64,000 nucleotides of DNA from Micromonospora sp. AMSO31t. Its GTDB lineage: Bacteria > Actinomycetota > Actinomycetes > Mycobacteriales > Micromonosporaceae. Made by a program: the position numbers and the translations under genes. The notes beneath the pieces are model-generated. The model ran no database searches, was not told where the DNA came from, and saw only the letters and a list, made by a program, of their open reading frames with translations. The stretch covers positions 1 through 64,000 of the forward strand of contig NZ_WBKT01000001.1 in NCBI RefSeq assembly GCF_008868175.1, written 5' to 3'. Of this stretch, positions 1 through 64,000 are shown one piece after another. Positions within the stretch are counted from its first letter, which is position 1. Each line of letters starts with the position of its first letter.

Positions 1-1
1 C

Positions 2-295
2 GTCAGCCCCTCCTCCGACGGCGACGCGTCCTCAGCAGCCGCTGACCGGACCGCGCCGCGCACCCGCGGAGGCGATCCCGACATGCCCACCGACCTGGTA
101 CGCGGCCACCGTGCCCTGCGTGGCACGGTCGAGCACCGCGACGGCTGGACGCTGCTGCGGACCGGCGACACCACCTGGGCCCTGCTCGGCGGCAACGCCG
201 CCGACCTGCCCGCCGGGCAGTCCGCCACGGTCACCGGCGTCCAGACCGCGGTCCCCGCCGGTTGTCCCGCCTCGCGAGCCCTCACCCTCCGCTGA
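2..295 (+). CDS. C-terminal part of an unidentified protein (5' end outside window)
   Basis: The frame is open from base 2 and ends at TGA 293-295, so this is the last 97 codons of a gene that starts before the window. The first ~27 residues are Ser/Ala/Asp/Arg-rich and look like a flexible linker. The last ~65 (from MPTDLVRGHRALRG at 83) form a compact beta-rich stretch with RGTVEHRDGWTLLRTGD and PAGQSATVTGV, resembling a small OB-fold-like tail. An internal ATG at 83 exists, but the uninterrupted upstream frame argues for a larger protein. No family is assigned. Confidence 0.5.
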   Translation, partial: VSPSSDGDASSAAADRTAPRTRGGDPDMPTDLVRGHRALRGTVEHRDGWTLLRTGDTTWALLGGNAADLPAGQSATVTGVQTAVPAGCPASRALTLR

Positions 296-488
296 ACCAG
301 CGCGGTCAGGCCGTCCATCCGGTACGACTGGAGTGACGGCCCTAAAGCAGTTCGACTAGCGCCGCAGTGGCCCGTCGGTGGGCGCGGTCCTCGACATCAG
401 GCAAGTATGCCGGTACGCCCTGCGATGTCTTGACCTGAGCTAACAGCCAGCGTTCCGACAAGGCCCCTGCCCTTCTATACGACTCCCA
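296..488. other. Intergenic stretch, no gene seen
   Basis: Between the partial gene on the plus strand and the TetR relic on the minus strand I see no open frame with coding character, no clear hairpin and no RNA gene. It probably holds the decayed flank of the relic next to it. Confidence 0.3.
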
Positions 489-850
489 TCACTCTATGTG
501 CTGGTCGTCAGACGTCACGAACGTTCGCAGATGGTCAACCGCCGCAGAGAGCGCGTCCTGCAGGGGGCCGATGTCCCGGGCGACCTGAGAGAGGAGCATG
601 CCGCCTTGGTACGCCGCGAGGAACATGTCGGCGAGCCGCGCGGGGTCGGCGGACGCGTCGATGCGGCCGAGTTGTCGCATGCGATCGAGCCCGACGCGGA
701 AGATCTCGCGCCACTGCGCGAACACCTCCGCGAGCCGGTCGTGTACGTCGAGATCGGTCTTGACGATCTCGCTCGCGAGCGAGCCGAGGCTGCAGCCGTC
801 CTCGAACGGGCGCCCCGAGAGGGCGTAGAAGTCCGCCGCGGATCTCAGGA
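489..850 (-). pseudogene. TetR-family regulator relic (C-terminal ligand domain only)
   Basis: The last ~115 residues of this minus-strand frame carry the signature of LmrA/YxaF-type TetR C-terminal domains: GCSLGSLASEI, then VFAQWREIFRVGLDRM, ADPARLADMFLAAYQGGMLL and a final helix ending TFVTSDDQHIE. No N-terminal helix-turn-helix precedes it. Upstream of about 850 the frame runs inside the 3' end of the RsdA-like gene, whose stop is at 845-847. It therefore looks like a deletion joint in which the regulator lost its DNA-binding half. It has no start codon or ribosome site of its own and is unlikely to make a working regulator. Confidence 0.65.
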
Positions 851-1708
851 CTCCACCAGATCTCCGGTGGGAAGCGGCAGCAGTACAGATGGGGTCGGCG
901 TCGGCGGCAGGGGAAGTTCCGGTGTCGGCGGCAAGGGTCTGGAGCGGGAGTTGGATGAGGGGGTGGGTGCGGCCGGACGCGGCGCCGAGGTGGTCGTTCC
1001 CGGCGCCTGGCCGCGGGTTGCTTGGGGGCTGGCGGTCGAGGTGACTGGCGACGGCGTCGGGATGGACGCGCACTGGGGCAAGGTGGGGCAACTGGCCTGA
1101 GCGGTCAGGTGGTCCAGGACGGCGTCGATGTCGGCGCGCAGACGGGCGGCCTCGGCCACGTCGGTGATCCGGGTCAGATCCTGTTGGGCCTGACCGATTA
1201 ACTGCCGGGCTTCCTCGAACCGTCGCGCCTCAACGGCGGCGCGGGCGCGGGCAATGGTGCGCTCGGCATCGCGTACGTCCGCTCGCTCGGGGTGCAGGAC
1301 CTTGGTCAGCGGCCAGAGGGGACTGTTCGGCCCGGCGTTGCGACTGCCGACCCCCAGCGCAGTCACCAGCACGAGGGCTGCGGCCACAGCGGCGGCCAGC
1401 CGCAGGGCTCGCCGCATGAACGGTCGCGACGGGGCCGAGGCGGGGAAGTGCCCGGAGGCGGTATCGGCCCCAACACGGTCGACCGGATAGTGGACGTCCG
1501 TCCGGCTGTGTAGGCCATGGGTGCCCGTCATGTCGGCGTTCTCCTCGTCGGCGGTGAGGTCGGCGCGCCAGGCGGCCAGCATCGCGGTCAGGCCGTCGAC
1601 GTCGGCCTCCCATCCGCCGCCGCCTCCGAGCACGTCGAGGAGCAGGTCGTCGTGGGCGACGGTGGTGAGGTCCGGGTCCTCGCCACCGTCGGGCCAGCGC
1701 TCACTCAT
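845..1708 (-). CDS. RsdA-like anti-sigma-D factor (membrane-bound)
   Basis: This 287-residue protein starts 4 bp inside the upstream sigma gene (ATGA overlap), the usual arrangement for a sigma/anti-sigma pair. Residues ~18-52 (HDDLLLDVLGGGG, then DGLTAMLAAWRADL) match the sigma-binding N-terminus of RsdA. One transmembrane helix lies at ~97-118 (rich in Ala/Val/Leu). A charged alpha-helical stretch follows at ~130-190 (ARARAAVEARRFEEARQLI), then a Pro/Thr/Ser-rich extracellular tail. In mycobacteria RsdA holds SigD at the membrane and is released by proteolysis; the same role is inferred here. The 3' end abuts the TetR relic, so the last few residues may derive from that joint. Confidence 0.75.
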   Translation of the reverse strand: MSERWPDGGEDPDLTTVAHDDLLLDVLGGGGGWEADVDGLTAMLAAWRADLTADEENADMTGTHGLHSRTDVHYPVDRVGADTASGHFPASAPSRPFMRRALRLAAAVAAALVLVTALGVGSRNAGPNSPLWPLTKVLHPERADVRDAERTIARARAAVEARRFEEARQLIGQAQQDLTRITDVAEAARLRADIDAVLDHLTAQASCPTLPQCASIPTPSPVTSTASPQATRGQAPGTTTSAPRPAAPTPSSNSRSRPLPPTPELPLPPTPTPSVLLPLPTGDLVES

Positions 1709-2283
1709 GCCGCCACCTCGCCGAGTCCGTCGCGGGCAAGGGCACGGAGTCGGGCGAGGGCTCGGGACTGGGCCACCCGTACGGCCGGTGCCGACATGCC
1801 GAGGATGGTGCCGACCTCCTCAGCGGTGAGACCGACCGCCACCCGCAGCGTGATGATCTCCCGTTGCACGTTCGGGAGGCGGTGCAGCAGCACAAATAGT
1901 CGACGGGCCAGATCCGTCGCGACAGCCTGTTCCTCCGGCCCCGGCGCGGCGTCCGGTCGCTCCAGTGAGGTGTCGGTGATGGCGGCGGTGGAGCCGCGCA
2001 CCGCCGCTCGTTGGGCGTCGGCGACCTTGTGCGCGGCGACAGCGAAGACGAACGCCGAGAACGGCTTTCCCTGCTCCCGGTAGCGGGGAAGGGCCTTCAG
2101 CACCGCCAGGCACACCTCCTGCGCGACGTCGTCGGCCGTGGTGTGCGCCCCGCCGATGCGGCCCAGCCGGGCCCGGCAGTAGCGGACGAGCCGTGGCCGC
2201 AGGTCGGCGAGCAGGGCCGCCGCCGCGGCCCGGTCGCCCGCGGCGGCCCGGCGCACGAGCTCTGGCTCGATCGCTCTGGTCAT
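1705..2283 (-). CDS. sigD: ECF sigma factor, SigD type
   Basis: The protein has 192 residues, typical of group 4 sigma factors. Region 2 includes TADDVAQEVCLAVLKALPRYREQGKPFSAFVFAVAAHK (given here as two adjoining pieces: DDVAQEVCLAVLKALPRY and FSAFVFAVAAHKVADA). Region 4 includes LPNVQREIITLRVAVGLTAE then EEVGTILGMSAPAVRVAQSR, a helix-turn-helix for -35 recognition. It overlaps the RsdA-like anti-sigma gene by 4 bp, so the two are co-transcribed and probably translationally coupled. The partner supports assignment to the SigD group; related Streptomyces proteins are called ShbA. The ATG at 2281-2283 was chosen because the sigma domain begins directly after it. Confidence 0.8.
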   Translation of the reverse strand: MTRAIEPELVRRAAAGDRAAAAALLADLRPRLVRYCRARLGRIGGAHTTADDVAQEVCLAVLKALPRYREQGKPFSAFVFAVAAHKVADAQRAAVRGSTAAITDTSLERPDAAPGPEEQAVATDLARRLFVLLHRLPNVQREIITLRVAVGLTAEEVGTILGMSAPAVRVAQSRALARLRALARDGLGEVAA

Positions 2284-2430
2284 GGGATGTGAGCCACCTT
2301 TGTTACCGGCCGGTTAACCGCACGCTATCGAGACGTCAGCCAGTTTGCCTAGCCCACCTTGCGTCACCGGACGAGACCCAAAAGGGCTGTTGCATGAGGG
2401 CGTGCCGCCGCGACGTCAGGTAGCAATCAG

Positions 2431-2601
2431 GTGAGAGGAGGGGTCGGTGGCGCCGAATTCGCCGTGCAGGGGCCGACTAAGTCCTTCGGTGGCCAAGCGG
2501 TTTGGTCGGACGACAGCATTGCCCCGCCGGCTGGTGAGGTCTCGGTGCTGGTGGGTCCGTCCGGCGCCGGCAAGTCGGTGTTCCTGAAGACGCGGTGGCC
2601 T
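2431..2601 (+). pseudogene. Relic of an Mce-type ABC transporter ATPase (N-terminus with Walker A)
   Basis: From about 2452 the frame reads VQGPTKSFGGQAVW, then PPAGEVSVLVGPSGAGKSVFLKT. This is the start of an MlaF/Mkl-type ATPase, the family that powers Mce lipid importers; the GPSGxGKSVFLKT Walker A wording is characteristic. After about residue 56 the homology stops abruptly and the frame becomes Pro/Arg/Ser-rich. There is no signature motif, Walker B or permease gene after it. The 3' part was evidently deleted. The remaining frame to 2742 is open but does not look like protein sequence under selection. Confidence 0.6.
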
Positions 2602-2738
2602 TCGCGCTCGTCGGAACGGCCGAGCGCGTCAGGACTGCACACTGGCTCGGCCGGCGCCGCGCCAGACCCTCGACGGTTCCTTCGGTGGCCCTGGCCCCGG
2701 CCGACGACGTCTCGTCCCGCTCCAGAGGATGGTTGGGG

Positions 2739-3950
2739 TTAGATCCAAGGTAGAGGATCGACTGGACGGCCGCCGAGACGTACCTCGAAGTGCAGGTGGG
2801 GACCCGTGGAGGCACCGGTCGATCCGACCAGCCCGATGACCTGGCCAGCGCGGATGCGCTGACCGGGCGACACCATCAATTTGGACTGATGGCCGTAGCA
2901 CGTGGACAGCCGCTGCCCGTCAGCCCTGCCGTGATCGATGCAGGTGTAGTTGCCATAGCCGCCGTACCAGCCGGCGCGCGACACGCGGCCGTCCGCCGCC
3001 GCGAGGATCGGGGTACCAATCGGGGCGGCGAGGTCCACTCCCGGGTGCAACTGCCACACGTGGTAGTACGGGTCAAAACGGGTGCCGTACTTGCTGGTGA
3101 GCCGGCCCGACAATGGACGCCCGAGCAGGCCCCCACCGACCGTGGCGACGGTGCGGGCCGGTGCCGCCACGGCGGGCACCGCGCGGACGCGACGGCTGAT
3201 CTCCTGCCGCAGCCGCGCCTCCTCCGTCCGGCGGCGGACGAGTTCGGCCTGGCCGGAGGTGATCGCGCCGGACAGGGCGACAGCGCGACCGGTGGGGGTG
3301 TCCACCACATCCGCGGAGTCCGCCACGGCGAAGGGCGACGCGTCCGCATCCCCGCCGGCGGTCAGAGACGTCAGCAGTTGCAGCACCGGGTCCGGCCCGC
3401 GCTGCACCCTGGCGAGGTCATCGCGGGTCCGAGCAAGAATGTTCTCCAGGTACTGGATCCGGTGCTGGACGTCGCTCAGCGCGGCGACCTGACGGGCCTG
3501 TGGGGTGACGGCGGCGTCCACCGGCGGCTGCGGATACAGGTCGGCGCCCGGGTCGCCAGCGGTGAGCGCAGGGGCCGATCCGGGGCTCACCATCGGCCCG
3601 TCGTTGCTGGCCGGGGCCGAGACGCCCACCCGCGGTAGCTTGCCGGCGGTGGGCGGAGTAGTCGCGGGTGGCGCAGGCGGTCGGGTCGACGCAGTGGCCG
3701 ACGGGACGGGCGGCGGCTTCACCGTCGGCGGCTTGATCGGCGGCAGCGTCACCTTCGGCGGCTTCACCGGTGGCAGCGACACGGTCAGCGACGGGTTCGG
3801 CAAGGTCGGCAGAGTCGGCAGGGGCCCCTGCGCCGATGAGGTTTGTGCCCCGGCGGTCGCAGCCCCGGCGTCCAGGCAGAAGGATGCCACCATCAGCGTC
3901 GCCCCGGCGACGGTCGCCAGCGTGGCCTGCCTCCACCACCGTTCACCCAT
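2739..3950 (-). CDS. Secreted M23-family metallopeptidase
   Basis: The protein has 403 residues. An N-terminal signal peptide (~1-35, hydrophobic core LATVAGATLMVASF, cleavage near AQA/GAQT) is followed by a Pro-rich linker (~45-130, repeats of PPVKPPKV type). A coiled-coil segment follows at ~150-190 (ALSDVQHRIQYLENILART) and a second helical part at ~235-255. The C-terminal LytM/M23 domain has all Zn ligands: His302 and Asp306 (HPGVD) and the His385-x-His387 motif (GPHLHFEV). It should cut peptide cross-links of peptidoglycan outside the membrane, or activate amidases. The linker probably spans the wall. A ribosome site (GGGAG) lies 5-7 bp before ATG 3948-3950. No partner gene is adjacent. 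Confidence 0.85.
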   Translation of the reverse strand: MGERWWRQATLATVAGATLMVASFCLDAGAATAGAQTSSAQGPLPTLPTLPNPSLTVSLPPVKPPKVTLPPIKPPTVKPPPVPSATASTRPPAPPATTPPTAGKLPRVGVSAPASNDGPMVSPGSAPALTAGDPGADLYPQPPVDAAVTPQARQVAALSDVQHRIQYLENILARTRDDLARVQRGPDPVLQLLTSLTAGGDADASPFAVADSADVVDTPTGRAVALSGAITSGQAELVRRRTEEARLRQEISRRVRAVPAVAAPARTVATVGGGLLGRPLSGRLTSKYGTRFDPYYHVWQLHPGVDLAAPIGTPILAAADGRVSRAGWYGGYGNYTCIDHGRADGQRLSTCYGHQSKLMVSPGQRIRAGQVIGLVGSTGASTGPHLHFEVRLGGRPVDPLPWI

Positions 3951-4007
3951 GACGTACTCCCGCCGTCGACCCCGATCCCGTCCCTCTGCTACATCGAATC
4001 CCGGTGC

Positions 4008-4673
4008 CTAGTCGTTACAGCCGGCCGGGGGCGGCAGGCCGTGACGCCGCCGCAGCCGTCGACGCGTCAGCAGGGTGCCCGCCGCGACCGCGCCGACCAC
4101 CACCGCCGCAACGGCCGGCACCCGCAGCGACCGTCCGGGCGGCCGGACCTCACTTGCCACGGCCGGCGACTCCAACGCTGGATCTGTGGCCGTGGCAGTG
4201 GCCGTGGCCGCCGAGCCCGGGAGCAGATAGGCGTTGCTGGCGATTCGGGGATCCGTCGCGGTGGACTCCACCGAAGTGACACTGACCCGGTTGCGGACCA
4301 GCGTGCCCGGCGGCACACCCGTGCCGATCCGCCCGGTGATCGTGATCCGCGGCACCGCTGCGGCGGCACCCAGCAGCAGGTCGCCGAGGTCGCAAACGAC
4401 GATACGAGGGGATGCCGCACACCGACCCGGTTCGGCTCGGGCGATGACACCGTCGAGATCAGCCGTGGTGGTGAAGGTGACTCGCGTGGCCGTGAGGGTG
4501 CCCCTACCGGCGATCGTGACGGTGTGGGTCACGCCCTGCGCGGGCAGCGCGCCGAACGGTGTCGACGTCAGCACCGGCGTGGCGTCCACGGCAGGGGTCG
4601 GTGGCGGCGTCGGCGCAGCCGCGGCCACGGCGCCCATGATGCCCGCCACCGACGCGGCGACAGACTCCCACAT
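4008..4673 (-). CDS. Secreted, membrane-anchored surface protein with DUF11-like domain
   Basis: I place the start at ATG 4671-4673, giving 221 residues with an N-terminal hydrophobic segment (SVAASVAGIMGAVAAAA). The open frame extends upstream to 4805, but that part is basic and unlike a signal peptide. A Pro/Thr linker is followed by a beta-rich domain (THTVTIAGRGTLTATRVTFT, CDLGDLLLGAAAAVPRITIT) of the kind seen in DUF11 adhesin-like repeats. The C-terminus has a transmembrane helix (VPAVAAVVVGAVAAGTLL) followed by an Arg-rich cytoplasmic stop signal. No LPXTG-type motif precedes it, so it is membrane-held rather than sortase-attached. Its function is unknown. Confidence 0.5.
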   Translation of the reverse strand: MWESVAASVAGIMGAVAAAAPTPPPTPAVDATPVLTSTPFGALPAQGVTHTVTIAGRGTLTATRVTFTTTADLDGVIARAEPGRCAASPRIVVCDLGDLLLGAAAAVPRITITGRIGTGVPPGTLVRNRVSVTSVESTATDPRIASNAYLLPGSAATATATATDPALESPAVASEVRPPGRSLRVPAVAAVVVGAVAAGTLLTRRRLRRRHGLPPPAGCND

Positions 4674-4885
4674 TCCCACACTGTAAGCCGACCGGCTCAC
4701 GATCGCCCCCGGCCAGGTGCACCTTCGGGCTCGACCCACCCGGAAATCGTGCCAACGCATGGTCGGCCGAGTCGTCCCAGGGTCCCGGTCTTGAAGGTCA
4801 GCCAAGGCTGAGCGGATGCGTCGCCGACCAGTCCCAGGGCGACACCGCGCTCCAATAGCCGCACGGCCTGCTGGTCGTCTGCGTT

Positions 4886-5257
4886 CTAGCGGGCCTTCTT
4901 CGTCGCCCGCTTGCGGGGCGGCGTCAGCAGCTCGGCGACCGCTGCAATCGCGGACGGCATTAGGCGGTAGTACGCCCAGACACCGCGCTGCTCGCGCTCG
5001 AGCAGACCGGCCTCGGTGAGGATCCGAAGGTGATGACTCACGGTCGGTTGGGAGAGCCCCAGCGGCGCGGTGAGGTCACTGACGGACGCCTCACCCTCGG
5101 GAGCGGACTGGATGAGACTGAGTAGTCGCAGCCGGGCGGGGTCGGCGAATGCCTTCAGCACTCCCGCGAGCCGCTCAGCATCGGCACGCTTGATGGGCTC
5201 GCCAGCAAGCGGCGAGATGGCAGGCGTAGCAGTCTTCGCAGTTCCCACGTCTTCCAT
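4886..5257 (-). CDS. ArsR-family winged-helix regulator
   Basis: The 123-residue protein (start chosen at MEDVGTAKT, ATG 5255-5257) has the ArsR fold. LKAFADPARLRLLSLIQ is followed by a helix-turn-helix, VSDLTAPLGLSQPTVSHHLR, then the wing (GLLEREQRGVWAYYRL) and a Lys/Arg-rich tail. The recognition helix contains no ELCVCDL-type cysteines, so a metal-sensing role is not supported. The frame continues upstream to 5350 but lacks family similarity there. It stands alone, with no obvious transporter or resistance target next to it. Confidence 0.75.
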   Translation of the reverse strand: MEDVGTAKTATPAISPLAGEPIKRADAERLAGVLKAFADPARLRLLSLIQSAPEGEASVSDLTAPLGLSQPTVSHHLRILTEAGLLEREQRGVWAYYRLMPSAIAAVAELLTPPRKRATKKAR

Positions 5258-5566
5258 CGTTTCACGAACACCATCGATCGGCCGGTGGAACCGGGACCGA
5301 TGGTCACCGCGAGGCCTGGGTGCGAGGTATGCCACGGGGCGGGTCAGCACCAGTGACTGGAGGTGGCGTGACTCGGGAGGGGGCCACGACGGCCCCCGGG
5401 TGTGGTGTCTGAGATCTCCTATTCGGCCGGCGACCCGGTAGCATGCGGCGGACGACGGGCGGCAGCCGAAGCATGGCTCCGGTGCGACTCGGCGGGCGGC
5501 ACCGCCGGGTCGGGCGGCCGCGGCGCCGTCAGGCCGGGGCCGGAGTGAGAGAGGAACCTGCTCGGC
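5258..5566. other. Intergenic region between ArsR gene and DUF2637-type gene
   Basis: This divergent spacer of about 300 bp presumably carries the promoters for both neighbours. I see no convincing palindrome for the ArsR protein, no RNA gene and no attachment-site-like repeat. A purine-rich GAGAGGAA at about 5546-5553 could serve as ribosome site for the GTG start at 5567. Confidence 0.3.
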
Positions 5567-7303
5567 GTGTTCGAGGAACCGGACCGGACCCGGATGACCG
5601 GCGGAGATTCAACTGGTGGGATGCACGGCGCCGCCGGCGGGGCGCAAGGCGTCGACCCGCCGGCGGCGTGGGACGCGGAGCTGGCCAAGGCGGTGCGACA
5701 GGTCGCGGTGCTGCGTACCGGGTTCTACGTGGTCGTGCTGCTGGTCGCGCTCGGCGGCCAGGTGTCCGGGGCGATGGAGCGGCTCGGCATGCCGTGGTAC
5801 GTGGCCCTTCCCGCCGTTGGGGCGTTGGAGTTGGGCGGTGTCGTGGTGCTGGCGAACGCCGACGTACGCCGTCGACTCGGTGAAAGTGCGGTCCTGTCCC
5901 GCGTGCTGTCGGCCGGCATCGCCGCCGGGGCGGTCGTTTTCAACTGGCTGGCTCACGCCAACCACCTCGAAGGCGGCTTCTACGCGGGCATGTCCCTGCT
6001 CGGGTATCTGGTGTGGCTGATGAACACCGAGAACCAGCGGCGGGACCGGCTGCGCGCCAGGCAGCAGCTACCACCCACCACGCCCGCGTACGAACCGGTC
6101 GGGCACTGGTTGCGGCATCCGTGGCTGACTCGCCGGGCCCGTTCGTTGGCCAAGGCCGACCCCGGCCTCGGGCTGTACGACTCGCTCGACGCGGCGCACG
6201 CGCAGATTCGGGCCGAGCGGCGGCAGGCGGCGCTCAGCAAGGTCTTGCACCGCAAGATCCGTCGAGCACTGGACGCCACCACCGCCGACATCGCTCTGGC
6301 GGTGTATGACCTCGACGAGATCGCCCGGCGGCTGGGCAAGCGGGCGGACTACGACGGGCTCACCGCCCTCATCGCGGCCGATCTGGCACCTGAGCGCGTG
6401 CTGGCCGGGAACCTGCCGGCGGGCCGCCGCCGGTGGTGGCGTCGGGCCGGTCAGCCCGACCCCGTCGCACTCGCCTCGGCGGCGCGGCTGCTCGCCGACA
6501 CCCCGGCGGGCCTCGTCCACGCCTCCGCGCAGCAGACCGTGGCCCCTGCGCCGGACGCAGCCCCCGCGCAGGCCACGGTCCCTATCTCTCCGGCAGCGGG
6601 CGCGGGCTCGGGCGGCTCAGCGGGGCCAGGGTCGGCCGGGGACGACGTTCAGCACGTGAGTGCCACCGAGCAGACGGCAGACAGTGCCGAGCGGCCGGGA
6701 TCGGAGCGGTCTGAGGCGGTGACGCCCGATCGTACCGACCTGCAGATGGAGCGGTCCGATCGCGACGGGCTCACGTCGACCGCCGATCAACCCGATCCGT
6801 CTCGCGCCTCTGACTGGGCGGCGCTGCACGCGGAACTCGCCCCGCTCCTGCCGGCAACCGCGCCGCGCCGGACGCCGCGCAACGCGGTGGGCCGGTCGGC
6901 CACCAGCCGCGGGGACGCATCGTCTACCACGGACGCGCCGGGCTTCGTCGCGGAGCAGGCTAGCCCCGCGGCGTCGGAAACGACCCGCAGCCCGGCGCCG
7001 ATGGCGCGAACCGCCACGGGCCGGGCGCGCACGACCCGAGTCACCGACCCGGCGGGCGAGCCCGGGCCGGTCGCGCCAGTCACGCGAGAGCTACCTCTGG
7101 TGGGCGGGCGGGACCTGCCGGACCTGGTAGACACCGCGGCGAGCCGCACCACCTCGCCCGCCGACACCGTGGAACGGCCCCCCGGGCAACGATCAGCATC
7201 CCGACGGCAACAGCACCGGCGGGACGAAACGGACCCACGACCGGGCTCGGACACCGCACGGCGTCGGGCTAACAACGAGTCGGCCCAGACCGGCCGTCGC
7301 TGA
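5567..7303 (+). CDS. DUF2637/SpdB-like membrane protein with long disordered tail
   Basis: The protein has 578 residues. Four hydrophobic helices lie at about 48-68, 80-98, 115-135 and 138-152, ending LLGYLVWLMNTENQRRDRLR. This resembles DUF2637/Spd proteins carried by actinomycete plasmids and integrative elements. A basic helical cytoplasmic region follows (~165-300, KVLHRKIRRALDATTADIAL), then ~270 residues of Ser/Thr/Pro/Arg-rich low-complexity sequence. The start is uncertain (GTG 5567, or ATG at 5594 or 5621). After the TGA at 7301-7303 the same frame stays coding-like for ~25 codons (HPQRVDEYLAEVELRLARRL), so the original protein may have been longer. A transposase relic follows directly. 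The link to a mobile element is inferred. Confidence 0.55.
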   Translation: MFEEPDRTRMTGGDSTGGMHGAAGGAQGVDPPAAWDAELAKAVRQVAVLRTGFYVVVLLVALGGQVSGAMERLGMPWYVALPAVGALELGGVVVLANADVRRRLGESAVLSRVLSAGIAAGAVVFNWLAHANHLEGGFYAGMSLLGYLVWLMNTENQRRDRLRARQQLPPTTPAYEPVGHWLRHPWLTRRARSLAKADPGLGLYDSLDAAHAQIRAERRQAALSKVLHRKIRRALDATTADIALAVYDLDEIARRLGKRADYDGLTALIAADLAPERVLAGNLPAGRRRWWRRAGQPDPVALASAARLLADTPAGLVHASAQQTVAPAPDAAPAQATVPISPAAGAGSGGSAGPGSAGDDVQHVSATEQTADSAERPGSERSEAVTPDRTDLQMERSDRDGLTSTADQPDPSRASDWAALHAELAPLLPATAPRRTPRNAVGRSATSRGDASSTTDAPGFVAEQASPAASETTRSPAPMARTATGRARTTRVTDPAGEPGPVAPVTRELPLVGGRDLPDLVDTAASRTTSPADTVERPPGQRSASRRQQHRRDETDPRPGSDTARRRANNESAQTGRR

Positions 7304-7371
7304 CCGAAAGATCACCCACAGCGGGTCGACGAATACCTGGCCGAGGTGGAACTGCGCCTCGCCCGTCGGCT

Positions 7372-7850
7372 TCAGGTGCCCGAACCGACCGCAAACTTGC
7401 TGACCAGATGTACTGCCACGGGCGCCTGTTGCTCGGCAACTGAGTGGGAGCAGCCGGGGTAACCACGGCTTGCTTTCCAGCAATCGAACGTATCGGGAAA
7501 CCTGCTCGATGCCCCTGGGCGGACCTGAATCTCGGTGCCGTCCAGGCGGATGGTGAGTCCTTCGGCGGCGGCGTGGGCGAGGACGTCGGCCAGAGTGTGC
7601 AGTCGTTGCCCCAGCGGGGTGGCGAAGCCTCGGCCGGCCGGCAGTGGCCGGACCTGGCGTATCGCGTTGGAGACGGTGGAGCGGTCCACGCTATACGGCA
7701 GGGCCAGGCGGAGCCAGGCCAGGGTGAGCAGCAGCCGGTCGCGGCGGGTCAGGGTTTCGGGGTGTCCGGCGCCGGGCCAGCGGTGGCGGTCCCGGCCGCC
7801 GCGTCGGCGGTGCACCCGTAGAACAACAGCTCACACTGCTGGAACAACGT
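7372..7850 (-). pseudogene. Transposase relic (IS5-like, N-terminal part)
   Basis: The minus strand encodes TLTRRDRLLLTLAWLRLALP, then SVDRSTVSNAIRQVRPLPA, GRGFATPLGQRLHTLADVLA and IRLDGTEIQVRP. This is the N-terminal helix-turn-helix and the start of the DDE domain of an IS5-group transposase common in actinomycetes. Three defects are visible. A short deletion follows ALPYS, where the copy normally continues before DRSTVS. A frame change near 7815 separates it from the upstream LLFYGCTAD segment. The catalytic DDE core beyond about 7400 is lost. No terminal inverted repeats were recognised, so it cannot move by itself. Confidence 0.7.
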
Positions 7851-7927
7851 CCGACGGAAACTGCCCGACTGCGGGCTTCGTTGGTAACCTATCTGCCGGT
7901 GTCGGCTCGGCCTGGCATCGTATAGGC

Positions 7928-8215
7928 ATGTGCAGGAACATTCGCGTGCTCCACAACTTTGAACCGCCTGCGACCGACGATGAGATCGAGGCCGCCGCCA
8001 CCCAATATGTGCGCAAGGTCAGCGGCACGACACGGCCGTCCGCGGCCAACGAGGAGGCGTTCGGCGAGGCCATCCGCGCTGTCACGGTGGCCACCCGGAA
8101 CCTATTGGACAGCCTCGTGACAAAGGCGCCTCCCCGTGACCGCGAGGTGGAGGCCGCGAAGGCCAAGGCGCGCGCGGCCGAACGGTACGGGCTGCCAGCG
8201 CCCGCCTCGGGCTGA
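7928..8215 (+). CDS. DUF2277 family protein
   Basis: This is a 95-residue protein beginning MCRNIRVLHNFEPPATDDEI, the near-invariant opening of DUF2277 proteins. The rest matches the family: AATQYVRKVSGTTRPS, then an internal helix (AFGEAIRAVTVATRNLLDSL) and a short charged tail with PPRDREVEAAKAKAR. The length is normal. The function of the family is unknown. The Cys2/Asn/Arg start is conserved and the protein is widespread as a single gene. The stop is followed 48 bp later by a hairpin that may end the transcript. Confidence 0.85.
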   Translation: MCRNIRVLHNFEPPATDDEIEAAATQYVRKVSGTTRPSAANEEAFGEAIRAVTVATRNLLDSLVTKAPPRDREVEAAKAKARAAERYGLPAPASG

Positions 8216-8262
8216 CGGCTCCCGATCTCACTGGCCGCGCTCTGGCCAAGGCTTCCTGCTCG

Positions 8263-8293
8263 GTGACTTCTTCGGCTTTCCCGAAGAGGTCAC
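8263..8293 (+). terminator. Hairpin after the DUF2277 gene
   Basis: A 13-bp stem (GTGACTTCTTCGG against CCGAAGAGGTCAC) around a 5-nt loop contains one T/G position that pairs as a wobble in RNA. It lies between converging genes and has no T-tract. The plus strand across it also reads as protein-like sequence, so termination is a moderate inference. Confidence 0.4.
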
Positions 8294-8389
8294 GAAGCAG
8301 TTGGCCCTGTGAGTCTCAGAGTCTTGCCGATCGTCATCGGCGGTGGGGCAATGGTTCGTGTCACCCCTCGGACACCAGTGGTTATCCCC

Positions 8390-9622
8390 TCAGTGATCAG
8401 CGTCAGGCTCCGCCTTGGCGCCGATTTTTCTTGCGGAGACTGGGGTGAGGTCGGGCCTCCTGGACCGCGAAAGCGCGTGTCCGTGGCCCGCTCCCGAGCG
8501 GGGCCGGGTGGTGCTGGCGTAGCCGGCGGTGGTGATGCCCAGTGCCACTCCCCAGCAGAGGAACACCAGCAGGGTGGCGGTCACCGCCCACCCCTCGCGC
8601 AAATCCGACCAGTGCGTGTGGCCGGCGAGCACCTGCCGCACGAGCACCGCGCTGCTCAGGACGCCGTAGGTGACCAGCGTGAGCGCCACGACCCCGGCGG
8701 GGATCACCGCCAGGAGCCGGGGGACCGGTCGTCCCCGCAGTCCCGGCACCCAGCGCGGGAACTGCTGCCCCCAGCGCTGTGTCAACCCGAGGACGAGCAG
8801 GCCGGCGAGCGGCGGAACGAGGGTGATCGCCGCGCCGGTCCAGGTCGAGAGGTCCCGGTGGGTGTCCTCCAGTTGCCGCTGGGGAATGCCGAACGGAACG
8901 CCGAGCACCCACAGCCCGTGCGGCACGGCCCAACCGACCACCGGCAGGGCGACCGCCACGTACGCCCAGCGGCGGGTCCACCGCGGCACCGGCCGGTATC
9001 CGGCCTCCCGCGTTCCGCGCCGGGGAGCGCTGGCGTTGGCGAGCCCGATGAACAGGAGGCCGCCGGTCCCCAGCGCGAGCCGTGCGCCGAGGTCGCGCCA
9101 GTCCGAGGGGCGTCCCGCCAACGCCGCGGGGATCTCAAAGAGCAGATGCAGCGGGAACGCGAGGACCAGGAGCAGTGCCGCCGCCGCCCAACTGCCGGCG
9201 GCCGGGTAGCGGCCGGGGAGCCGGCCCGCGCACACGACCAGCACCGCGAGGGCGGCACCGACTCCCACCGCTCCCCACCCCGCCCAGAACGGCAGTGTCT
9301 CGACCCGGTTCGCGCCGCAGCCGCCCGTCGGGTCGACCAGGTTGGTGCGGTCGCAGGCGGTGTACGCCCACCGGCCTCCCGCGAGCCAGTACGCCCGCAG
9401 AATCACCTCGGCGACGACGAACACCCCACAGGCCACCGCCCACCGGCGGACGCGAGGAGCGGCAGCTGACGGGGCGGAACGCGCTGAGCGACCGGACCTG
9501 CCAACCCCCTGCGGAGCGTCCCGACGACGTGCCGGACCGGTGGTCGAGTGATCCGGGACCCGCATGCGCTTCGGGCCGTTGCCGTGCCCCCTGGAACCGA
9601 CAGGACGAGGCTCGATGGTCAT
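8390..9622 (-). CDS. Polytopic membrane protein of unknown function
   Basis: I take ATG 9620-9622 (MTIEPRPVGSRG) as the start, giving 410 residues. The frame is open back to 9898, but that part is low-complexity. After a basic, Ser/Arg-rich N-terminal region there are about eight hydrophobic helices, among them VACGVFVVAEVILRAYWLAG, WAAAALLLVLAFPLHLLFEI, AITLVPPLAGLLVLGLTQRW and VTATLLVFLCWGVALGITTA. A short extracytoplasmic segment after the first helix has paired cysteines (TACDRTNLVDPTGGCGANR). The tail is basic and cytoplasmic. Similar proteins occur as unnamed membrane proteins in Micromonosporaceae. No transport or enzyme motif is seen, and the stop at 8390 faces the DUF2277 gene. Confidence 0.55.
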   Translation of the reverse strand: MTIEPRPVGSRGHGNGPKRMRVPDHSTTGPARRRDAPQGVGRSGRSARSAPSAAAPRVRRWAVACGVFVVAEVILRAYWLAGGRWAYTACDRTNLVDPTGGCGANRVETLPFWAGWGAVGVGAALAVLVVCAGRLPGRYPAAGSWAAAALLLVLAFPLHLLFEIPAALAGRPSDWRDLGARLALGTGGLLFIGLANASAPRRGTREAGYRPVPRWTRRWAYVAVALPVVGWAVPHGLWVLGVPFGIPQRQLEDTHRDLSTWTGAAITLVPPLAGLLVLGLTQRWGQQFPRWVPGLRGRPVPRLLAVIPAGVVALTLVTYGVLSSAVLVRQVLAGHTHWSDLREGWAVTATLLVFLCWGVALGITTAGYASTTRPRSGAGHGHALSRSRRPDLTPVSARKIGAKAEPDADH

Positions 9623-9909
9623 GGAGCAATGCTCTGTGGCGACGGGCGGGCTGTCCTCCCGGCAGCGGGGGACGCGCTCCCTCCACCGGGGGAGGGCAGA
9701 CCGTGAACGGCCCCGGTGGTGTGGGGTTGGAGGGGAGCGCTCCGCGCGGCTCATCGATGCCGGGAGGGCCGGCGGCCTATCGTCGGACGCAGCCGAGGCG
9801 AATGTCGTCGAAAAGATTTTGGTTCGCTTGTCGATTGGGGCTGTTCCTCTTCGTCGTCCTGGTGAGAGCCCGGTAACCGAGCCGGTCCGTACACCCACTG
9901 GAGGGCACG
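9623..9909. other. Divergent intergenic region before DUF6069 gene
   Basis: This ~290 bp lies between the minus-strand membrane gene and DUF6069. It should contain both promoters and includes the ribosome site GGAGGG just before ATG 9910. I see no clear operator palindrome or RNA gene. Confidence 0.3.
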
Positions 9910-10323
9910 ATGACCACCACTGCGAACACGACCCACGCCACCACGTCGACCTTCGGCGCGATTGTCCGGACCGGCGTCGTCGCCACGGTTGCCGCGAGCG
10001 CCGCCACCATGGCCGTCGCCGCCGCGGGCCACGCGGCGGGGGTCAGCCTCGATCTGGGCGGCGCCCCGATCCCGGTGGCGGGGTTCGGCGTGCTGACCGC
10101 TGTTTTCTCGCTGGTCGGCGTGGTCATCGCCGCGCTGCTGTCCCGTTTCGCCCGGCGTCCGCGGCGGACGTTCGTCCGCACGACGGTGGTGCTGACGGTC
10201 CTGTCGCTGGTGCCGGACGTGATCGCCGACGCCGGGGTGGCGACCAAGGCACTGCTGATGCTCACCCACCTGGTCGCGGCCGTGATCGTGATCCCCGCTG
10301 TCGCGCGCCGGCTGGCCGCCTGA
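9910..10323 (+). CDS. DUF6069 family four-helix membrane protein
   Basis: The protein has 137 residues and four hydrophobic helices at about 20-45, 58-80, 90-108 and 112-133. The wording AIVRTGVVATVAASAATMAV, GFGVLTAVFSLVGVVIAALL and ATKALLMLTHLVAAVIVIP is typical of DUF6069 proteins. A good ribosome site (GGAGGG) precedes ATG 9910. It is followed by a YCII protein, an ECF42 sigma factor and a DHFR-like protein on the same strand. DUF6069 proteins are often seen next to such ECF42 clusters, so it may be a cluster member. No activity is known. Confidence 0.7.
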   Translation: MTTTANTTHATTSTFGAIVRTGVVATVAASAATMAVAAAGHAAGVSLDLGGAPIPVAGFGVLTAVFSLVGVVIAALLSRFARRPRRTFVRTTVVLTVLSLVPDVIADAGVATKALLMLTHLVAAVIVIPAVARRLAA

Positions 10324-10364
10324 CCTGTCACCGTCCGACCGTCGAGCTACCGGAGGATCGCGTC

Positions 10365-10718
10365 ATGAGGCAGTACCTGCTTTCCGTGCACTTCGTCGAG
10401 GGTGCGCCGGCACCGTCTGACGAGGAGATGCAGACCATGTTCAGGGAGACCGGCCGGATCAACGACGAGATGCAGGCCACGGGCGCCTGGGTTTTCGGCG
10501 GCGGGCTCCGGTCGCCGGACAGCGCCACCGTCGTCCGGGTCGAGAACGGCGTCGCCACCATGAGCGACGGGCCGTTCGCCGAGACGAAGGAGCACATCGC
10601 CGGGTTCTGGGTCATCAGGTGCGCGGACCTGGACCAGGCGCTGGCCTGGGCCGAGAAGTGCGCGGCTGCCTGCGGCCCGGTTGAGGTGCGCCCCTTCGAC
10701 GACCTGTCCCAAGCCTGA
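10365..10718 (+). CDS. YCII-domain (DGPF) protein, partner of ECF42 sigma factor
   Basis: This 117-residue protein contains the YCII/DGPF signature: MRQYLLSVHFVEG at the N-terminus, the core SDGPFAETKEHIAGFWVIR (DGPF variant), and a closing VEVRPFDDLSQA. The ribosome site GGAGG lies 9 bp before ATG 10365. It directly precedes an ECF42 sigma factor gene, the defining neighbour of that sigma class. The family is thought to bind or turn over a small molecule, and how it feeds into sigma control is unresolved. A second YCII/ECF42 pair lies at 62.1-63.7 kb, where the core reads DGPYGETKELFGGFFLLD. Confidence 0.85.
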   Translation: MRQYLLSVHFVEGAPAPSDEEMQTMFRETGRINDEMQATGAWVFGGGLRSPDSATVVRVENGVATMSDGPFAETKEHIAGFWVIRCADLDQALAWAEKCAAACGPVEVRPFDDLSQA

Positions 10719-10738
10719 GCAGGAGCCGGTCACCCGAC

Positions 10739-11938
10739 ATGGACCTGGCGAGCATCTACCGCGCGGAGTACGGCCGTTGCGTCGCCACGCTGGCCCGCCT
10801 CCTCGGTGACATCAACCTGGCCGAGGAGGCGGTCCAGGACGCCTTCACCACGGCGCTGCAGAAGTGGCAGACCCCGCCGGCGAACCCGGGCGCCTGGATC
10901 GTGACCACCGCACGCAACCGGGCCCTCGACCGGCTCCGCCGGGAGTCGACCCGCGAGGCCCGGCACGCCCAGGCCCTGCTGCTGCACCAACCGGACGAGC
11001 CCCAGGAGGTGGGACCGGTGAAAGACGACCAGCTGCGACTCATCTTCACCTGCTGCCACCCGGCCCTCGCTCCGGACGCGCGTACCGCCCTCACGCTCCG
11101 CCTGCTCGGCGGCCTCGAAGTACCGGAGATCGCCCGGGCGTACCTGATCCAGAAGGCGACCGTCGCCCAACGGATCGTGCGCGCCAAGAAGAAGATCCGC
11201 GACGCCGGCATCCCTTACCGGGTTCCCGCCGAACACGAGCTGCCGGACCGGCTGCCGCCCGTGCTCACCGTGCTCTACCTGATGTTCAACGAGGGCTACT
11301 CCTCCACCGCCGGACCGCTGATCAGAACGGACCTGTGCACCGAGGCGATCCGGCTCGCCCGCGAGCTCGCCGCGTTGATGCCCGACGAGCCCGAGGTCCT
11401 CGGCCTGCTCGCCCTGCTGCTGCTGACCGAGGCGCGCCGCCCGGCCCGGCTCGACCCGACCGGCGAACTGGTCCTCCTGACCGATCAGGACCGGTCATTG
11501 TGGAACCGGACACTCATCGCCGAGGGCCACGACCTGGTCCGCCGTTGCCTGCGACGTAGCCGGCCGGGTCCGTACCAGATCCAGGCCGCGATCAGCGCGG
11601 TGCACACCGACGGCGCCGCCACCGACTGGCGGCAGGTCCTGGCACTCTACGACCAGCTCCTCGCGCTCGCGCCGACCCCGGTCGTCGCGCTCAACCGTGC
11701 GGTCGCCGTCGCCGAGGTGCACGGACCGGCGGTGGCCCTCGCCGCGTTGGAGGACGTCGACCTCCCGGGCTACCACCGGCTGCCCGCCACCCGCGCCGAA
11801 CTGCTGGCCCGGCTCGGGCGTGACGCGGAGGCCCGAGCCGCCTACGACCAGGCCATGGCGCTGGCCACCAACGAGACCGAGCGTTCCCACCTGCAGGCCC
11901 GTCGTACGGAACTCACCCGCCCAAGGGGAGCATCATGA
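10739..11938 (+). CDS. ECF42-group sigma factor with C-terminal TPR-like domain
   Basis: The protein has 399 residues, about twice a normal ECF sigma factor, as expected for ECF42. Region 2 is at ~1-75 (GDINLAEEAVQDAFTTALQK, WIVTTARNRALDRLRRES). Region 4 is at ~100-160 (RTALTLRLLGGLEVPEIARA, VAQRIVRAKKKIRD). The remaining ~230 residues are the helical DUF6596/TPR-like extension that replaces an anti-sigma factor in this class (FNEGYSSTAG, EVLGLLALLLLTEARRPARL, VVALNRAVAVAEVHGPAVAL). It follows a YCII gene and overlaps the DHFR-like gene by 4 bp. Control is probably through the C-terminal domain. Confidence 0.88.
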   Translation: MDLASIYRAEYGRCVATLARLLGDINLAEEAVQDAFTTALQKWQTPPANPGAWIVTTARNRALDRLRRESTREARHAQALLLHQPDEPQEVGPVKDDQLRLIFTCCHPALAPDARTALTLRLLGGLEVPEIARAYLIQKATVAQRIVRAKKKIRDAGIPYRVPAEHELPDRLPPVLTVLYLMFNEGYSSTAGPLIRTDLCTEAIRLARELAALMPDEPEVLGLLALLLLTEARRPARLDPTGELVLLTDQDRSLWNRTLIAEGHDLVRRCLRRSRPGPYQIQAAISAVHTDGAATDWRQVLALYDQLLALAPTPVVALNRAVAVAEVHGPAVALAALEDVDLPGYHRLPATRAELLARLGRDAEARAAYDQAMALATNETERSHLQARRTELTRPRGAS

Positions 11939-12513
11939 CCGCTACCTACACCTTCGACGTCTTTTCCAGCCTCGACGGCTTTGGCACGAACAGTGGCAGC
12001 TGGGGCGGCTACTGGGACAAGCAGGGCCCCGAGTTGCTCGGGCACCGCCTCGCCGTGTACGGCAAGGAGCAGCGCATGGTCTTCGGGGCCCGCACGTACC
12101 GGGTGTTCGCGCGGATGCTGGCCGCGAGCACCGAGGAGTCCGAGGTCCGGGACGCCTGGGTCACGCGGATGCGGAGCCTCCCGGCGACGGTGGTGTCGAG
12201 CACCCTGCACGGTCCCCTCGACTGGCCGGACGCGACAGTCGTGGGCGGCGACGCCGTCGACGTCGTCGCCCGGCTCAAGCGGGAGTCCGAGGTGCCCCTG
12301 CGTTCGCACGGCAGCCTGTCGTTGAACCGGTCGCTGATGGCCGCCGGTCTGGTCGACCGCGTCCAGGTGACGCTCTTCCCGGTGATCAGCGGTCGGACCG
12401 GGACGGAACCCGTTTTCCAGGGGGCGGCCGACTTCGACCTGGAGCTGCTGGAGAGCCGGACACTCGACGGTCGCACCCAGGAGCTCATCTACCGGCCCGC
12501 CCTGCACGGGTAG
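11935..12513 (+). CDS. Dihydrofolate reductase-like (RibD C-terminal) protein
   Basis: The protein has 192 residues. Its ATG overlaps the sigma factor stop (ATGA), so the two are translated together. The family pattern is clear: TYTFDVFSSLDGFGTNSGSW at the start, VFGARTYRVFARML, SLPATVVSSTLHGPLDWPDA, a nucleotide-binding stretch (SHGSLSLNRSLMAAGLVDRV) and VTLFPVISGRTGTEPVF. These YyaP/YwjB-like enzymes are NADPH-dependent reductases of unknown substrate rather than housekeeping DHFR. Association with ECF42 clusters is common. The target reaction is unknown. Confidence 0.8.
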   Translation: MTATYTFDVFSSLDGFGTNSGSWGGYWDKQGPELLGHRLAVYGKEQRMVFGARTYRVFARMLAASTEESEVRDAWVTRMRSLPATVVSSTLHGPLDWPDATVVGGDAVDVVARLKRESEVPLRSHGSLSLNRSLMAAGLVDRVQVTLFPVISGRTGTEPVFQGAADFDLELLESRTLDGRTQELIYRPALHG

Positions 12514-12618
12514 CTCTCACCTCGCACCGCGGGCTCGGCCCGGATTGTGCGGCAACGCCCCACCCGCTGCTCCGGACGTGGTACGAATTTGGCAGGATTG
12601 TCCGGAGAAGCGGGGGCG

Positions 12619-13430
12619 GTGGCGCGGGCACGGTCGGGGTGGATCCTGCGCGATCAGGAGACTCCCCGCCGGATCTCCTACCTGGAGCTTCTCTTCGACC
12701 TGGGCCTCATCGTCGCACTCCTGCGGCTGACCGACCGGCTGACCGGCAACCTCGGCTGGAATCACGCGCTGGAAACGGTGGTCCTGCTCGCCGCGATCTG
12801 GTGGGTGTGGACGGTCACCGCGTACACCACCGACTGGTACGACCCCAAGCTGCCGATAGTCCAGTTGATCGTCCTCGGCGTGCTGCTCGGCGGACTGCTG
12901 ATGTCACTCGCCGTCAGCAGCGCGTTCGAGGGGGCCAACGGGATCGCCTTCGCCGGGGCGTACGTGGGCCTGCACCTCTGGCGCGGGCTCATCCTCATCA
13001 CCGCCCTGCGCGGTCACGCCCTGCAGAGGCGGCCGATGCGGGTGTTGATCTGGTTCTGCCTGACCGGCGTGCTCTGGCTGGTCGGTGCGTTCCTGCCGAG
13101 CCCGATCCGGCTGGTGGTCGCCGCCGGTGGTGACCTGGTCGCCAGGGACCCCGTCGGCGAGATTGACGGCACCGAGCTGGCCATCGTGGCCGCCGGTCCG
13201 GTGGTGTTCCTCGCCGGGCGGGCGGTGTACGCGCTGGTGGTGTTCCGGGCGTTCCTGTGGCGCTGCCCATCGGCGTGGCCGTCCTGGCGCTGGCGGCGCC
13301 GATGATGCAAGGGCTGGCACCGCTCACGGTCGCCGCCGTCATGACCGTCGGAATGACGGCGATCGCGTTCATCCCGCACCTGCGGCGTCCGGTGTACCGC
13401 ACCCGCTGGCACATCCGTACCCGCTGGTGA
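12619..13430 (+). pseudogene. LtrA-family membrane protein, internally deleted and frameshifted
   Basis: From GTG 12619 the frame gives the LtrA opening (RISYLELLFDLGLIVALLRL) and several transmembrane helices. At about residue 170 (LVGAFLPSPIRLVVAAGGDL) it jumps from the N-terminal part straight to the C-terminal end of the family. The ~150-residue middle, with the usual FVIIALGES-type motif, is missing. Near 13262 one base is also missing: the open frame runs into WRCPSAWPSW and stops at 13305. The next frame continues the protein as LPIGVAVLALAAPMMQG to RWHIRTRW and stops at 13428-13430. Two separate lesions make this a dead gene. Confidence 0.72.
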
Positions 13431-13469
13431 TCCGACCGCCATCGCGGACGGTCGGAGCCGAACTGAGTT

Positions 13470-13479
13470 AACGATTTCC
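13470..13479 (-). promoter_or_regulatory. Candidate LacI operator, distal copy (GGAAATCGTT on the minus strand)
   Basis: Read on the minus strand, this site is GGAAATCGTTAACTCAG, close to the three other copies in the locus (13599, 18088, 18230). It lies ~130 bp upstream of the kinase-proximal copy, a spacing that could allow looping. It is the least certain of the four. Confidence 0.4.
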
Positions 13480-13591
13480 CGTCTGTCCGAACTCCCTCCG
13501 GCCGTGGCGACACCCGCACTCATCAGGAGATACGGCAGCAGGCCAGCGCGCCTGCTCCGATCGGGTAGGGAAAGACGTCGACGGATCGGTC

Positions 13592-13620
13592 TTGATTCGG
13601 AAATCGATTGCTGAAACAGT
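13592..13620 (+). promoter_or_regulatory. Promoter with embedded LacI operator before the kinase gene
   Basis: A -35-like TTGATT (13592-13597) and a weak -10-like AACAGT (13615-13620) are 17 bp apart, and the spacer is filled by the operator. The ATG at 13627 comes 7 bp after the -10 and no ribosome site precedes it. A leaderless transcript is therefore plausible. The -10 matches the consensus at only three positions, so this is tentative. Confidence 0.45.
13599..13614 (+). promoter_or_regulatory. LacI operator GGAAATCGATTGCTGA
   Basis: The site contains the 8-bp palindrome AATCGATT with the central CG that LacI-family proteins favour. The same GAAATCG core occurs twice in the lacI/GH172 intergenic region, so the locus regulator at 16865-17863 probably binds all of them. 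Confidence 0.65.
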
Positions 13621-13626
13621 GACGCC

Positions 13627-15165
13627 ATGAAGGTTGCGGCTGCCCTGGGCGTCGACATCGGCACATCGAGCAGCAAGGGTGTCCTCGTCGACGCCGACGG
13701 CCGGGTCCTCCGCTCGGCGACCCGGTCGCACGAGGTGAGCCGCCCCCGACCGGGCTGGGTGGAGATGGACGCGGACGTCTGGTGGCAGGAGTTCGTCGCG
13801 CTCAGCCGTGAGCTCCTCGCACCCGGCGATGCCGAGGTCGTCGCCGTCGGAGTGAGCGGCATGGGGCCGTGTGTGCTGCTCACGGACGCCGCGAACGCCC
13901 CGCTGCGCCCGGCCATCCTCTACGGCGTCGACACCCGCTCGACCCGGCAGATCGCGCGCCTCACGGAGCGGTTCGGTGCGGAGGAGATCCTCCGCCGGTG
14001 CGGCTCGGCGCTGTCCAGCCAGGCGGCGGGCGCCAAGGTGGCCTGGGTGGCCGACAACGAACCGGAACTCTTCGCCCGGGCCCGCCGGCTCTTCATGCCC
14101 CATTCGTGGCTCGCGTGGAAGCTCACCGACCACTACGTGCTCGACCAGCACTCCGCGAGCCAGTGCACACCGCTCTACGACACCGAGGGCCGGGACTGGT
14201 ACGCGCCGTGGGCGACGGAGCTCGCACCCGACCTGATCCTGCCGCCCCTGCGCTGGCCCGACGAGGTGGCCGGGACGGTGACGTCGCGCGCGGCGGCGGA
14301 GGCCGGCCTGCCGGCGGGTGTCCCGGTCGTCACCGGCACCATCGACGCCTGGTCGGAGGCGATCAGCGTGGGCGCCCACGGTGTGGGCGACCTGATGCTG
14401 ATGTACGGCACCACGATGTTCCTCGTCCACACGGTGACCGGCCGCCTCACGAACCCGTCGCTGTGGGGCACGGTTGGCGCCCTGCCCGGGACGCGGAACC
14501 TCGCCGGTGGGCTGGCCACCTCGGGCGCGATCACGGCGTGGCTGCGCGAGCTGTTCGGCGCGCCGGACTTTCCCGAGCTGCTCCGGCTGGCCGAGACCTC
14601 CGGTCCGGGCGCGAGGGGGCTGCTCATGCTGCCGTACTTCGCGGGCGAGCGCACGCCCATCCTGGATCCGCGGGCCCGTGGCGTCGTCGCCGGCCTCACC
14701 GTCTCGCACACCCGCGGTGACCTGTACCGGGCCGCGCTCGAGGCCACCGCTCTGGGCGTACGCCACAACATCGAGACGATCGAGGCGAGCGGTGGTGACA
14801 TCCAGCGGGTCGTGGCGGTCGGTGGCGGGACCCAGGGCGGGCTGTGGACGCAGATCGTCTCGGACGTCACCGGGCGTGCCCAGGTCATCCCGTCGCAGAC
14901 CATCGGCGCGAGCTACGGGGCGGCGTTCCTCGCCGCGCGGACCGGGTGGCCCGTCTCGATCGAGGCGTGGAACCCCGCCAAGGAGATCCGGCAGCCCCGG
15001 GCGGAGCTGGCCGCCGACTACGACGAGCTCTACGAGCTGTACCGCGAGCTGTACACGAGTTCCAAGCGGGTCGCGCACGCGCTCGCTGCACGTCAGGACC
15101 GTCTTCTGGCCGCCGGCCCGCCGCCGGCCAGCGGCACCCCACGCACCGAAGGAGTCGCCCCATGA
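13627..15165 (+). CDS. FGGY-family sugar kinase (ribulokinase/xylulokinase type)
   Basis: The protein has 512 residues, normal for FGGY kinases. The N-terminal ATPase fold starts AALGVDIGTSSSKGVLVDAD; SGMGPCVLLTDAANAPLRPA and ILYGVDTRSTRQI follow. The C-terminal nucleotide-binding half has YFAGERTPILDPRARG and RVVAVGGGTQGGLWTQIVSD. Family members phosphorylate a ketose or polyol. Here the stop overlaps the start of an L-fucose/D-arabinose-type isomerase by 4 bp, so the natural substrate is probably the ketose that isomerase makes: D-ribulose if the sugar is D-arabinose. Xylulose or fuculose cannot be excluded from sequence. An operator lies just upstream. Confidence 0.82.
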   Translation: MKVAAALGVDIGTSSSKGVLVDADGRVLRSATRSHEVSRPRPGWVEMDADVWWQEFVALSRELLAPGDAEVVAVGVSGMGPCVLLTDAANAPLRPAILYGVDTRSTRQIARLTERFGAEEILRRCGSALSSQAAGAKVAWVADNEPELFARARRLFMPHSWLAWKLTDHYVLDQHSASQCTPLYDTEGRDWYAPWATELAPDLILPPLRWPDEVAGTVTSRAAAEAGLPAGVPVVTGTIDAWSEAISVGAHGVGDLMLMYGTTMFLVHTVTGRLTNPSLWGTVGALPGTRNLAGGLATSGAITAWLRELFGAPDFPELLRLAETSGPGARGLLMLPYFAGERTPILDPRARGVVAGLTVSHTRGDLYRAALEATALGVRHNIETIEASGGDIQRVVAVGGGTQGGLWTQIVSDVTGRAQVIPSQTIGASYGAAFLAARTGWPVSIEAWNPAKEIRQPRAELAADYDELYELYRELYTSSKRVAHALAARQDRLLAAGPPPASGTPRTEGVAP

Positions 15166-16796
15166 CCAGTTATCCGCTGCCCGTGCTGGCCGATCCGCCC
15201 GCGGCGGCGCCCGGCACCGTCTACACGGTGGCCAGTGGCGATCTCCGGCCCAGCGCGAACGTCACGTGCTGGCCCACCCAGCAGCAGTTGGAGGCCGACC
15301 TCGCGGCCGCGGTCAACGCGCTCGGCTGGAAGGTCGAGCGCGGCCACGCGTTCGACGCGGACAAGGGCCACGGTTTCATCGACAGCCAGCGGGCCGGGAT
15401 CGAGGTCTTCAAGCGCATCCCGGTCGACGCGCCGCTCATCGTGGTCGAGGCGGTCTGGCAGTACAGCCACCACGTCCTGGCCGGGCTGCGCAGCCACCGG
15501 GGACCGATCCTGATCGTCGCCAACTGGAGCGGCGAGTTCCCGGGCCTGGTCGGCCTGCTCAACCTCACCGCGAGCCTCACGAAAGCGGATGTGCGGCACT
15601 CCGCACTGTGGAGCCGGGACTTCACCGACGACTGGGCGGTCGACGGGCTGCGCACCTGGCTGGACACCGGCGAGCTGCGCCACGACACCAGTCACGTCCG
15701 CGATCTGCCCGCCCTGCCGGACGACGCGGAGGTCCAGCTCGGTCGCGCCCTGGCCGCGCAACTGGCCCGCGAGAAGGCCATCATCGGCGTCTTCGACGAG
15801 GGCTGCATGGGTATGTACAACGCGATCTTCGACGACGAGCTGATCAACCCGCTGGGCATCTACAAGGAGCGGCTGTCGCAGAGCGCGCTGGTCGCCGAGA
15901 TGGCGCGGGTCACCGACGAGGAGGCCCACGCCGTCCGCCGCTGGCTGGACGAGGCCGGGCTGACCTTCCACACCGGCACCGACGAGGCGACCGAGCTCAC
16001 CGACGCGCAGCTGACCAGTCAGTTCAAGATGTACATCGCCGCCCTGCGCATCGCCGACGACTTCGGCCTGGACGCGGTCGGCATCCAGTACCAGCAGGGG
16101 CTGAAGGACACCGTGCCGGCCAGCGACCTGGCCGAGGGGCTGCTGAACAACGTCCAGCGGCCACCGGTACGCAGCCGTGACGGCAGCCGGGAACTCTACG
16201 CGGGCGCGCCGCTGCCGCACTTCAACGAGGTCGACGAGGGCGTGGCCGTCGACTCGTTGGTCACCAACCGCATCTGGACCGCCATGGGCTTCGACCCGGC
16301 CACCACTCTGCACGACATCCGGTGGGGGGAGACGTACGGCGGCGACTTCGTCTGGGTGTTCGAGATCTCCGGCTCGGTGCCGGCGTCCCACCACGGCGGG
16401 TACGACAAGTCGTACAGCATGCGGCAGCCGCCCATGTTCTTCCCGCTCGGCGGCGGCACGCTGAGCGGGGTCTCCAAGCCGGGCGAGATCGTCTGGTCCC
16501 GGGTGTTCATCATGAACGGCGGGCTGCACGTCGACCTCGGTCGCGCGACCGTCGTCGAGCTGCCGGCGGAGGAGACCCGGCGCCGGCTGGAGGCCACGAA
16601 CCCGCAGTGGCCGATCATGCATGCCGTGCTGCACGGGGTCGGCCGCGATCAACTGATGGCCCGCCACAAGGCCAACCACGTGAACGTCGCCTACGCGCCG
16701 GACGCGGAGGCCGCCGACCGGGCGCTGCGGGTGAAGGCTGCGCTGTTCGCCGAACTCGGCGTCCAGGTGCACCTCTGCGGCGACGTCAACCTCTGA
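15162..16796 (+). CDS. L-fucose/D-arabinose isomerase-family protein
   Basis: The protein has 544 residues, close to the usual ~590 for the fucose isomerase family. The central block VFDEGCMGMYNAIFDDELIN then GIYKERLSQSALVAEM is the family signature; the acidic residues there include metal ligands. The C-terminal domain contains GGTLSGVSKPGEIVWSRVFI and the closing ANHVNVAYAPDAEAADRALR, with a His in the metal position typical of FucI. FucI enzymes convert L-fucose to L-fuculose and D-arabinose to D-ribulose, because the two sugars share C2-C4 geometry. L-fucose appears to have its own oxidative route elsewhere in the window, so D-arabinose is the more likely substrate here. Confidence 0.8.
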   Translation: MTSYPLPVLADPPAAAPGTVYTVASGDLRPSANVTCWPTQQQLEADLAAAVNALGWKVERGHAFDADKGHGFIDSQRAGIEVFKRIPVDAPLIVVEAVWQYSHHVLAGLRSHRGPILIVANWSGEFPGLVGLLNLTASLTKADVRHSALWSRDFTDDWAVDGLRTWLDTGELRHDTSHVRDLPALPDDAEVQLGRALAAQLAREKAIIGVFDEGCMGMYNAIFDDELINPLGIYKERLSQSALVAEMARVTDEEAHAVRRWLDEAGLTFHTGTDEATELTDAQLTSQFKMYIAALRIADDFGLDAVGIQYQQGLKDTVPASDLAEGLLNNVQRPPVRSRDGSRELYAGAPLPHFNEVDEGVAVDSLVTNRIWTAMGFDPATTLHDIRWGETYGGDFVWVFEISGSVPASHHGGYDKSYSMRQPPMFFPLGGGTLSGVSKPGEIVWSRVFIMNGGLHVDLGRATVVELPAEETRRRLEATNPQWPIMHAVLHGVGRDQLMARHKANHVNVAYAPDAEAADRALRVKAALFAELGVQVHLCGDVNL

Positions 16797-16806
16797 GTAC
16801 GCGCTC

Positions 16807-16842
16807 GGCGACCCGGCCGGACAGGAAGCCGGCCGGGTCGCC
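16807..16842. terminator. Perfect 14-bp hairpin between converging genes
   Basis: The arms GGCGACCCGGCCGG and CCGGCCGGGTCGCC match perfectly around an 8-nt loop. The hairpin sits 10 bp after the isomerase stop and 22 bp before the lacI stop on the other strand. It can act as a bidirectional terminator; there is no T-tract, as is common in actinomycetes. Confidence 0.75.
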
Positions 16843-16864
16843 GGGCCCTCGTGCCGGCGAGCGG

Positions 16865-17863
16865 TCAGCTCGGGCGGGTGGAGCTCTCGCGCACCTGGAG
16901 CCCGGTGCTGAGCGTGACGGTCGACGGCAGCCGCGACGGGTTGGCGATCCGCTCGGTGAGCAGCCCGGCGGCGGCACGCCCGAGGTCGTACGTCGGCTGG
17001 GAGACGGTGCTCAGCGACGGCCGGACCAGGTGTGCCCACGGAATGTCGTCGAATCCGACGACCCCGACCTCGTCGGGCACCCGAATGCCGCGGTCGACGA
17101 GGCATTCGACGGCACCCACCGTCATCAGGTTGTTCGTGGCGAAGACGCTGTCGGGCGGGTTGTCGCTGTCGAGCAGCGAGGCCATGGCCCGGTAGCCGCC
17201 CTCCTCGCGGAAGTCCGCGTACCGCACGAGGGCGTCGGTGGCCTCCCGCCCGCGTTCCCGCAGCGCGCGCTGGTAGCCCCGGAGCCGCTGGGCGGCCGTG
17301 GAGATGCGGCGGGGGCCGGTGATGCAGGCAACCCGCTGGTAGCCGTTGTCGAGCAGGTGCGTGGTCGCCAGCCCGGCCCCGTGCACGTTGTCGACGAGCA
17401 CCGTGTCGATGGTGACGCCGCGCAGTTGACGGTCGATCGCCACGACCGGGATGCGGGCCTCCAGGAGCTGGTTGATCACCGTCGAGCGGCCCGACGTGGA
17501 GATGATGACGCCGGCCATCCGTTCGGCGAGGACCGCTGCGATGTACCGGGACTCCTTCTCCGGGTCCTCGTCGGTGTTGCACAGGACCACGGAGTAGCCG
17601 GCGCTCTGCGCGACGTCCTCGACCCCCCGCACCATCGAGGTGAAGAAGGGGTTGCCGATGTCGGAGATGATGACCGCCCAGAGGCTGGTCTGGCTCAGGC
17701 GCAGGTTGCGGGCGACCGCGTTGGGACGGTAGTCGAGGTCCTGCATCGCCTGGTGCACGCGTGCGGCCATGACTGGATCGACGGTGGTGCGGCCGTTCAG
17801 CACCCGCGAGACCGTCGCGGGCGAGACCTGAGCCTGCCGTGCCACGTCGTAGATCGTCGCCAT
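16865..17863 (-). CDS. LacI-family repressor of the sugar locus
   Basis: The protein has 332 residues. The N-terminal helix-turn-helix is textbook LacI (MATIYDVARQAQVSPATVSR, hinge DYRPNAVARNLRLSQT). The periplasmic-binding-protein-like effector domain begins LWAVIISDIGNPFFTSMVRG and ends with the C-lobe motif VGVVGFDDIPWAHLVRPSLS. It is convergent with the kinase/isomerase pair and divergent from the GH172/ABC operon. Its own promoter region holds an operator copy, indicating autoregulation. The effector is probably the imported sugar or a phosphorylated product. GGAGG precedes ATG 17861-17863. Confidence 0.9.
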   Translation of the reverse strand: MATIYDVARQAQVSPATVSRVLNGRTTVDPVMAARVHQAMQDLDYRPNAVARNLRLSQTSLWAVIISDIGNPFFTSMVRGVEDVAQSAGYSVVLCNTDEDPEKESRYIAAVLAERMAGVIISTSGRSTVINQLLEARIPVVAIDRQLRGVTIDTVLVDNVHGAGLATTHLLDNGYQRVACITGPRRISTAAQRLRGYQRALRERGREATDALVRYADFREEGGYRAMASLLDSDNPPDSVFATNNLMTVGAVECLVDRGIRVPDEVGVVGFDDIPWAHLVRPSLSTVSQPTYDLGRAAAGLLTERIANPSRLPSTVTLSTGLQVRESSTRPS

Positions 17864-18087
17864 TCGCCTCCATCCGGTGGATTCCTATCGACCGATCACG
17901 ACCTCGGTGTCCACGGTAACGAGCAGGCGCCCGTCCCGGCACGGCCAGTCTCGCACCGACAGCGTGCCCCTCGGCCGGCCAGTGGTGGTGCCCGTGCCCG
18001 CGCCGAGGAATCCGGTGCGGACGGCGGGTCGGGGCACGGCTGCCCCCTCCCCGCGCGCCGCGCGAGCGCGGGTGCGCTCTCGGGACG

Positions 18088-18103
18088 AGAAATCGTTTGC
18101 TCA
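18088..18103 (+). promoter_or_regulatory. LacI operator AGAAATCGTTTGCTCA (lacI side)
   Basis: This copy shares 12 of 16 bases with the site before the kinase gene. It lies about 14-30 bp beyond the -10 box of the minus-strand lacI promoter, in the transcribed leader. That is a position for autorepression. Confidence 0.65.
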
Positions 18104-18116
18104 GTTCTGTTCCAGG

Positions 18117-18145
18117 ACCATAGGAGCGACGGGTGGGGCTGTCAA
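18117..18145 (-). promoter_or_regulatory. lacI promoter (TTGACA-17-TATGGT)
   Basis: On the minus strand a consensus TTGACA (18145-18140) and TATGGT (18122-18117) are exactly 17 bp apart. Transcription would start near 18110 and run through the operator at 18088-18103 into the long lacI leader. Confidence 0.7.
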
Positions 18146-18184
18146 CGTCGTAGGGCCGCCGACCTCGTCGTGAACATTCAAGGA

Positions 18185-18213
18185 TTGACCGCCGTGCGAC
18201 GGCTGCCTAACCT
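18185..18213 (+). promoter_or_regulatory. GH172/ABC operon promoter (TTGACC-17-TAACCT)
   Basis: The boxes TTGACC (18185-18190) and TAACCT (18208-18213) are 17 bp apart on the plus strand, with the start expected near 18220. The operator at 18230-18244 follows at about +10. The leader to ATG 18292 is ~70 nt and ends with GGAAAGG as ribosome site. Confidence 0.7.
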
Positions 18214-18229
18214 GATCGCAGCTGCAGCG

Positions 18230-18244
18230 AGAAATCGATTCCTT
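18230..18244 (+). promoter_or_regulatory. LacI operator AGAAATCGATTCCTT (operon side)
   Basis: This site has the same AATCGATT palindrome as the kinase-proximal copy. It is placed just downstream of the plus-strand start site, so bound repressor would block RNA polymerase at or soon after initiation. Confidence 0.65.
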
Positions 18245-18291
18245 GTCGCACCTCACGATCCGCCCCACCCACCGATGTGGAAAGGCGATTC

Positions 18292-21200
18292 ATGACACCC
18301 ACCACCCGCGTACGACGTACCCTGCCCCGGCGGCTGCTCGGTGCCGCCGCCGCGGCGGCGCTCGTCGCCGGCTCGGCCGTCGTCGGTCTCACCGCACCGG
18401 CCTCGGCCGCCACCCGATCGGCCTCGAACGGCCCCGTCGGCTGGGACGTCTACCGCCGGCTCGACCGGCTCCCGGAACTCACCGACGGATCCCGGGCCTA
18501 CCAGTTCTCCAGCTTCGACCGCAGCGGCGGCAACGACGACGGCTTCTCCGGCCGGTACTCATGCCTGCGCACCAGCGCCGAGGGCTGCGTCATCGCCGAG
18601 GCGACCGGCGCCGGCGAGATCGACTCCATCTGGTTCACCCGCGACGAGGGCAACGTCTCCGCCACGGGCACCATCACGGTCGTCCTCGACGGAAAGACCG
18701 TGCTCGACGCCAAGCTCCAGGACGTCGTGGACGGCAAGCTCGGTGCTCCGTTCGTCTACCCGGTGGTCGCCAACGCGGCGCAGAGCTCCGGGGGCGTCTA
18801 CATCAAGGCGCCCATGACGTACCGCAGTTCGATGCGGGTCACCACCGAGAAGAACCCGATCTTCCACCACGTCTCCTACCGGAAGTTCACCACCCCGGAC
18901 GGCGTCCGCACGTTCGACCCCACCGACCGGGCCGAGGACGTCATCGCGCAGCTCAAGGCCGCCGGCACCCGCGACCCCAAGCCCGCCCAGCCGGGCGCCG
19001 CGACGGCCGAGCGCACCTTCGCCGTCCCCGCGGGCGGTCGGGCGACCCTCGCCAGTGGCGTGGGCCCCGGCGCGATCACCGCACTCCAGCTGAAGATGCC
19101 GCAGCTCGTCGGCGCGCCCCAGCCGGTCGCCGACGACGGCCGCGCCTTCGGCGCCGGTGGCGGCAGCGAGTTCACCGTCGCCGTCGACCCGGCCAACACC
19201 GGCGTACGGCTCACCCGCCGGCTCGACCCGCACATCGGGCACCAGCGGGCGCGGATCCTGGTCGACGGCGCACCGGTCGCCGAGTGGCTGGCCAACGACC
19301 CGGTGCCGTTCGGCACCTGGCTGGAGCAGGCCGTCGAGCTGCCGGCGAGCGCCACGGCCGGCAAGACGAAGCTGACCATCCGCAACGAGTTCGTCTCGTC
19401 CGACCTCGACGTCAACGAGTTCACGTACTGGGTCGACAGCCTCGTCTCCGGCACCCCGAAGCGCACCGACACGGTCGACCTGGGCCCGGCGCACACCGAC
19501 GTCGAGGCAGCGCACGGCTACCGGATCACCGCGCAGACCTGGCAGGGCAGCAACACCCTGTCCTACCCGGCCGACGACGAGCGCAAGGCCGCCGTCGCCG
19601 CGTCCGACGCGGTGCTGCGTGACACCCGGCTGCGCATCTCGTTCGACGGGAAGACCACGGTGGACGCCCCGCTCGGCGAGTTCTTCGGCACCGGCCTCGG
19701 ACTGCACTCCGTCCGGTCCCTGATGTTCGGCGTCGACCCGGCGACCGCGACGCTGTCGGCCTGGTGGCCGATGCCCTACCGGTCGCGCTGGTCGATCGAG
19801 CTGCGCAACGGGTCCGACGTCGCGATCAAGCCCTCGGTGGCCACGGTGACCACGGCCCGGTCCGCCCAGTGGGCGGCGGCCCTGCGGCCGACCGGCGACA
19901 CCGGCTACTTCCGGGCGACCGCGACCAGCGCCGACACCACACCCGGAGCGGACCACCTCTTCCTCGACGTCGCCGGGCGGGGGAAGTTCGTGGGAGTTAC
20001 CCACACCATGGAGGGGCACATCCCCGCCGGCAACCAGCGCAACTACCTGGAGGGTGACGAGCGCGTCTACGTCGACGGTGCGCAGAGCCCGAGCATCCAC
20101 GGCACCGGCACCGAGGACTTCTACGAGAGCGGCTGGTACTTCAACCACGGCACCTTCTCCGCGCCGATGAACGGCAACCCGGCCCACGAGGTCGCCGACT
20201 ACGGCTGCCAGTACGACTGCACCGGGGCATACCGGCTCACGCTCGCGGAGTCGGTGGCGTTCTCGACCGGACTGCGGTTCGGCATCGAGCACGGCCCGGG
20301 CGACCAGGACCCGGCCCGGTACGGCTCCACCGCCTACTGGTACGGCCAGGACACCCTCGGGCAGCGCTGGACGGACACGGTCGACGTGGGCGACGCCGCC
20401 AGCGAGGCGGCCCACCGGTACGCCTCCGGCGGTGACCGGACGGTGCTCACGGCGACCTTCGAGGGCGACGACGGCGCGCCCCGACCGGTGACCGACGACG
20501 TCCGCGCCTCCACCGACCCGATCCGGTTCCGGGTGGCCCTCGACAAGGACAACGCGGGCGCCGTCCTGCGCCGGGTCGGCGACCAGTCGGCCGGGTACCA
20601 GTCGGTGGCGGTCCAGGTCGACGGGCGCGACGCCGGCACCTGGACGCAGCCACTGGCCAACGCGTCGCACCGGTGGCTGGAGGACGAGTACCGGCTACCG
20701 GCCGCGCTCACGCGGGGCAGGGACGCGGTGACCGTCACCCTGACGCCGGCCGCCGGCGCTCCGGCCTGGTCGGCGGCCCGGTACGCGGTGCTCAGCCTGG
20801 CCACCCCGTTCACCGACCACAAGCGGCCGGGCGCGGTCAGCGGGCTCACCGCCACCAGCGGCACGACCAACGCCGTGACGGTGGCCTGGCAGCCGGCCCG
20901 GGACGACGTCTACGGCCCGCGGTACGAGGTGTTCGCCTCCCGCCAGGCGGGCTTCACGCCGGGACCGGCCAACCGGGTCGGCACCACGACCCGCCCGAGC
21001 TTCGAGCACACGGGTCTGGGCCTGCGCGAGACCTGGTACTACCGGGTGCGCGCGGTGGATGCGGCCGGCAACGCGGGGCCGTACTCGCCGACCGCCTCGG
21101 CCAGCACCGGCGACACACTGCGGATCGAGGGCGAATCGCTCCTGCCCGCGGTCAGGGCCGACGCGCCGGCGGATCCGCAGGGCGACTGCTGCGGCATCCA

Positions 21201-21543
21201 CTGGTCGCAGGGCGCACAGCTGTGGTTCCACGCCAACGGGCCGGACCAGAGCGTCACCGTCAACGTCACCGTGCCCACCACCGGGACCTACGACCTGCGC
21301 CTCGTGCAGACGCTGGCCCGGGACTACGGCACCAACACGGTGGCGATCGACGGCACCCGGATCGGGCCGGCCTTCGACGCGTACCACTCGCCGGAGGTGG
21401 TCGTGAGCGACCCGCTCGACTACGGCCGGCGAGAGCTGACGGCGGGCCGGCACACGCTCACCCTCACCGTGACCGGCAAGGCGGCCGCGTCGGTCGGTTA
21501 CCTGGCCGGGCTCGACTACGTCGAGGCGCGGCTCGTCCCCTGA
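18292..21543 (+). CDS. Secreted GH172 (DUF2961) glycoside hydrolase with FN3 and carbohydrate-binding modules
   Basis: The protein has 1,083 residues. A signal peptide (~1-37, ending APASAAT) is followed by the DUF2961 fold in pieces (~40-205 and ~440-690: GWDVYRRLDRLPELTDGS, WWPMPYRSRWSIELRNGS, SIHGTGTEDFYESGWYF). Glu587 in YLEGDERV and Glu608 in GTGTEDF are 21 residues apart, the spacing I recall for the catalytic pair of the founding bifidobacterial enzyme. An FN3 domain follows (~845-940) and then a CBM-like beta-sandwich (~945-1080). GH172 enzymes release alpha-D-fructofuranosyl or alpha-D-arabinofuranosyl units. ATG 18292 was chosen because GGAAAGG precedes it. It is the first gene of the LacI-controlled ABC operon. 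Confidence 0.8.
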   Translation: MTPTTRVRRTLPRRLLGAAAAAALVAGSAVVGLTAPASAATRSASNGPVGWDVYRRLDRLPELTDGSRAYQFSSFDRSGGNDDGFSGRYSCLRTSAEGCVIAEATGAGEIDSIWFTRDEGNVSATGTITVVLDGKTVLDAKLQDVVDGKLGAPFVYPVVANAAQSSGGVYIKAPMTYRSSMRVTTEKNPIFHHVSYRKFTTPDGVRTFDPTDRAEDVIAQLKAAGTRDPKPAQPGAATAERTFAVPAGGRATLASGVGPGAITALQLKMPQLVGAPQPVADDGRAFGAGGGSEFTVAVDPANTGVRLTRRLDPHIGHQRARILVDGAPVAEWLANDPVPFGTWLEQAVELPASATAGKTKLTIRNEFVSSDLDVNEFTYWVDSLVSGTPKRTDTVDLGPAHTDVEAAHGYRITAQTWQGSNTLSYPADDERKAAVAASDAVLRDTRLRISFDGKTTVDAPLGEFFGTGLGLHSVRSLMFGVDPATATLSAWWPMPYRSRWSIELRNGSDVAIKPSVATVTTARSAQWAAALRPTGDTGYFRATATSADTTPGADHLFLDVAGRGKFVGVTHTMEGHIPAGNQRNYLEGDERVYVDGAQSPSIHGTGTEDFYESGWYFNHGTFSAPMNGNPAHEVADYGCQYDCTGAYRLTLAESVAFSTGLRFGIEHGPGDQDPARYGSTAYWYGQDTLGQRWTDTVDVGDAASEAAHRYASGGDRTVLTATFEGDDGAPRPVTDDVRASTDPIRFRVALDKDNAGAVLRRVGDQSAGYQSVAVQVDGRDAGTWTQPLANASHRWLEDEYRLPAALTRGRDAVTVTLTPAAGAPAWSAARYAVLSLATPFTDHKRPGAVSGLTATSGTTNAVTVAWQPARDDVYGPRYEVFASRQAGFTPGPANRVGTTTRPSFEHTGLGLRETWYYRVRAVDAAGNAGPYSPTASASTGDTLRIEGESLLPAVRADAPADPQGDCCGIHWSQGAQLWFHANGPDQSVTVNVTVPTTGTYDLRLVQTLARDYGTNTVAIDGTRIGPAFDAYHSPEVVVSDPLDYGRRELTAGRHTLTLTVTGKAAASVGYLAGLDYVEARLVP

Positions 21544-21549
21544 CCGACC

Positions 21550-21584
21550 GGAGCCGCCGGGTCCGCACCGGGCCCGGCGGCTCC
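21550..21584 (+). terminator. Hairpin between GH172 and transporter genes
   Basis: A perfect 12-bp stem (GGAGCCGCCGGG / CCCGGCGGCTCC) with an 11-nt loop lies 6 bp after the GH172 stop and 46 bp before the ATPase start. The genes downstream have no promoter of their own that I can see. It may therefore stabilise the upstream transcript or act as a partial terminator. Confidence 0.5.
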
Positions 21585-21629
21585 CGCCCCGACCCGCAGC
21601 AGACCCGCAGACGACCCACGAGGTGCCGC

Positions 21630-23168
21630 ATGACAGAACGCCCGCTGGTCCGGATGACCGGCATCGGCAAGCGGTTCGGCGGTGTGCACGCCTGCCGCGA
21701 CATCGACCTCACCGTTCGGGCGGGCGAGGTGCACGCGCTGCTCGGTGAGAACGGGGCCGGCAAGTCCACACTGATCAACATCCTCTCCGGCGTGATCACC
21801 GAGTACGACGGCGCCATCGAGGTCGAGGGGCGGCCCGTGAGCTTCGCCGGCCCGGCCGGTGCTCAACGCGCCGGCATCGCCACGATCCACCAGGAGCTTG
21901 ACCTGGTGGCCGGGCTGTCCATCGCCGAGAACATGTTCCTCGGCCGCGAGCCGCGCACCCGGGTGGGCACCGTCGACATCCGCCGGATGCGCCGGCAGGC
22001 CACGGACCACCTGCGTACGCTCGGCGCCGACCTCGACCCACGGCGGCTCGTCGGGTCGTTGCGCGTCGGCGAGCAGCAACTGGTCGAGATCGGCCGGGCG
22101 CTGTCGCTGAACGCGCGGGTGCTGATCATGGACGAGCCGACCGCCGCACTGGCGGACGCCGAGGTCGAGCGCCTCTTCGCGACGATCGCGGAGCTGCGCC
22201 GGGCCGGCGTGGGCATCGTCTACATCTCGCACCGGATGGCGGAGATCGAGGTCGTCGCGGACCGGGTCACCGTGCTGCGCAACGGCAGCGTCGCGGGCAG
22301 CGTCGACCCGAAGGCCGCCTCCCGCGACGACATCATCCAGCTGATGGTCGGCCGGTCGGTCGACGCGCTGTTCGGCGAGGGGCGCAACGAGCCCGGGGAC
22401 GTGCTGCTCGACGTCCGTGAACTCGCCGTGACGCCACGCCGGCCGACACCCGGGCGCACCGAGCCGGCCGGTGTCGACCTCTCGGTGCGCGCCGGCGAGA
22501 TCGTCGGACTCGCCGGACTGATGGGCGCGGGCCGCACCGAACTGCTCGAAACCCTCTTCGGTGCCGGGGGCTCCGGCCGCCGCGCCGGCCGGGTGACGAT
22601 CGACGGCCACCCGTACCGCCCGCACGGCCCACGGACCGCGCTGGCGCGCGGGGTGGCGTTCGTCCCCGAGGACCGGCGCGGCGCCGGACTGATGCTCGAG
22701 CACTCGGTGACCGACAACGTCGTGCTCTCCGCGCTGTCGTCGCTGACGACGCTCGGCCTGGTACGCCGGCAGGCGGTGAAGCGGACCGTCGCCGGACAGC
22801 TCCGGGCCCTGGCGGTGAAGGCGGCCTCGCCCACGGTCGCCACCGCCACGCTCTCCGGCGGCAACCAGCAGAAGGTCGTGTTCGCCAAGCAACTGCTGAC
22901 GCGACCGCGGCTGCTGCTGCTCGACGAGCCGACCAGAGGCGTCGACATCGGGGCCAAGGCGGAGATCTACCGGCTGCTGCACCAACTCGCCGACACCGGC
23001 ATGGCGATCCTGCTCGCCTCGTCCGAACTGCCGGAGCTGCTCAGCCTCTGTGACCGGGTGGTCGTCCTGCACCGCGGTCGGACCGTGGCCGCGCTTCCCC
23101 GCGCGTCCGCCACCCCACAAGCGATCCTCGCCGCGGCCAACGGGGACGATGCCAAGGAGGCCCGATGA
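21630..23168 (+). CDS. Sugar ABC transporter ATPase, double-domain (RbsA/XylG type)
   Basis: The protein has 512 residues with two nucleotide-binding domains. The first has Walker A GENGAGKSTLI, signature LRVGEQQLVEIGRAL and Walker B VLIMDEPTAALAD. The second begins ~285 with LMGAGRTELLETLFG, a relaxed Walker A as usual in this family, then LSGGNQQKVVFAKQLLTRPR and LLLDEPTRGVDIGAKAEI. It powers uptake of a monosaccharide of the ribose/arabinose/xylose type. The permease gene overlaps its 3' end by 4 bp, and the binding protein follows. The ATG at 21630 opens directly into the conserved N-terminus. Confidence 0.9.
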   Translation: MTERPLVRMTGIGKRFGGVHACRDIDLTVRAGEVHALLGENGAGKSTLINILSGVITEYDGAIEVEGRPVSFAGPAGAQRAGIATIHQELDLVAGLSIAENMFLGREPRTRVGTVDIRRMRRQATDHLRTLGADLDPRRLVGSLRVGEQQLVEIGRALSLNARVLIMDEPTAALADAEVERLFATIAELRRAGVGIVYISHRMAEIEVVADRVTVLRNGSVAGSVDPKAASRDDIIQLMVGRSVDALFGEGRNEPGDVLLDVRELAVTPRRPTPGRTEPAGVDLSVRAGEIVGLAGLMGAGRTELLETLFGAGGSGRRAGRVTIDGHPYRPHGPRTALARGVAFVPEDRRGAGLMLEHSVTDNVVLSALSSLTTLGLVRRQAVKRTVAGQLRALAVKAASPTVATATLSGGNQQKVVFAKQLLTRPRLLLLDEPTRGVDIGAKAEIYRLLHQLADTGMAILLASSELPELLSLCDRVVVLHRGRTVAALPRASATPQAILAAANGDDAKEAR

Positions 23169-24229
23169 ACCCGCCCAGCCCCACCGCCGTCGCCGAAGCG
23201 CCGCCCGAGACACCGCCCCGTCGCCGGCCGATCCGGCTGCCGCGGGACCGGCACGCGATCGTCGACAGCTTCTTCCGGTTCCAGAGCCTGTTCGGCCTGG
23301 TCGCCGTCTTCGTCATCGCGATCGCCGTGTCGCCCGTCCGCAACGGCGAGAACGTCTTCCTCAGCTCCGGGAACCTGGCCAACATCGTCCGGGCGGTCTC
23401 GGAGATCGGCATCATCGCGGTCGGGATGACGTTCGTGATCCTGATCGGCGGGATCGACCTCTCCGTCGGGGCGGTGCTCGGGCTCGCCGCGGTCGGGTCG
23501 GCCACCCTGATGGTCGACAGCGGCATGGGCGTACTCCCGACCGTCCTGATCGTGCTGTTCATCGGCGCCGCGTTCGGCGCCACCCAGGGTGCGATCGTCG
23601 CCCGGCTCGGCATCCAGTCGTTCATCGTCACGCTCGCCGGCCTTCAGGCGGCCCGCGGTATCGCCCGGATGTGGTCCGGCGGCCTGGGCATCCCCATCGC
23701 CTACGGCGACGGGCCGCAGGAGGCGCCGGAGTCGTTCTCGGTGCTGAGCGGATCGATCAACGGCATCCTCCCCGTGCCGGCGCTGCTGTTTCTCGCCATC
23801 GGCGTCGGCGCGCTGCTGGTGCTGCGCAGCACGGCCTTCGCCCGGCACGTGTACGCGATCGGCGGCAACGAGAAGGCCGCCCGGCTGTCCGGCGTGCCGG
23901 TGCGCCGCGTCCGCGTCACCGTGTTCGCGATCGCCGGCCTGCTCGCCGCGCTGGCCGGGATCATCCACGCCGGGCAGCTCAACCAGGGCAGCCCGAACGA
24001 CGGCGCCGGCTACGAACTGGACGCGATCGCGGCCGTGGTCATCGGCGGGACGAGCCTTGCCGGTGGCAGTGGATCGATGGGCGGCACCATCGCCGGCGCA
24101 CTGCTGCTCGGGATCCTCAACAACATCCTCGCTCTCAACAACATCGACGCGAACGTGCAGCTGGTCGTCAAGGGCCTGGTCATCGTGGCTGCCGCCGCGT
24201 TGCAGAAGCTACGTCCTCGCATCGCCTGA
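23165..24229 (+). CDS. Sugar ABC transporter permease (RbsC/AraH type)
   Basis: The protein has 354 residues and about ten hydrophobic helices. Family motifs include EIGIIAVGMTFVILIGGIDL then SVGAVLGLAAVG. The C-terminal block has YAIGGNEKAARLSGVPVRRV (the EAA-like coupling loop) and AIAAVVIGGTSLAGGSGSMG. It starts inside the ATPase stop (ATGA) and would form a homodimeric channel. The N-terminus is a Pro-rich cytoplasmic tail of ~25 residues before a charged segment. The last helix ends ALQKLRPRIA. Confidence 0.9.
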   Translation: MNPPSPTAVAEAPPETPPRRRPIRLPRDRHAIVDSFFRFQSLFGLVAVFVIAIAVSPVRNGENVFLSSGNLANIVRAVSEIGIIAVGMTFVILIGGIDLSVGAVLGLAAVGSATLMVDSGMGVLPTVLIVLFIGAAFGATQGAIVARLGIQSFIVTLAGLQAARGIARMWSGGLGIPIAYGDGPQEAPESFSVLSGSINGILPVPALLFLAIGVGALLVLRSTAFARHVYAIGGNEKAARLSGVPVRRVRVTVFAIAGLLAALAGIIHAGQLNQGSPNDGAGYELDAIAAVVIGGTSLAGGSGSMGGTIAGALLLGILNNILALNNIDANVQLVVKGLVIVAAAALQKLRPRIA

Positions 24230-24252
24230 CCCACCACCCCATGGAGGAAACC

Positions 24253-25257
24253 ATGCGTTACGCCCGAAGAGCCGCCACGATCCTGGCGCTGGCCGCGCTC
24301 GTCGCCACCTCGGCGTGCAGCGTCGAGGACGACCCCGGCAGCAGCAGCTCCGACGCCTCGGCGAAGTGCGGCAGCGGCAAGGACTTCCTGATCGGCATGT
24401 CCCAGGCCAACAACGCCGAGCCGTACCGGCAGGTCATGAACGACGACGTGAGCACCGCCGCGAAGTCCGTGCCCGGTTTCAAGGTGGTCGTCTCGGACGC
24501 GGCCCAGGACAACAGCAAGCAGGTGGCCGACGTGGAGAACTTCCTCTCCCAGGGCATCAACCTGCTGATCATTTCGCCGAACGAGGCGAAGCCGCTGACC
24601 GCGGTGGTCAAGAAGGCGTACGACCAGGGGATCCCGGTCATCGTGCTGGACCGCAAGGTCGAGGGTGACGCCTACACGGCCTTCATCGGTGGTGACAACG
24701 TCGCGATCGGCAAGGCGGCGGGCGAGTACTACGCGAAGACGCTGCTGCCGCAGGGTGGCAAGGTCGTGGAGATCTCCGGCCTGCCCGGCTCCACCCCGGC
24801 CGCCGAGCGCGCCCAGGGCTTCCGGGAGGGCATCGCGAGCAACCCGAAGATCGAGATCGTGGCGAGCCAGACCGCCGAATGGCTGCGGGAGAAGGGGCAG
24901 AGCGTCATGGACGCGATGCTCAAGGCGAACCCGGACATCGACGCGGTGTACTCGCACAACGACCCGATGGCGGAGGGTGCGTACCTCGCGGCGAAGGCGG
25001 CCGGCAAGGAAACCGCGATCAAGTTCACCGGGATCGACGCGCTGCCCGTCCCCTCGGGCGGCATCAAGGCCGTCGAGCAGGGCCGCCTCCAGGCGACGTT
25101 CCAGTACCCGACCGGCGGGCGTGAGGCGATCGACCTGGCCAAGAAGATCCTCGTCGACTGCGCCAAGGACGTCCCGAAGACGACCACCCTCGGCACCCAG
25201 CAGATCACCAGGGAGAACGCCGCGGAGGTCTACACCACGCTCGGCGGCAAGCAGTAG
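24253..25257 (+). CDS. Sugar-binding lipoprotein of the ABC transporter (RbsB-like)
   Basis: The protein has 334 residues with a lipoprotein signal (ALAALVATSAC; Cys at ~23 would be lipidated). The type 1 periplasmic binding fold of the ribose group follows: FLIGMSQANNAEPYRQVMND, NLLIISPNEAKPLTAVVKKA, YDQGIPVIVLDRKVEGDAYT, FIGGDNVAIGKAAGEYYAKT and DIDAVYSHNDPMAEGAYLAA. These include the usual ligand-contact Asn, Asp and Arg positions. ATG 24253 is chosen over the in-frame ATG 24241 because GGAGG lies at the right distance before it. The binding protein is last in the order ATPase-permease-binding protein. The ligand should be a free pentose or ketose. Confidence 0.88.
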   Translation: MRYARRAATILALAALVATSACSVEDDPGSSSSDASAKCGSGKDFLIGMSQANNAEPYRQVMNDDVSTAAKSVPGFKVVVSDAAQDNSKQVADVENFLSQGINLLIISPNEAKPLTAVVKKAYDQGIPVIVLDRKVEGDAYTAFIGGDNVAIGKAAGEYYAKTLLPQGGKVVEISGLPGSTPAAERAQGFREGIASNPKIEIVASQTAEWLREKGQSVMDAMLKANPDIDAVYSHNDPMAEGAYLAAKAAGKETAIKFTGIDALPVPSGGIKAVEQGRLQATFQYPTGGREAIDLAKKILVDCAKDVPKTTTLGTQQITRENAAEVYTTLGGKQ

Positions 25258-25266
25258 GGCCCCGAG

Positions 25267-25303
25267 CGCCGGTCCGCCGCCGGAAGCAGGCGGCGGACCG
25301 GCG
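25267..25303 (+). terminator. Perfect 15-bp hairpin after the binding-protein gene
   Basis: The arms CGCCGGTCCGCCGCC and GGCGGCGGACCGGCG enclose a 7-nt loop 9 bp after the stop codon. The GH gene begins 36 bp later with its own ribosome site. Such hairpins commonly protect binding-protein mRNA or reduce readthrough to the next gene. Confidence 0.6.
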
Positions 25304-25338
25304 CACCACCTCGCCACCGTAGAGCTCTGGAGGTACGC

Positions 25339-27030
25339 ATGCCCCGCCCACCGTCCCGCGTCGGTCGGCTGTCCGCGCTGCTCGCCCTCGCCCTGGGACT
25401 GATCGTGGCCCCGGCGCCGGCCCGGGCCGCCGACCCCGCAGGGTTGACCAACCAGCCGTACGAGAACCGGTCCGTCCAGGTCACCGCCGGCGAGTTCGTG
25501 AACGTGTACGACCCCAGCGTCGGCGAGGACGAGCGCTGGTACTACAACGACCACACGATGGTGCGTGACCGCGCGACGGGCCTGTGGCACGTCTTCGCGA
25601 TCACCCACGCCGAGCCGGCCAACCCATTGGACGAGAAGTTCTTCGGCCATGCCACGGCGCCGTCACCCCGGGGCCCCTGGACGAAGCAGCCGTTCGCCCT
25701 GGAGGCCGACCCGAGCGCGGGGGAGACGCACATCTGGGCGCCGTACGTGCTGTTCCACGGCGGCACCTACTACATGTTCTATGCGGGCGGCACCGCCGAC
25801 CACGAGGCGTACCGGATGCACCTCGCCACGTCCAAGGACCTGACGACCTGGACGCGGCATCCGGGCAACCCGCTGTTCACCGACGGCTTCGACGGCCGGG
25901 ACCCGATGGTGACCCGGGTCGGCAACCAGTGGGTCATGTACTACACCGCCAACAGCACCCCGGCCGGTGGCCACCACATCGTCGCCTACCGCACGAGCCG
26001 TGACCTCGTGCACTGGAGCGACCGGCGGACGGCCTTCGAGCACCCGGCCACCGGCACCTTCGGCGGGCCGACCGAGTCGCCGTTCGTGGTGCACCGCGGC
26101 GGCTCGTGGTATCTCTTCGTCTGCTGTGAGAGCGGCTACCAGGACACCCGCGTGTACCGCAGCGAGGACCCCTTCCACTTCACCGTCGACCAGCTCGCCG
26201 GCCGGATCGAGGCGCACGCCGCCGAGGTGGTCAAGGACGACTCCGGCACCGGCCAGTGGTACGTCACGGGCGCCGGCTGGGGTCAGAGCGGGCTCTGGTT
26301 GGCGCCGCTGAACTGGCGTACGCCGGTGGTGACGACGGGCCGGCTCGTCAGCACGCCCTACTACCGGGCCGTCGTGCAGACCGCGCCCGAGTCCCGGCTG
26401 GTCTCCTACGAGGCCGACCCGACCGGCCGAGGGGCGTACCGGTCCCTGACGGACTCGTCATTCCGCTCCACGGCGCCCTACCTCGCGGTCGGCACCTTCG
26501 GCCCCACCGACACGGCGGGGGCCGCCCGGAACGTGACGGTGTCGCCCGACGGCACGGGCGTGCTCCTGGCCGGCATCCCGCTCGGCGACGAGCCGGTGAC
26601 CGTCGACTGGCGCTTCCGGTTCGCACGGACCACGGTGGACATCGACCTCGCCTGGCACGTGACCGGCCCGACCAGCGCGCCGGTCTGGGAGGCGGCCTGG
26701 AACATCGACTCGGCCCTGCCCCGGCTCGCGGACCCGGCCGGCGCCGATCGCGACGGGGACGCGGCGGGCTTCACCCCGTGGGCGCTCGCCACGGACGACA
26801 CGACCACGCTGGCGGTCGCGTACCGGGACGGGTCGGCCTGGAGCGAGGACAACCGCTGGTTCAACCGGCCGAGCGGCTCGGTCGCGTGGCAGCCCCTGTG
26901 GCAGCCAGGCGGGCGGTCACTGCCGGTGGGCGACCTCGCCGGCGGCACGTGGCGCATCGGCGTGAGCGGTGCGCCTGCCGACACCGGGTTCGCCGAGGCC
27001 CTGGCGGCCTCGCTCAACGGCGCGGCGTAG
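25339..27030 (+). CDS. Secreted five-bladed beta-propeller glycoside hydrolase (GH43/GH32-like)
   Basis: The protein has 563 residues. A signal peptide (~1-31, ending PARAA) is followed by a propeller domain at ~35-340. All three acidic positions of the clan are visible: Asp71 (YYNDHTMV, nucleophile or base), Asp188 (GRDPMV, the RDP-type stabiliser) and Glu246 (GPTESPFVV, general acid). The C-terminal ~220 residues form a beta-rich domain resembling the GH32 C-terminal sandwich. Fructosidases, fructanases and arabinofuranosidases all use this fold, so substrate is not fixed by sequence. Its position as the last gene of the GH172/ABC operon suggests it attacks the same polymer. A ribosome site (GGAGG) precedes ATG 25339. 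Confidence 0.75.
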
Positions 27031-27092
27031 CCTCCGGCCACGTCTCGTGGCCGAGGTGCCCGGTCCTCCCGGTCCGGCTGCCCCGGCTACGA

Positions 27093-27302
27093 GACGGGGT
27101 TGAGCCCGAGGGCGCCGCGCGCCACTTCAACGGCCGGCGACCGCACGACCGCCACCTCATCATCGATCCACACGTGCCGGCCGGGATGGGCCGCATCGAA
27201 CTCCTCGACATTCCCGGCCGCTGGGGCACCATCGACGCACTGGGCCGCAGCCGGGACGCCGTGGGGCTGGAGAAGACCATGGCCCGCGGCGCGGAGCCGT
27301 GA
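27093..27302 (+). pseudogene. Possible relic: C-terminal end of a glycogen-debranching-type protein
   Basis: The plus-strand frame ending at TGA 27300-27302 reads RHFNGRRPHDRHLIIDPHVP, then AGMGRIELLDIPGRWG and TIDALGRSRD. The pattern of alternating hydrophobics and P-x-x-P-x-G-x-x-R-I-E-L resembles the very C-terminus of amylo-alpha-1,6-glucosidase-type proteins. There is no start codon context or upstream domain, since the GH gene ends only 60 bp before. I treat it as a truncated leftover; the family assignment is weak. Confidence 0.3.
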
Positions 27303-27340
27303 GCCTCGCCTCTGACCGCCCGAGACGTGGCTGCGCGTGG

Positions 27341-27835
27341 CTATTGTGCGGCGCGCCGATGCGCGGCGCGTTCGTGCAGGAGCCGCATCTCCTCGTCGAG
27401 TGGAGCGACCGGGCCGGAAACCGGGAGAGCGGGCGCGACGGCGGTGACGGGAAGCACGGCCACCGGCCCGGCCGGCAGGCCCCACTCCGCTCGCCAGGTG
27501 GCGAGCTGCGAGCTCGATGCGGCGTAGACGATGCGGCCGAGTCCCACCCAGGCATGGGCGGCCGCGCACATCGGGCAGTGCTCGCCTGAGGTGTAGACGG
27601 TCGCGGTCGCTCGCGTCGCCGGTGGCAGGTGTGCGGCCGCCCACTGCGCCAGGGCGAGCTCAGGATGCGCCGTGGGGTCCGCCGAGGACGTCTCCCGGTT
27701 CCGGGCCTCCGCCAGCACGTCTCCGCCCGGGCCGACCAGGACCGACCCGAACGGGTCGTCGCCCGCTGCCAGTGCTTCTGCGGCCAGCGCTACGCAACGC
27801 CGGAGATGCGTGATGTCCTGTCGGTCGGTCGTCAT
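27341..27835 (-). CDS. Nucleoside deaminase (cytidine/guanine deaminase fold)
   Basis: The 164-residue protein has both zinc motifs of the CDA fold. The His-x-Glu is in DPTAHPELALAQW, with the catalytic Glu as proton shuttle. PCxxC is represented by SGEHCPMCAAAHAWVGLGRI (Cys-x-x-Cys). The opening ALAAGDDPFGSVLVGPGGDV matches guanine deaminase/tRNA-adenosine deaminase relatives. It most likely deaminates a free base or nucleoside. It faces the sugar operon end and is divergent from malate synthase, with no operon partner. ATG 27833-27835 was chosen as the first residue of conserved sequence. Confidence 0.82.
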   Translation of the reverse strand: MTTDRQDITHLRRCVALAAEALAAGDDPFGSVLVGPGGDVLAEARNRETSSADPTAHPELALAQWAAAHLPPATRATATVYTSGEHCPMCAAAHAWVGLGRIVYAASSSQLATWRAEWGLPAGPVAVLPVTAVAPALPVSGPVAPLDEEMRLLHERAAHRRAAQ

Positions 27836-28084
27836 GGCCGGCTCTCCTTCCGAAGGGTGCGAGCACCGCCAGCTTCGCAGACCCGGCGAGCGCCTCGAGA
27901 GGGTGGCTGGCGGTGGCCGCCGCCCCGACCGTTCGCCGCAGGTCAGGCACCGCTCGCCGCAGTGGATCGACCGTTCCCGGCCACTGTGCCGTCGCTCAGC
28001 TCGCGGCCATGACCAGCGAGAACTACAGTCGGCTGGAGCACCACCGGATAGATCGCGACAGATATCACGGTGAGGAGCGAGTCG

Positions 28085-29668
<1,584 letters not shown>

Positions 29669-29697
29669 CCGACGACCGACGCGACGTGGAGGTGGCC

Positions 29698-31170
29698 ATG
29701 AGCAGGACCACGACGGACCTCGACGCTCTCGCCGCCGCCCTGCGGGCCGCCATCGGCGCAGACCGGGTGATCACCGACCGGCAGCAGCTGCGCACCTACG
29801 AGTGCGACGGGCTCGCCCAGTACAAGGTGATCCCCGCGCTGGTGGCGCTCCCGGCGGACGCGGAACAGTGCGCCGCCGTCGTGCGGGCCTGCGTCGCCGC
29901 GGGTACGCCGTTCGTGGCCCGCGGCTCCGGCACCGGGCTCTCCGGCGGCGCCCTGCCCCGCGCCGACGGCGTCCTCGTGGTCGCCTCGCAGATGCGGGAC
30001 ATCCTGGAGATCGCGCCGGACGACGAGCGGGCGGTGGTGCAGCCCGGCGTGATCAACCTGGCGATCACCCGGGCCGCCGCCCCGTACGGCTACTACTACG
30101 CGCCGGACCCGTCCAGCCAGCAGATCTGCTCCATCGGCGGGAACGTGGCGGAGAACTCGGGCGGCGCCCACTGCCTGAAGTACGGCTTCACCACCAACCA
30201 CGTCCTCGGCGTCGAGCTGGTCGCCCCCGACGGCGACCGGGTACGCCTCGGCGGCCGCGCCCCCGACGCCCCCGGCTACGACCTGCTCGGCGCGTTCGTC
30301 GGCTCGGAGGGCACCCTCGGCATCGCCACCGAGGTGACCGTCCGGCTGACCCGGCTGCCCGAGTCGGTGCGCACCCTGCTCGCCGCGTTCGAGACGACCG
30401 ATCAGGCCGGTGCGGCGACCTCGGCGATCATCGCGGCCGGGGTGGTGCCGGCGGCGGTGGAGATGATGGACGCCCTGGCCATCGAGGCGGCCGAGGCGGC
30501 GGTGCACTGCGGCTACCCGCCCGGTGCCGGGGCCGTGCTGATCGTCGAGCTGGACGGGCCGGAACCGGAGGTCGCCGCCCAGTTCGCGCAGGTGGAGAGC
30601 CTGTGCCGGGAGAACCGGGCGTTCGAGATCCGGATCGCCGCCGACGACGCCGAGCGGGCGCTGTTCTGGAAGGGGCGCAAGTCCGCGTTCGCCGCCGTGG
30701 GGCGGATCAGCCCGGACTACATCGTCCAGGACGGGGTGATCCCGCGGACCGCCCTGTCGGAGGTGCTGCGCCGCATCGGCGAGCTCTCCGCCGAGCGCGG
30801 CATCCGGGTGGCGAACGTCTTCCACGCCGGCGACGGCAACCTGCACCCGCTGGTCCTCTTCGACGCCGCCGTCGACGGCGAGACCGTCCGCGCCGAGGAG
30901 GTCTCCGGCGCGATCCTCGACCTCTGCGTCACCCACGGTGGCTCGATCACCGGTGAGCACGGCGTGGGCATGGACAAGGCGAAGTACATGCCCCGCATGT
31001 TCACCGACGACGACCTGGACACGATGCAGCTGCTGCGCTGCGCGTTCGACCCGGACGGGCTGGCCAACCCCGGCAAGGTCTTCCCGACGCCCCGCCTCTG
31101 CGGCGAGGTGCCGGGCCGGCGCAAGGGGGTCCACCCGGCGCAGGAGGCCGGCCTGGCGGAGGCGTTCTGA
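29698..31170 (+). CDS. glcD: Glycolate oxidase, FAD subunit GlcD
   Basis: The protein has 490 residues. The FAD-binding PCMH domain (~45-225) shows FVARGSGTGLSGGALPRADG, APYGYYYAPDPSSQQICSIG and GGNVAENSGGAHCLKYGFTT. The C-terminal FAD-oxidase domain carries VANVFHAGDGNLHPLVLFDA and THGGSITGEHGVGMDKAKYM, the His-rich substrate/FAD site of GlcD and D-lactate dehydrogenases. The enzyme oxidises glycolate (or D-lactate) to the keto acid. ATG 29698 was picked because GGAGG stands 5 bp before it. It lies 30 bp after malate synthase and its stop overlaps the glcE start (TGATG). Confidence 0.9.
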   Translation: MSRTTTDLDALAAALRAAIGADRVITDRQQLRTYECDGLAQYKVIPALVALPADAEQCAAVVRACVAAGTPFVARGSGTGLSGGALPRADGVLVVASQMRDILEIAPDDERAVVQPGVINLAITRAAAPYGYYYAPDPSSQQICSIGGNVAENSGGAHCLKYGFTTNHVLGVELVAPDGDRVRLGGRAPDAPGYDLLGAFVGSEGTLGIATEVTVRLTRLPESVRTLLAAFETTDQAGAATSAIIAAGVVPAAVEMMDALAIEAAEAAVHCGYPPGAGAVLIVELDGPEPEVAAQFAQVESLCRENRAFEIRIAADDAERALFWKGRKSAFAAVGRISPDYIVQDGVIPRTALSEVLRRIGELSAERGIRVANVFHAGDGNLHPLVLFDAAVDGETVRAEEVSGAILDLCVTHGGSITGEHGVGMDKAKYMPRMFTDDDLDTMQLLRCAFDPDGLANPGKVFPTPRLCGEVPGRRKGVHPAQEAGLAEAF

Positions 31171-32417
31171 TGCCCGCCGACCGGACCCTCGACCAGCTCC
31201 GCGCCGCCGCCGAGGTCGTCCGCGCCGCCGGCGAGCACGACACCGTCGCCGGGGTGGCGGCCCGCTACGTCGCCGCGCCCCGGGACACCGGCCAGGCCGC
31301 CTCCCTGCTGCGTGCGGCAGCCGCACTCGACCTGGCCGTCACGTTCCGCGGCGGCGGCACCAGGCAGGACTGGGGGAGTCCACCCCGTCGACTCGACCTG
31401 ATCCTCGACACCACCGCCCTGACCGGAGTGGTCGAGCACGCCGCCGGCGACCTGATCACCGTGGTCCGGGCCGGCACCCGCCTCGACGAGCTGCCAGGCA
31501 CCCTGGCCGGCGCCGGGCAGCAGCTCGCCCTCGACGCACCGCTGCCCGGCGGCACCGTCGGCGGCGCCGTCGCCACCAACACCAGCGGACCGCGCCGGAT
31601 GCTCTACGGAACGGTCCGCGACCTGCTCATCGGGGTCACCCTGGTGCGCGCGGACGGGGTGGTGGCGCACGCCGGCGGCAAGGTGGTCAAGAACGTCGCC
31701 GGCTACGACCTGGGCAAGCTGGTCACCGGCGCGTACGGCACGCTGGGGCTGATCACCCAGTGCGCGTTCCGGCTGCACCCGCTGCCCGCCGCCGTGGCCT
31801 ACGTCTCCCGCGCCGTGGACGACCCGGCCGAGGCCGGCCGCCTCGCCGGCACGGTGCGGGCGGCCCAGCTCGTACCCACCGCGCTGGAGGTGGACGCGCC
31901 GGCCGGCGAGCGAGCGACGGTCACCGTGCTGCTTGAGGGCACCCCGGCCGGGGTGACCGCCCGGGCCGCCGCGGCCCGCCGGCTGCTCGGCGCCGACGCC
32001 ACCGCCGCCGACCAGCCGCCCGAAGGCTGGGCACGCTGTCCGTGGCGGGACGGGGACGTCGGCCTGAAGCTGACCGCCGCGCTCTCCGGCGTACCCCGGT
32101 TGCTGAGCGACGCCCGCGCGGCGGCCGACCGGCACGACCTGCCGCTGTCGCTGCGCGGCTCGGCCGGCGTCGGTGTCCTCTACGCCGGCCTGCCCGGCGC
32201 ATCCGACCCGGAGCGGGTCGCCGGCCTGGTGGACGCGCTCCGGACGACGACCGCCGCCGTCGGCGGGCACACGGTGGCGCTCACCGCACCCGCGCCCGTG
32301 CGGGACCGGGTCGACCTGTGGGGACCGGTACCCGGCCTGGAGCTGATGCGCCGGGTCAAGCAGCGCTTTGATCCGGACGCCCGGCTGGCGCCCGGCCGAT
32401 TCGTGGGAGGGATCTGA
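31170..32417 (+). CDS. glcE: Glycolate oxidase, FAD-binding subunit GlcE
   Basis: The protein has 415 residues and the PCMH FAD-binding fold only, as expected for GlcE: LAVTFRGGGTRQDWGSPPRR, GAGQQLALDAPLPGGTVGGA, VATNTSGPRRMLYGTVRDLL, AHAGGKVVKNVAGYDLGKLV and TGAYGTLGLITQCAFRLHPL. It is coupled at both ends, with the start in the glcD stop and its own stop (TGATG) in the glcF start. The C-terminal half is less conserved and ends VKQRFDPDARLAPGRFVGGI, also typical. It forms a membrane-associated complex with GlcD and GlcF. Confidence 0.9.
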   Translation: MPADRTLDQLRAAAEVVRAAGEHDTVAGVAARYVAAPRDTGQAASLLRAAAALDLAVTFRGGGTRQDWGSPPRRLDLILDTTALTGVVEHAAGDLITVVRAGTRLDELPGTLAGAGQQLALDAPLPGGTVGGAVATNTSGPRRMLYGTVRDLLIGVTLVRADGVVAHAGGKVVKNVAGYDLGKLVTGAYGTLGLITQCAFRLHPLPAAVAYVSRAVDDPAEAGRLAGTVRAAQLVPTALEVDAPAGERATVTVLLEGTPAGVTARAAAARRLLGADATAADQPPEGWARCPWRDGDVGLKLTAALSGVPRLLSDARAAADRHDLPLSLRGSAGVGVLYAGLPGASDPERVAGLVDALRTTTAAVGGHTVALTAPAPVRDRVDLWGPVPGLELMRRVKQRFDPDARLAPGRFVGGI

Positions 32418-33838
32418 TGAGCATCCCCCAGCAGCCCGGCCCGACCCCGGTCACCTCACCCGGCGGGAGCCGGCCGGCCAGCGGTCCCCGGGACGTGCTC
32501 GGCGCGGCCGCCCAGCCGCCCGGCGCCGGCGCCTTCGACGAGCACCACCCGCCGTCCGCCGAGCTGGTCGGCGACTGCGTGCACTGCGGCTTCTGCCTGC
32601 CCACCTGCCCGACCTACGTGCTCTGGGGCGAGGAGATGGACTCGCCGCGCGGACGGATCTACCTGATGAAGCAGGGGTTGGAGGGCGAGCCGCTTACCGA
32701 CTCCATGGTGACCCACTTCGACCGCTGCCTCGGCTGCATGTCCTGCGTCACCGCCTGCCCCTCCGGCGTCCAGTACGACCGGCTCATCGGGGCCACCCGC
32801 CAGCAGGTCGAACGCCGGCACAGTCGCGGCCCTCGGGACCGGGCGCTGCGGGCGGCGATCTTCGCGCTCTTCCCGTACCGCAAGCGGCTGCGGCTGCTGC
32901 GCGGGCCACTGCGGGCCTACCAGGCCACCGGCCTGCCCCGGCTGATCCGTCGCAGCGGGCTGCTGCGCCGGCTGGCACCCACCCTGGCGGCGGTGGAGTC
33001 GCTGGCCCCCCGGCTGGGCCGGGCCGCCCGCCCGCCGCAACGGGTGGCCGCCGTCGGCACCCGGCGGGCCGTGGTCGGCATGCTCACCGGCTGCGTGCAG
33101 GGCGCCTTCTTTCCCGAGGTGAACGCCGCCACCGCCCGAGTGCTCGCCGCCGAGGGCTGCGAGGTGGTGATCCTGCCCGACCGGCAGGGCTGCTGCGGGG
33201 CGCTGAGCGTGCACAACGGACGGGAGGAGGAGGCGCGCCGCTTCGCCCGCCGCATGCTGGACACGTTCGCCGCCGCCGGCATCGACTATTTCGTCGTCAA
33301 CGCGGCCGGCTGCGGCTCCACCCTCAAGGAGTACGGGGACCTGCTGCGCGACGACCCCCGGTACGCGGCGCTCGCCGCCGACTTCGCCGGCAAGGTCCGC
33401 GACCTCTCCGAGGTGCTCGTCGAGCTCGGCCCGGTCGCCACCCGGCACCCGCTGCCGGTGACGGTCGCCTACCACGACGCCTGCCACCTGGCCCACGCCC
33501 AGGGCGTCCGCGCGCAACCCCGGCGGCTGCTGCGCGACATCCCCGCCCTGGAGCTGCGGGAGATCGCCGATCCGGAGATGTGCTGCGGCTCGGCGGGCAT
33601 CTGGAACATCCTCCAACCCGGGCCGGCCGCCGAACTCGGCGACCGCAAGGCCCGCACCGTACTGGCCACCGGGGCGCGGCTGCTCGTCACCGCCAACCCC
33701 GGCTGCCTCATGCAGGTCGCCGCCTCGGTGACCCGCGCCGGCGGCGACATCGCGCTGGCACACACCGCCCAGGTCCTCGACGCCTCGATCCGCGGACGAG
33801 GGATTGAGGAGCTGCTGCACCACCGATCCCCGTCCTGA
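32417..33838 (+). CDS. glcF: Glycolate oxidase, iron-sulfur subunit GlcF
   Basis: The protein has 473 residues. Two [4Fe-4S] motifs of ferredoxin type lie near the N-terminus: GDCVHCGFCLPTCPTY (~52-67) and CLGCMSCVTACPSG (~106-119). Two CCG domains follow, with the cysteine pairs in DRQGCCGALSVHNG and DPEMCCGSAGIWNI, plus YHDACHLAHAQGVR. It passes electrons from the flavin subunits to the quinone pool. The first 35 residues are Pro/Gly-rich and longer than in most GlcF proteins. Its stop is followed by 56 bp and then the permease gene. Confidence 0.92.
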   Translation: MSIPQQPGPTPVTSPGGSRPASGPRDVLGAAAQPPGAGAFDEHHPPSAELVGDCVHCGFCLPTCPTYVLWGEEMDSPRGRIYLMKQGLEGEPLTDSMVTHFDRCLGCMSCVTACPSGVQYDRLIGATRQQVERRHSRGPRDRALRAAIFALFPYRKRLRLLRGPLRAYQATGLPRLIRRSGLLRRLAPTLAAVESLAPRLGRAARPPQRVAAVGTRRAVVGMLTGCVQGAFFPEVNAATARVLAAEGCEVVILPDRQGCCGALSVHNGREEEARRFARRMLDTFAAAGIDYFVVNAAGCGSTLKEYGDLLRDDPRYAALAADFAGKVRDLSEVLVELGPVATRHPLPVTVAYHDACHLAHAQGVRAQPRRLLRDIPALELREIADPEMCCGSAGIWNILQPGPAAELGDRKARTVLATGARLLVTANPGCLMQVAASVTRAGGDIALAHTAQVLDASIRGRGIEELLHHRSPS

Positions 33839-33894
33839 CGGCGAGATCCACCGTCACCGCTGACCCCCGTCCCCCCACAGCGTCGAGGTGACCC

Positions 33895-35778
33895 ATGTTC
33901 GACCAGTTCACCGTCGTCACCGATCCCGTCGGCGACTCCGTCGCGCTCTCGGCCATCTTCGCGGTCCTACCCCTGCTCACCCTCTTCGTCCTGCTCGGCG
34001 TCCTGAAGGTCAGGGCCTGGCTGGCCGGCGTGATCTCCCTCGTGGTCGCCCTGGTCGTGGCCATCGCCGTCTACGCCATGCCGATCGGGCAGGCCGTGCT
34101 CTCCGCCACCGAGGGCGCCGCCTTCGGCTTCTTCCCGATCCTCTGGATCGTCATCAACGCGATCTGGGTCTACAACCTCACCGTCGAGAGCGGACACTTC
34201 GACGTGCTGCGCCGCTCCTTCGAACGGGTCAGCCCGGACATGCGTATCCAGGCGATCATCATCGCGTTCTGCTTCGGTGCGCTGCTGGAGGCCCTCGCGG
34301 GGTTCGGCACGCCGGTGGCGATCACCGTGGTGATGCTGATGGCGCTCGGGTTCCGCCCCATCCACGCCGCCTCGGTGTCGCTGCTGGCCAACACCGCGCC
34401 GGTGGCCTTCGGCGCGCTCGCCACCCCGATCGTCACGCTGGCCAGCGTCAGCAGTGGCGCCAACCCCGACCCGCGGCTCACCGTCGACACCCTCGGCGCG
34501 ATGGTCGGCCGGCAGACCCCGATCCTCGCGGTGGTCGTACCGCTGATGCTGGTGGCCCTGGTCGACGGGCGGCGCGGCGTCCGCCAGACCTGGCCGGCCG
34601 CGCTGGTCGCCGGGGTGAGCTTCGGCCTGGCGCAGTTCGTCGCGGCGAACTACATCTCGGTGCCGCTGACCGACATCGTCGCCGCGCTGGTCTCGGCCGC
34701 CGCCGTGGTGCTGCTGGTCCGCGTCTGGCGGCCGGTCACCCCCGCCGACCTCGGCCGCGAGCCGGAGGCCGCCGCCGTGCCGGCCGCCCGCGGGGCAGCC
34801 GACGCGGAACTGGCCGGCCCCGGCACGGTCCGCGCCGCCGCGGGCGCCCGCTCCGATACGACCAGCACAGCCGCCCCCGGACTGGGCGGTTCCGGTGGGG
34901 AGACCCCGCCGGGTGATCCGCGCGTCGACGAGACCGCTCCCGCCGGCCGGCACCGCGGCGACCACGACCTGGAGCCGCGGCCCACCGACCAGGTGCGCGC
35001 CGCCACGGCGGGCGGTCGACGGATCGCGGACACCCCGGCCGAGGTCGCCCGGGCGTACGCGCCCTACCTGATCATCATCGCGATCTTCTCCGTCGCCAAC
35101 GTCGGCGCGGTGAAGACGGCCCTGGCGGAGGAGCCGTGGACGGTGAAGTTCCCCTGGCCGGGGCTGGACCTCCTGGGCGGCAACGGCAAGCCGCTGTCCT
35201 CGCTGACGTTCACCTTCAACTGGCTGCCCGCGGCCGGCACCCTGATGATCCTCGCCGGCATCCTGACCGCGCTGGTGCTGCGGGTCTCGGCGGGCCGGGC
35301 GCTGCGCGCCTACGGCCGCACCTACGTCGAGCTGCGCTACGCGATCCTCACGGTGATGGCGGTGCTCGCCCTGGCGTACGTGATGAACCAGTCCGGCCAG
35401 ACCAACACCCTCGGCGCGTTCCTCGCCGCGGCCGGCGGGGCGTTCGTGTTCCTGTCGGCGATCCTCGGCTGGATCGGCGTCGCGGTGACCGGCTCGGACA
35501 CCTCGGCCAACGCCCTGTTCGGCGCGCTGCAGGTGCAGACGGCGGCCCGGGCCGGGCTGGACCCGCTGCTGCTGGCCGCCGCCAACTCGTCCGGCGGAGT
35601 GCTCGGCAAGATGATCAGCCCGCAGAACCTGGCGATCGCCGCCGCCGCTGTCGGCATGGCCGGCCGGGAGGGGGAGATCTTCCGGAAGGTGTTCGGCTGG
35701 AGCCTCGTGCTGCTGCTGTTCATGTGCGTGCTGGTCGCGCTCCAGGGCTCCCCGGTCCTGAGCTGGATGGTGCCCTGA
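33895..35778 (+). CDS. LctP/GlcA-family lactate/glycolate permease
   Basis: The 627-residue protein has about 13 hydrophobic helices and family motifs FGALLEALAGFGTPVAITV, TAPVAFGALATPIVTLASV, TGSDTSANALFGALQVQTAA and NSSGGVLGKMISPQNLAIAA. It moves lactate or glycolate with protons. Being last in a glycolate operon, it most likely imports glycolate. It is ~75-90 residues longer than usual because a hydrophilic Pro/Gly/Arg/Asp-rich segment at ~285-380 (GSGGETPPGDPRVDETAP) is inserted in a cytoplasmic loop. The RBS GAGGTG lies just before ATG 33895. Confidence 0.87.
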   Translation: MFDQFTVVTDPVGDSVALSAIFAVLPLLTLFVLLGVLKVRAWLAGVISLVVALVVAIAVYAMPIGQAVLSATEGAAFGFFPILWIVINAIWVYNLTVESGHFDVLRRSFERVSPDMRIQAIIIAFCFGALLEALAGFGTPVAITVVMLMALGFRPIHAASVSLLANTAPVAFGALATPIVTLASVSSGANPDPRLTVDTLGAMVGRQTPILAVVVPLMLVALVDGRRGVRQTWPAALVAGVSFGLAQFVAANYISVPLTDIVAALVSAAAVVLLVRVWRPVTPADLGREPEAAAVPAARGAADAELAGPGTVRAAAGARSDTTSTAAPGLGGSGGETPPGDPRVDETAPAGRHRGDHDLEPRPTDQVRAATAGGRRIADTPAEVARAYAPYLIIIAIFSVANVGAVKTALAEEPWTVKFPWPGLDLLGGNGKPLSSLTFTFNWLPAAGTLMILAGILTALVLRVSAGRALRAYGRTYVELRYAILTVMAVLALAYVMNQSGQTNTLGAFLAAAGGAFVFLSAILGWIGVAVTGSDTSANALFGALQVQTAARAGLDPLLLAAANSSGGVLGKMISPQNLAIAAAAVGMAGREGEIFRKVFGWSLVLLLFMCVLVALQGSPVLSWMVP

Positions 35779-35792
35779 CCGCAGGCCCGACC

Positions 35793-35825
35793 GCCCGGGC
35801 GCCACGGATCACGTGGCGCCCGGGC
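35793..35825. terminator. Perfect 14-bp hairpin between converging permease and GH genes
   Basis: The arms GCCCGGGCGCCACG and CGTGGCGCCCGGGC flank a 5-nt loop. It sits 14 bp after the permease stop and 37 bp from the stop of the opposing GH gene. It can end transcription from both sides. Confidence 0.75.
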
Positions 35826-35862
35826 TCGTCGCGGCTCCGGCTCGACTGGCTTCTGCTGGGCG

Positions 35863-38505
35863 TCAGCTCCCCGGCAGGCGGAGGACCTTGGCGTCGGCCC
35901 AGTCCGCGTGGTCGCTGTTGTTCGTGTTGCCGGCGTCCGTGACCCGCAGCACGAGCCGCTCGACACCGAGGACATCGAGTTCGACGCGCTGCGGTGGCGA
36001 GTACGGCTGCGCGCGCATGAGGCCGCTGTCGTACACGACCTTGCCGTCGGCGAGCACCTGGAAGACGACCGAGGCGTTGGGCGAGGTGCGCTGCACGTCG
36101 TCGATGCCGACGATCGCGACGAACCTCGTGTCCGTCGGTTCGAGGTCATAGACGACCTCCGAGTTCGCGTGGGTGCCGATGCCCTTGGCGTACTCGGTGC
36201 CGGCGAGGCGGATCGGGTTCCCCGACACGGCCCGGTCCTTCAGCACCGAGCGCCACCCGGCCGTCGCCGAGACCCAGTCACGGTCGCTGAGGTGTTCGGC
36301 CGGGCCGTCGGCGGGCGTCGCCTGCTCCTCGACGATGGTGCCCGGCCCCTCGCCGATCTCATTCGTCGAGGTCACCCGGTACCGGTAGGGTCCGCCGGCC
36401 GCCTCGCGATCCAGGAAGGAACTGCCGGTCTGCCCGGTCGCGAGGGTCGTGAAGTCGTCGCTCCCGGCCGGGGCGCGGTAGACCGTCGACGTCAGCGCGT
36501 CCTCGGCCGCCGTCCAGGTGACGCCGACGGCGTCACCGACGCGGTACGCGGCCACCGGGGTCGGCGCTTCCGGCACGGCGGCGGGCACGGTGCGGAACCG
36601 CCACTCCCCGCCGGGGACCACGAGTTCCTGTCCGGTCTTCGGGTTCACGGCCGTGACCTCCCAGTAGAAGGTCCGCCCGGCATCGAGGGAGGCGATCCTC
36701 GCGGTGGGCTTCGTGACCGTGGCCTCGGCGACGACGTCGGTCATCGCGGCGTCGCGAGCGACCCGCAGACGGTACTCCCGCGCGTTGGCCGCGGGCTCCC
36801 AGGCGAAGGTCACACCCTTGGCGGGCACGCCCGTCGCACCGTCGGCCGGCGAGAGCAGCGCGTAGTCCTGCGGGTGGGTGAGGATGAGGTCGCCGTGCCG
36901 GTTCGGGTTCACGTCACCGCTCGTGGTGACGGTGATCGACGCGCCGACGGGAACCGTCAGCGTGACCTGGGTGAGGGCCCGCCCGTTCACGTGCACGTAC
37001 TCGGGCTTCACGGGTTTGCCGTCGACCTTCAGCTTCGGCCAGCCGCCGGGGAACTGCACGGTGACCTCGAGCGGTTGCGGTCCGGCGTTGTGGTTGACGA
37101 CCGTCTTCGTGGTGCCGTCGTGGCGGACGCCGAAGTCGTGCTCGCCCACACGGATGTGGTCGAGGTCGAGCCATCCGATCTCCGCGGGCAGGTGCGAGCG
37201 GACCGACACCGCGTGCTCGGGCGCGTCGGGCCGGACCCCGGCGAGTCCCTCGACGGTCTGCGACACGAGCGTGAAGCTCGTCTCGGGGTAGTCGCCGTTC
37301 GTGCCCTGCGTGGGCACCTCGTGCGGAAGGTGGAGCTTGGCGATGATGTCCTTCATCCAGGTCCACGCCTGCTCGTCGAAGCCGTAGTTGAACATCGCGT
37401 CGGGCACGTACGTCGTCGCCTCGATGTTCGGCGGCCGGTCCTCGACGTACATGCGGTCGAGGTACCCGAGGAAGTCCCACGTGCGCTTGTCGTTGGCGTC
37501 GATGAACTCCTTGACCGCGTAGAAGACGGAGTTCTCGCGGCCGAAGCCGGCGTACGGCTCGTTCGCCGGCCCGCGACCCCGCACGTACTCCCAGCTGCCC
37601 CGGACGACGCCCCACTCGTCCTCGAAGTACCGCTTGAGCGCCGCGGCCTTCTGCTCGAAGGTCGCCGCCGTTCCGAGATCGCCCTTCTCCCGGGCGAGGT
37701 ACGCGTAGGCGAGGTACGCCCGGTACTGGGAGGCGAGCCCGTCGCCGGCTTCGATCACGGCGTGGTCGCCACGTTCGTTGTAGCTCGCGGCGCCCTGGAA
37801 GATGCCCCGGCCGGTGCCCTCGGCGATGCCGTTGGGCAGCTGCGTGTCGTGGAGCGAGACGAAGTCGGTGACCGCCTCGGTGTAGTACCGCCAGAGCACG
37901 GGGTCGTCGAGGTAGTCGGCGTCGCCGGTCCAGCGGTACTGCTCCTCGGCCTCCTGCACGAGTTCGAAGACCGCGGGCACCTCGCGCACGAAGTTCGTGT
38001 CGCTGCGATAGTCCACGTTGTAGGGGCTGCCGTCGAAGTTCAAAGCCCAGAGCGGATACCACTTGCGCGCCTCGTTCGCGCTCGCCGCGAAGGCGGTGAG
38101 CATCGACTTGTTCTCCTCCTCGAGGCCGAGTAGGTGGCCGCCCGCGGCCTGGTGGACGAAGTCCCGGGAGTAGAAGGCGGTGCGGTGGGCGTAGCCCGCC
38201 CAGTACGACGGGATGTAGTCGGCCTCGCCGGTGCCGGGGTTGCTGCCGTTTCCGTTCACCGGGCCGCGCTTGCCGGTCTGCACGTGCTGCCGTGCGCGCG
38301 ACATGGCCCAGTTGACGGCGTCGGTGAGCTGCGGCGACGAACTCGCGACCGTGATGGGTCCCCGGTCGAGCCCGGCCGTGGTGTCCGGAGCCGCGGCGCG
38401 GGCCGAGGTGGCGAGCGGCGCGAGCAGCAGTGCCGCGACCGCGGCGACGGCCGTGCCGATGGTGCTCCGCCGCGACGGCGGACTGCCGGGTGATGGTGTG
38501 CGCAT
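35863..38505 (-). CDS. Secreted (alpha/alpha)6-type glycoside hydrolase with FN3-like and NPCBM domains
   Basis: The protein has 880 residues. A signal peptide (~1-36, AVAAVAALLLAPLATSARAA) leads into a large helical domain (~40-500) with YIPSYWAGYAHRTAFYSRDF, RDF and LW motifs, RYYTEAVTDFVSLHDTQLP and VRGSWEYVRGRGPANEPYAG. This six-hairpin-like architecture is seen in several inverting GH families. Beta-sandwich and FN3-like modules follow (~530-720) and then a C-terminal NPCBM domain (~735-880, YAKGIGTHANSEVVYDL, RLVLRVTDAGNTNNSDHADW) that binds galactose-type sugars. I cannot name the GH family. ATG 38503-38505 follows GAGGAGG at 5 bp. Neighbouring GH97, GH29-like and GH36 genes suggest a shared branched polymer. 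Confidence 0.65.
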   Translation of the reverse strand: MRTPSPGSPPSRRSTIGTAVAAVAALLLAPLATSARAAAPDTTAGLDRGPITVASSSPQLTDAVNWAMSRARQHVQTGKRGPVNGNGSNPGTGEADYIPSYWAGYAHRTAFYSRDFVHQAAGGHLLGLEEENKSMLTAFAASANEARKWYPLWALNFDGSPYNVDYRSDTNFVREVPAVFELVQEAEEQYRWTGDADYLDDPVLWRYYTEAVTDFVSLHDTQLPNGIAEGTGRGIFQGAASYNERGDHAVIEAGDGLASQYRAYLAYAYLAREKGDLGTAATFEQKAAALKRYFEDEWGVVRGSWEYVRGRGPANEPYAGFGRENSVFYAVKEFIDANDKRTWDFLGYLDRMYVEDRPPNIEATTYVPDAMFNYGFDEQAWTWMKDIIAKLHLPHEVPTQGTNGDYPETSFTLVSQTVEGLAGVRPDAPEHAVSVRSHLPAEIGWLDLDHIRVGEHDFGVRHDGTTKTVVNHNAGPQPLEVTVQFPGGWPKLKVDGKPVKPEYVHVNGRALTQVTLTVPVGASITVTTSGDVNPNRHGDLILTHPQDYALLSPADGATGVPAKGVTFAWEPAANAREYRLRVARDAAMTDVVAEATVTKPTARIASLDAGRTFYWEVTAVNPKTGQELVVPGGEWRFRTVPAAVPEAPTPVAAYRVGDAVGVTWTAAEDALTSTVYRAPAGSDDFTTLATGQTGSSFLDREAAGGPYRYRVTSTNEIGEGPGTIVEEQATPADGPAEHLSDRDWVSATAGWRSVLKDRAVSGNPIRLAGTEYAKGIGTHANSEVVYDLEPTDTRFVAIVGIDDVQRTSPNASVVFQVLADGKVVYDSGLMRAQPYSPPQRVELDVLGVERLVLRVTDAGNTNNSDHADWADAKVLRLPGS

Positions 38506-38555
38506 CGCATCCTCCTCGGAAAGGGGACTGGCTCGAACGGTCGAACGAGGCGCGC

Positions 38556-38586
38556 GCGATGCCGGGCCGCGCGGGCCCGGCATCGC
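38556..38586 (-). terminator. Hairpin after the GH97 gene
   Basis: A perfect 13-bp stem (GCGATGCCGGGCC / GGCCCGGCATCGC) with a 5-nt loop lies 17 bp beyond the stop of the minus-strand GH97 gene. It precedes the next minus-strand gene, which then needs its own promoter. Confidence 0.65.
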
Positions 38587-38602
38587 ACGCTGACGTGGAC
38601 GG

Positions 38603-40534
38603 CTACGGTCGGTCGCAGGTGGTGATCTTCGGTTGCCACCGGCAGGCCAGGCCGGCGAAACCGCCGTCGGCGACCACGTCGACGGGCAGCGTGTCACCGG
38701 CCCGCATGACCCGCTGGCTGCGTACGAGCCCGCTGTCCCCGTCGGTGATCAGTTCCACCAGCCACCGTCCGGCCGGCAGGTTCAGCGGTACGTCCAGGGT
38801 CCGGGCGGCGCCGGCGGAACTCCCGCCCAGGAACCAGCGCTCTCCGCTGCGCCGCGCGAAGACGGCGCTGTCGGCGGGACGGCCGGCGAGGAGCCTGGTC
38901 TCGTCCCAGACGGTCGGCACCTGTTCGAGGAACCGCACCGCCTCCGGCCGCGCCTCGTACGACTCCGGCGTGCCGGCGAGGTCCTGCAGGCCGGACTCGA
39001 AGACGACCGAGAGCCCCAACTCGTGGGCGTCGGAGGTCGGCCGGTTCCGGTGGAACCCCATCGGTGTGTAGTCCATCGACCCGACCACGTTACGGGTGAA
39101 GGGGAGGGCGGTGATGTGGCTCGTGGTGAGGCTGCTCTTCTCGGCGCCGTGGACGCCTTCCATGGTCATGACGTGGGGCCAGACCCGGTGGATGCCCTTC
39201 GGGACGTTCGAGCCGTGGAAGTTCACCAGCAGCTGGTTCGCGGCTGTCGCGGGCAGGATCTCGTCGTACCACCGCAGCCGCTCCTGCGACTCGGAGTCCA
39301 TGAAGTCGATCTTGACGCCCTTGACGCCCCATGCATGCAGCGTCGGCAGCCACTCGGACCGCTCCTGCGCGGTGTCGAGGTCCCGGTAGTGGATCCAGAC
39401 GACGATGCCGACGTTGCGTTCCCGGGCGTAGCGGACGAGTTCCGGCATCCAGCTCGTGGTGCGCCAGTTCGGGTCGGTGACGTCCCACTGCTGCGGATCG
39501 AAGTACCAACCGGCGTCGACGGCGACGTACGGCCAGCCCCGCTGGGCGGCATAGTCGACGTAGCCCATCTGCTTGGTGAGGCTCTGCCCGGCGGCCCGCC
39601 CGCCGGCGAGCCAGGTCCAGAGAACCTGGCCGGGGCGGATCCACGAGGTGTCGCTGATCCGCGACGGCGGCGCCAGGTCGTCGACGAGCGTCGAGGTGGC
39701 GATCGTGCCGAGATCGCCGACGACCATCACCCGCCACGGCGTCGCCAACGGCCCGTCGACCAGGACTTTCTGGTCCCACAGCTTCACCCGGTAGGTGCCG
39801 GTGCCGTCATGCACCAGGCTGCCGCCGGAGTACCGGCCGTCGAGGTTGGACTCGGCGATCATCAGGTAGGTGCCGTCGACGTCGAACAGCGCCGGGGCGA
39901 GATACTCCCGGTCGTCCGCGGCGGCGGCGGTGGTCTGGACGTACGGGTTCTCGTAGTCCCGGCGGTGGTTCGCCAGCCAGGCCGTGCTGTCGGGGGGAAC
40001 CGTGAACGCGGACGCCTCGCCGAGCACCGACCCGTAGTCGCCGGGCAGTTCGTACCGGTAGGCGATCCCGTCGCGGGCGGCCCGGACGACAAGGTCGACC
40101 CGGGCGCCAGCCGCGCCGGCGAACCGGAACCGTGCCTCCCGGAAGATCGCGAGCCGCCGCACCTGCTTCCCGACGGTCGTCGTGTAGCGCTCGACGTCGG
40201 TGCGGTCGCTGCGGCCGAGGAACCGTAGTCCGCCGGTCAGGTCGGCGCCCTCGGTGCGGATGCCCAGCGTGCTGGGCGCCAGTACGGTCCGCCCACCGCG
40301 GGACACGGCCAACGAGATGCTGCCCGTCGCCTTGTCGTGAATGACCTCCGCCCTCGGGGCGCCCGGCGCGGAGGCCGCCGCGACGGTCCATCGGGCGGTG
40401 CCCGCCTGAGCGGGTGTCGCCGTGAGAGTTCCGGCGAGCAGCGTGGCGATCAGGGCGACCGCGAGGGCCGCGATCCGGGGGGTCGGGCGGGCGGCGGTAG
40501 CCCGCCGCGCCGACCAATCTGGTGTGTGCTGCAC
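38603..40534 (-). CDS. Secreted GH97-family glycosidase (retaining, alpha-galactosidase-like)
   Basis: The protein has 643 residues including a signal peptide (~1-45, ALAVALIATLLAGTLTATPA). The N-terminal beta-sandwich of GH97 (IAYRYELPGDYGS, LANHRRDYENPYVQT) is followed by a (beta/alpha)8 barrel (YVAVDAGWYFDPQQWDV, VGIVVWIHYRDLDTAQER) and a C-terminal sheet domain. Asp410 in VKGVKIDFMDSE occupies the nucleophile site of retaining GH97 enzymes. Inverting alpha-glucosidases of the family lack it, so alpha-galactosidase or beta-L-arabinopyranosidase activity is more likely. The start is GTG 40532-40534 with GAGGAGG upstream. Hairpins on both sides indicate a single-gene transcript. Confidence 0.78.
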   Translation of the reverse strand: MQHTPDWSARRATAARPTPRIAALAVALIATLLAGTLTATPAQAGTARWTVAAASAPGAPRAEVIHDKATGSISLAVSRGGRTVLAPSTLGIRTEGADLTGGLRFLGRSDRTDVERYTTTVGKQVRRLAIFREARFRFAGAAGARVDLVVRAARDGIAYRYELPGDYGSVLGEASAFTVPPDSTAWLANHRRDYENPYVQTTAAAADDREYLAPALFDVDGTYLMIAESNLDGRYSGGSLVHDGTGTYRVKLWDQKVLVDGPLATPWRVMVVGDLGTIATSTLVDDLAPPSRISDTSWIRPGQVLWTWLAGGRAAGQSLTKQMGYVDYAAQRGWPYVAVDAGWYFDPQQWDVTDPNWRTTSWMPELVRYARERNVGIVVWIHYRDLDTAQERSEWLPTLHAWGVKGVKIDFMDSESQERLRWYDEILPATAANQLLVNFHGSNVPKGIHRVWPHVMTMEGVHGAEKSSLTTSHITALPFTRNVVGSMDYTPMGFHRNRPTSDAHELGLSVVFESGLQDLAGTPESYEARPEAVRFLEQVPTVWDETRLLAGRPADSAVFARRSGERWFLGGSSAGAARTLDVPLNLPAGRWLVELITDGDSGLVRSQRVMRAGDTLPVDVVADGGFAGLACRWQPKITTCDRP

Positions 40535-40593
40535 AGGTGACTCCTCCTCGAATGTGGTGGGGAGACCGGTGGTCGGCGCGGGTGAGCGCCTCA

Positions 40594-40638
40594 GTCGATG
40601 CCCTGCTCGCGCACGACCTGGCGGAGCAGGGCATCGAC
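40594..40638 (-). terminator. 15-bp hairpin after the GH29-like gene
   Basis: The perfect arms GTCGATGCCCTGCTC and GAGCAGGGCATCGAC flank a 15-nt loop. It lies 24 bp beyond the stop of the minus-strand GH29-like gene and ~60 bp before the GH97 start, so it should separate the two transcripts. Confidence 0.6.
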
Positions 40639-40662
40639 GGCGGGTGGGTGCCGCGGGGAGGG

Positions 40663-43611
40663 TCAGCCCAGCGACAGCCGGTCGAGGTCCGGTGCGGAAT
40701 CCTCGTCGTTGTGAATCTTGAGGGTGTTGGCGCCCGCCTGAAGGGTGACGGGGACCGAGGTCGTGTAGGGCGTGTTGTTACCGACGCCGCTCACCTTGAC
40801 CTCGACGGGCGTACCGCCGTTGACGGTCACGAAGAACGACCGGTCACCGTTGACCGTGAAGTCGATGAACAGGGTGTACTGGCGAGCCGTGTCAACGGTG
40901 ACGTTCTCGAACAGCACGTAGGCGTCCGAGCTGCCGCCGATGTTGCGCACCTTCTGTCCGCCGGAGCAGGGTGAGCAGCTCGTGATGCCGGAACTGCCGA
41001 GCTGGTTGCCCGAGTCCTCCGCCTCGCGCATGAACACCCGGTCCGCCGGGCGCAGTTGCACCCGCAGGTCGCGGCTGACCTGGTTCGGCCTGCCGAGCGT
41101 CTCGAACGACGCCACGACCGGGATCTTCGCCGAGCTGACGTCCTGGCCGGCCGGCGAGGTGACGGTCCAGCTGCCCTCCAGAACCTGTCCGAGGCGCATC
41201 TCCCTCGACGTCGCGGCGCCGCCGGTGACCGACCAGCCGGCGGGAACCACCGGGGCCATGCTGACCTGGTCGAGTGCGTCGTCGACGTCAAGCCGCAGCC
41301 GCGCCGTGACGGTGACCGACTGCTGCCCCGGGCCGACCCACTGCACACCGGCGGGCTCCACGGTCATCGTGGTCCGCGGCACGGAAGACGCCGGTGGCAG
41401 GGGTCCGACGGAGATCCGGTCGATTCCCGGGCCCCGGGCAGTCGAACTGAACAGGGTGATGGTGTTGGCGCCGGCCCGCAGCGGCACGGCGACCGCCGAG
41501 GCGACGGGCACCTCCGGATTGTCCGCGACGACCGGCACGTCCACGCCGGTCGCGCCGTTGACGCTCACCGTGAGCGAGGCGTCGGCGCCGCCGGCGGTGT
41601 GGTCGACCTGCAGCCGGTAGGTACCCGCCTCCGGTGCGGCGACGCCTTGGTAGGTGACCGAGTTGCGGGCGCCGCCTCCGAGCCCGACGACCTGGTGCGA
41701 CCCGGAGCAGGCGACGCACTTCGCCGGCTTCGCCTTGCCGTCGAGCGCGTTGCTCCGCGACTCCGCCTCCAGCGGCAGTTGGGTGCCCGCCGCCCCCGGA
41801 TAGTCGTAGGCCACCTTGACCTCGTCGATCCGCAGCTGGCGGTAGAACGTCGGCGCCTGCGGGCCGCCCCAGGTGTTCAGGACCTCCAGCTTGATGAATC
41901 GGGCGCGCTGGTCGCCGATGTCGACGAACTGGACCCCACGGGCGCTGGGCATCGCGCCGCTGCGCACCGGCTGCCCCCAGCGCACGCCGTCCTTGCTGAC
42001 GTAGACGCGGTAGTCCTTGATCCGCGCCGAGTCCTCCGGCCGGCCGAACGACTCCCGGGCGTACGTCGGCGACCACTCCCGCTGGTTCACCGCGAGGTAC
42101 CTCGCCTTGCGGGTGTCTCCGAGGTCCAGCGTCAGCGAGACCGGCAGCTGCCCGTTGCTGTCCCAGTAGTTCTCGAAGCTTCCGTCCACCAGGGCGGCGG
42201 CGGGGTGGCCAGCGCCGGAGGAGGACGCGGACGCCTTGATCATCGACTGGGGGTAGAAGAACTGCTGGCCAGCCGTGCTCACCTGGAACACCGTGTCGTA
42301 GGTGTCCCAGGTGTCGATGCCGAGGATCGTCAGGTACCCGCCGGACTGGTTGAACCGCATCCGCTCGCCGGTCCTCAGGTCATTCACCCCGGTCACCCGG
42401 TAGCCGTTGTCGCGCAACCGCACCTGGTCCGTCCGCGGCCGGGTCAGCACGTGCACGTACTGGGTCGTCGCACCGGGTTTCACGGTGATGACACCGTGAG
42501 CCCCGTCGTTCCAGAAGCCGGGCTGCATGCCGCCGTACAGGTAGCCACCGCCCTCGGTGCCGACCAGCGAGGACCGGATCGGCGGCACCCACTCGGCCAT
42601 GAAGTTGTTGAACGACTCCTGCTGTGCGGGGAACTTGCCGTTCACCATCGGTGTCTCCGCCATGAGCGACTTCATGGACGATCCGGCGTTGGTGATGTAG
42701 CGACCGGTGCTGAGCCGGACGTCGACGGCGTGGTCGCCGCCGTCGTACCACCAGGAGCCGGTCGTCGGCAGCTTGTAGTCCGCCTCGCTGAGGCGTGGCA
42801 TGGGGGTGAAGGCGGCCTGCGGATAGTCGTAGGCCGGCGTCATGCCGGTCTTCTGCTCATTGCTGACGGTGTCCATGATCGGCGTGTCCTCGTTGTTGTT
42901 GCTCAACAACCAGGACGGGCGCTTCTCCCGGATCTGTTCGTAGAGGTGGTTCCGCTCCCAGTAGGCGTTGTCGTTGTCGATCCAGAACCCGCCCAGGTCG
43001 GTGTACTTCTCCATCACCTCGAAGAACAGGTCGTAGCTGAACATGCCGAAACCGTCGCGGGTGGTCAGGTCGACCTGCTGGCCCTTGTACGCCGAGTAGG
43101 CCGCCGAGTCCAGCGTCTCGACGCCGAGCTCGTTGTGCCACTGGGGGTCGTCGGTCATGTAGAGGATGACCCGGACCCCCTTGGCCTTGCCGGCCTCGAT
43201 GAGCTCGCCGAGGATGTCGCGCTCGGTGGCGCAGCTGCCGGGGATCTTCGACGGCCAGGGGCGGGCGTAGCCGAGCCGGCTGTGGAAGGTGGCCAGGACG
43301 ATGTAGGAGGCACCGAGCTTGCGGGCCTCGTCCACCCAGTAGTCCGGGGTCCAGCCGCCCTCGGTGACGTCGTCCTCCCACTCCGCGCAGTCGCGGTGGG
43401 CCGGGGCGGTGAACATTCCCCAGTGCAGGAACAGGCCGGCCGTGGATTCACGCATCCACTGTTGTCGCGGATGCTGGACCTCCGCGTGGGCGGCGGGGGC
43501 GCCGATGAGCCCCGCGGTCAGGACGAGGACGAGCGCGGCGCCCAGCAGGCGCCACCTGCTCCACGCCCGCTCGGATCGTGGTCGGGTACCGCCGTGCGGT
43601 CGAAGTCTCAT
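40663..43611 (-). CDS. Secreted GH29-like (alpha-L-fucosidase family) multi-domain enzyme
   Basis: The protein has 982 residues with a signal peptide (~1-43, LLGAALVLVLTAGLIGAPAA). The catalytic barrel begins TAGLFLHWGMFTAPAHRDCA, comparable to the GIFIHWG motif of GH29, with SYIVLATFHSRLGYARPWPS in place of the usual KHHDGF region. LGGFWIDNDNAYWERN covers the expected nucleophile Asp region. An F5/8C-type domain follows (~480-630), then two CBM35/CBM6-like domains (~640-740 and ~880-980, each with a CSxCSG-type pair: CVACSG, CSPCSG) and a NEW3-like domain between them. Fucosidase activity fits the nearby L-fucose pathway, but the KHHDGF-type region is divergent. Confidence 0.65.
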   Translation of the reverse strand: MRLRPHGGTRPRSERAWSRWRLLGAALVLVLTAGLIGAPAAHAEVQHPRQQWMRESTAGLFLHWGMFTAPAHRDCAEWEDDVTEGGWTPDYWVDEARKLGASYIVLATFHSRLGYARPWPSKIPGSCATERDILGELIEAGKAKGVRVILYMTDDPQWHNELGVETLDSAAYSAYKGQQVDLTTRDGFGMFSYDLFFEVMEKYTDLGGFWIDNDNAYWERNHLYEQIREKRPSWLLSNNNEDTPIMDTVSNEQKTGMTPAYDYPQAAFTPMPRLSEADYKLPTTGSWWYDGGDHAVDVRLSTGRYITNAGSSMKSLMAETPMVNGKFPAQQESFNNFMAEWVPPIRSSLVGTEGGGYLYGGMQPGFWNDGAHGVITVKPGATTQYVHVLTRPRTDQVRLRDNGYRVTGVNDLRTGERMRFNQSGGYLTILGIDTWDTYDTVFQVSTAGQQFFYPQSMIKASASSSGAGHPAAALVDGSFENYWDSNGQLPVSLTLDLGDTRKARYLAVNQREWSPTYARESFGRPEDSARIKDYRVYVSKDGVRWGQPVRSGAMPSARGVQFVDIGDQRARFIKLEVLNTWGGPQAPTFYRQLRIDEVKVAYDYPGAAGTQLPLEAESRSNALDGKAKPAKCVACSGSHQVVGLGGGARNSVTYQGVAAPEAGTYRLQVDHTAGGADASLTVSVNGATGVDVPVVADNPEVPVASAVAVPLRAGANTITLFSSTARGPGIDRISVGPLPPASSVPRTTMTVEPAGVQWVGPGQQSVTVTARLRLDVDDALDQVSMAPVVPAGWSVTGGAATSREMRLGQVLEGSWTVTSPAGQDVSSAKIPVVASFETLGRPNQVSRDLRVQLRPADRVFMREAEDSGNQLGSSGITSCSPCSGGQKVRNIGGSSDAYVLFENVTVDTARQYTLFIDFTVNGDRSFFVTVNGGTPVEVKVSGVGNNTPYTTSVPVTLQAGANTLKIHNDEDSAPDLDRLSLG

Positions 43612-43672
43612 GGGGACATCGCCTCTCGATGGTCTGTGTGGTCAGGGGTTACATCGAGGTTTCGAATGAAGA

Positions 43673-43681
43673 CATCCGATG
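43673..43681. promoter_or_regulatory. Candidate operator CATCCGATG
   Basis: This is a 9-bp palindrome with one central base, ~60 bp upstream of the GH29-like start codon. Related copies stand at 43850, 46113 (partial) and 46179 (partial) around the genes of the putative fucose system. Confidence 0.4.
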
Positions 43682-43849
43682 ATTGCAACTGCCATCGGCG
43701 ATGGTCAAGACCTCGGTTGGTCCGCCGGACGGCGCGACGACCATCGTCGCGGGCAAATAGCCCCGGACGATGAGGGGCGTGGCCAGGCTGTTCCGGCATC
43801 GGGCTGGTGCGATGACGAGTCATCCGAGCACTGCCGGCCGGACCGTCAT

Positions 43850-43860
43850 TCATCGGATGA
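43850..43860. promoter_or_regulatory. Candidate operator TCATCGGATGA (perfect palindrome)
   Basis: An 11-bp perfect palindrome around a central G lies ~240 bp before the GH29-like start and shortly after the GH36 stop. It shares the CATC-S-GATG core with the site at 43673. The binding protein is unknown. Confidence 0.4.
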
Positions 43861-43893
43861 CCAGCGCTGGTCGCGCTGGTGGAAGCCGGCTGC

Positions 43894-45999
43894 CTAGTCG
43901 ACGCGGACGAGGTGGACGACCGCGCTGGCGTAGTCCCCGGACGGCAACTGCGGGCGCAGTCCGTGGCCCAGCAGCACGGCGCCGTGCTGCACCTCGCCGG
44001 TCGCCTCGTCACGGTAACGGGCGGCCGGGTCCAGCCCCCGCAGCCGCACGGGCGCCGCCTCGCGGCCGAAGCACGGCGCGGGGAGCCAGAAGAAGACGAC
44101 GGATTCGGTGCCGTCAACCGCGACGTACTGGGTCGCGGACAGGCCGTCGGACGGCGGCAGCAGCCGATAGACGTCCCCGTGCTGCACCACCGGTCGGATC
44201 CGCTTGTACTGCGCCACCAGGAGCCGAGCCTCCGCCAGCTCCTCGTCGGCCCACTCCGGCAGGTTGCCGCCGATGGCCAGCACGCCGGCCATGGCCACGT
44301 GGAAGCGGAACCGCAGCGGCACGGTCCGCCCGGTCAAGAAGTTCGGTACGTCAGTCACCCAGGCGGCCATGGTGACCGTGGGATAGATCTGGCCATAGCC
44401 GTGCTGGACCGACAACCGGTCCCGGGCGTCGGTGTTGTCCGACGGCCAGACCTCGTCCGTGCGGCGAAGGATGCCCAGGTCGACCCGGCCGCCGCCGCCC
44501 GAACACGTCTGGATCCGCAGGTGCGGGTGATCGGCGCGAAGGCGGTCCAGGACCCCGTACAGGTTCTCGACGTAGCGCACCCAGAGCCGGTCCGGATCGT
44601 CACCGCCGTCCGGCCAGCCGGCCTCGGTGAACGGTCGGTTCATGTCCCACTTCAGGAAGTCGACGTCGTTGCCGCCGACGAGTTCGTCCAGCCAGCCGTG
44701 CGCCCACTCCGCCACATCCGGCCTGGCGAAGTTGAGCACCAGCTGGTGGCGCAGCTCGGTACGGTGCCGGTTGCGCATGTGCAGGACCCAGTCCGGGCGC
44801 GCCCGGTGCAGATCGCTGTCCGGGTTCACCATCTCCGGCTCGACCCAGATGCCGAACCTCATGCCCAGCCGGTGCACCTCGGCCGCCAGCGGGGCCAGCC
44901 CGTTCGGGAATCGGTCCCGGTTCACCGTCCAGTCGCCCAGACCGGCGCGGTCGTCGACCCGGGCGCCGAACCAGCCGTCGTCCATCACGAACAACTCCGC
45001 TCCCAGCTCGGCCGCCTGGGCGGCGAGCCGCCGCTGACCGGGCTCGTCGACCGTGAACCCGGTCGCCTCCCAGGAGTTGTAGGTCACCGGTCGTAACTCC
45101 TGTGGGTGCGGCAGAACGTGCCCACGCACGTAGCGATGCCAGACCCGGCTGGTCGCCCCGTAACCGCCGACGCCGTAGAGACCGGCGAACACTGGCGTCT
45201 CCCGCCGCTCGCCCGGCGCCAGCCGCCAGGAGACGCCCTCATGGCCGGCCCCACCGGTCACGCAGACGACATCGGTCGGGGTACGGCTCAGGGTGATCCG
45301 CCACGTGCCGCTCCACGCCAGGGCGCCGCTGAAGACCTCACCGTGTTCCTCGCTCGCGTCGCCGGCGTCGATGGTGAACCAGGGGTTGGCGTGGTGGCCG
45401 GTGGTCCCGCGCCGGCTTGTCAGCACCGTCTCGCCGCGGGCGAGGTCGACCCGTTCCACCTGGCTCTCCCCGCCCCAGTGGCCGGTCACATGGCGTACGA
45501 CGTAGCCCGCGCGGGCTGGGACCGGCCAGGTCGCCGAGTCGGCCCGCAGCACCTCGACCGGCACGTCGCCGGTATTCGCCAGCGACGTCCACCGCTCGAC
45601 GACGTCGCTGTCCGGATACACGCGGTAGTGGAGGCTGACCTCGAACGGGTAGTGCCGGTCGACCAGCCGGATCGACAGCGTGTCGGCGTTGCGTTCCTGG
45701 CCGGCGAAGGCGAGCTCCAGGCCCCGCGTGCCGTCGGCGAACCGTACCTGGAGCGCGGGCACACCGAACCGGGCCCCACCCTCGACCGGGAACTCCTCGA
45801 TGTCGTACACCCGGCCCTCGAACTGGGTCAACGTGGCGGGACGCGGCGCCGGCACGGTGCTCGCCTGGGCCAGCGTCAGCCGCGGTCCCCAGTAGAGGTG
45901 GCGCAACACACCGTCATCACCCAGGCGCAACGCGTACCCGGTACCGGGGGTGGAGAGCAGCCAGGTCCGGGTCGCGGCGTCGAACTCAACTCCAGGCAT
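43894..45999 (-). CDS. GH36-family alpha-galactosidase (cytoplasmic)
   Basis: From ATG 45997-45999 the protein has 701 residues, the usual GH36 size. The open frame extends upstream but without similarity. The N-terminal beta-sandwich (AFAGQERNADTLSIRLVDRH) is followed by the catalytic barrel: VTYNSWEATGFTVDEPGQ, ELFVMDDGWFGARVDDRAGL, FGIWVEPEMVNPDSDL, nucleophile Asp452 in DFLKWDMNRPFTE, CSGGGGRVDLGILRRTDEVW and acid/base Asp521 in WPSDNTDARDR. It releases alpha-linked galactose from oligosaccharides. No signal peptide is seen, so it works inside the cell, probably on sugars brought in by the divergent ABC importer (46252-49424). Confidence 0.88.
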   Translation of the reverse strand: MPGVEFDAATRTWLLSTPGTGYALRLGDDGVLRHLYWGPRLTLAQASTVPAPRPATLTQFEGRVYDIEEFPVEGGARFGVPALQVRFADGTRGLELAFAGQERNADTLSIRLVDRHYPFEVSLHYRVYPDSDVVERWTSLANTGDVPVEVLRADSATWPVPARAGYVVRHVTGHWGGESQVERVDLARGETVLTSRRGTTGHHANPWFTIDAGDASEEHGEVFSGALAWSGTWRITLSRTPTDVVCVTGGAGHEGVSWRLAPGERRETPVFAGLYGVGGYGATSRVWHRYVRGHVLPHPQELRPVTYNSWEATGFTVDEPGQRRLAAQAAELGAELFVMDDGWFGARVDDRAGLGDWTVNRDRFPNGLAPLAAEVHRLGMRFGIWVEPEMVNPDSDLHRARPDWVLHMRNRHRTELRHQLVLNFARPDVAEWAHGWLDELVGGNDVDFLKWDMNRPFTEAGWPDGGDDPDRLWVRYVENLYGVLDRLRADHPHLRIQTCSGGGGRVDLGILRRTDEVWPSDNTDARDRLSVQHGYGQIYPTVTMAAWVTDVPNFLTGRTVPLRFRFHVAMAGVLAIGGNLPEWADEELAEARLLVAQYKRIRPVVQHGDVYRLLPPSDGLSATQYVAVDGTESVVFFWLPAPCFGREAAPVRLRGLDPAARYRDEATGEVQHGAVLLGHGLRPQLPSGDYASAVVHLVRVD

Positions 46000-46160
46000 C
46001 CGCGAAGCGTACGACCCGGCGGTCGATGGCTCGGTGCCGCGGGCATGGGCATTCGGCACCGGTCCAAACGGGCGAAGTCGCTCGAATCCAAGGAATGCCG
46101 CGAACCGGGCAGTCATCCGATCGATCCGGGGAGGGATGACGCCTTTTCCGGCTTCGGGCG

Positions 46161-46190
46161 TTGACACTCCGCCCAAAGATCGGATGTACT
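46161..46190 (+). promoter_or_regulatory. Promoter of the sugar importer with overlapping operator half
   Basis: TTGACA (46161-46166) and TGTACT (46185-46190, 4 of 6 consensus) are 18 bp apart. GATCGGATG (46179-46187), a relative of the CATCSGATG palindrome, covers the end of the spacer and the start of the -10. Another partial copy, TCATCCGATCGATC, lies at 46112-46125. Transcription would start ~50 bp before the binding-protein gene. Confidence 0.5.
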
Positions 46191-46251
46191 GCGCTCCGGC
46201 GTTGCCCCCTCGCCACTCCCACCACTGTCCGACCACACGAGAGGTGGCTCA

Positions 46252-47541
46252 ATGCGGAACAAGCCCCGAGCATTCCGGGTGGCGGCCGCACTCGCGGCCG
46301 TCGTAGCCCTCAGCGCCTGCACGGTCGGTGACAACTCGTCCACCGTGGACGGCAAGCAGGAGGTCACCTTCCTGACCTTCGAGACGCCGAACCTCACCCC
46401 CGGGTACTGGGATGCCGCGATCAAGCGGGTGACCGCCAAGAATCCGGACATCACCGTCAAGAAGCTGGTGGCCCCGACCGCGGACGGTCGGACGGCGTAC
46501 GCCAAGCAGCTGCTGCAGTCGGGCCAGTTCCCGGACGTCATGATCGCGGTGTCCCCGGCCGGGTTCGCCGAGGCCGGAAATCTCTACGCGTGGCAGCCGG
46601 ACGAGCTGAAGGACTTCCTCTATCCGACGGCGAACCCGATCAACGGGAAGTACTACCAGCTCCCGGCCAACACCCAGACCATCCCGCCGATCTACTACAA
46701 CAAGAAGATGTTCGCCGACGCCGGCGTCACCGCGACCCCGAAGACCTGGGCCGAGCTGCTCGACGCGTCGGCGAAGCTGAAGGCGAAGGGGATGACGCCG
46801 TTCGTCATCGGCGGTGGCAAGGACGGCTTCGCCTCGTCGATGATCCTGTCCGGCCTCGTGAGTGTCGACCTGTACGCGAAGACGCCGGACTGGCTGACCA
46901 AGCGACGGTCGAACCAGGCGAAGTTCGCCGACCCCGACTTCGAGAAGGCCCTGGGCAAGTTCGCCGACCTGGCCGCCAAGGGCTACCTCGACAAGTCGGC
47001 GGTCTCCCGGGACTACGCGGCCACAGAACAGGCGTTCCTGGACGGCAAGGGCGCGATGTATCCGATGGGAAACTGGTTCGCGGCGAACGCCGACACCAAG
47101 AAGCCCGGCTTCGAGATCGGCGTGTTCAACGTCCCGACCGAGGACGGCACGGTCGTGGCGCCCGCCTACACCGGCGGCGGCATGATCGTCAGCGCGAAGG
47201 CCAAAAACCTCGACGCGGCCAAGAAGTTCGCGCTGGCGTTCCAGCTCGACAAGGAGCAGCTCGACGCGTCCGTCAAGGCCGACGGACTCTTCCCCGCGAT
47301 CAAGGGCTACACACTGCCCTCCGACGTGGGTCCGGTGTTCAAGGCGGGATACGAGCTCTACCAGCAGGCGCAGGCCCAGGAGGCCGTCGTGCACGCATTC
47401 CGCTGGGAGACGGCCGACGACGGACTGCTGCCCGGAATGGCCGACAAGGTCGACGCGGCCGCACAGGACCTGATCACCGGACGCAGGACGCCCGCCCAGG
47501 CGGCCGCCTTCCTCGACACGGAATGGTCGAAGGCCGGCTGA
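46252..47541 (+). CDS. Sugar-binding lipoprotein, extracellular family 1
   Basis: The protein has 429 residues. A lipoprotein signal ends AALAAVVALSAC, with Cys ~23 as the lipid site. The type 2 binding fold of the maltose/oligosaccharide class follows: YWDAAIKRVTAKNPDITVKK, QFPDVMIAVSPAGFAEAGNL, YQLPANTQTIPPIYYNKKMF and GAMYPMGNWFAANADTKKPG. These proteins usually bind oligosaccharides, so the importer may bring in galactosylated or fucosylated fragments. GAGAGG precedes ATG 46252. It is divergent from the GH36 alpha-galactosidase and precedes two permease genes. No ATPase is present, so a shared MsiK-like ATPase elsewhere is probably used. Confidence 0.88.
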   Translation: MRNKPRAFRVAAALAAVVALSACTVGDNSSTVDGKQEVTFLTFETPNLTPGYWDAAIKRVTAKNPDITVKKLVAPTADGRTAYAKQLLQSGQFPDVMIAVSPAGFAEAGNLYAWQPDELKDFLYPTANPINGKYYQLPANTQTIPPIYYNKKMFADAGVTATPKTWAELLDASAKLKAKGMTPFVIGGGKDGFASSMILSGLVSVDLYAKTPDWLTKRRSNQAKFADPDFEKALGKFADLAAKGYLDKSAVSRDYAATEQAFLDGKGAMYPMGNWFAANADTKKPGFEIGVFNVPTEDGTVVAPAYTGGGMIVSAKAKNLDAAKKFALAFQLDKEQLDASVKADGLFPAIKGYTLPSDVGPVFKAGYELYQQAQAQEAVVHAFRWETADDGLLPGMADKVDAAAQDLITGRRTPAQAAAFLDTEWSKAG

Positions 47542-47560
47542 TCCGGCGACGCGTACGACC

Positions 47561-47591
47561 GGGTGTGGAGAGCGCCTCGCTCTCCACACCC
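47561..47591 (+). terminator. 13-bp hairpin between binding-protein and permease genes
   Basis: The perfect arms GGGTGTGGAGAGC and GCTCTCCACACCC flank a 5-nt loop 19 bp after the binding-protein stop. It is probably a partial terminator or an mRNA-stabilising stem that keeps the binding protein in excess over the permeases. Confidence 0.6.
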
Positions 47592-47649
47592 CCGCGGTCG
47601 CACCGAGGCCGGCGACGGTCGACCGGTAGGAACGGAAGGAGTAGGCGCC

Positions 47650-48597
47650 ATGGTTGCCCAGGTCGCTAGGCCTGCCACACGGCCCGCACCGGAGGAGACG
47701 ACAAGAACCCGGCGACGACGGCCCCTGGGGCCGGCCCTCGGGCACTTCGCATCGTTCGCCGCGCCGGGGGTGCTGATCTACGCCTGCTTCGTCCTGGCGC
47801 CGATCCTGGTCAGCCTCGGCTACAGCCTGACCAACTACAACCCGTTCAACCCGCCGACGAGGTACGTGGGACTGGACAACTACCAGCTGTTGCTGCGCGA
47901 CGACCAGTTCCTCACGGCGCTGCGGGTGACGAGCATCCTCACCGTGATCGTGGTGATCGTGCCGAACGTGCTCGGGCTGGCGGTCGCGCTGCTGCTCGAC
48001 CGGCACGGATGGCTCTACAACGCCCTGCGCAGCGTCTTCTTCACCCCGGTCATCCTGAGCTCCGTGGTCGTGAGCGTCATCTGGTCGCGCCTGCTGGACA
48101 GCGAAGGACCGCTCAACGAGGCGCTGAGGGCCCTCGGGGTCGACCAGCCCCCCGGCTGGCTCTCCGATCCGGCCGTCGCCCTGTACTCGGTGGCGTCGAT
48201 CATCAGCTGGCAGATGCTCGGCTTCTGCGTCGTGGTCTACCTCGCCGGCCTCCAGGGTGTGCCCGTCGAGCTGCAGGAGGCCGCCGCCATCGACGGCGCC
48301 GGCCCGGTCCGCCGGTTCCGCGCCGTCACCTGGCCGATGCTGGCGCCCGCCCTGACCGTCAACACCGTCGTCCTGCTGATCTCGGCGTTCAAGGCATACG
48401 ACTACATCAAGGTGATCACCAACGGTGGGCCGGGATCCGGCACCACCGCCACCATCGCCTTCAACGTGCTCCAGACCGGCTTCGACGCCAACCACGGTGG
48501 CTACGCCTCCGCCATGGCGATCCTGATGTTGCTCATCGTCGCGGTCGTGACCGCGATCGCGCTGAGGTTCCTGCAGCGCCGGGAGGTGGACCTGTGA
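47650..48597 (+). CDS. Sugar ABC transporter permease (MalF-type)
   Basis: The protein has 315 residues with six predicted membrane helices after a basic N-terminal tail of ~35 residues. The MalF-type coupling loop EAA motif is present as VELQEAAAIDGAGPVRRFRA then VTWPMLAPAL. Other family marks are YSLTNYNPFNPPTRYVGLDN and VNTVVLLISAFKAYDYIKVI. A strong ribosome site (GGAAGGAG) precedes ATG 47650. It is coupled to the next permease through a GTGA overlap. Confidence 0.9.
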   Translation: MVAQVARPATRPAPEETTRTRRRRPLGPALGHFASFAAPGVLIYACFVLAPILVSLGYSLTNYNPFNPPTRYVGLDNYQLLLRDDQFLTALRVTSILTVIVVIVPNVLGLAVALLLDRHGWLYNALRSVFFTPVILSSVVVSVIWSRLLDSEGPLNEALRALGVDQPPGWLSDPAVALYSVASIISWQMLGFCVVVYLAGLQGVPVELQEAAAIDGAGPVRRFRAVTWPMLAPALTVNTVVLLISAFKAYDYIKVITNGGPGSGTTATIAFNVLQTGFDANHGGYASAMAILMLLIVAVVTAIALRFLQRREVDL

Positions 48598-49424
48598 AAC
48601 ATGGCAAACCGTCGTGGCTGCGCCCCGGGGTCGCGATCACGCTCGCCGCGGTCTTCTTCGTGCCGCTGTACTTCGTCCTGGCGAACGTCTTCAAACCCGG
48701 TGACCTGATCGCCAAGCAACCCGCCAAGCTTCCGCTGCCGCCCACACTGGCCAACATCGAGGCGGTGCTCACCCGACCGGACCGCCTGTTCTGGGTCAGC
48801 CTCACCAACAGCATCGTCGTCACCCTCCTGTCGGTGCTGGTGCTCATCGTGCTCTCCGCGATGCTCGGCCACTACCTCGCCCGCACCCGCAATCGGTGGA
48901 CGCGGGCACTGACCCTGCTCCTGCTGTGCGGGCTCATGATCCCGCCGCAGGTGATCCTCATACCGATCACCGACGTGCTGCGGTTCACCCACCTGATGGC
49001 GACACTGCAGGGTCTGGTGCTGTTCAACGTCGGCTACTACGTACCGTTCGGCATCTTCGTCTTCATGGGCTTCATCCGCGCCGTACCGGTCGAACTCGAA
49101 GAGGCGGCACGCATCGACGGTGCGAGTCGGATGCAGGTCTTCTGGCGGGTCGTCTTCCCGTTGCTGCGCCCCGCGACCGCGAGCGTCGTCATCTTCCTCA
49201 GCGTGTGGATCTGGAACGACTTCATCAATCCGCTGATCATTCTCGGCCCGAGCCAGGGGACCACGATCACCACCGGCATCTACCGCTCGATCGGGCAGTA
49301 CCAGGCGGATTTCGGCAGCCTCTTCGCGCTGATGTTCCTGGCCACGCTGCCCGTGCTGATCTTCTACCTGGCTCTCCAACGACAGTTCGTCAAAGGCCTG
49401 ACCGGAGGCGCCACCAAGGGATAG
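48594..49424 (+). CDS. Sugar ABC transporter permease (MalG-type)
   Basis: The protein has 276 residues and six helices. The start is GTG 48594, which overlaps the preceding stop (GTGA). The EAA loop reads VPVELEEAARIDGASRMQVF then WRVVFPLLRPAT. FFVPLYFVLANVFKPGDLIA at the N-terminus and VWIWNDFINPLIILGPSQGT near the end are typical of MalG-type permeases. It pairs with the MalF-type protein. The ATPase must come from elsewhere. The genes of the L-fucose pathway begin 80 bp downstream with their own possible control site. Confidence 0.9.
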   Translation: MKHGKPSWLRPGVAITLAAVFFVPLYFVLANVFKPGDLIAKQPAKLPLPPTLANIEAVLTRPDRLFWVSLTNSIVVTLLSVLVLIVLSAMLGHYLARTRNRWTRALTLLLLCGLMIPPQVILIPITDVLRFTHLMATLQGLVLFNVGYYVPFGIFVFMGFIRAVPVELEEAARIDGASRMQVFWRVVFPLLRPATASVVIFLSVWIWNDFINPLIILGPSQGTTITTGIYRSIGQYQADFGSLFALMFLATLPVLIFYLALQRQFVKGLTGGATKG

Positions 49425-49475
49425 CCGGGGCGCCGCGGCGCATTGACGTGAGCTGTGTGAGAACTGACGTATTGG

Positions 49476-49486
49476 ATGTGCGACAT
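49476..49486. promoter_or_regulatory. Candidate operator ATGTGCGACAT before the L-fucose operon
   Basis: This inverted repeat (ATGT-3-ACAT) lies 18 bp before the start of the FAH hydrolase gene. A TTGACG at 49443 could be the -35 of a promoter here. The arm-3-arm layout is like sites of FCD-type GntR proteins, and such a regulator is encoded at 54733-55404. The -10 box is not clear. Confidence 0.4.
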
Positions 49487-49504
49487 GGATTCTGGGGGCG
49501 ACGC

Positions 49505-50353
49505 ATGAGGCTCTTGAGGGTGGGCGCACCAGGACAGGAACGCCCGGCACTGCTGGACGAGGCCGGGCGACTGCGCGACCTCAGCGGGTTGATCGACGAC
49601 CTCGACGCGTCGTTCCTCGCCACCCACGGCATCCGGCGGCTGACAGAAGTCCCGACGGCCGAGTTGCCGGTGCTCACCACCGAAGGACTGCGCATCGGAC
49701 CACCGCTGCGGCCGAACAAGATCGTTTGCATCGGCCTGAACTACCGGGACCACGCCGCCGAGACCGGTGCCCCGATCCCGAGCGAGCCGGTCGTCTTCCT
49801 GAAGGCCCCGGACACCGTGGTGGGACCCGACGACACGGTTCTCGTACCGCGCGGCAGCACGAAGACCGACTGGGAGGTCGAGCTCGCCGTCGTCATCGGA
49901 CGCACCGCCCGCTACCTGTCCAGCGTCGACGAGGCGATGCACTGCGTCGCCGGCTATGCCGTCGCCCACGACGTCTCCGAGCGCGAGTTCCAACTCGAAC
50001 GTGGCGGCCAGTGGGACAAGGGCAAGTCCTGTGAGACCTTCAACCCGCTCGGACCCTGGCTGGTCACCGCCGACGAGGTGCCCGACCCGCAGGCCCTGAG
50101 GCTGCGGCTGTGGGTCAACGGTGACCTGCGGCAGGACGGCACCACCGCCAACATGGTCTTTCCGGTGGGGGAGATCATCCGCTACCTGAGCCAGTTCATG
50201 GTCCTCCACCCGGGCGACGTGATCAACACCGGCACCCCGGCCGGAGTGGCACTGGGGCAACCCGAGCCGAAGCCGTACCTGGTCGCGGGTGACGTCGTCG
50301 AGCTGGAGATCGACGGGCTGGGGCGGCAGCGCCAGGAGATGGGGCAGGCATGA
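49505..50353 (+). CDS. FAH-family hydrolase, probable 2,4-diketo-3-deoxy-L-fuconate hydrolase
   Basis: The 282-residue protein has the fumarylacetoacetase C-terminal fold: [40 protein letters not shown], and metal ligands in [13 protein letters not shown] (two Glu) and the following Asp of [10 protein letters not shown]. The end has [20 protein letters not shown]. In the non-phosphorylative L-fucose route this enzyme splits 2,4-diketo-3-deoxy-L-fuconate to pyruvate and L-lactate. It is first in an operon containing the other steps, and its stop overlaps the dehydratase start (ATGA), which supports this role over other FAH reactions. Confidence 0.82.
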
Positions 50354-51732
50354 ACTTCACCGAGCTGGAGGTCCTCGACGTCCGCTTCCCGACCTCGCGC
50401 GAGTTGGACGGCTCCGACGCCATGAACCCCGACCCCGACTACTCGGCCGCCTACCTCGTGGTGCGCACCGACGAGGTGGACGGGCACGAGGGGCACGGCT
50501 TCGCGTTCACCATCGGGCGCGGCAACGAGGTGCAGGCGGCCGCGATCGCCTCGCTGCGGCCGTACCTGCTCGGCAGGTCGGTGGAGGCGGTCCTGGCCGA
50601 CCTCGGCGGCTTCTGGCGCGAGCTCGTCCACGACTCGCAGCTGCGCTGGCTCGGCCCGGAGAAGGGCGTCATGCACATGGCGATCTCCGCCGTGATCAAC
50701 GCCCTGTGGGACCTGCGGGCCAAGCGGGCGGGGCTGCCGCTGTGGCAGCTGCTGAGCCGGCTGAGCCCGGAGGAGCTCGTCGAGCTGATCGACTTCCGCT
50801 ATCTCACCGACGCCCTGACCCGCGACGAGGCGCTGCGGATCCTGCGCACCGCACAACCGGGACGCGCCGAACGGGAGGAGTTGCTGCGGCGCGAGGGGTT
50901 CCCGGCCTACACCACGTCGCCGGGCTGGCTGGGCTACGACGACGACAAACTGCGCCGCCTGTGCAAAGAAGCGGTGGCGGAGGGCTTCACCCAGATCAAG
51001 CTGAAGGTCGGCGCGGTTCTGGCCGACGACATCCGGCGGATGGACATTGCCCGGCAGACCTGCGGGCCGGACGTCCGCATCGCGGTCGACGCCAACCAGC
51101 GCTGGGACGTGCCGGAGGCGATCAGCTGGATGCGCGAGCTGGCCCCGTTCGACCCGTACTGGATCGAGGAGCCGACCAGCCCGGACGACGTCGTCGGGCA
51201 CGCCGCGATCGCCCGCGGGGTGGCACCCATCCGGGTCGCGACGGGCGAACACATCGCCAACCGGGTCGTCTTCAAGCAGTTGCTCCAGCTCGAGGCGATC
51301 TCCTACGTGCAGATCGACGCGGCTCGGGTCGCCGGGGTCAACGAGGTTCTCGCGATCCTGCTGCTGGCGGCGAAGTTCCGGGTGCCCGTGTGCCCGCACG
51401 CGGGCGGGGTGGGCCTCTGCGAGTTGGTCCAGCACCTGTCGATGTTCGACTTCGTCGCCGTGTCCGGCTCGATGCAGGACCGGGTCATCGAATATGTCGA
51501 CCACCTGCACGAACATTTCGTCGATCCGGTGGAGGTCTCGCGCGGCCGCTACCACGCGCCGACCGCACCGGGCTTCAGCGCCACCATGCGGCCGGAGACG
51601 CTGGCCGAGTACGTCTTCCCGCACGGCCCGGCCTGGTCCGCGGCGGGCGCGCCCGGTCCGACGGTGAGTGGGAGCGGCGGCGGGCGGCGCCGCGACGAGG
51701 ACGACCGGACCGATGGTGAGGTGGAACGGTGA
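50350..51732 (+). CDS. L-fuconate dehydratase (enolase superfamily)
   Basis: The protein has 460 residues. The N-terminal capping domain opens [20 protein letters not shown], with the 20s loop typical of fuconate dehydratases. The barrel carries the catalytic lysines in KLKVG (Lys217, Lys219), metal ligands Asp247 (VDANQRW) and Glu273/274 ([10 protein letters not shown]), Glu in ATGEHIAN and the His of [11 protein letters not shown]. The run [20 protein letters not shown] is close to a signature for this subgroup. It removes water from L-fuconate (or D-arabinonate) to give the 2-keto-3-deoxy acid. It overlaps the genes on both sides. A ~30-residue charged extension ends the protein. Confidence 0.9.
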
Positions 51733-52505
51733 CGGGTGAAGGAGGCGAGTTCGCCCGGTTGAAGGCCCTGGTGACCGGCGGGGCGTCGGGCATCGGGCTG
51801 GCGACGGCGACCCTGCTGGCGGAGCGTGGCGCCCGCGTGGCCTGTCTGGACCTGCGCCCCGACGCGGCGCCCGAGCCGCTGCTCGGTTTCGCGGCGGACG
51901 TCGCCGACGATCCCTCGGTGCGCGAGGCCGTGGCCGCCGCCGCCCAGGCGCTCGGTGGCATCGACGTACTGGTCAACAACGCCGGCATCGGAGCTCGCGG
52001 CACGGTGGAGAGCAACCCGGACGACGAGTGGCACCGGGTGCTCGACGTGAACGTGGTCGGGATCGTCCGGGTGACCCGCGCCGCACTGCCGCACCTGCGC
52101 GCGTCGCCCCACGCGGTGATCGTCAACACCTGCTCCATCGCGGCGACCGCCGGCCTGCCGGACCGGGCGCTCTACAGCGCCAGCAAGGGGGCTGTGCAGT
52201 CACTGACGTTGGCGATGGCGGCCGACCACCTGCGGGAGGGGATCCGGGTCAACTGCGTCAACCCCGGCACGGCGGACACGCCGTGGGTGCGTCGGCTGCT
52301 GGAGGCGGCCGAGGACCCGACGGCGGAGCTGGCCGCGTTGCAGGCCCGCCAGCCCCTCGGCCGGTTGGTCAGCGCGAACGAGGTGGCGGCGGCGATCGCC
52401 TACCTCGCGAGCCCCCTCGCCGGGTCGACCACCGGCAGTGTCCTCGCCGTCGACGGCGGCATGCAGGGGCTGCGGCCGCGCCCCGCCGCGGATCGTCCTG
52501 ACTGA
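51729..52505 (+). CDS. SDR dehydrogenase, probable 2-keto-3-deoxy-L-fuconate dehydrogenase
   Basis: The 258-residue protein is a classical short-chain dehydrogenase. It has the nucleotide motif [35 protein letters not shown], a catalytic Ser/Tyr/Lys set in [22 protein letters not shown] (Tyr-x-x-x-Lys), and [20 protein letters not shown]. The start is GTG 51729 in the dehydratase stop. In the L-fucose route a member of this family oxidises the 4-hydroxyl of 2-keto-3-deoxy-L-fuconate with NAD. The AKR encoded downstream fits the first oxidation better, which leaves this step to the SDR. Confidence 0.82.
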
Positions 52506-52521
52506 GGGAAGGAGCTGCCCC

Positions 52522-52833
52522 ATGCAACGGATCGCCCTGCACACCCGGCTCAAGCCGGGCAGGGAAGGCGAGTACGACACCGTGCACCGGGTCATCCCCG
52601 CCGAGCTGGACAGCGCGCTGCGCGCGGCCGGGGTGCGCTCGTGGCGAATCTGGCGGGACGGGCGCGACCTGTTCCATCTGGTCGAGGTCGAGGACTACCA
52701 GCGGATGCGACACGAGTTGCGGGATCATCCCGCGAACGTGCCCTGGCAGGCCCGGATGGCGGAGTTGCTGGAGGTCGAGGACGACTACTCCGGGGCCGAC
52801 TCGGGGCTGCGCCTCGTCTGGGAGCTGCCGTGA
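52522..52833 (+). CDS. L-rhamnose/L-fucose mutarotase family protein (RhaM-like)
   Basis: This is a 103-residue ferredoxin-like fold protein of the DUF718/RhaM group: MQRIALHTRLKPGREGEYDT, the catalytic-type His and Tyr in YDTVHRVIPAELDSALRAAG, RSWRIWRDGRDLFHLVEVED, then NVPWQARMAELLEVEDDY. These proteins interconvert anomers of 6-deoxy sugars. Here it would supply the anomer used by the L-fucose dehydrogenase. RhaM-like proteins, not FucU, fill this slot in several oxidative fucose operons. GGAAGGAG precedes ATG 52522, and the stop overlaps the AKR start. Confidence 0.85.
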   Translation: MQRIALHTRLKPGREGEYDTVHRVIPAELDSALRAAGVRSWRIWRDGRDLFHLVEVEDYQRMRHELRDHPANVPWQARMAELLEVEDDYSGADSGLRLVWELP

Positions 52834-53840
52834 CCGCTGTCCGGTTGGGGCGGTCCGAGGTGACCGTGAGTCCGCAGGGTCTCGGCTGCGCCCAACTCGG
52901 CAATCTGTACACGGCGCTGCAGGACCCGGAGGCCGCGGACACCGTGGCGGCGGCCTGGGAGTCGGGCATCCGGTACTTCGACACCGCTCCCCACTACGGT
53001 CTCGGGCTCTCCGAGCGCCGGCTCGGCGACGCGCTGCGCAGCCTGCCCCGACCCTCGTACTCGGTCAGCACCAAGGTGGGTCGCCTGCTCGTGCCGGACC
53101 CCGCCGGAGCGGCGCGACCAGACCCGGCGGGCTTCCACGTGCCGGCCGACCACCGTCGGGTGTGGGACTTCAGCGCCGACGGGGTGCACCGTTCGCTGGA
53201 GGCGAGCCTGGTCCGGCTCGGCCTGGACCGGATCGACGTGGTGCTCATCCACGATCCGGAGGACCACCAGACTCAGGCGCTCGAGGAGGCCTATCCCGCC
53301 CTGCACGACCTGCGGGCGCAGGGTGTCGTCGGCGCGATCGGGGTCGGGTCCAAGCGGTGGCAGGTGCTGCACCGGTTCGTCACCGAGACCGAACTCGACG
53401 CCGTCATGGTCGCCGGCCGGTACACGCTGTTGGAGCAGCCCGCGCTGGACACGCTGCTGCCGGAGTGCGCGCACCGCGGCGTCTCCGTACTCAACGCGGG
53501 CGTCTTCAACAGCGGTCTGCTCGCCGTCGACCGGCCACACGCCGGGCTGCCCTACGAGTACCACGACGCGCCGGCCCCGATGGTTGACCGGGTGCGGGCG
53601 ATCGCCGCCGTCTGCGCCCGGCACGGGACCTCGCTGCCGGCGGCGGCGCTCGCCTTCGCCGGCGCGCACCCCGCGGTGGCGGCGGTGGTGGTCGGGGCGC
53701 ACGACTCCCGGCAGGTGCGGCGGAACGCGGCGCTGCAGGCAGCCGCACCACCGCCGGCCGAATTCTGGTCCGAGCTGGTCGTCGAAGGACTGCTGCGCCC
53801 GGATGCCCCGGTCCCGATCCGTCCGTCGGGCCGGCCATGA
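52830..53840 (+). CDS. Aldo/keto reductase, probable L-fucose (D-threo-aldose) 1-dehydrogenase
   Basis: The protein has 336 residues with the AKR barrel. The catalytic region IRYFDTAPHYGLGLSERRLG holds Asp and Tyr, SVSTKVGRLL holds the Lys, and RIDVVLIHDPEDHQTQALEE holds the His. The cofactor segment is at the C-terminus (VVVGAHDSRQVRRNAALQAA). Its wording matches D-threo-aldose 1-dehydrogenases, which oxidise L-fucose and also D-arabinose to the lactone. The start GTG 52830 overlaps the mutarotase stop, and its own stop overlaps the lactonase start. It should catalyse the first step of the pathway. Confidence 0.85.
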   Translation: MTAVRLGRSEVTVSPQGLGCAQLGNLYTALQDPEAADTVAAAWESGIRYFDTAPHYGLGLSERRLGDALRSLPRPSYSVSTKVGRLLVPDPAGAARPDPAGFHVPADHRRVWDFSADGVHRSLEASLVRLGLDRIDVVLIHDPEDHQTQALEEAYPALHDLRAQGVVGAIGVGSKRWQVLHRFVTETELDAVMVAGRYTLLEQPALDTLLPECAHRGVSVLNAGVFNSGLLAVDRPHAGLPYEYHDAPAPMVDRVRAIAAVCARHGTSLPAAALAFAGAHPAVAAVVVGAHDSRQVRRNAALQAAAPPPAEFWSELVVEGLLRPDAPVPIRPSGRP

Positions 53841-54688
53841 TCGTCGACGCGCACCACCACCTGTGGCGGATCGACGACGGCTACCGGTGGCTCGACGAGC
53901 CGGACCTGGCCCCGATCCGCCGGTCGTTCCTGCCCGCCGATCTCCAGCCGGAGCTGTCCGCCGCCGGCGTCGACCGGACGATCCTGGTGGAGGGCGGGCG
54001 CTGCGACACCGCGGAGGCGGCCGTCCTGCTCGAGTACGGGAGCAGCACCGCGGCGATCGGCGGGGTGGTCGCGTGGGCCGACCCGGCCGACCCCGCGCTC
54101 GCGGACACCATCGCCCGCTACCGCCACCTGCCCGGGGGCGGGTTGCTGGTGGGCGTCCGGCCGCAACTGCAGGGCGAGGCGGACCCGGAATACCTCGACC
54201 GCCCGCAGGTCCGGCGCGGGCTTCGTACCGTCGCCGGGGCCGGCCTGGCATTCGACGTCGTGGTCCGGGTCGACCAGCTCGGGGCGGTGGCCCGGGCCGC
54301 CCGCGCCGTGCCGGAGCTCGGCTTCGTCCTCGACCACCTGGGCAAACCCCGCATCCGCGACGGCGCGGCCGGCCTGGCCGAATGGGCGGATCCGGTCGCG
54401 GAACTCGCGGCACTGCCGAACGTCACCGCCAAGCTCTCCGGGCTGGTCACCGAGGCGGACTGGAACCGGTGGCGGGTCGCCGACCTGCGCCCGTTCGTCG
54501 GCGCGGCCGTGGCGCTGTTCGGCCCCGAACGGCTGATGTTCGGCTCGGACTGGCCGGTCTGCCGGCTGGCCGCCGACTACGGCGCGGTGCTGTCGGCGGT
54601 GGCCGAGGCGTTGCCGCCGCTGTCGCCGCAGGAGCGGGCGGCGGTGTTCGGCGACACCGCGGCGCGAACCTACCGACTCGGCCCCTGA
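53837..54688 (+). CDS. Amidohydrolase-family lactonase, probable L-fucono-1,5-lactonase
   Basis: The 283-residue protein is a group 2 amidohydrolase barrel: metal-binding HxH in MIVDAHHHLWRIDDGYRWLD, GVDRTILVEGGRCDTAEA, ELGFVLDHLGKPRIRDG (His), and the catalytic Asp in LMFGSDWPVCRLA. L-fuconolactonases and 2-pyrone-4,6-dicarboxylate lactonases share this layout. The place in a fucose operon directly after the dehydrogenase points to L-fucono-1,5-lactone. It overlaps the AKR gene by 4 bp and is followed by 44 bp before the GntR gene. Confidence 0.87.
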   Translation: MIVDAHHHLWRIDDGYRWLDEPDLAPIRRSFLPADLQPELSAAGVDRTILVEGGRCDTAEAAVLLEYGSSTAAIGGVVAWADPADPALADTIARYRHLPGGGLLVGVRPQLQGEADPEYLDRPQVRRGLRTVAGAGLAFDVVVRVDQLGAVARAARAVPELGFVLDHLGKPRIRDGAAGLAEWADPVAELAALPNVTAKLSGLVTEADWNRWRVADLRPFVGAAVALFGPERLMFGSDWPVCRLAADYGAVLSAVAEALPPLSPQERAAVFGDTAARTYRLGP

Positions 54689-54732
54689 GCACGTACCGGT
54701 TTTCGTGGTAGATAGGGACGGTGAAGGAACGC

Positions 54733-55404
54733 ATGGCGGTCACCGACGAGGCGATCGGCAAGATCAAGCAGATGATCGTCGCGGGCGAACTGCGCCCCGG
54801 TGATCGGCTGCCGCGCGAACCCGACCTCGCCGAGCGGCTCGGCCTGTCCCGCAACTCCCTGCGCGAGGCGGTCAAAGCGCTGTCGCTGATCCGGGTGCTC
54901 GACGTGCGCCAGGGCGACGGCACATACGTGACGAGCCTCGACCCGGCGATGCTGCTCGACGCGCTGAGCTTCGTCGTCGACTTTCACCGGGACGACACCG
55001 TCCTCCAGTTCCTGGAGGTACGCCGCATTCTCGAGCCGGCCGCCACCGCGCTCGCCGCGCAGCGGATCGGTGATGAGGAACTCGCCAAGCTCTGGAGCGT
55101 GCTGGACGCGCTCGGCGAGGATCCGAGCATCGACGAACTCGTCGCCAACGATCTGGAGTTCCATCGGCAGATCGCGGCCTGCGCGGGCAACAAACTGCTC
55201 AGCTCGCTGCTCGACAGCCTCTCCGGCCCGACCACCCGCGCCCGCATCTGGCGGGGACTGACGCAGGAGGGCGCCGTCCACAAGACCCGTGAACAGCACG
55301 CCGCGATCCTGGAGGCCATCGCCTCCCGGCAACCCGAGCTGGCCCGATCGTGGGCGACGGTCCACATCGCCGGCGTCGAGGAATGGCTGGGCCGCATTGT
55401 CTGA
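54733..55404 (+). CDS. GntR-family regulator with FCD ligand domain
   Basis: The protein has 223 residues. The winged helix-turn-helix ([56 protein letters not shown]) is followed by an all-helical FCD domain (VLQFLEVRRILEPAATALAA, DLEFHRQIAACAGNKLLSSL, EQHAAILEAIASRQPELARS) with the Asp/His/His metal or acid-binding set of the family. FCD regulators respond to sugar acids, lactate and similar carboxylates. It stands between the fucose genes and lutABC, so it may sense L-fuconate, a diketo acid or L-lactate. ATG 54733 is preferred over GTG 54721 because AAGGA lies 4 bp before it. Confidence 0.85.
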   Translation: MAVTDEAIGKIKQMIVAGELRPGDRLPREPDLAERLGLSRNSLREAVKALSLIRVLDVRQGDGTYVTSLDPAMLLDALSFVVDFHRDDTVLQFLEVRRILEPAATALAAQRIGDEELAKLWSVLDALGEDPSIDELVANDLEFHRQIAACAGNKLLSSLLDSLSGPTTRARIWRGLTQEGAVHKTREQHAAILEAIASRQPELARSWATVHIAGVEEWLGRIV

Positions 55405-55482
55405 GCGTGCCGGCCCGCCGGCAGATGCCGAGGTGCTGAACCCCGGGCGCGCTCATGCCGAAGACGGGACGGGTGGCTGACG

Positions 55483-56256
55483 ATGCGGATCGCCCTGTTC
55501 GTGACCTGCCTCGCCGACACCCTCTTCCCGGAGGCGGCCAGAGCGACGGTACGGCTGCTGGAACGCCTCGGCCACGAGGTCGTCTTCCCCGAGGACCAGA
55601 CCTGCTGCGGGCAGATGCACGTCAACACCGGCTATCCGGACGAGGCGCTGCGGCTGGTGCGCCGGCACGTGCGGGTCTTCGCCCCGTACGACGTGGTGGT
55701 GGCGCCGTCCGGCTCGTGCGTCGGGTCGGTGCGGCATCAGCACGCGACGGTGGCGCGCCGGGCGGGGGATGAGCGGCTGGCGAGCCGGGCGGAGGAGGTG
55801 GCCGCGCGGACGCATGAACTGTCGGAACTGCTGGTCGACGTGCTGGGGGTGACCGATGTCGGAGCGTACTTTCCGCACCGGGTGACGTACCACCCGACCT
55901 GTCACTCCCTGCGCATGCTCCGCGTCGGGGACAAGCCGCTGCGGCTGCTGCGCGAGGTGCGGGGCCTGGAGCTGGTGGAGTTGCCGCAGGCGGAGCAGTG
56001 CTGCGGCTTCGGCGGCACCTTCGCGGTGAAGAACGCGGACACCTCGACGGCCATGCTGGCGGACAAGATGCGCAACGTGCTGGCTGCGAGGGCGGACGTG
56101 TGCACGGCCGGGGACGCCTCCTGCCTGATGCACATCGGCGGCGGGCTGTCCCGCCTGCGGGCGGGGGTGCGGACGGTGCACCTGGCGGAGATCCTGGCCA
56201 GCACGGAACGGTCGGCGACGGCCGGTGAGCGGGACCGGTTGGAGGTGCGACCGTGA
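55483..56256 (+). CDS. lutA: L-lactate utilisation protein LutA (CCG-domain oxidoreductase subunit)
   Basis: The 257-residue protein has two cysteine-rich CCG domains, with DQTCCGQMHVNTGYPDEALR and QAEQCCGFGGTFAVKNADTS, plus YHPTCHSLRMLRVGDKPLRL between them. This is the LutA/LldE arrangement. Together with LutB and LutC it oxidises L-lactate to pyruvate. The three genes overlap by 4 bp each. In this operon context the lactate would come from cleavage of 2,4-diketo-3-deoxy-L-fuconate by the FAH hydrolase upstream. Confidence 0.92.
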   Translation: MRIALFVTCLADTLFPEAARATVRLLERLGHEVVFPEDQTCCGQMHVNTGYPDEALRLVRRHVRVFAPYDVVVAPSGSCVGSVRHQHATVARRAGDERLASRAEEVAARTHELSELLVDVLGVTDVGAYFPHRVTYHPTCHSLRMLRVGDKPLRLLREVRGLELVELPQAEQCCGFGGTFAVKNADTSTAMLADKMRNVLAARADVCTAGDASCLMHIGGGLSRLRAGVRTVHLAEILASTERSATAGERDRLEVRP

Positions 56257-57683
56257 GCCGGACCTTCCTGGGCATGCCGACGCCTGCTCCGCGCGGGGTG
56301 GGGCATCTGCGTGGCGACGAGCCGTTCCCGGCCGCGGCCCGGCGGGCGTTGGGTGACGCCCAGCTTCGCCGGAACCTGCGGCACGCCACCACGACGATCC
56401 GCGGCAAGTCGGGGGCGGTGATCGGCGAGGTGCCGGACTGGCAGGAGTTGCGGGCCGCCGGCCGGGCGATCAAGACCGACACCATGGCCCGCCTGCCCGA
56501 GCTGCTCGAACAGCTGGAGGCGGCGGTCACCGCGGCCGGCGGCACGGTGCACTGGGCGGCCGACGCGGTCGAGGCGAACCGGATCGTCACCGACCTGGTC
56601 CGGGCCGCCGGCGCCGACCGGGTGATGAAGGTCAAGTCGATGGCGACGCAGGAGATCGGCCTGAACGAGGCTCTGGAGGCGGCCGGGATCGAGCCGGTGG
56701 AGACCGACCTGGCCGAGCTGATCGTCCAGCTCGGGCGGGACAAGCCCAGCCACATCCTGGTGCCGGCGATCCACCGCAACCGGGCCGAGATCCGGGAGAT
56801 CTTCCTGCGTGAGATGCCCGGCGTCGATCCAGGGCTGACCGACGAGCCGGCGGCCCTGGCGGCGGCGGCCCGCCGGCATCTGCGGCGGACCTTCCTCAGC
56901 ACGAAGGTGGCGATCTCCGGGGCGAACTTCGCCGTCGCCGAGACGGGCACCCTGGCCGTGGTGGAGTCGGAGGGCAACGGGCGGATGTGCCTCACCCTGC
57001 CCGACACGCTGATCACGGTGATGGGCATCGAGAAGGTCATCCCGACCTGGCGGGACCTGGAGGTCTTCCTCCAACTGCTGCCCCGGGCGTCGACCGGGGA
57101 GCGGATGAACCCCTACACCTCGATGTGGACCGGCGTCACGCCGGGCGACGGCCCGCAGACGTTCCACCTGGTGCTGCTGGACAACGGCCGCAGCGCGGTG
57201 CTCGCCGACGAGGTGGGGCGGCAGGCGCTGCACTGTATCCGCTGCTCGGCCTGCCTGAACGTCTGCCCCGTGTACGAACGCACCGGCGGGCACGCGTACG
57301 GGTCGGTCTATCCGGGGCCGATCGGGGCGGTGCTCTCCCCGCAACTGACCGGCGTGGCCGACAACGCCTCCCTGCCGTATGCCTCGTCGCTCTGCGGCGC
57401 CTGCTACGACGCCTGCCCCGTGATGATCGACATCCCGTCGATCCTGGTCCACCTGCGCGCCGAGGCCCCCCACCCCCGCGCCGAGGCGGCGGCGATGGCC
57501 GTGGCCGCGTACACCATGGACCACCCGGCGCTGTACGCGGCCGCGCAGCGCGCCGCGAAGCTGAGCCGGCTCGCCGGCCCGCGCGGACGCGGCCTGCCAC
57601 CACCGCTGTCCGGCTGGGCCGCCAGCCGTGACCTGCCGCAGCCGCCATCGGAGACCTTCCGCCAGTGGTGGGCCGAGCGGTGA
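56253..57683 (+). CDS. lutB: L-lactate utilisation iron-sulfur protein LutB
   Basis: The 476-residue protein starts at GTG 56253 inside the lutA stop. An N-terminal LUD domain (~60-300: KVKSMATQEIGLNEALEAAG, VAISGANFAVAETGTLAVVE, RMCLTLPDTLITVMGIEKVI) is followed by two [4Fe-4S] motifs, CIRCSACLNVCPVY (~330) and CGACYDACPVMI (~380). A C-terminal domain holds the conserved HPRAEAAAMAVAAYTMDHPA region. It is the electron-transferring core of the LutABC complex. Confidence 0.92.
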   Translation: MSRTFLGMPTPAPRGVGHLRGDEPFPAAARRALGDAQLRRNLRHATTTIRGKSGAVIGEVPDWQELRAAGRAIKTDTMARLPELLEQLEAAVTAAGGTVHWAADAVEANRIVTDLVRAAGADRVMKVKSMATQEIGLNEALEAAGIEPVETDLAELIVQLGRDKPSHILVPAIHRNRAEIREIFLREMPGVDPGLTDEPAALAAAARRHLRRTFLSTKVAISGANFAVAETGTLAVVESEGNGRMCLTLPDTLITVMGIEKVIPTWRDLEVFLQLLPRASTGERMNPYTSMWTGVTPGDGPQTFHLVLLDNGRSAVLADEVGRQALHCIRCSACLNVCPVYERTGGHAYGSVYPGPIGAVLSPQLTGVADNASLPYASSLCGACYDACPVMIDIPSILVHLRAEAPHPRAEAAAMAVAAYTMDHPALYAAAQRAAKLSRLAGPRGRGLPPPLSGWAASRDLPQPPSETFRQWWAER

Positions 57684-58282
57684 GCGCGCGCGACCTCGTC
57701 CTCGGCCGGCTCCGGGCCGCACTCGGCGAGCCACGGACCGCGCCGGCTCCGGTGCCGCGGGGCTACCGGAGCACCGGATCCGTCGCCGCCGACCTCGACC
57801 TGCTCGTCCACCGGCTCACCGACTACCGGGCCACGGTGCACCGGTGCGCCGACGCCGACGTCGCCCGGACCGTCGACGAACTGCTCGGCGGCCGGCAGAT
57901 CGTCGTGCCACCCGAACTGCCCCGGCACTGGCTGCCGGACAGCGTCACCCCGGTGCTGGACGACAACCTCACCGCGGCGCGGATCGCGACCCTGGACGGG
58001 GTCGTCACCGCGGCGGCGGTGGCCGTGGCCGAAACGGGCACGATCCTGCTCGACGGGGCCCCCGACCAGGGCCGCCGGATCATCACGCTGCTGCCGGACG
58101 TGCACGTGTGCGTCGTGCGAACCGAGCAGGTCGTCGCCACCGTGCCGGACGCCCTCACCCGGGTCGATCCGCACCGACCCCTGACCTGGATCAGCGGGCC
58201 GTCGGCCACCAGTGACATCGAACTCAACCGGGTCGAGGGCGTCCACGGACCCCGGAACCTGCACGTCATCATCACGGCGTGA
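57680..58282 (+). CDS. lutC: L-lactate utilisation protein LutC
   Basis: The 200-residue protein has a LUD (DUF162) domain. VTAAAVAVAETGTILLDGAP, DQGRRIITLLPDVHVCVVRT and SGPSATSDIELNRVEGVHGP are family hallmarks. The start is GTG 57680 in the lutB stop; the frame upstream to 57665 is not needed. It completes the LutABC set and is the last gene of the long fucose/lactate transcription unit. After its stop I see no strong hairpin. Confidence 0.92.
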   Translation: MSARDLVLGRLRAALGEPRTAPAPVPRGYRSTGSVAADLDLLVHRLTDYRATVHRCADADVARTVDELLGGRQIVVPPELPRHWLPDSVTPVLDDNLTAARIATLDGVVTAAAVAVAETGTILLDGAPDQGRRIITLLPDVHVCVVRTEQVVATVPDALTRVDPHRPLTWISGPSATSDIELNRVEGVHGPRNLHVIITA

Positions 58283-58565
58283 TCCGGGCCAGCGGGTGAA
58301 CCTCAACAACCACGGGCTTCTGCTCGTCGACATTTGAGCAACCTGTTCGCCGAGGGGACCGCGGCAGACCAGCACGCCTGATCAGCGCGCCGACGACGCG
58401 CAGCCCGCGGCGTCCCCGGACGTCGAACGGCCGGCACGGGGCGGTGCCGGCGCCCCAGCATCCGATGCGCACGACCAGCGGCGGATCCGGATGCCGGGGC
58501 CTGTCACCAGTTCGGACATGAACCTGCTGGGCCCGCGCGCCGACTGAACAGGTGAAGGAGGGCCG
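58283..58565. other. Intergenic region after lutC
   Basis: About 280 bp without a supported gene. The minus-strand open frame across it is not protein-like. One CATCCGATG copy lies at 58459-58467, which may be chance. The ribosome site GAAGGAG for the following sigma relic is at its end. Confidence 0.3.
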
Positions 58566-58905
58566 ATGAGCGATGAGTTGCTGGTGGTCCGCTGTCAGCT
58601 GGGTGAGCGGGAGGCCTTCACCGAGCTGGTGCAGGGCTGGCATCCGGCGGTCGAGCGGTACGTCAGGCGGATGCTCGGCGGGTCCGACGACGACGTGGTG
58701 CAGGAGATCTGGCTGGCGGTCTTCAGAGGGCTGCCGAGGCTGCGGCGGCCGGACCGGTTCACCCCGTGGCTGTTCACCATCGCCCGTCGGGCAGTGCTGA
58801 ACCGGCTGCGGGACGCGTACACGTGCCCGGAAACCGAACCGATCGACGACCTGCCGGGAGATGACGAGGCGGACGGTGTCGTCGACCGGGAGACCGTCGC
58901 CGGCG
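58566..58905 (+). pseudogene. ECF sigma factor relic (region 2 only)
   Basis: The first ~113 codons encode a good sigma region 2: VVRCQLGEREAFTELVQGWH, DDDVVQEIWLAVFRGLPRLR and PWLFTIARRAVLNRLRDAY, then the start of the linker (DDLPGDDEADGVVDRETV). Region 4, the -35-binding helix-turn-helix, is missing. At about 58895 the sequence switches, in another frame, to the hydrophobic part of a membrane protein. A single deletion that removed the end of the sigma gene and the beginning of its neighbour explains this. The frame stays open to 59363 but is then out of register. Confidence 0.7.
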
Positions 58906-59292
58906 TTCGCCGGTCTCGCCGGGAGCGCCCTGCTGAGCCTGCTCTGGGCGACGGAGCCCAACCTGCCGGCGCGCACGAGGGTGGCCTTCGCGGTCCTGGT
59001 GGCGATCGGGTTGTGCTGGGCGACGTTCGGCGGCTGGGCTGTGACGCGACGGACGCCGCTGTTTGCCCGGGACCGGGTCGTCGCCGGCTGGCTCGGCGTC
59101 GGCGCCTGGCTGGCGTTCACCGTCGGCGCGTTGGTCATCGCCGTTCTGCGGCACCAGCTCGAACCGTCGCTGGTGGGCGTCGTGCTCACGCTGGGCGTGC
59201 TGGCTGCCGCGAACCTGCGGGCGGCCCGCCGCGCGAGGGCGGTGCTGGTGCGCCGCAGGACCGAGCTGGCCGGTGGCAACGACGTGCGGTGA
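58861..59292 (+). pseudogene. Membrane protein fragment fused to the sigma relic
   Basis: From about 58894 this frame encodes four hydrophobic helices: FAGLAGSALLSLLWATEPNL, VAFAVLVAIGLCWATFGGWA, VVAGWLGVGAWLAFTVGALV and LVGVVLTLGVLAAANLRAAR. A basic tail ends NDVR. In Micromonospora-like genomes such proteins sit directly behind an ECF sigma factor and begin with ~50 cytoplasmic residues, here missing. The ATG at 58861 opens the frame but lies in former sigma sequence with no proper ribosome site. A truncated four-helix protein might still be made. Confidence 0.55.
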
Positions 59293-59397
59293 GTGTGTCG
59301 GCCGATCGGGACGGCACCGGTAACGCAGCGCGAGTGGGGGACCGGCTCGGGTCCCTGACCTGAGCGGTCCCTCGCGCAGGCGGCCGGATCCCTGACG

Positions 59398-59838
59398 TCA
59401 GGCGAGGCCGGGGGCACAGGCGACGGCCACGAAGCGGACCGCGCGGCCGGCCAGGCAGATCGCGGTGAAGACGACCGGGCGCATCGTCGTGGTTCCGACG
59501 TAGACGCTGGTGGCCAGCAGTGGCGGCAGGCCGGTGGTGGCGCTCACCGCGAGCAGGGCTGCGGCGGGCCACGGCCGGTCGGGTGGTGGGCGGCGGTGCC
59601 GGCCGGTGCGGCGTACGGAAGCCAGCTTGCGCTGGAGCCACGCCGACCGCACCGTGCCCCGCGAGGCCAGGAAGAGCACGACCTTCCCGGCGGTCTGACC
59701 GGCCGCGGCGGCCAGGCCCAGCGCCACCGGATGACCGTGCCCGGCGGCCGTGGTGGCTACCAGGTAGGGCTCGATCGGGACGAATGGCAGCACGGCCGAG
59801 ACGATCCCGACGGCCGCGGCCGCCAGGATCGCGATCAT
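59398..59838 (-). CDS. Small membrane protein, VTT/SNARE-associated (DedA-like) type
   Basis: The 146-residue protein has about four hydrophobic helices: MIAILAAAAVGIVSAVLPFV, GHPVALGLAAAAGQTAGKVV (with a Gly-rich re-entrant pattern), AAALLAVSATTGLPPLLATS and the final ICLAGRAVRFVAVACAP. The G-x-x-x-G and F/Y-x-G patterns resemble VTT-domain proteins, which help move lipids between leaflets. ATG 59836-59838 overlaps the stop of the phosphatidyltransferase gene (ATGA), indicating joint translation and a possible lipid-related role. Confidence 0.6.
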   Translation of the reverse strand: MIAILAAAAVGIVSAVLPFVPIEPYLVATTAAGHGHPVALGLAAAAGQTAGKVVLFLASRGTVRSAWLQRKLASVRRTGRHRRPPPDRPWPAAALLAVSATTGLPPLLATSVYVGTTTMRPVVFTAICLAGRAVRFVAVACAPGLA

Positions 59839-60413
59839 CGCGAGCCGCAGACCGGGGTGGGGATGATTGTCGTGGGAGGTGTCAGCCGGGTCGCGGCGAC
59901 CAGCGAGGCGACCTTGACGGCGGTGACGGCGAGCGCGAACGCCAGCGGCGGCCACGGTGACGGGCTGAGCACGACCAGGACGATGAGGGCGCCGGTGTTG
60001 ACGGCCTTCGCCGGCGGCGACCAGTTCCACCACCAGATCCGGCGGTCGACCTGCGCGAAGTAGTTCGGGCTGAGCAGCGGCCAGCGCAGGAACGCCAGGC
60101 TCAGCAGCCGGTCGACGACCATGAACTGGACGAGGAACACGCCCACCGGCAGCGCGGTGTCGGGTCGCAGGACGATCAACGCGGCGGCGCAGGTGGCGGT
60201 GCAGGCACGGTCGGCGACGATGTCGAAGACGGCACCCACCCGGGTCTCCTGGCCGAGTGCGCGGGCGGCGGCGCCGTCGGCGATGTCGCCGACCCAGTAG
60301 GTGGCGTACGCCGCGATCAGCAGGGCCGGGCTGCGCTGCGCCAGAGCCGTCACCGCCAGTCCGACCGCGACCACCGTGCGGACCGCGGTGATCGCGTTGG
60401 GCGCATGTCTCAT
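59835..60413 (-). CDS. CDP-alcohol phosphatidyltransferase
   Basis: The 192-residue membrane protein carries the full family motif D-G-x2-A-R-x8-G-x3-D-x3-D in DIADGAAARALGQETRVGA then VFDIVADR (~58-85). These acidic residues bind the metals that activate CDP-diacylglycerol. Six helices are predicted. Members make phosphatidylinositol phosphate, phosphatidylglycerol phosphate or cardiolipin; which alcohol is used cannot be read from sequence. It overlaps the VTT-type gene downstream and the small coiled-coil gene upstream, forming one operon led by an ArsR-like gene. Confidence 0.85.
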   Translation of the reverse strand: MRHAPNAITAVRTVVAVGLAVTALAQRSPALLIAAYATYWVGDIADGAAARALGQETRVGAVFDIVADRACTATCAAALIVLRPDTALPVGVFLVQFMVVDRLLSLAFLRWPLLSPNYFAQVDRRIWWWNWSPPAKAVNTGALIVLVVLSPSPWPPLAFALAVTAVKVASLVAATRLTPPTTIIPTPVCGSR

Positions 60414-60624
60414 TCGGCGTCCTTGAGGATGCGTTCCACCTCGCCGGTACGCCGGTTGAGCTCGGCAAGCTGATCGCGTACCTGGCTCATGGTGCGCTCG
60501 GTGCGCTCGGTCAGCTCGGCGTGACGCCGCTGCTGCTCGGCCCGGGAACGGGTGCCGAGGAACCAGATGACCGCGACGATCAGCCCGCCGGCCACGATGA
60601 GGAAAACGGAGGGATGTCCATCAT
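60410..60624 (-). CDS. Small single-helix coiled-coil protein, apparent frameshift at its start
   Basis: The open part (GTG 60593-60595 to stop 60410) encodes VAGGLIVAVIWFLGTRSRAE, then a coiled coil (RHAELTERTERTMSQVRDQL, AELNRRTGEVERILKDAE). The natural start appears to be ATG 60622-60624: AAGGAG is 2 bp before it and it overlaps the ArsR-like stop. That start is out of register by one base. If the four-T run at about 60603-60606 had one more T, the protein would read MMDIPPFFLIVAGGLI, a normal membrane anchor. It is either a real frameshift, a sequence error or programmed slippage. Function unknown. Confidence 0.5.
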
Positions 60625-60947
60625 TGCTCCTTCGGATCGGTGGTCAGGGTGGTCGCCGCGGCGGCGATGACCTCGGGTGTGAGCAGCAGCGAGAACGGCG
60701 CGGCCCGGTAGAACTTCAGCGCCTTGCCGTCCGGCGACAGCTCGAGGTCGGCGGTCACCAGACCGGCCCGCTCCAGCTTCTTCAGGTGCACCTGGAGCAG
60801 GGCGCGGCTGATGCCGAGGTCGCGGGCGAGCTGCGACACGTACGCCCGGCCACCGGCCAGCGCGGCCACCACCCGCAGCCGGTGCGGGTTGGCGAGGGCG
60901 CCCAGCATCCCGAGGAGCGCATCACCCGTCAGCTCCTGCTTGCTCAT
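60621..60947 (-). CDS. Winged-helix (ArsR-like) transcription regulator
   Basis: From ATG 60945-60947 the protein has 108 residues. The wHTH reads LLGMLGALANPHRLRVVAAL, YVSQLARDLGISRALLQVHL and KKLERAGLVTADLELSPDG, followed by KFYRAAPFSLLLTPEVIAAA. It has no metal-binding cysteines. It heads an operon with the small coiled-coil protein, CDP-alcohol phosphatidyltransferase and VTT-type protein, and probably controls it. Longer starts at 60965 or 60977 are possible. The region before it is AT-richer than its surroundings (CTATTATTTGCATG) and may contain the promoter and operator. Confidence 0.75.
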   Translation of the reverse strand: MSKQELTGDALLGMLGALANPHRLRVVAALAGGRAYVSQLARDLGISRALLQVHLKKLERAGLVTADLELSPDGKALKFYRAAPFSLLLTPEVIAAAATTLTTDPKEQ

Positions 60948-61056
60948 GCCAACTATTATTTGCATGTGACAGCACAAGTGTCAACCGAACGGTGGGAGAG
61001 GTGGGCGGAGATCACAGCCGACGCCCGCTTCTGTCGGCGGCCGTAGTCTCAGCGTC

Positions 61057-61932
61057 ATGACGAAGCCACAGACGCATACCCTCGCCCTGCCGGACGTCGA
61101 CCTGGTCTACGACGTTCGCGGCCCGCTCCCACCAGCCGGTGGGCGTCCCGCCCTGGTCATGATCGGCCAGCCGATGACTGCGGAAGGCTTCGACGCGCTC
61201 GCCGCCCACTTCACGGACCGCACGGTCGTCACCTACGACCCGCGCGGCCTGGGCCGCAGCGTCCGCAAGGACGGCCGGTCCGATCACACGCCGCAGCATC
61301 AGGCCGCCGACCTGCACCTTCTGGTCGAGGCGCTCGGCGCCGGTCCGGTCGACATGTTCGCCAGCAGCGGTGGTGCGGTGACCGCGCTCGAACTGGTCGC
61401 GACCCACCCCGGCGATGTCGTCACGCTGGTGGCGCATGAGCCGCCGATCAACGCCGTGCTGCCCGACGCCGCGGCCGCCGAACGCGCGCGGGCCGCCTTC
61501 CACGAGGCGTACCAGGCGAAGGGCACCGGTGCGGGCATGGCCGCGTTCATCGCGATGACGTCCTGGCAGGGCGAGTTCACCGACGCCTACTTTGCGCAGC
61601 CCGAGCCCGACCCGGCGATGTTCGGCCTGCCGACCGACGACGACGGCACCCGCGACGATCCGCTGCTGTCGAAGAACTCGTGGGCGATCACCGACTACCG
61701 CCCCGACGCGGAAGCGCTCACCGCGGCACCGACCCGGATCGTGATCGCGGTCGGCGAGGAGTCGGCGGGAACGTACACCGCCCGTACGGCCGTCGGCACC
61801 GCCGCCCTGCTCGGCCAGGAAGCCACGGTGTTCCCGAGCCATCACGGCGGATTCCTCGGTGGTCAGTTCGGTTATGCCGGCAAGCCCGAAGAGTTCGCCG
61901 CGAGGCTCCGAGAGGTTCTCGCCGCCGGTTGA
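61057..61932 (+). CDS. Alpha/beta hydrolase
   Basis: The 291-residue protein has the alpha/beta hydrolase fold. The oxyanion region is LVMIGQPMTAEGFDALAAHF, then VVTYDPRGLGRSVRKDGRSD. The nucleophile elbow reads MFASSGGAVTALELV (Ser in S-S-G-G), the acid is expected near RIVIAVGEESAGTY, and the catalytic His is in VFPSHHGGFLGGQF. It resembles hydrolases of the haloperoxidase/esterase type often found beside ECF42/YCII modules. It stands ~130 bp before the second YCII gene on the same strand. The substrate is unknown. Confidence 0.82.
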   Translation: MTKPQTHTLALPDVDLVYDVRGPLPPAGGRPALVMIGQPMTAEGFDALAAHFTDRTVVTYDPRGLGRSVRKDGRSDHTPQHQAADLHLLVEALGAGPVDMFASSGGAVTALELVATHPGDVVTLVAHEPPINAVLPDAAAAERARAAFHEAYQAKGTGAGMAAFIAMTSWQGEFTDAYFAQPEPDPAMFGLPTDDDGTRDDPLLSKNSWAITDYRPDAEALTAAPTRIVIAVGEESAGTYTARTAVGTAALLGQEATVFPSHHGGFLGGQFGYAGKPEEFAARLREVLAAG

Positions 61933-62063
61933 CCAACTCGGGTTGCGCAGCCCGGCTGCCGTGCGGCGGGAGATTTCTCCGGGGCCGTGTCGATCCGCGC
62001 GCCGCTCGTTCGACGTTAGGGTGCGAGGGCCGAGAGGCGGCCCCGGCGGACGAGGAGAGCGCC

Positions 62064-62435
62064 ATGCCGAAGTACCTGCTGATCATGCGGGGCACCGACG
62101 AGTCGAACGCGGCCATGATGGCCGACATCGACGAGATGATGGCCACGACCCGCCAGTTCATCGAGGAGATGGTCAAGGCCGGCGTCCTCCTCGCGGCGGA
62201 AGGGCTGGACGATCCGGCCCAGGGCGTGATGGTCGACTTCAGCGGCGAGGCCCCGGTTGTCACGGACGGGCCGTACGGGGAGACCAAGGAACTGTTCGGG
62301 GGCTTCTTCCTGCTCGACGTGGCCTCGAAACAGGAGGCGGTCGAGTGGGCCAAGCGGGTGCCGGCGGCCCGCGGTGCCAAGGTCGAGGTCCGGCGGGTGC
62401 CCGGGAGCGACGAGGTCCCGCAGGTCGAGGCGTGA
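62064..62435 (+). CDS. YCII-domain (DGPF) protein of the second ECF42 module
   Basis: The protein has 123 residues: MPKYLLIMRGTDESNAAMMA at the N-terminus, VTDGPYGETKELFGGFFLLD as the DGPF-type core, and KQEAVEWAKRVPAARGAKVE then VRRVPGSDE near the end. GAGGAG lies 8 bp before ATG 62064. It precedes an ECF42 sigma gene by 43 bp. It is a distant paralogue of the YCII protein at 10365-10718. The two have different cores and so may sense different molecules. Confidence 0.85.
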   Translation: MPKYLLIMRGTDESNAAMMADIDEMMATTRQFIEEMVKAGVLLAAEGLDDPAQGVMVDFSGEAPVVTDGPYGETKELFGGFFLLDVASKQEAVEWAKRVPAARGAKVEVRRVPGSDEVPQVEA

Positions 62436-62478
62436 CCGTCCAGGACTGGGCCGGGCGCGAGAGCAACGGCCGGATCTG

Positions 62479-63693
62479 ATGGGTACGGCCGACGTCGAGG
62501 CCGTCTGGCGGATCGAGTCGGCGCGGATCGTCGCCGCGCTGACCCGGTTCACCGGCGATTTCGGGCTGGCCGAGGACGCGGCCCAGGAGGCGGTGGCAGA
62601 GGCGCTGGTGTCGTGGCCGCTCGCCGCTCCGGCCAATCCGGCCGGTTGGCTGATGGCCACGGCCCGGCGGCGGGCCGTCGACGTGATCCGCCGCCGCACC
62701 GCCCTCCAGGACCGGTACGCCCTGCTGGCGGTCGACCCGGCGGTCGACGAGGAAATCGACCTCGACAAGATCGACGACGACATCCTGGCGCTGATGTTCG
62801 TCAGCTGCCATCCGGTGCTGTCGCCCGAATCCCGGGTGGCCCTGACCCTGCGCGTGGTCGGCGGCCTGTCCAGCGAGGAGATCGCCCGCGCGTTCCTCGT
62901 GTCCGTGCCGACCGTGCAGGCCCGCATCACCCGGGGCAAGAAGACGATCGCGGCGGCCGGGGTGCCGTTCGAACTGCCGACGGCGGGCGAGCGCCGGGAA
63001 CGGCTCGGCGGCGTGCTCAGCGTCCTCTACGTCATCTTCACCGAGGGGTCGACGGCCACGTCGGGCGACCGGCTGCTGTGCCCCGACGTCGCGTACGAGG
63101 CGATCCGGCTGGCCCGCACGCTGGCCGCGCTGCAGCCGGACGAGCCGGAGGTGCACGGGCTGCTGGCGTTGTGCGAGCTGACGGCCGCGCGCTTCCCGGC
63201 CCGGACCGGCCCGGACGGTTCGCCGGTCCTGCTCGAGGACCAGGACCGGCGGCGGTGGGACCTCTCGGCCATCCGCCGTGGGCTGGCCGCGCTGGCCAAG
63301 GCATCGAGTCGCGGCCTCGGCCCCTACGGCCTGCAGGCCGCGATCGCCGCCGCCCACGCGTCCGCGCCCTCCGTCGAGGCGACCGACTGGGACCGGATCG
63401 TGGTGCTCTACGAGGCGCTCGGCCGGGTCGCGCCCTCGCCGGTGGTCGAGCTCAACCGGGCCGTCGCCGTGGCCATGGCCTCGGGTCCGGCCCAAGCCCT
63501 GGCCATCGTGGACGAACTGGTCGCCTCCGACCGGCTCCCCGGTTCGCATCTGGTGCCCACCGTACGCGGCGAGCTGCTGGCCCGGCTCGGACGGCGACCG
63601 GAGGCGCGCGCCGAGCTGGAGCTGGCGGCCCGGCTGTGCGCCAACCAGCGCGAACGCTCGGTGCTGCTGCGCAAGGCGGCCGCGCTGGGCTGA
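62479..63693 (+). CDS. ECF42-group sigma factor (second copy)
   Basis: The protein has 404 residues. Region 2 is at ~1-75 (GDFGLAEDAAQEAVAEALVS, WLMATARRRAVDVIRRR). Region 4 is at ~115-165 (RVALTLRVVGGLSSEEIARA, VPTVQARITRGKKTI). The DUF6596/TPR-like extension runs to the end (FTEGSTATSG, EVHGLLALCELTAARFPART, VVELNRAVAVAMASGPAQAL). It is clearly related to, but different from, the ECF42 factor at 10739-11938. The ATG at 62479 has only a weak ribosome site. There is no anti-sigma gene; the C-terminal domain is thought to take that role. Confidence 0.88.
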   Translation: MGTADVEAVWRIESARIVAALTRFTGDFGLAEDAAQEAVAEALVSWPLAAPANPAGWLMATARRRAVDVIRRRTALQDRYALLAVDPAVDEEIDLDKIDDDILALMFVSCHPVLSPESRVALTLRVVGGLSSEEIARAFLVSVPTVQARITRGKKTIAAAGVPFELPTAGERRERLGGVLSVLYVIFTEGSTATSGDRLLCPDVAYEAIRLARTLAALQPDEPEVHGLLALCELTAARFPARTGPDGSPVLLEDQDRRRWDLSAIRRGLAALAKASSRGLGPYGLQAAIAAAHASAPSVEATDWDRIVVLYEALGRVAPSPVVELNRAVAVAMASGPAQALAIVDELVASDRLPGSHLVPTVRGELLARLGRRPEARAELELAARLCANQRERSVLLRKAAALG

Positions 63694-64000
63694 CCTCTCC
63701 GGCCCGGCCAGCGGGGCTTCGAGCGGGGCCACGTGCTGGCGCTCTACGTGTGCAGGGCCGGGGGACCGGGTGGTGGGACGGGCAGCCGGCACCGTGAAGG
63801 GGCATCCGCTCCGGCGCTCCCCGCCCCCGGCCTGCGAGCTGTGGGCTGCGTTCGTGCGAGCCGTCGGCGCAGGGCGCGCGCCGGGCTCGCGGCCCGGCGA
63901 AGCCGCCCTCCGGAATAGCGGACCCCGCCGCGGCACACCGCCTGACCGACGGCAAGCCAACTGCACACGCCGCGTTCGAGCAGCCACAGCGGCGCCACCC
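63694..64000. other. Window end, no supported gene
   Basis: The last ~300 bp contain short open frames on both strands, all Arg/Pro/Ala-rich and without recognisable motifs. No terminator-like perfect stem and no RNA gene are seen. A gene could begin just outside the window. Confidence 0.3.

Follow-up and report, generated by a model that had tools for sequence, protein, structure and literature searches.

The described systems closest to the locus analyzed here are the melibiose operon melR-melA-melB (with a GH4 enzyme and MelB), the GH36 alpha-galactosidases AgaA/AgaB, the GH97 retaining alpha-galactosidases (3a24 and 5e1q), the GH29 alpha-L-fucosidases and exo-alpha-L-galactosidases, with KHHDGF as the canonical GH29 active-site signature, and the GH78 alpha-L-rhamnosidases. 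Seven alpha-galactosidase families are given in a passage of PMC7939477, and the abstract of PMC6432100 describes fungal heterogalactans with an alpha-1,6-galactose backbone and fucose branches; the searches made found no literature on bacterial enzymes for such heterogalactans. The locus of Micromonospora sp. AMSO31t shares with the melibiose operon the logic of a cytoplasmic alpha-galactosidase plus a transporter (E4 and an ABC transporter), but differs from it in having GH36 and GH97 enzymes, an ABC transporter, a GH29-type enzyme and a candidate fucose-cluster operator. The window, that is, the whole 64-kb stretch of DNA analyzed, contains four glycosidase genes (E1-E4), whose open frames all lie on the minus strand where the initial annotation puts them:

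35863..38505, minus strand: E1, predicted (alpha/alpha)6 enzyme of 880 aa (open frame with ATG at 38505)
36886..38412, minus strand: catalytic domain of E1 (residues 32-540), a helical barrel followed by a beta-sandwich
35884..36294, minus strand: C-terminal NPCBM domain of E1 (Pfam, 5.8e-44)
38603..40534, minus strand: E2, GH97 enzyme nearest to retaining alpha-galactosidases (Pfam, PDB sequence comparison)
40663..43611, minus strand: E3, 982-aa GH29-type enzyme carrying an F5/8 module and two modules like CBM35/CBM6 (Pfam)
43894..46005, minus strand: E4, GH36 alpha-galactosidase (Pfam; the end near 46005 is the start chosen by the analyst, the longest frame reaching 46236)

On the plus strand, Pfam recognizes a neighboring cluster with an ABC sugar transporter and FAH, MR_MLE, SDR, aldo/keto reductase (AKR) and amidohydrolase genes, together with a GntR/FCD regulator and LutA/LutB:

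46252..47541, plus strand: ABC sugar-binding protein (SBP_bac_1; Pfam)
47563..48597, plus strand: ABC sugar permease 1 (Pfam)
48594..49424, plus strand: ABC sugar permease 2 (frame inside the 48009-49424 open frame; partner in MA102 98.6% identical)
49490..50353, plus strand: FAH-family hydrolase (Pfam; approximate start)
50350..51732, plus strand: MR_MLE dehydratase, L-fuconate dehydratase candidate (Pfam)
51729..52505, plus strand: SDR dehydrogenase (Pfam)
52641..53840, plus strand: aldo/keto reductase, L-fucose dehydrogenase candidate (Pfam)
53837..54688, plus strand: amidohydrolase, L-fuconolactonase candidate (Pfam)
54721..55404, plus strand: GntR/FCD regulator, candidate fucose repressor (Pfam)
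55483..57683, plus strand: LutA and LutB, lactate oxidation (Pfam)

At the Pfam level, FAH, MR_MLE, SDR, AKR and amidohydrolase genes are all present in one cluster, a gene set which we take to be the make-up expected of the non-phosphorylative L-fucose pathway; L-lactate is one end product of that pathway. Open frames and Pfam matches together confirm the arrangement described in the initial annotation, a row of four glycosidases on one strand adjoining the L-fucose pathway. The GntR/FCD gene is retained in six of seven other fucose-cluster stretches, the seventh (L161) stopping short of that place. The block on the left (28070-35778) was considered as a means of lactate disposal for fucose and rejected, since a malate synthase gene before an FAD-oxidase pair, an iron-sulphur protein and a permease makes it read as a glycolate-type operon.

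Two of the four enzymes belong to recognized alpha-galactosidase types. E2 has the three GH97 domains (N, catalytic and C; 1.4e-63), all above the Pfam cut-off (215.4, 120.8 and 54.1 bits, respectively), and its nearest solved structures are the retaining alpha-galactosidases 3a24 (189.9 bits) and 5e1q (186.5 bits), against 164.4 bits or less for alpha-glucosidase structures. D410 and E459 of E2, which presumably are the catalytic Asp and Glu of retaining alpha-galactosidases, are invariant with three Carboxylicivirga GH97 proteins and lie in stretches also found in 3a24 (Asp in K-x-DFMD, Glu in MEGV). These features agree with the earlier proposal that E2 would be a retaining GH97 enzyme, although identity to 3a24 and 5e1q is about 30% and the match to the retaining alpha-galactosidase equivalog NF053844 of NCBIfam (237.2 bits) stays below its 800-bit cut-off. 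E4 matches Melibiase (6.1e-108) and the GH36 N and C domains (361.3, 185.9 and 62.0 bits in Pfam); AgaB is nearest (426 bits), and similarity to AgaA/AgaB (414-426 bits) extends over the whole length with no notable difference. Its start is devoid of signal-like features, suggesting that E4 is probably cytoplasmic, as had been supposed of this GH36 enzyme.

E3 was expected to be GH29-like, with several binding modules and lacking KHHDGF, and Pfam and alignment agree. It scores 55.2 bits against Alpha_L_fucos (PF01120; cut-off 25.2), is the sole PF01120 match in the genome, and retains HWG and WID-type stretches; its binding modules comprise an F5/8 domain, a CBM35 match split over two stretches and, less strongly, a match to CBM6. 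In contrast to GH29 enzymes of known structure, to all of which it is weakly similar, E3 has ATFHSRLGY in place of KHHDGF, and both F-H-S-R-L-G-Y and GFWIDND are invariant across nine aligned sequences. The best PDB sequence match is the alpha-L-fucosidase 9eu2 (9.6e-8), and exo-alpha-L-galactosidases (7lnp and others) are also among the matches (E about 3e-5). The structure predicted for E3 to check for the TIM-barrel fold of GH29 was poor (mean pLDDT 55.1). Apart from one weak GntR match, no fucose-pathway neighbors of E3 relatives were found in eight other stretches.

E1 had been left without a GH family, and the sequence libraries of Pfam, NCBIfam and PDB indeed offer no model that matches its catalytic domain. 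The NPCBM domain noted before is clear, and the rest of the protein gave only a sub-threshold Fip1 match in Pfam (E <= 0.1); a PDB search with an E1 profile returned chance matches. GH78 Pfam models do not match E1 at E <= 0.1, nor its catalytic part at E <= 10, and one of 47 E1 relatives has a GH78 match (E 0.041). PF22422 (MGH1-like; mannosylglycerate hydrolase-like) matches six of the 47 weakly (best 9.1e-6), with no match to the E1 of the window in the profile search. These 47 aligned sequences comprise the window, L002 and 45 of 79 loci; L086 (stop) and others, mainly near duplicates, were left out. The earlier guess of an (alpha/alpha)6 enzyme was upheld by a confident predicted structure (mean pLDDT 90.4, pTM 0.91), which places E1 by fold in the (alpha/alpha)6 glycosidase superfamily: Foldseek gave E 3e-12 to 8iwf, and by fold it comes closest to alpha-rhamnosidases (Z 28-30, with about 400 residues aligned; for 3cih, Z 30.0, rmsd 3.1, 408 residues and 13% identity) and an amylo-alpha-1,6-glucosidase (Z 27.3). 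Like the GH78 alpha-L-rhamnosidases, the E1 model has an (alpha/alpha)6 barrel with a C-terminal beta-sandwich; it differs from them in low identity (10-13%), in the absence of a GH78 Pfam match in the E1 of the window, and in the neighbors of its relatives, which are alpha-galactosidases.

Among weak E1 matches from a phylum search (L032-L035), two are amylo-1,6-glucosidase-like and were included in a profile comparison, where the alignment of the E1 family with such proteins spans 223 columns (probability 95%); the match of L034 looked chance-like. Invariant in the 47 relatives are R114-D115, E244, E252, D255, E324, E362 and E408 (numbering of the 880-aa protein, that is, alignment number plus 31; E408 is 377 in the piece), of which E408 alone has a counterpart in the alignment, a Glu invariant in the two amylo-1,6-glucosidase-like proteins. 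E1 is most likely an exo-acting glycosidase, and probably an inverting one with E408 at the place of the catalytic base. Its N-terminus carries a hydrophobic stretch of signal-peptide type, and both E1 and E2 may be secreted; the relatives at L094 and L098 look cytoplasmic (27 of 31 loci examined).

The 79 E1-related loci compared come from four phyla (Actinomycetota, Bacillota, Pseudomonadota and Bacteroidota). Of these loci, which are not independent of one another, 57 have an alpha-galactosidase-type gene no more than about 10 kb away, by a reference set picked after inspection of the loci, and 22 have none by the same test. This company belongs to four separate families (GH4 at 20 loci, GH36-like at 37, GH97 at five and GH27 at one), certain GH36-like neighbors scoring merely 34-53 bits against PF02065. 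Counts of PF02065 in 14 such genomes, 1-10 copies per 2.7-9.8 Mb, put the chance level at about 0.5-3% for a stretch of 21.5 kb; GH4 occurs in 1-7 copies per 5.0-8.8 Mb (10 genomes). The GH4 neighbors are those of all 16 Vibrionaceae and four Paenibacillus loci. Every Vibrionaceae locus is a melR-melA-melB locus with the E1 relative directly 3' of melB, and in the representatives NCBIfam names MelA, MelB and MelR above cut-off. Outside the 79, a Burkholderia plasmid has the order LacI-E1-ABC-GH36. It is very probable that E1 has a role in alpha-galactoside use. Fucose genes are mostly absent beside E1 relatives in other loci; in an independent case, L101 (Paenibacillus), the E1 relative is grouped with GH29-, GH27- and GH95-type genes. 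Assignment of E3 and the GH29-type protein of L101 to one subfamily was rejected because they share just 20% identity over 140 residues. E1 matches in eight plasmid records are called 'hypothetical protein' in four, unannotated in three and named for NPCBM in one.

The link to the fucose genes was examined through a candidate operator:

43672..43682, no strand assigned: operator-like site ACATCCGATGA between E3 and E4, score 20.7, best in the window
46177..46187, no strand assigned: operator-like site AGATCGGATGT between E4 and the sugar-binding protein gene, score 19.2, second in the window
43850..43860, no strand assigned: operator-like site TCATCGGATGA, score 12.7, ranked third in the window but comparable to the maxima of shuffled windows
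38506..38602, minus strand: E2/E1 intergenic hairpin, terminator- or attenuator-like, z -4.45
40535..40662, minus strand: E3/E2 intergenic hairpin, z -5.12

Repeats between genes of the window itself supplied the first motif, so that its test is limited to recurrence upstream of fucose genes in other genomes and upstream of E2 in M. costi. The scoring matrix was built from 18 sites of seven other Micromonospora fucose clusters, found with a consensus composed after both these clusters and the window had been seen. The scores of 20.7 and 19.2 exceed every one of ten shuffled 64-kb windows (maxima 8.5-18.4), whereas 12.7 is equaled or exceeded in eight of ten. WCATCSGATGW is present twice in 6.36 Mb, each time between E3 and E4; for a looser motif, the window as a whole shows no enrichment (15 counted, 13.5 expected; in a second count 16 against 15.6). 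In M. costi, the top match in 21.5 kb lies directly upstream of E2-E1, its score of 18.3 being slightly below the top of the ten shuffles (18.4); in unrelated loci a score of at least 18.3 appeared once in 344,727 positions. The proposed fucose link of the glycosidase cluster is supported, from sequence, for E3, E4, the transporter and M. costi E2-E1, and not for E2 or E1 of this genome, upstream of which no operator-like site was found; operator control of E2-E1 is here only presumed, and expression of these two genes may be separated from that of E3 by the strong hairpins.

On balance, it is probable that the locus is a fucose-induced cluster for a glycan that combines alpha-D-galactose with alpha-L-fucose or an L-fucose-like sugar, with E1 from an unrecognized family. 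Secreted E1 and E2 would act on the alpha-galactoside part of the glycan, and E3 would take off its fucose-type side group. Oligosaccharides would enter through the ABC transporter, cytoplasmic E4 would split alpha-galactosides, and fucose would be consumed by the FAH/MR_MLE/SDR/AKR/amidohydrolase set. The polymer is perhaps a fungal fucogalactan, an alpha-1,6-galactan with alpha-L-fucose branches. The branched alpha-galactose/fucose glycan originally suggested is consistent with the types of E2 and E4, the company of E1 relatives, L101 and the operator-like sites; its alpha-galactoside half is the better supported, because E1 relatives are mostly away from fucose genes and the E1-E2 pair of M. 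costi lies on a different contig from the fucose cluster. Rather improbably, two modules may have been brought together by an accident of insertion, E1-E2 (with E4) serving an alpha-galactoside unrelated to fucose, and E3 with the ABC transporter forming the fucose locus. That separation in M. costi, where E3 is cut to residues 633-981, the loss of most of E4 in MA102, E1 loci devoid of fucose genes, and the two hairpins all speak for such an origin, but the E3 remnant implies that E3-E2-E1 once adjoined in M. costi, the best operator-like site there stands immediately before E2, and L101, from another phylum, likewise brings galactosidase- and fucosidase-type genes together. The idea that M. 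costi lost its fucose pathway along with E3 was rejected, the pathway being present on another contig.

It is also conceivable, if somewhat unlikely, that E1 does not act on alpha-galactosides and removes a neighboring sugar (e.g., rhamnose, glucose or a uronic acid), after which the alpha-galactosidases follow. The rhamnosidase and amylo-alpha-1,6-glucosidase folds nearest to E1, the amylo-1,6-glucosidase-like profile match and the PF22422 matches point in this direction, and to our knowledge none of the seven alpha-galactosidase families has an (alpha/alpha)6 fold. The Vibrionaceae loci, however, otherwise hold only a melibiose regulator, an alpha-galactosidase and a transporter, leaving little room for a second sugar besides a melibiose-type product. 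For E3, the 7lnp match, the lost KHHDGF and relatives found away from fucose genes would fit an exo-alpha-L-galactosidase or an enzyme for another L-fucose-like sugar; we regard this as doubtful, since the top PDB match is an alpha-L-fucosidase, fucose-operator-like sites lie upstream of E3, no other PF01120 match accompanies the fucose pathway in the genome, and the M. costi fucose cluster carries a GH95 gene where the catalytic part of E3 is gone.

Under the favored reading of one cluster for an alpha-galactose- and fucose-containing glycan, a more far-reaching, quite tentative possibility is that E1 founds a GH family of at least four phyla, Vibrionaceae melibiose operons included, as the first (alpha/alpha)6 alpha-galactoside cleaver, working here with the divergent GH29-type E3 to dismantle a fucosylated alpha-1,6-galactan, e.g., mushroom fucogalactan. 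We know of no earlier alpha-galactoside activity with this fold. The E1 family is widespread yet missed by the Pfam, NCBIfam and PDB sequence libraries, and should E1 prove active on alpha-galactosides, part of their use would have been overlooked, even in well-known melibiose operons. The operator-like sites offer a direct route to testing which genes fucose switches on in a soil actinomycete.

Four enzyme genes, termed E1 to E4, lie consecutively on the minus strand of the window from Micromonospora sp. AMSO31t, whose genome assembly comprises 6.36 Mb:

35863-38505, minus strand: E1, enzyme of (alpha/alpha)6 type
38603-40534, minus strand: E2, GH97 enzyme
40663-43611, minus strand: E3, GH29-type enzyme
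43894 to ~46005, minus strand: E4, GH36 enzyme

An ABC sugar transporter starts divergently at 46252. Behind it lie genes for FAH, MR_MLE, SDR, an aldo/keto reductase and an amidohydrolase, then one for a GntR/FCD regulator, and finally LutA/LutB. These fucose-cluster genes were identified at Pfam level only, and their combination is the one expected of a non-phosphorylative L-fucose pathway. Convergent with E1, 28070-35778 holds consecutive genes for malate synthase, two FAD oxidase subunits, an iron-sulphur protein and a transporter of the lactate-permease family, which read as a glycolate-type operon apparently unrelated to E1.

No family in Pfam or NCBIfam matched E1 residues 1 to ~530, a profile of 47 members gave no match among PDB sequences, and PF22422 was matched weakly by 6 of these 47 relatives (best 9.1e-6). 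The AlphaFold model of E1 (pLDDT 90.4, pTM 0.91) consists of an (alpha/alpha)6 barrel and a beta-sandwich, with 8iwf as the top Foldseek match (E 3e-12). In a structural aligner, the alpha-rhamnosidases 3cih, 8iwd, 8iwf and 8hmm were tied on top (Z 29-30, identity 10-13%), followed by amylo-alpha-1,6-glucosidase (Z 27.3). Comparison of the E1 profile with two amylo-1,6-glucosidase-like proteins covered 223 columns at a probability of 95% and aligned the invariant E408 of E1 (880-aa numbering) with the invariant LPE glutamate of this pair, the position that the catalytic base takes in enzymes of this kind. Given the fold matches, the profile comparison and the lack of a family match, E1 is a glycosidase of the (alpha/alpha)6 superfamily outside the families tested here.

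The E1 catalytic domain is rare near home. It was detected in its own genome and one more of 200 in the order sample and in 3/160 genomes of the genus sample (plus one 50-residue fragment), while the phylum sample (396 genomes) gave a strong match in the own genome only, besides four weak local ones. Micromonospora sp. MA102 has this domain at 96% identity and M. costi at 91%. The 50-residue stretch, found in another Micromonospora (G687:C1:1791399-1791548; L151, L168) with 70% identity to E1, is perhaps a gene remnant. When a two-sequence profile was run against contigs of 84,980 species, the 79 loci retained as the best of 105 stretches came from Actinomycetota, Bacillota, Pseudomonadota and Bacteroidota. 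By a simple score, a signal-like hydrophobic start was present in 23 of 27 loci, absent in L066, L094 and L098, and ambiguous in L050. Proteins of ~2,550 residues with the E1 domain inside were observed in L060 (6539-14218) and L072 (9836-17467); the former contains two NPCBM domains, six CHB_HEX_C/Fn3 repeats and three SLH domains and is therefore probably surface-bound.

Alpha-galactoside use by the E1 family is well supported. The alpha-galactosidase families listed in PMC7939477 are GH4, 27, 31, 36, 57, 97 and 110. With a reference set selected after inspecting the loci, an alpha-galactosidase-type gene was found near the E1 relative (up to 10 kb fetched per side) in 57 of the 79 loci, which are not independent within clades and represent about six separate groups; the other 22 had none. 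These neighbours were GH36-like (37 loci, many scoring just 34-53 bits), GH4 (20), GH97 (5) and GH27 (1), with two families in some loci. For PF02065, 1-10 copies per genome of 2.7-9.8 Mb correspond to a chance level of 0.5-3% per 21.5-kb stretch in 14 genomes, all picked for having such a neighbour; for GH4, 10 genomes of 5.0-8.8 Mb have 1-7 copies each. Relatives of MelR, MelA (GH4) and MelB accompany E1 in all 16 Vibrionaceae loci, one representative of each passing its NCBIfam cut-off. GH97 lies directly 3' of the E1 relative in three Carboxylicivirga loci, similar to the window, where E2 adjoins E1. The gene order is LacI, E1, ABC transporter, GH36 on a Burkholderia plasmid (not among the 79 loci) and LacI, alpha-galactosidase, ABC transporter, E1 in Streptomyces atratus. 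E1 also stands beside GH127-, GH101- and GH95-type genes in L045 and beside GH29-, GH27- and GH95-type genes in L101.

Within L101, from Paenibacillus planticolens, the GH29-, GH27-, E1- and GH95-type proteins are encoded in a run (2765-19806), all four with dockerin and three also with a cohesin domain. A secreted-looking 672-aa protein occurs near E1 in three Bacteroidota loci (L087 13691-15709, L090 9109-11127, L113 13625-15643); the L090 copy lacks a Pfam match and the L087 copy an NCBIfam match. A 611-aa hypothetical protein with no Pfam match (L171 8098-9933) adjoins LacI-E1 on a plasmid of Burkholderia pyrrocinia.

E2 was assigned to GH97 by Pfam, and its closest solved structures are the retaining alpha-galactosidases 3a24 (189.9 bits) and 5e1q (186.5 bits), with alpha-glucosidase structures ranking below (at most 164.4 bits). 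It carries the Asp and Glu stretches typical of the retaining alpha-galactosidase branch and falls below the NCBIfam equivalog cut-off for Bacteroidota (237 bits vs 800 needed). E4 belongs to GH36 (AgaB match, 426 bits). E3 exceeds the Pfam GH29 cut-off (55.2 vs 25.2) and is the sole PF01120 match in the host genome, which has no match to PF14498, a domain of GH95 proteins. KHHDGF is absent from E3, FHSRLGY standing at the expected place and being invariant across nine sequences; its structure model is of poor quality.

There is moderate support for control by fucose of E3, E4 and the transporter at least. Repeats common to the E3/E4 and E4/transporter gaps led to a palindrome, which was found again in other Micromonospora fucose clusters, 5' of FAH and of their (different) transporter. 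A matrix built from 18 such sites in 7 other genomes had its top matches in the 64-kb window at 43672 (20.7), 46177 (19.2) and 43850 (12.7), all inside these two gaps. Maxima in ten shuffled windows ranged from 8.5 to 18.4, so the sites at 43672 and 46177 stand out and that at 43850 does not. The whole genome has two occurrences of the motif WCATCSGATGW, both within the E3/E4 gap, and a looser motif showed no enrichment over the whole window. Equivalents of the window sites are retained in MA102. In M. costi, where the E2-E1 locus and the fucose cluster are on separate contigs, the best match in the 21.5-kb locus scores 18.3 and is located in the gap 5' of E2, in which a first-order model expects ~0.0002 matches of that strength; unrelated actinobacterial loci (344,727 positions) gave one match of at least 18.3 and 15 of at least 12.7. 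The window gaps before E2 and E1 hold no operator-like site; strong hairpins are present in both (E3/E2, 40535-40662, z -5.1; E2/E1, 38506-38602, z -4.5), and the M. costi gap repeats the arm sequence of the former. An operator-like site also occurs in L168, elsewhere than the E1-like fragment.

MA102 has kept E1, E2 and E3, with E4 reduced to scraps, and M. costi has intact E1 and E2, with E3 left as residues 633-981. The E4 remnants of MA102 lie between the transporter and E3 (L037 4086-4440), and the E3 remnant of M. costi comprises C-terminal modules 5' of the intact E2-E1 (L044 6495-7541). In the M. costi fucose cluster (L161 7629-11027), a GH95 gene (571 bits) and an ABC transporter/binding protein of ribose type occupy the place of the window's CUT1-type ABC transporter with E3 and E4. 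Of the 160 genus members, 127 have a match to the MR_MLE protein at 1e-60 or below (paralogues counted), whereas the catalytic part of E3 had a strong match in 2/160. Because of these losses and this difference in distribution, E1-E2 is a stable core and the fucose link a looser, regulated association.

Fungal fucogalactan is a glycan whose use would call for all of these parts; PMC6432100 describes an alpha-1,6-galactan bearing alpha-L-fucose and mannose at C-2. It is proposed as the first candidate substrate, with a low probability of being the actual one. To our knowledge, the (alpha/alpha)6 fold is absent from all of the listed alpha-galactosidase families; therefore, if E1 itself cleaves the alpha-galactosidic bond, this activity would be new.
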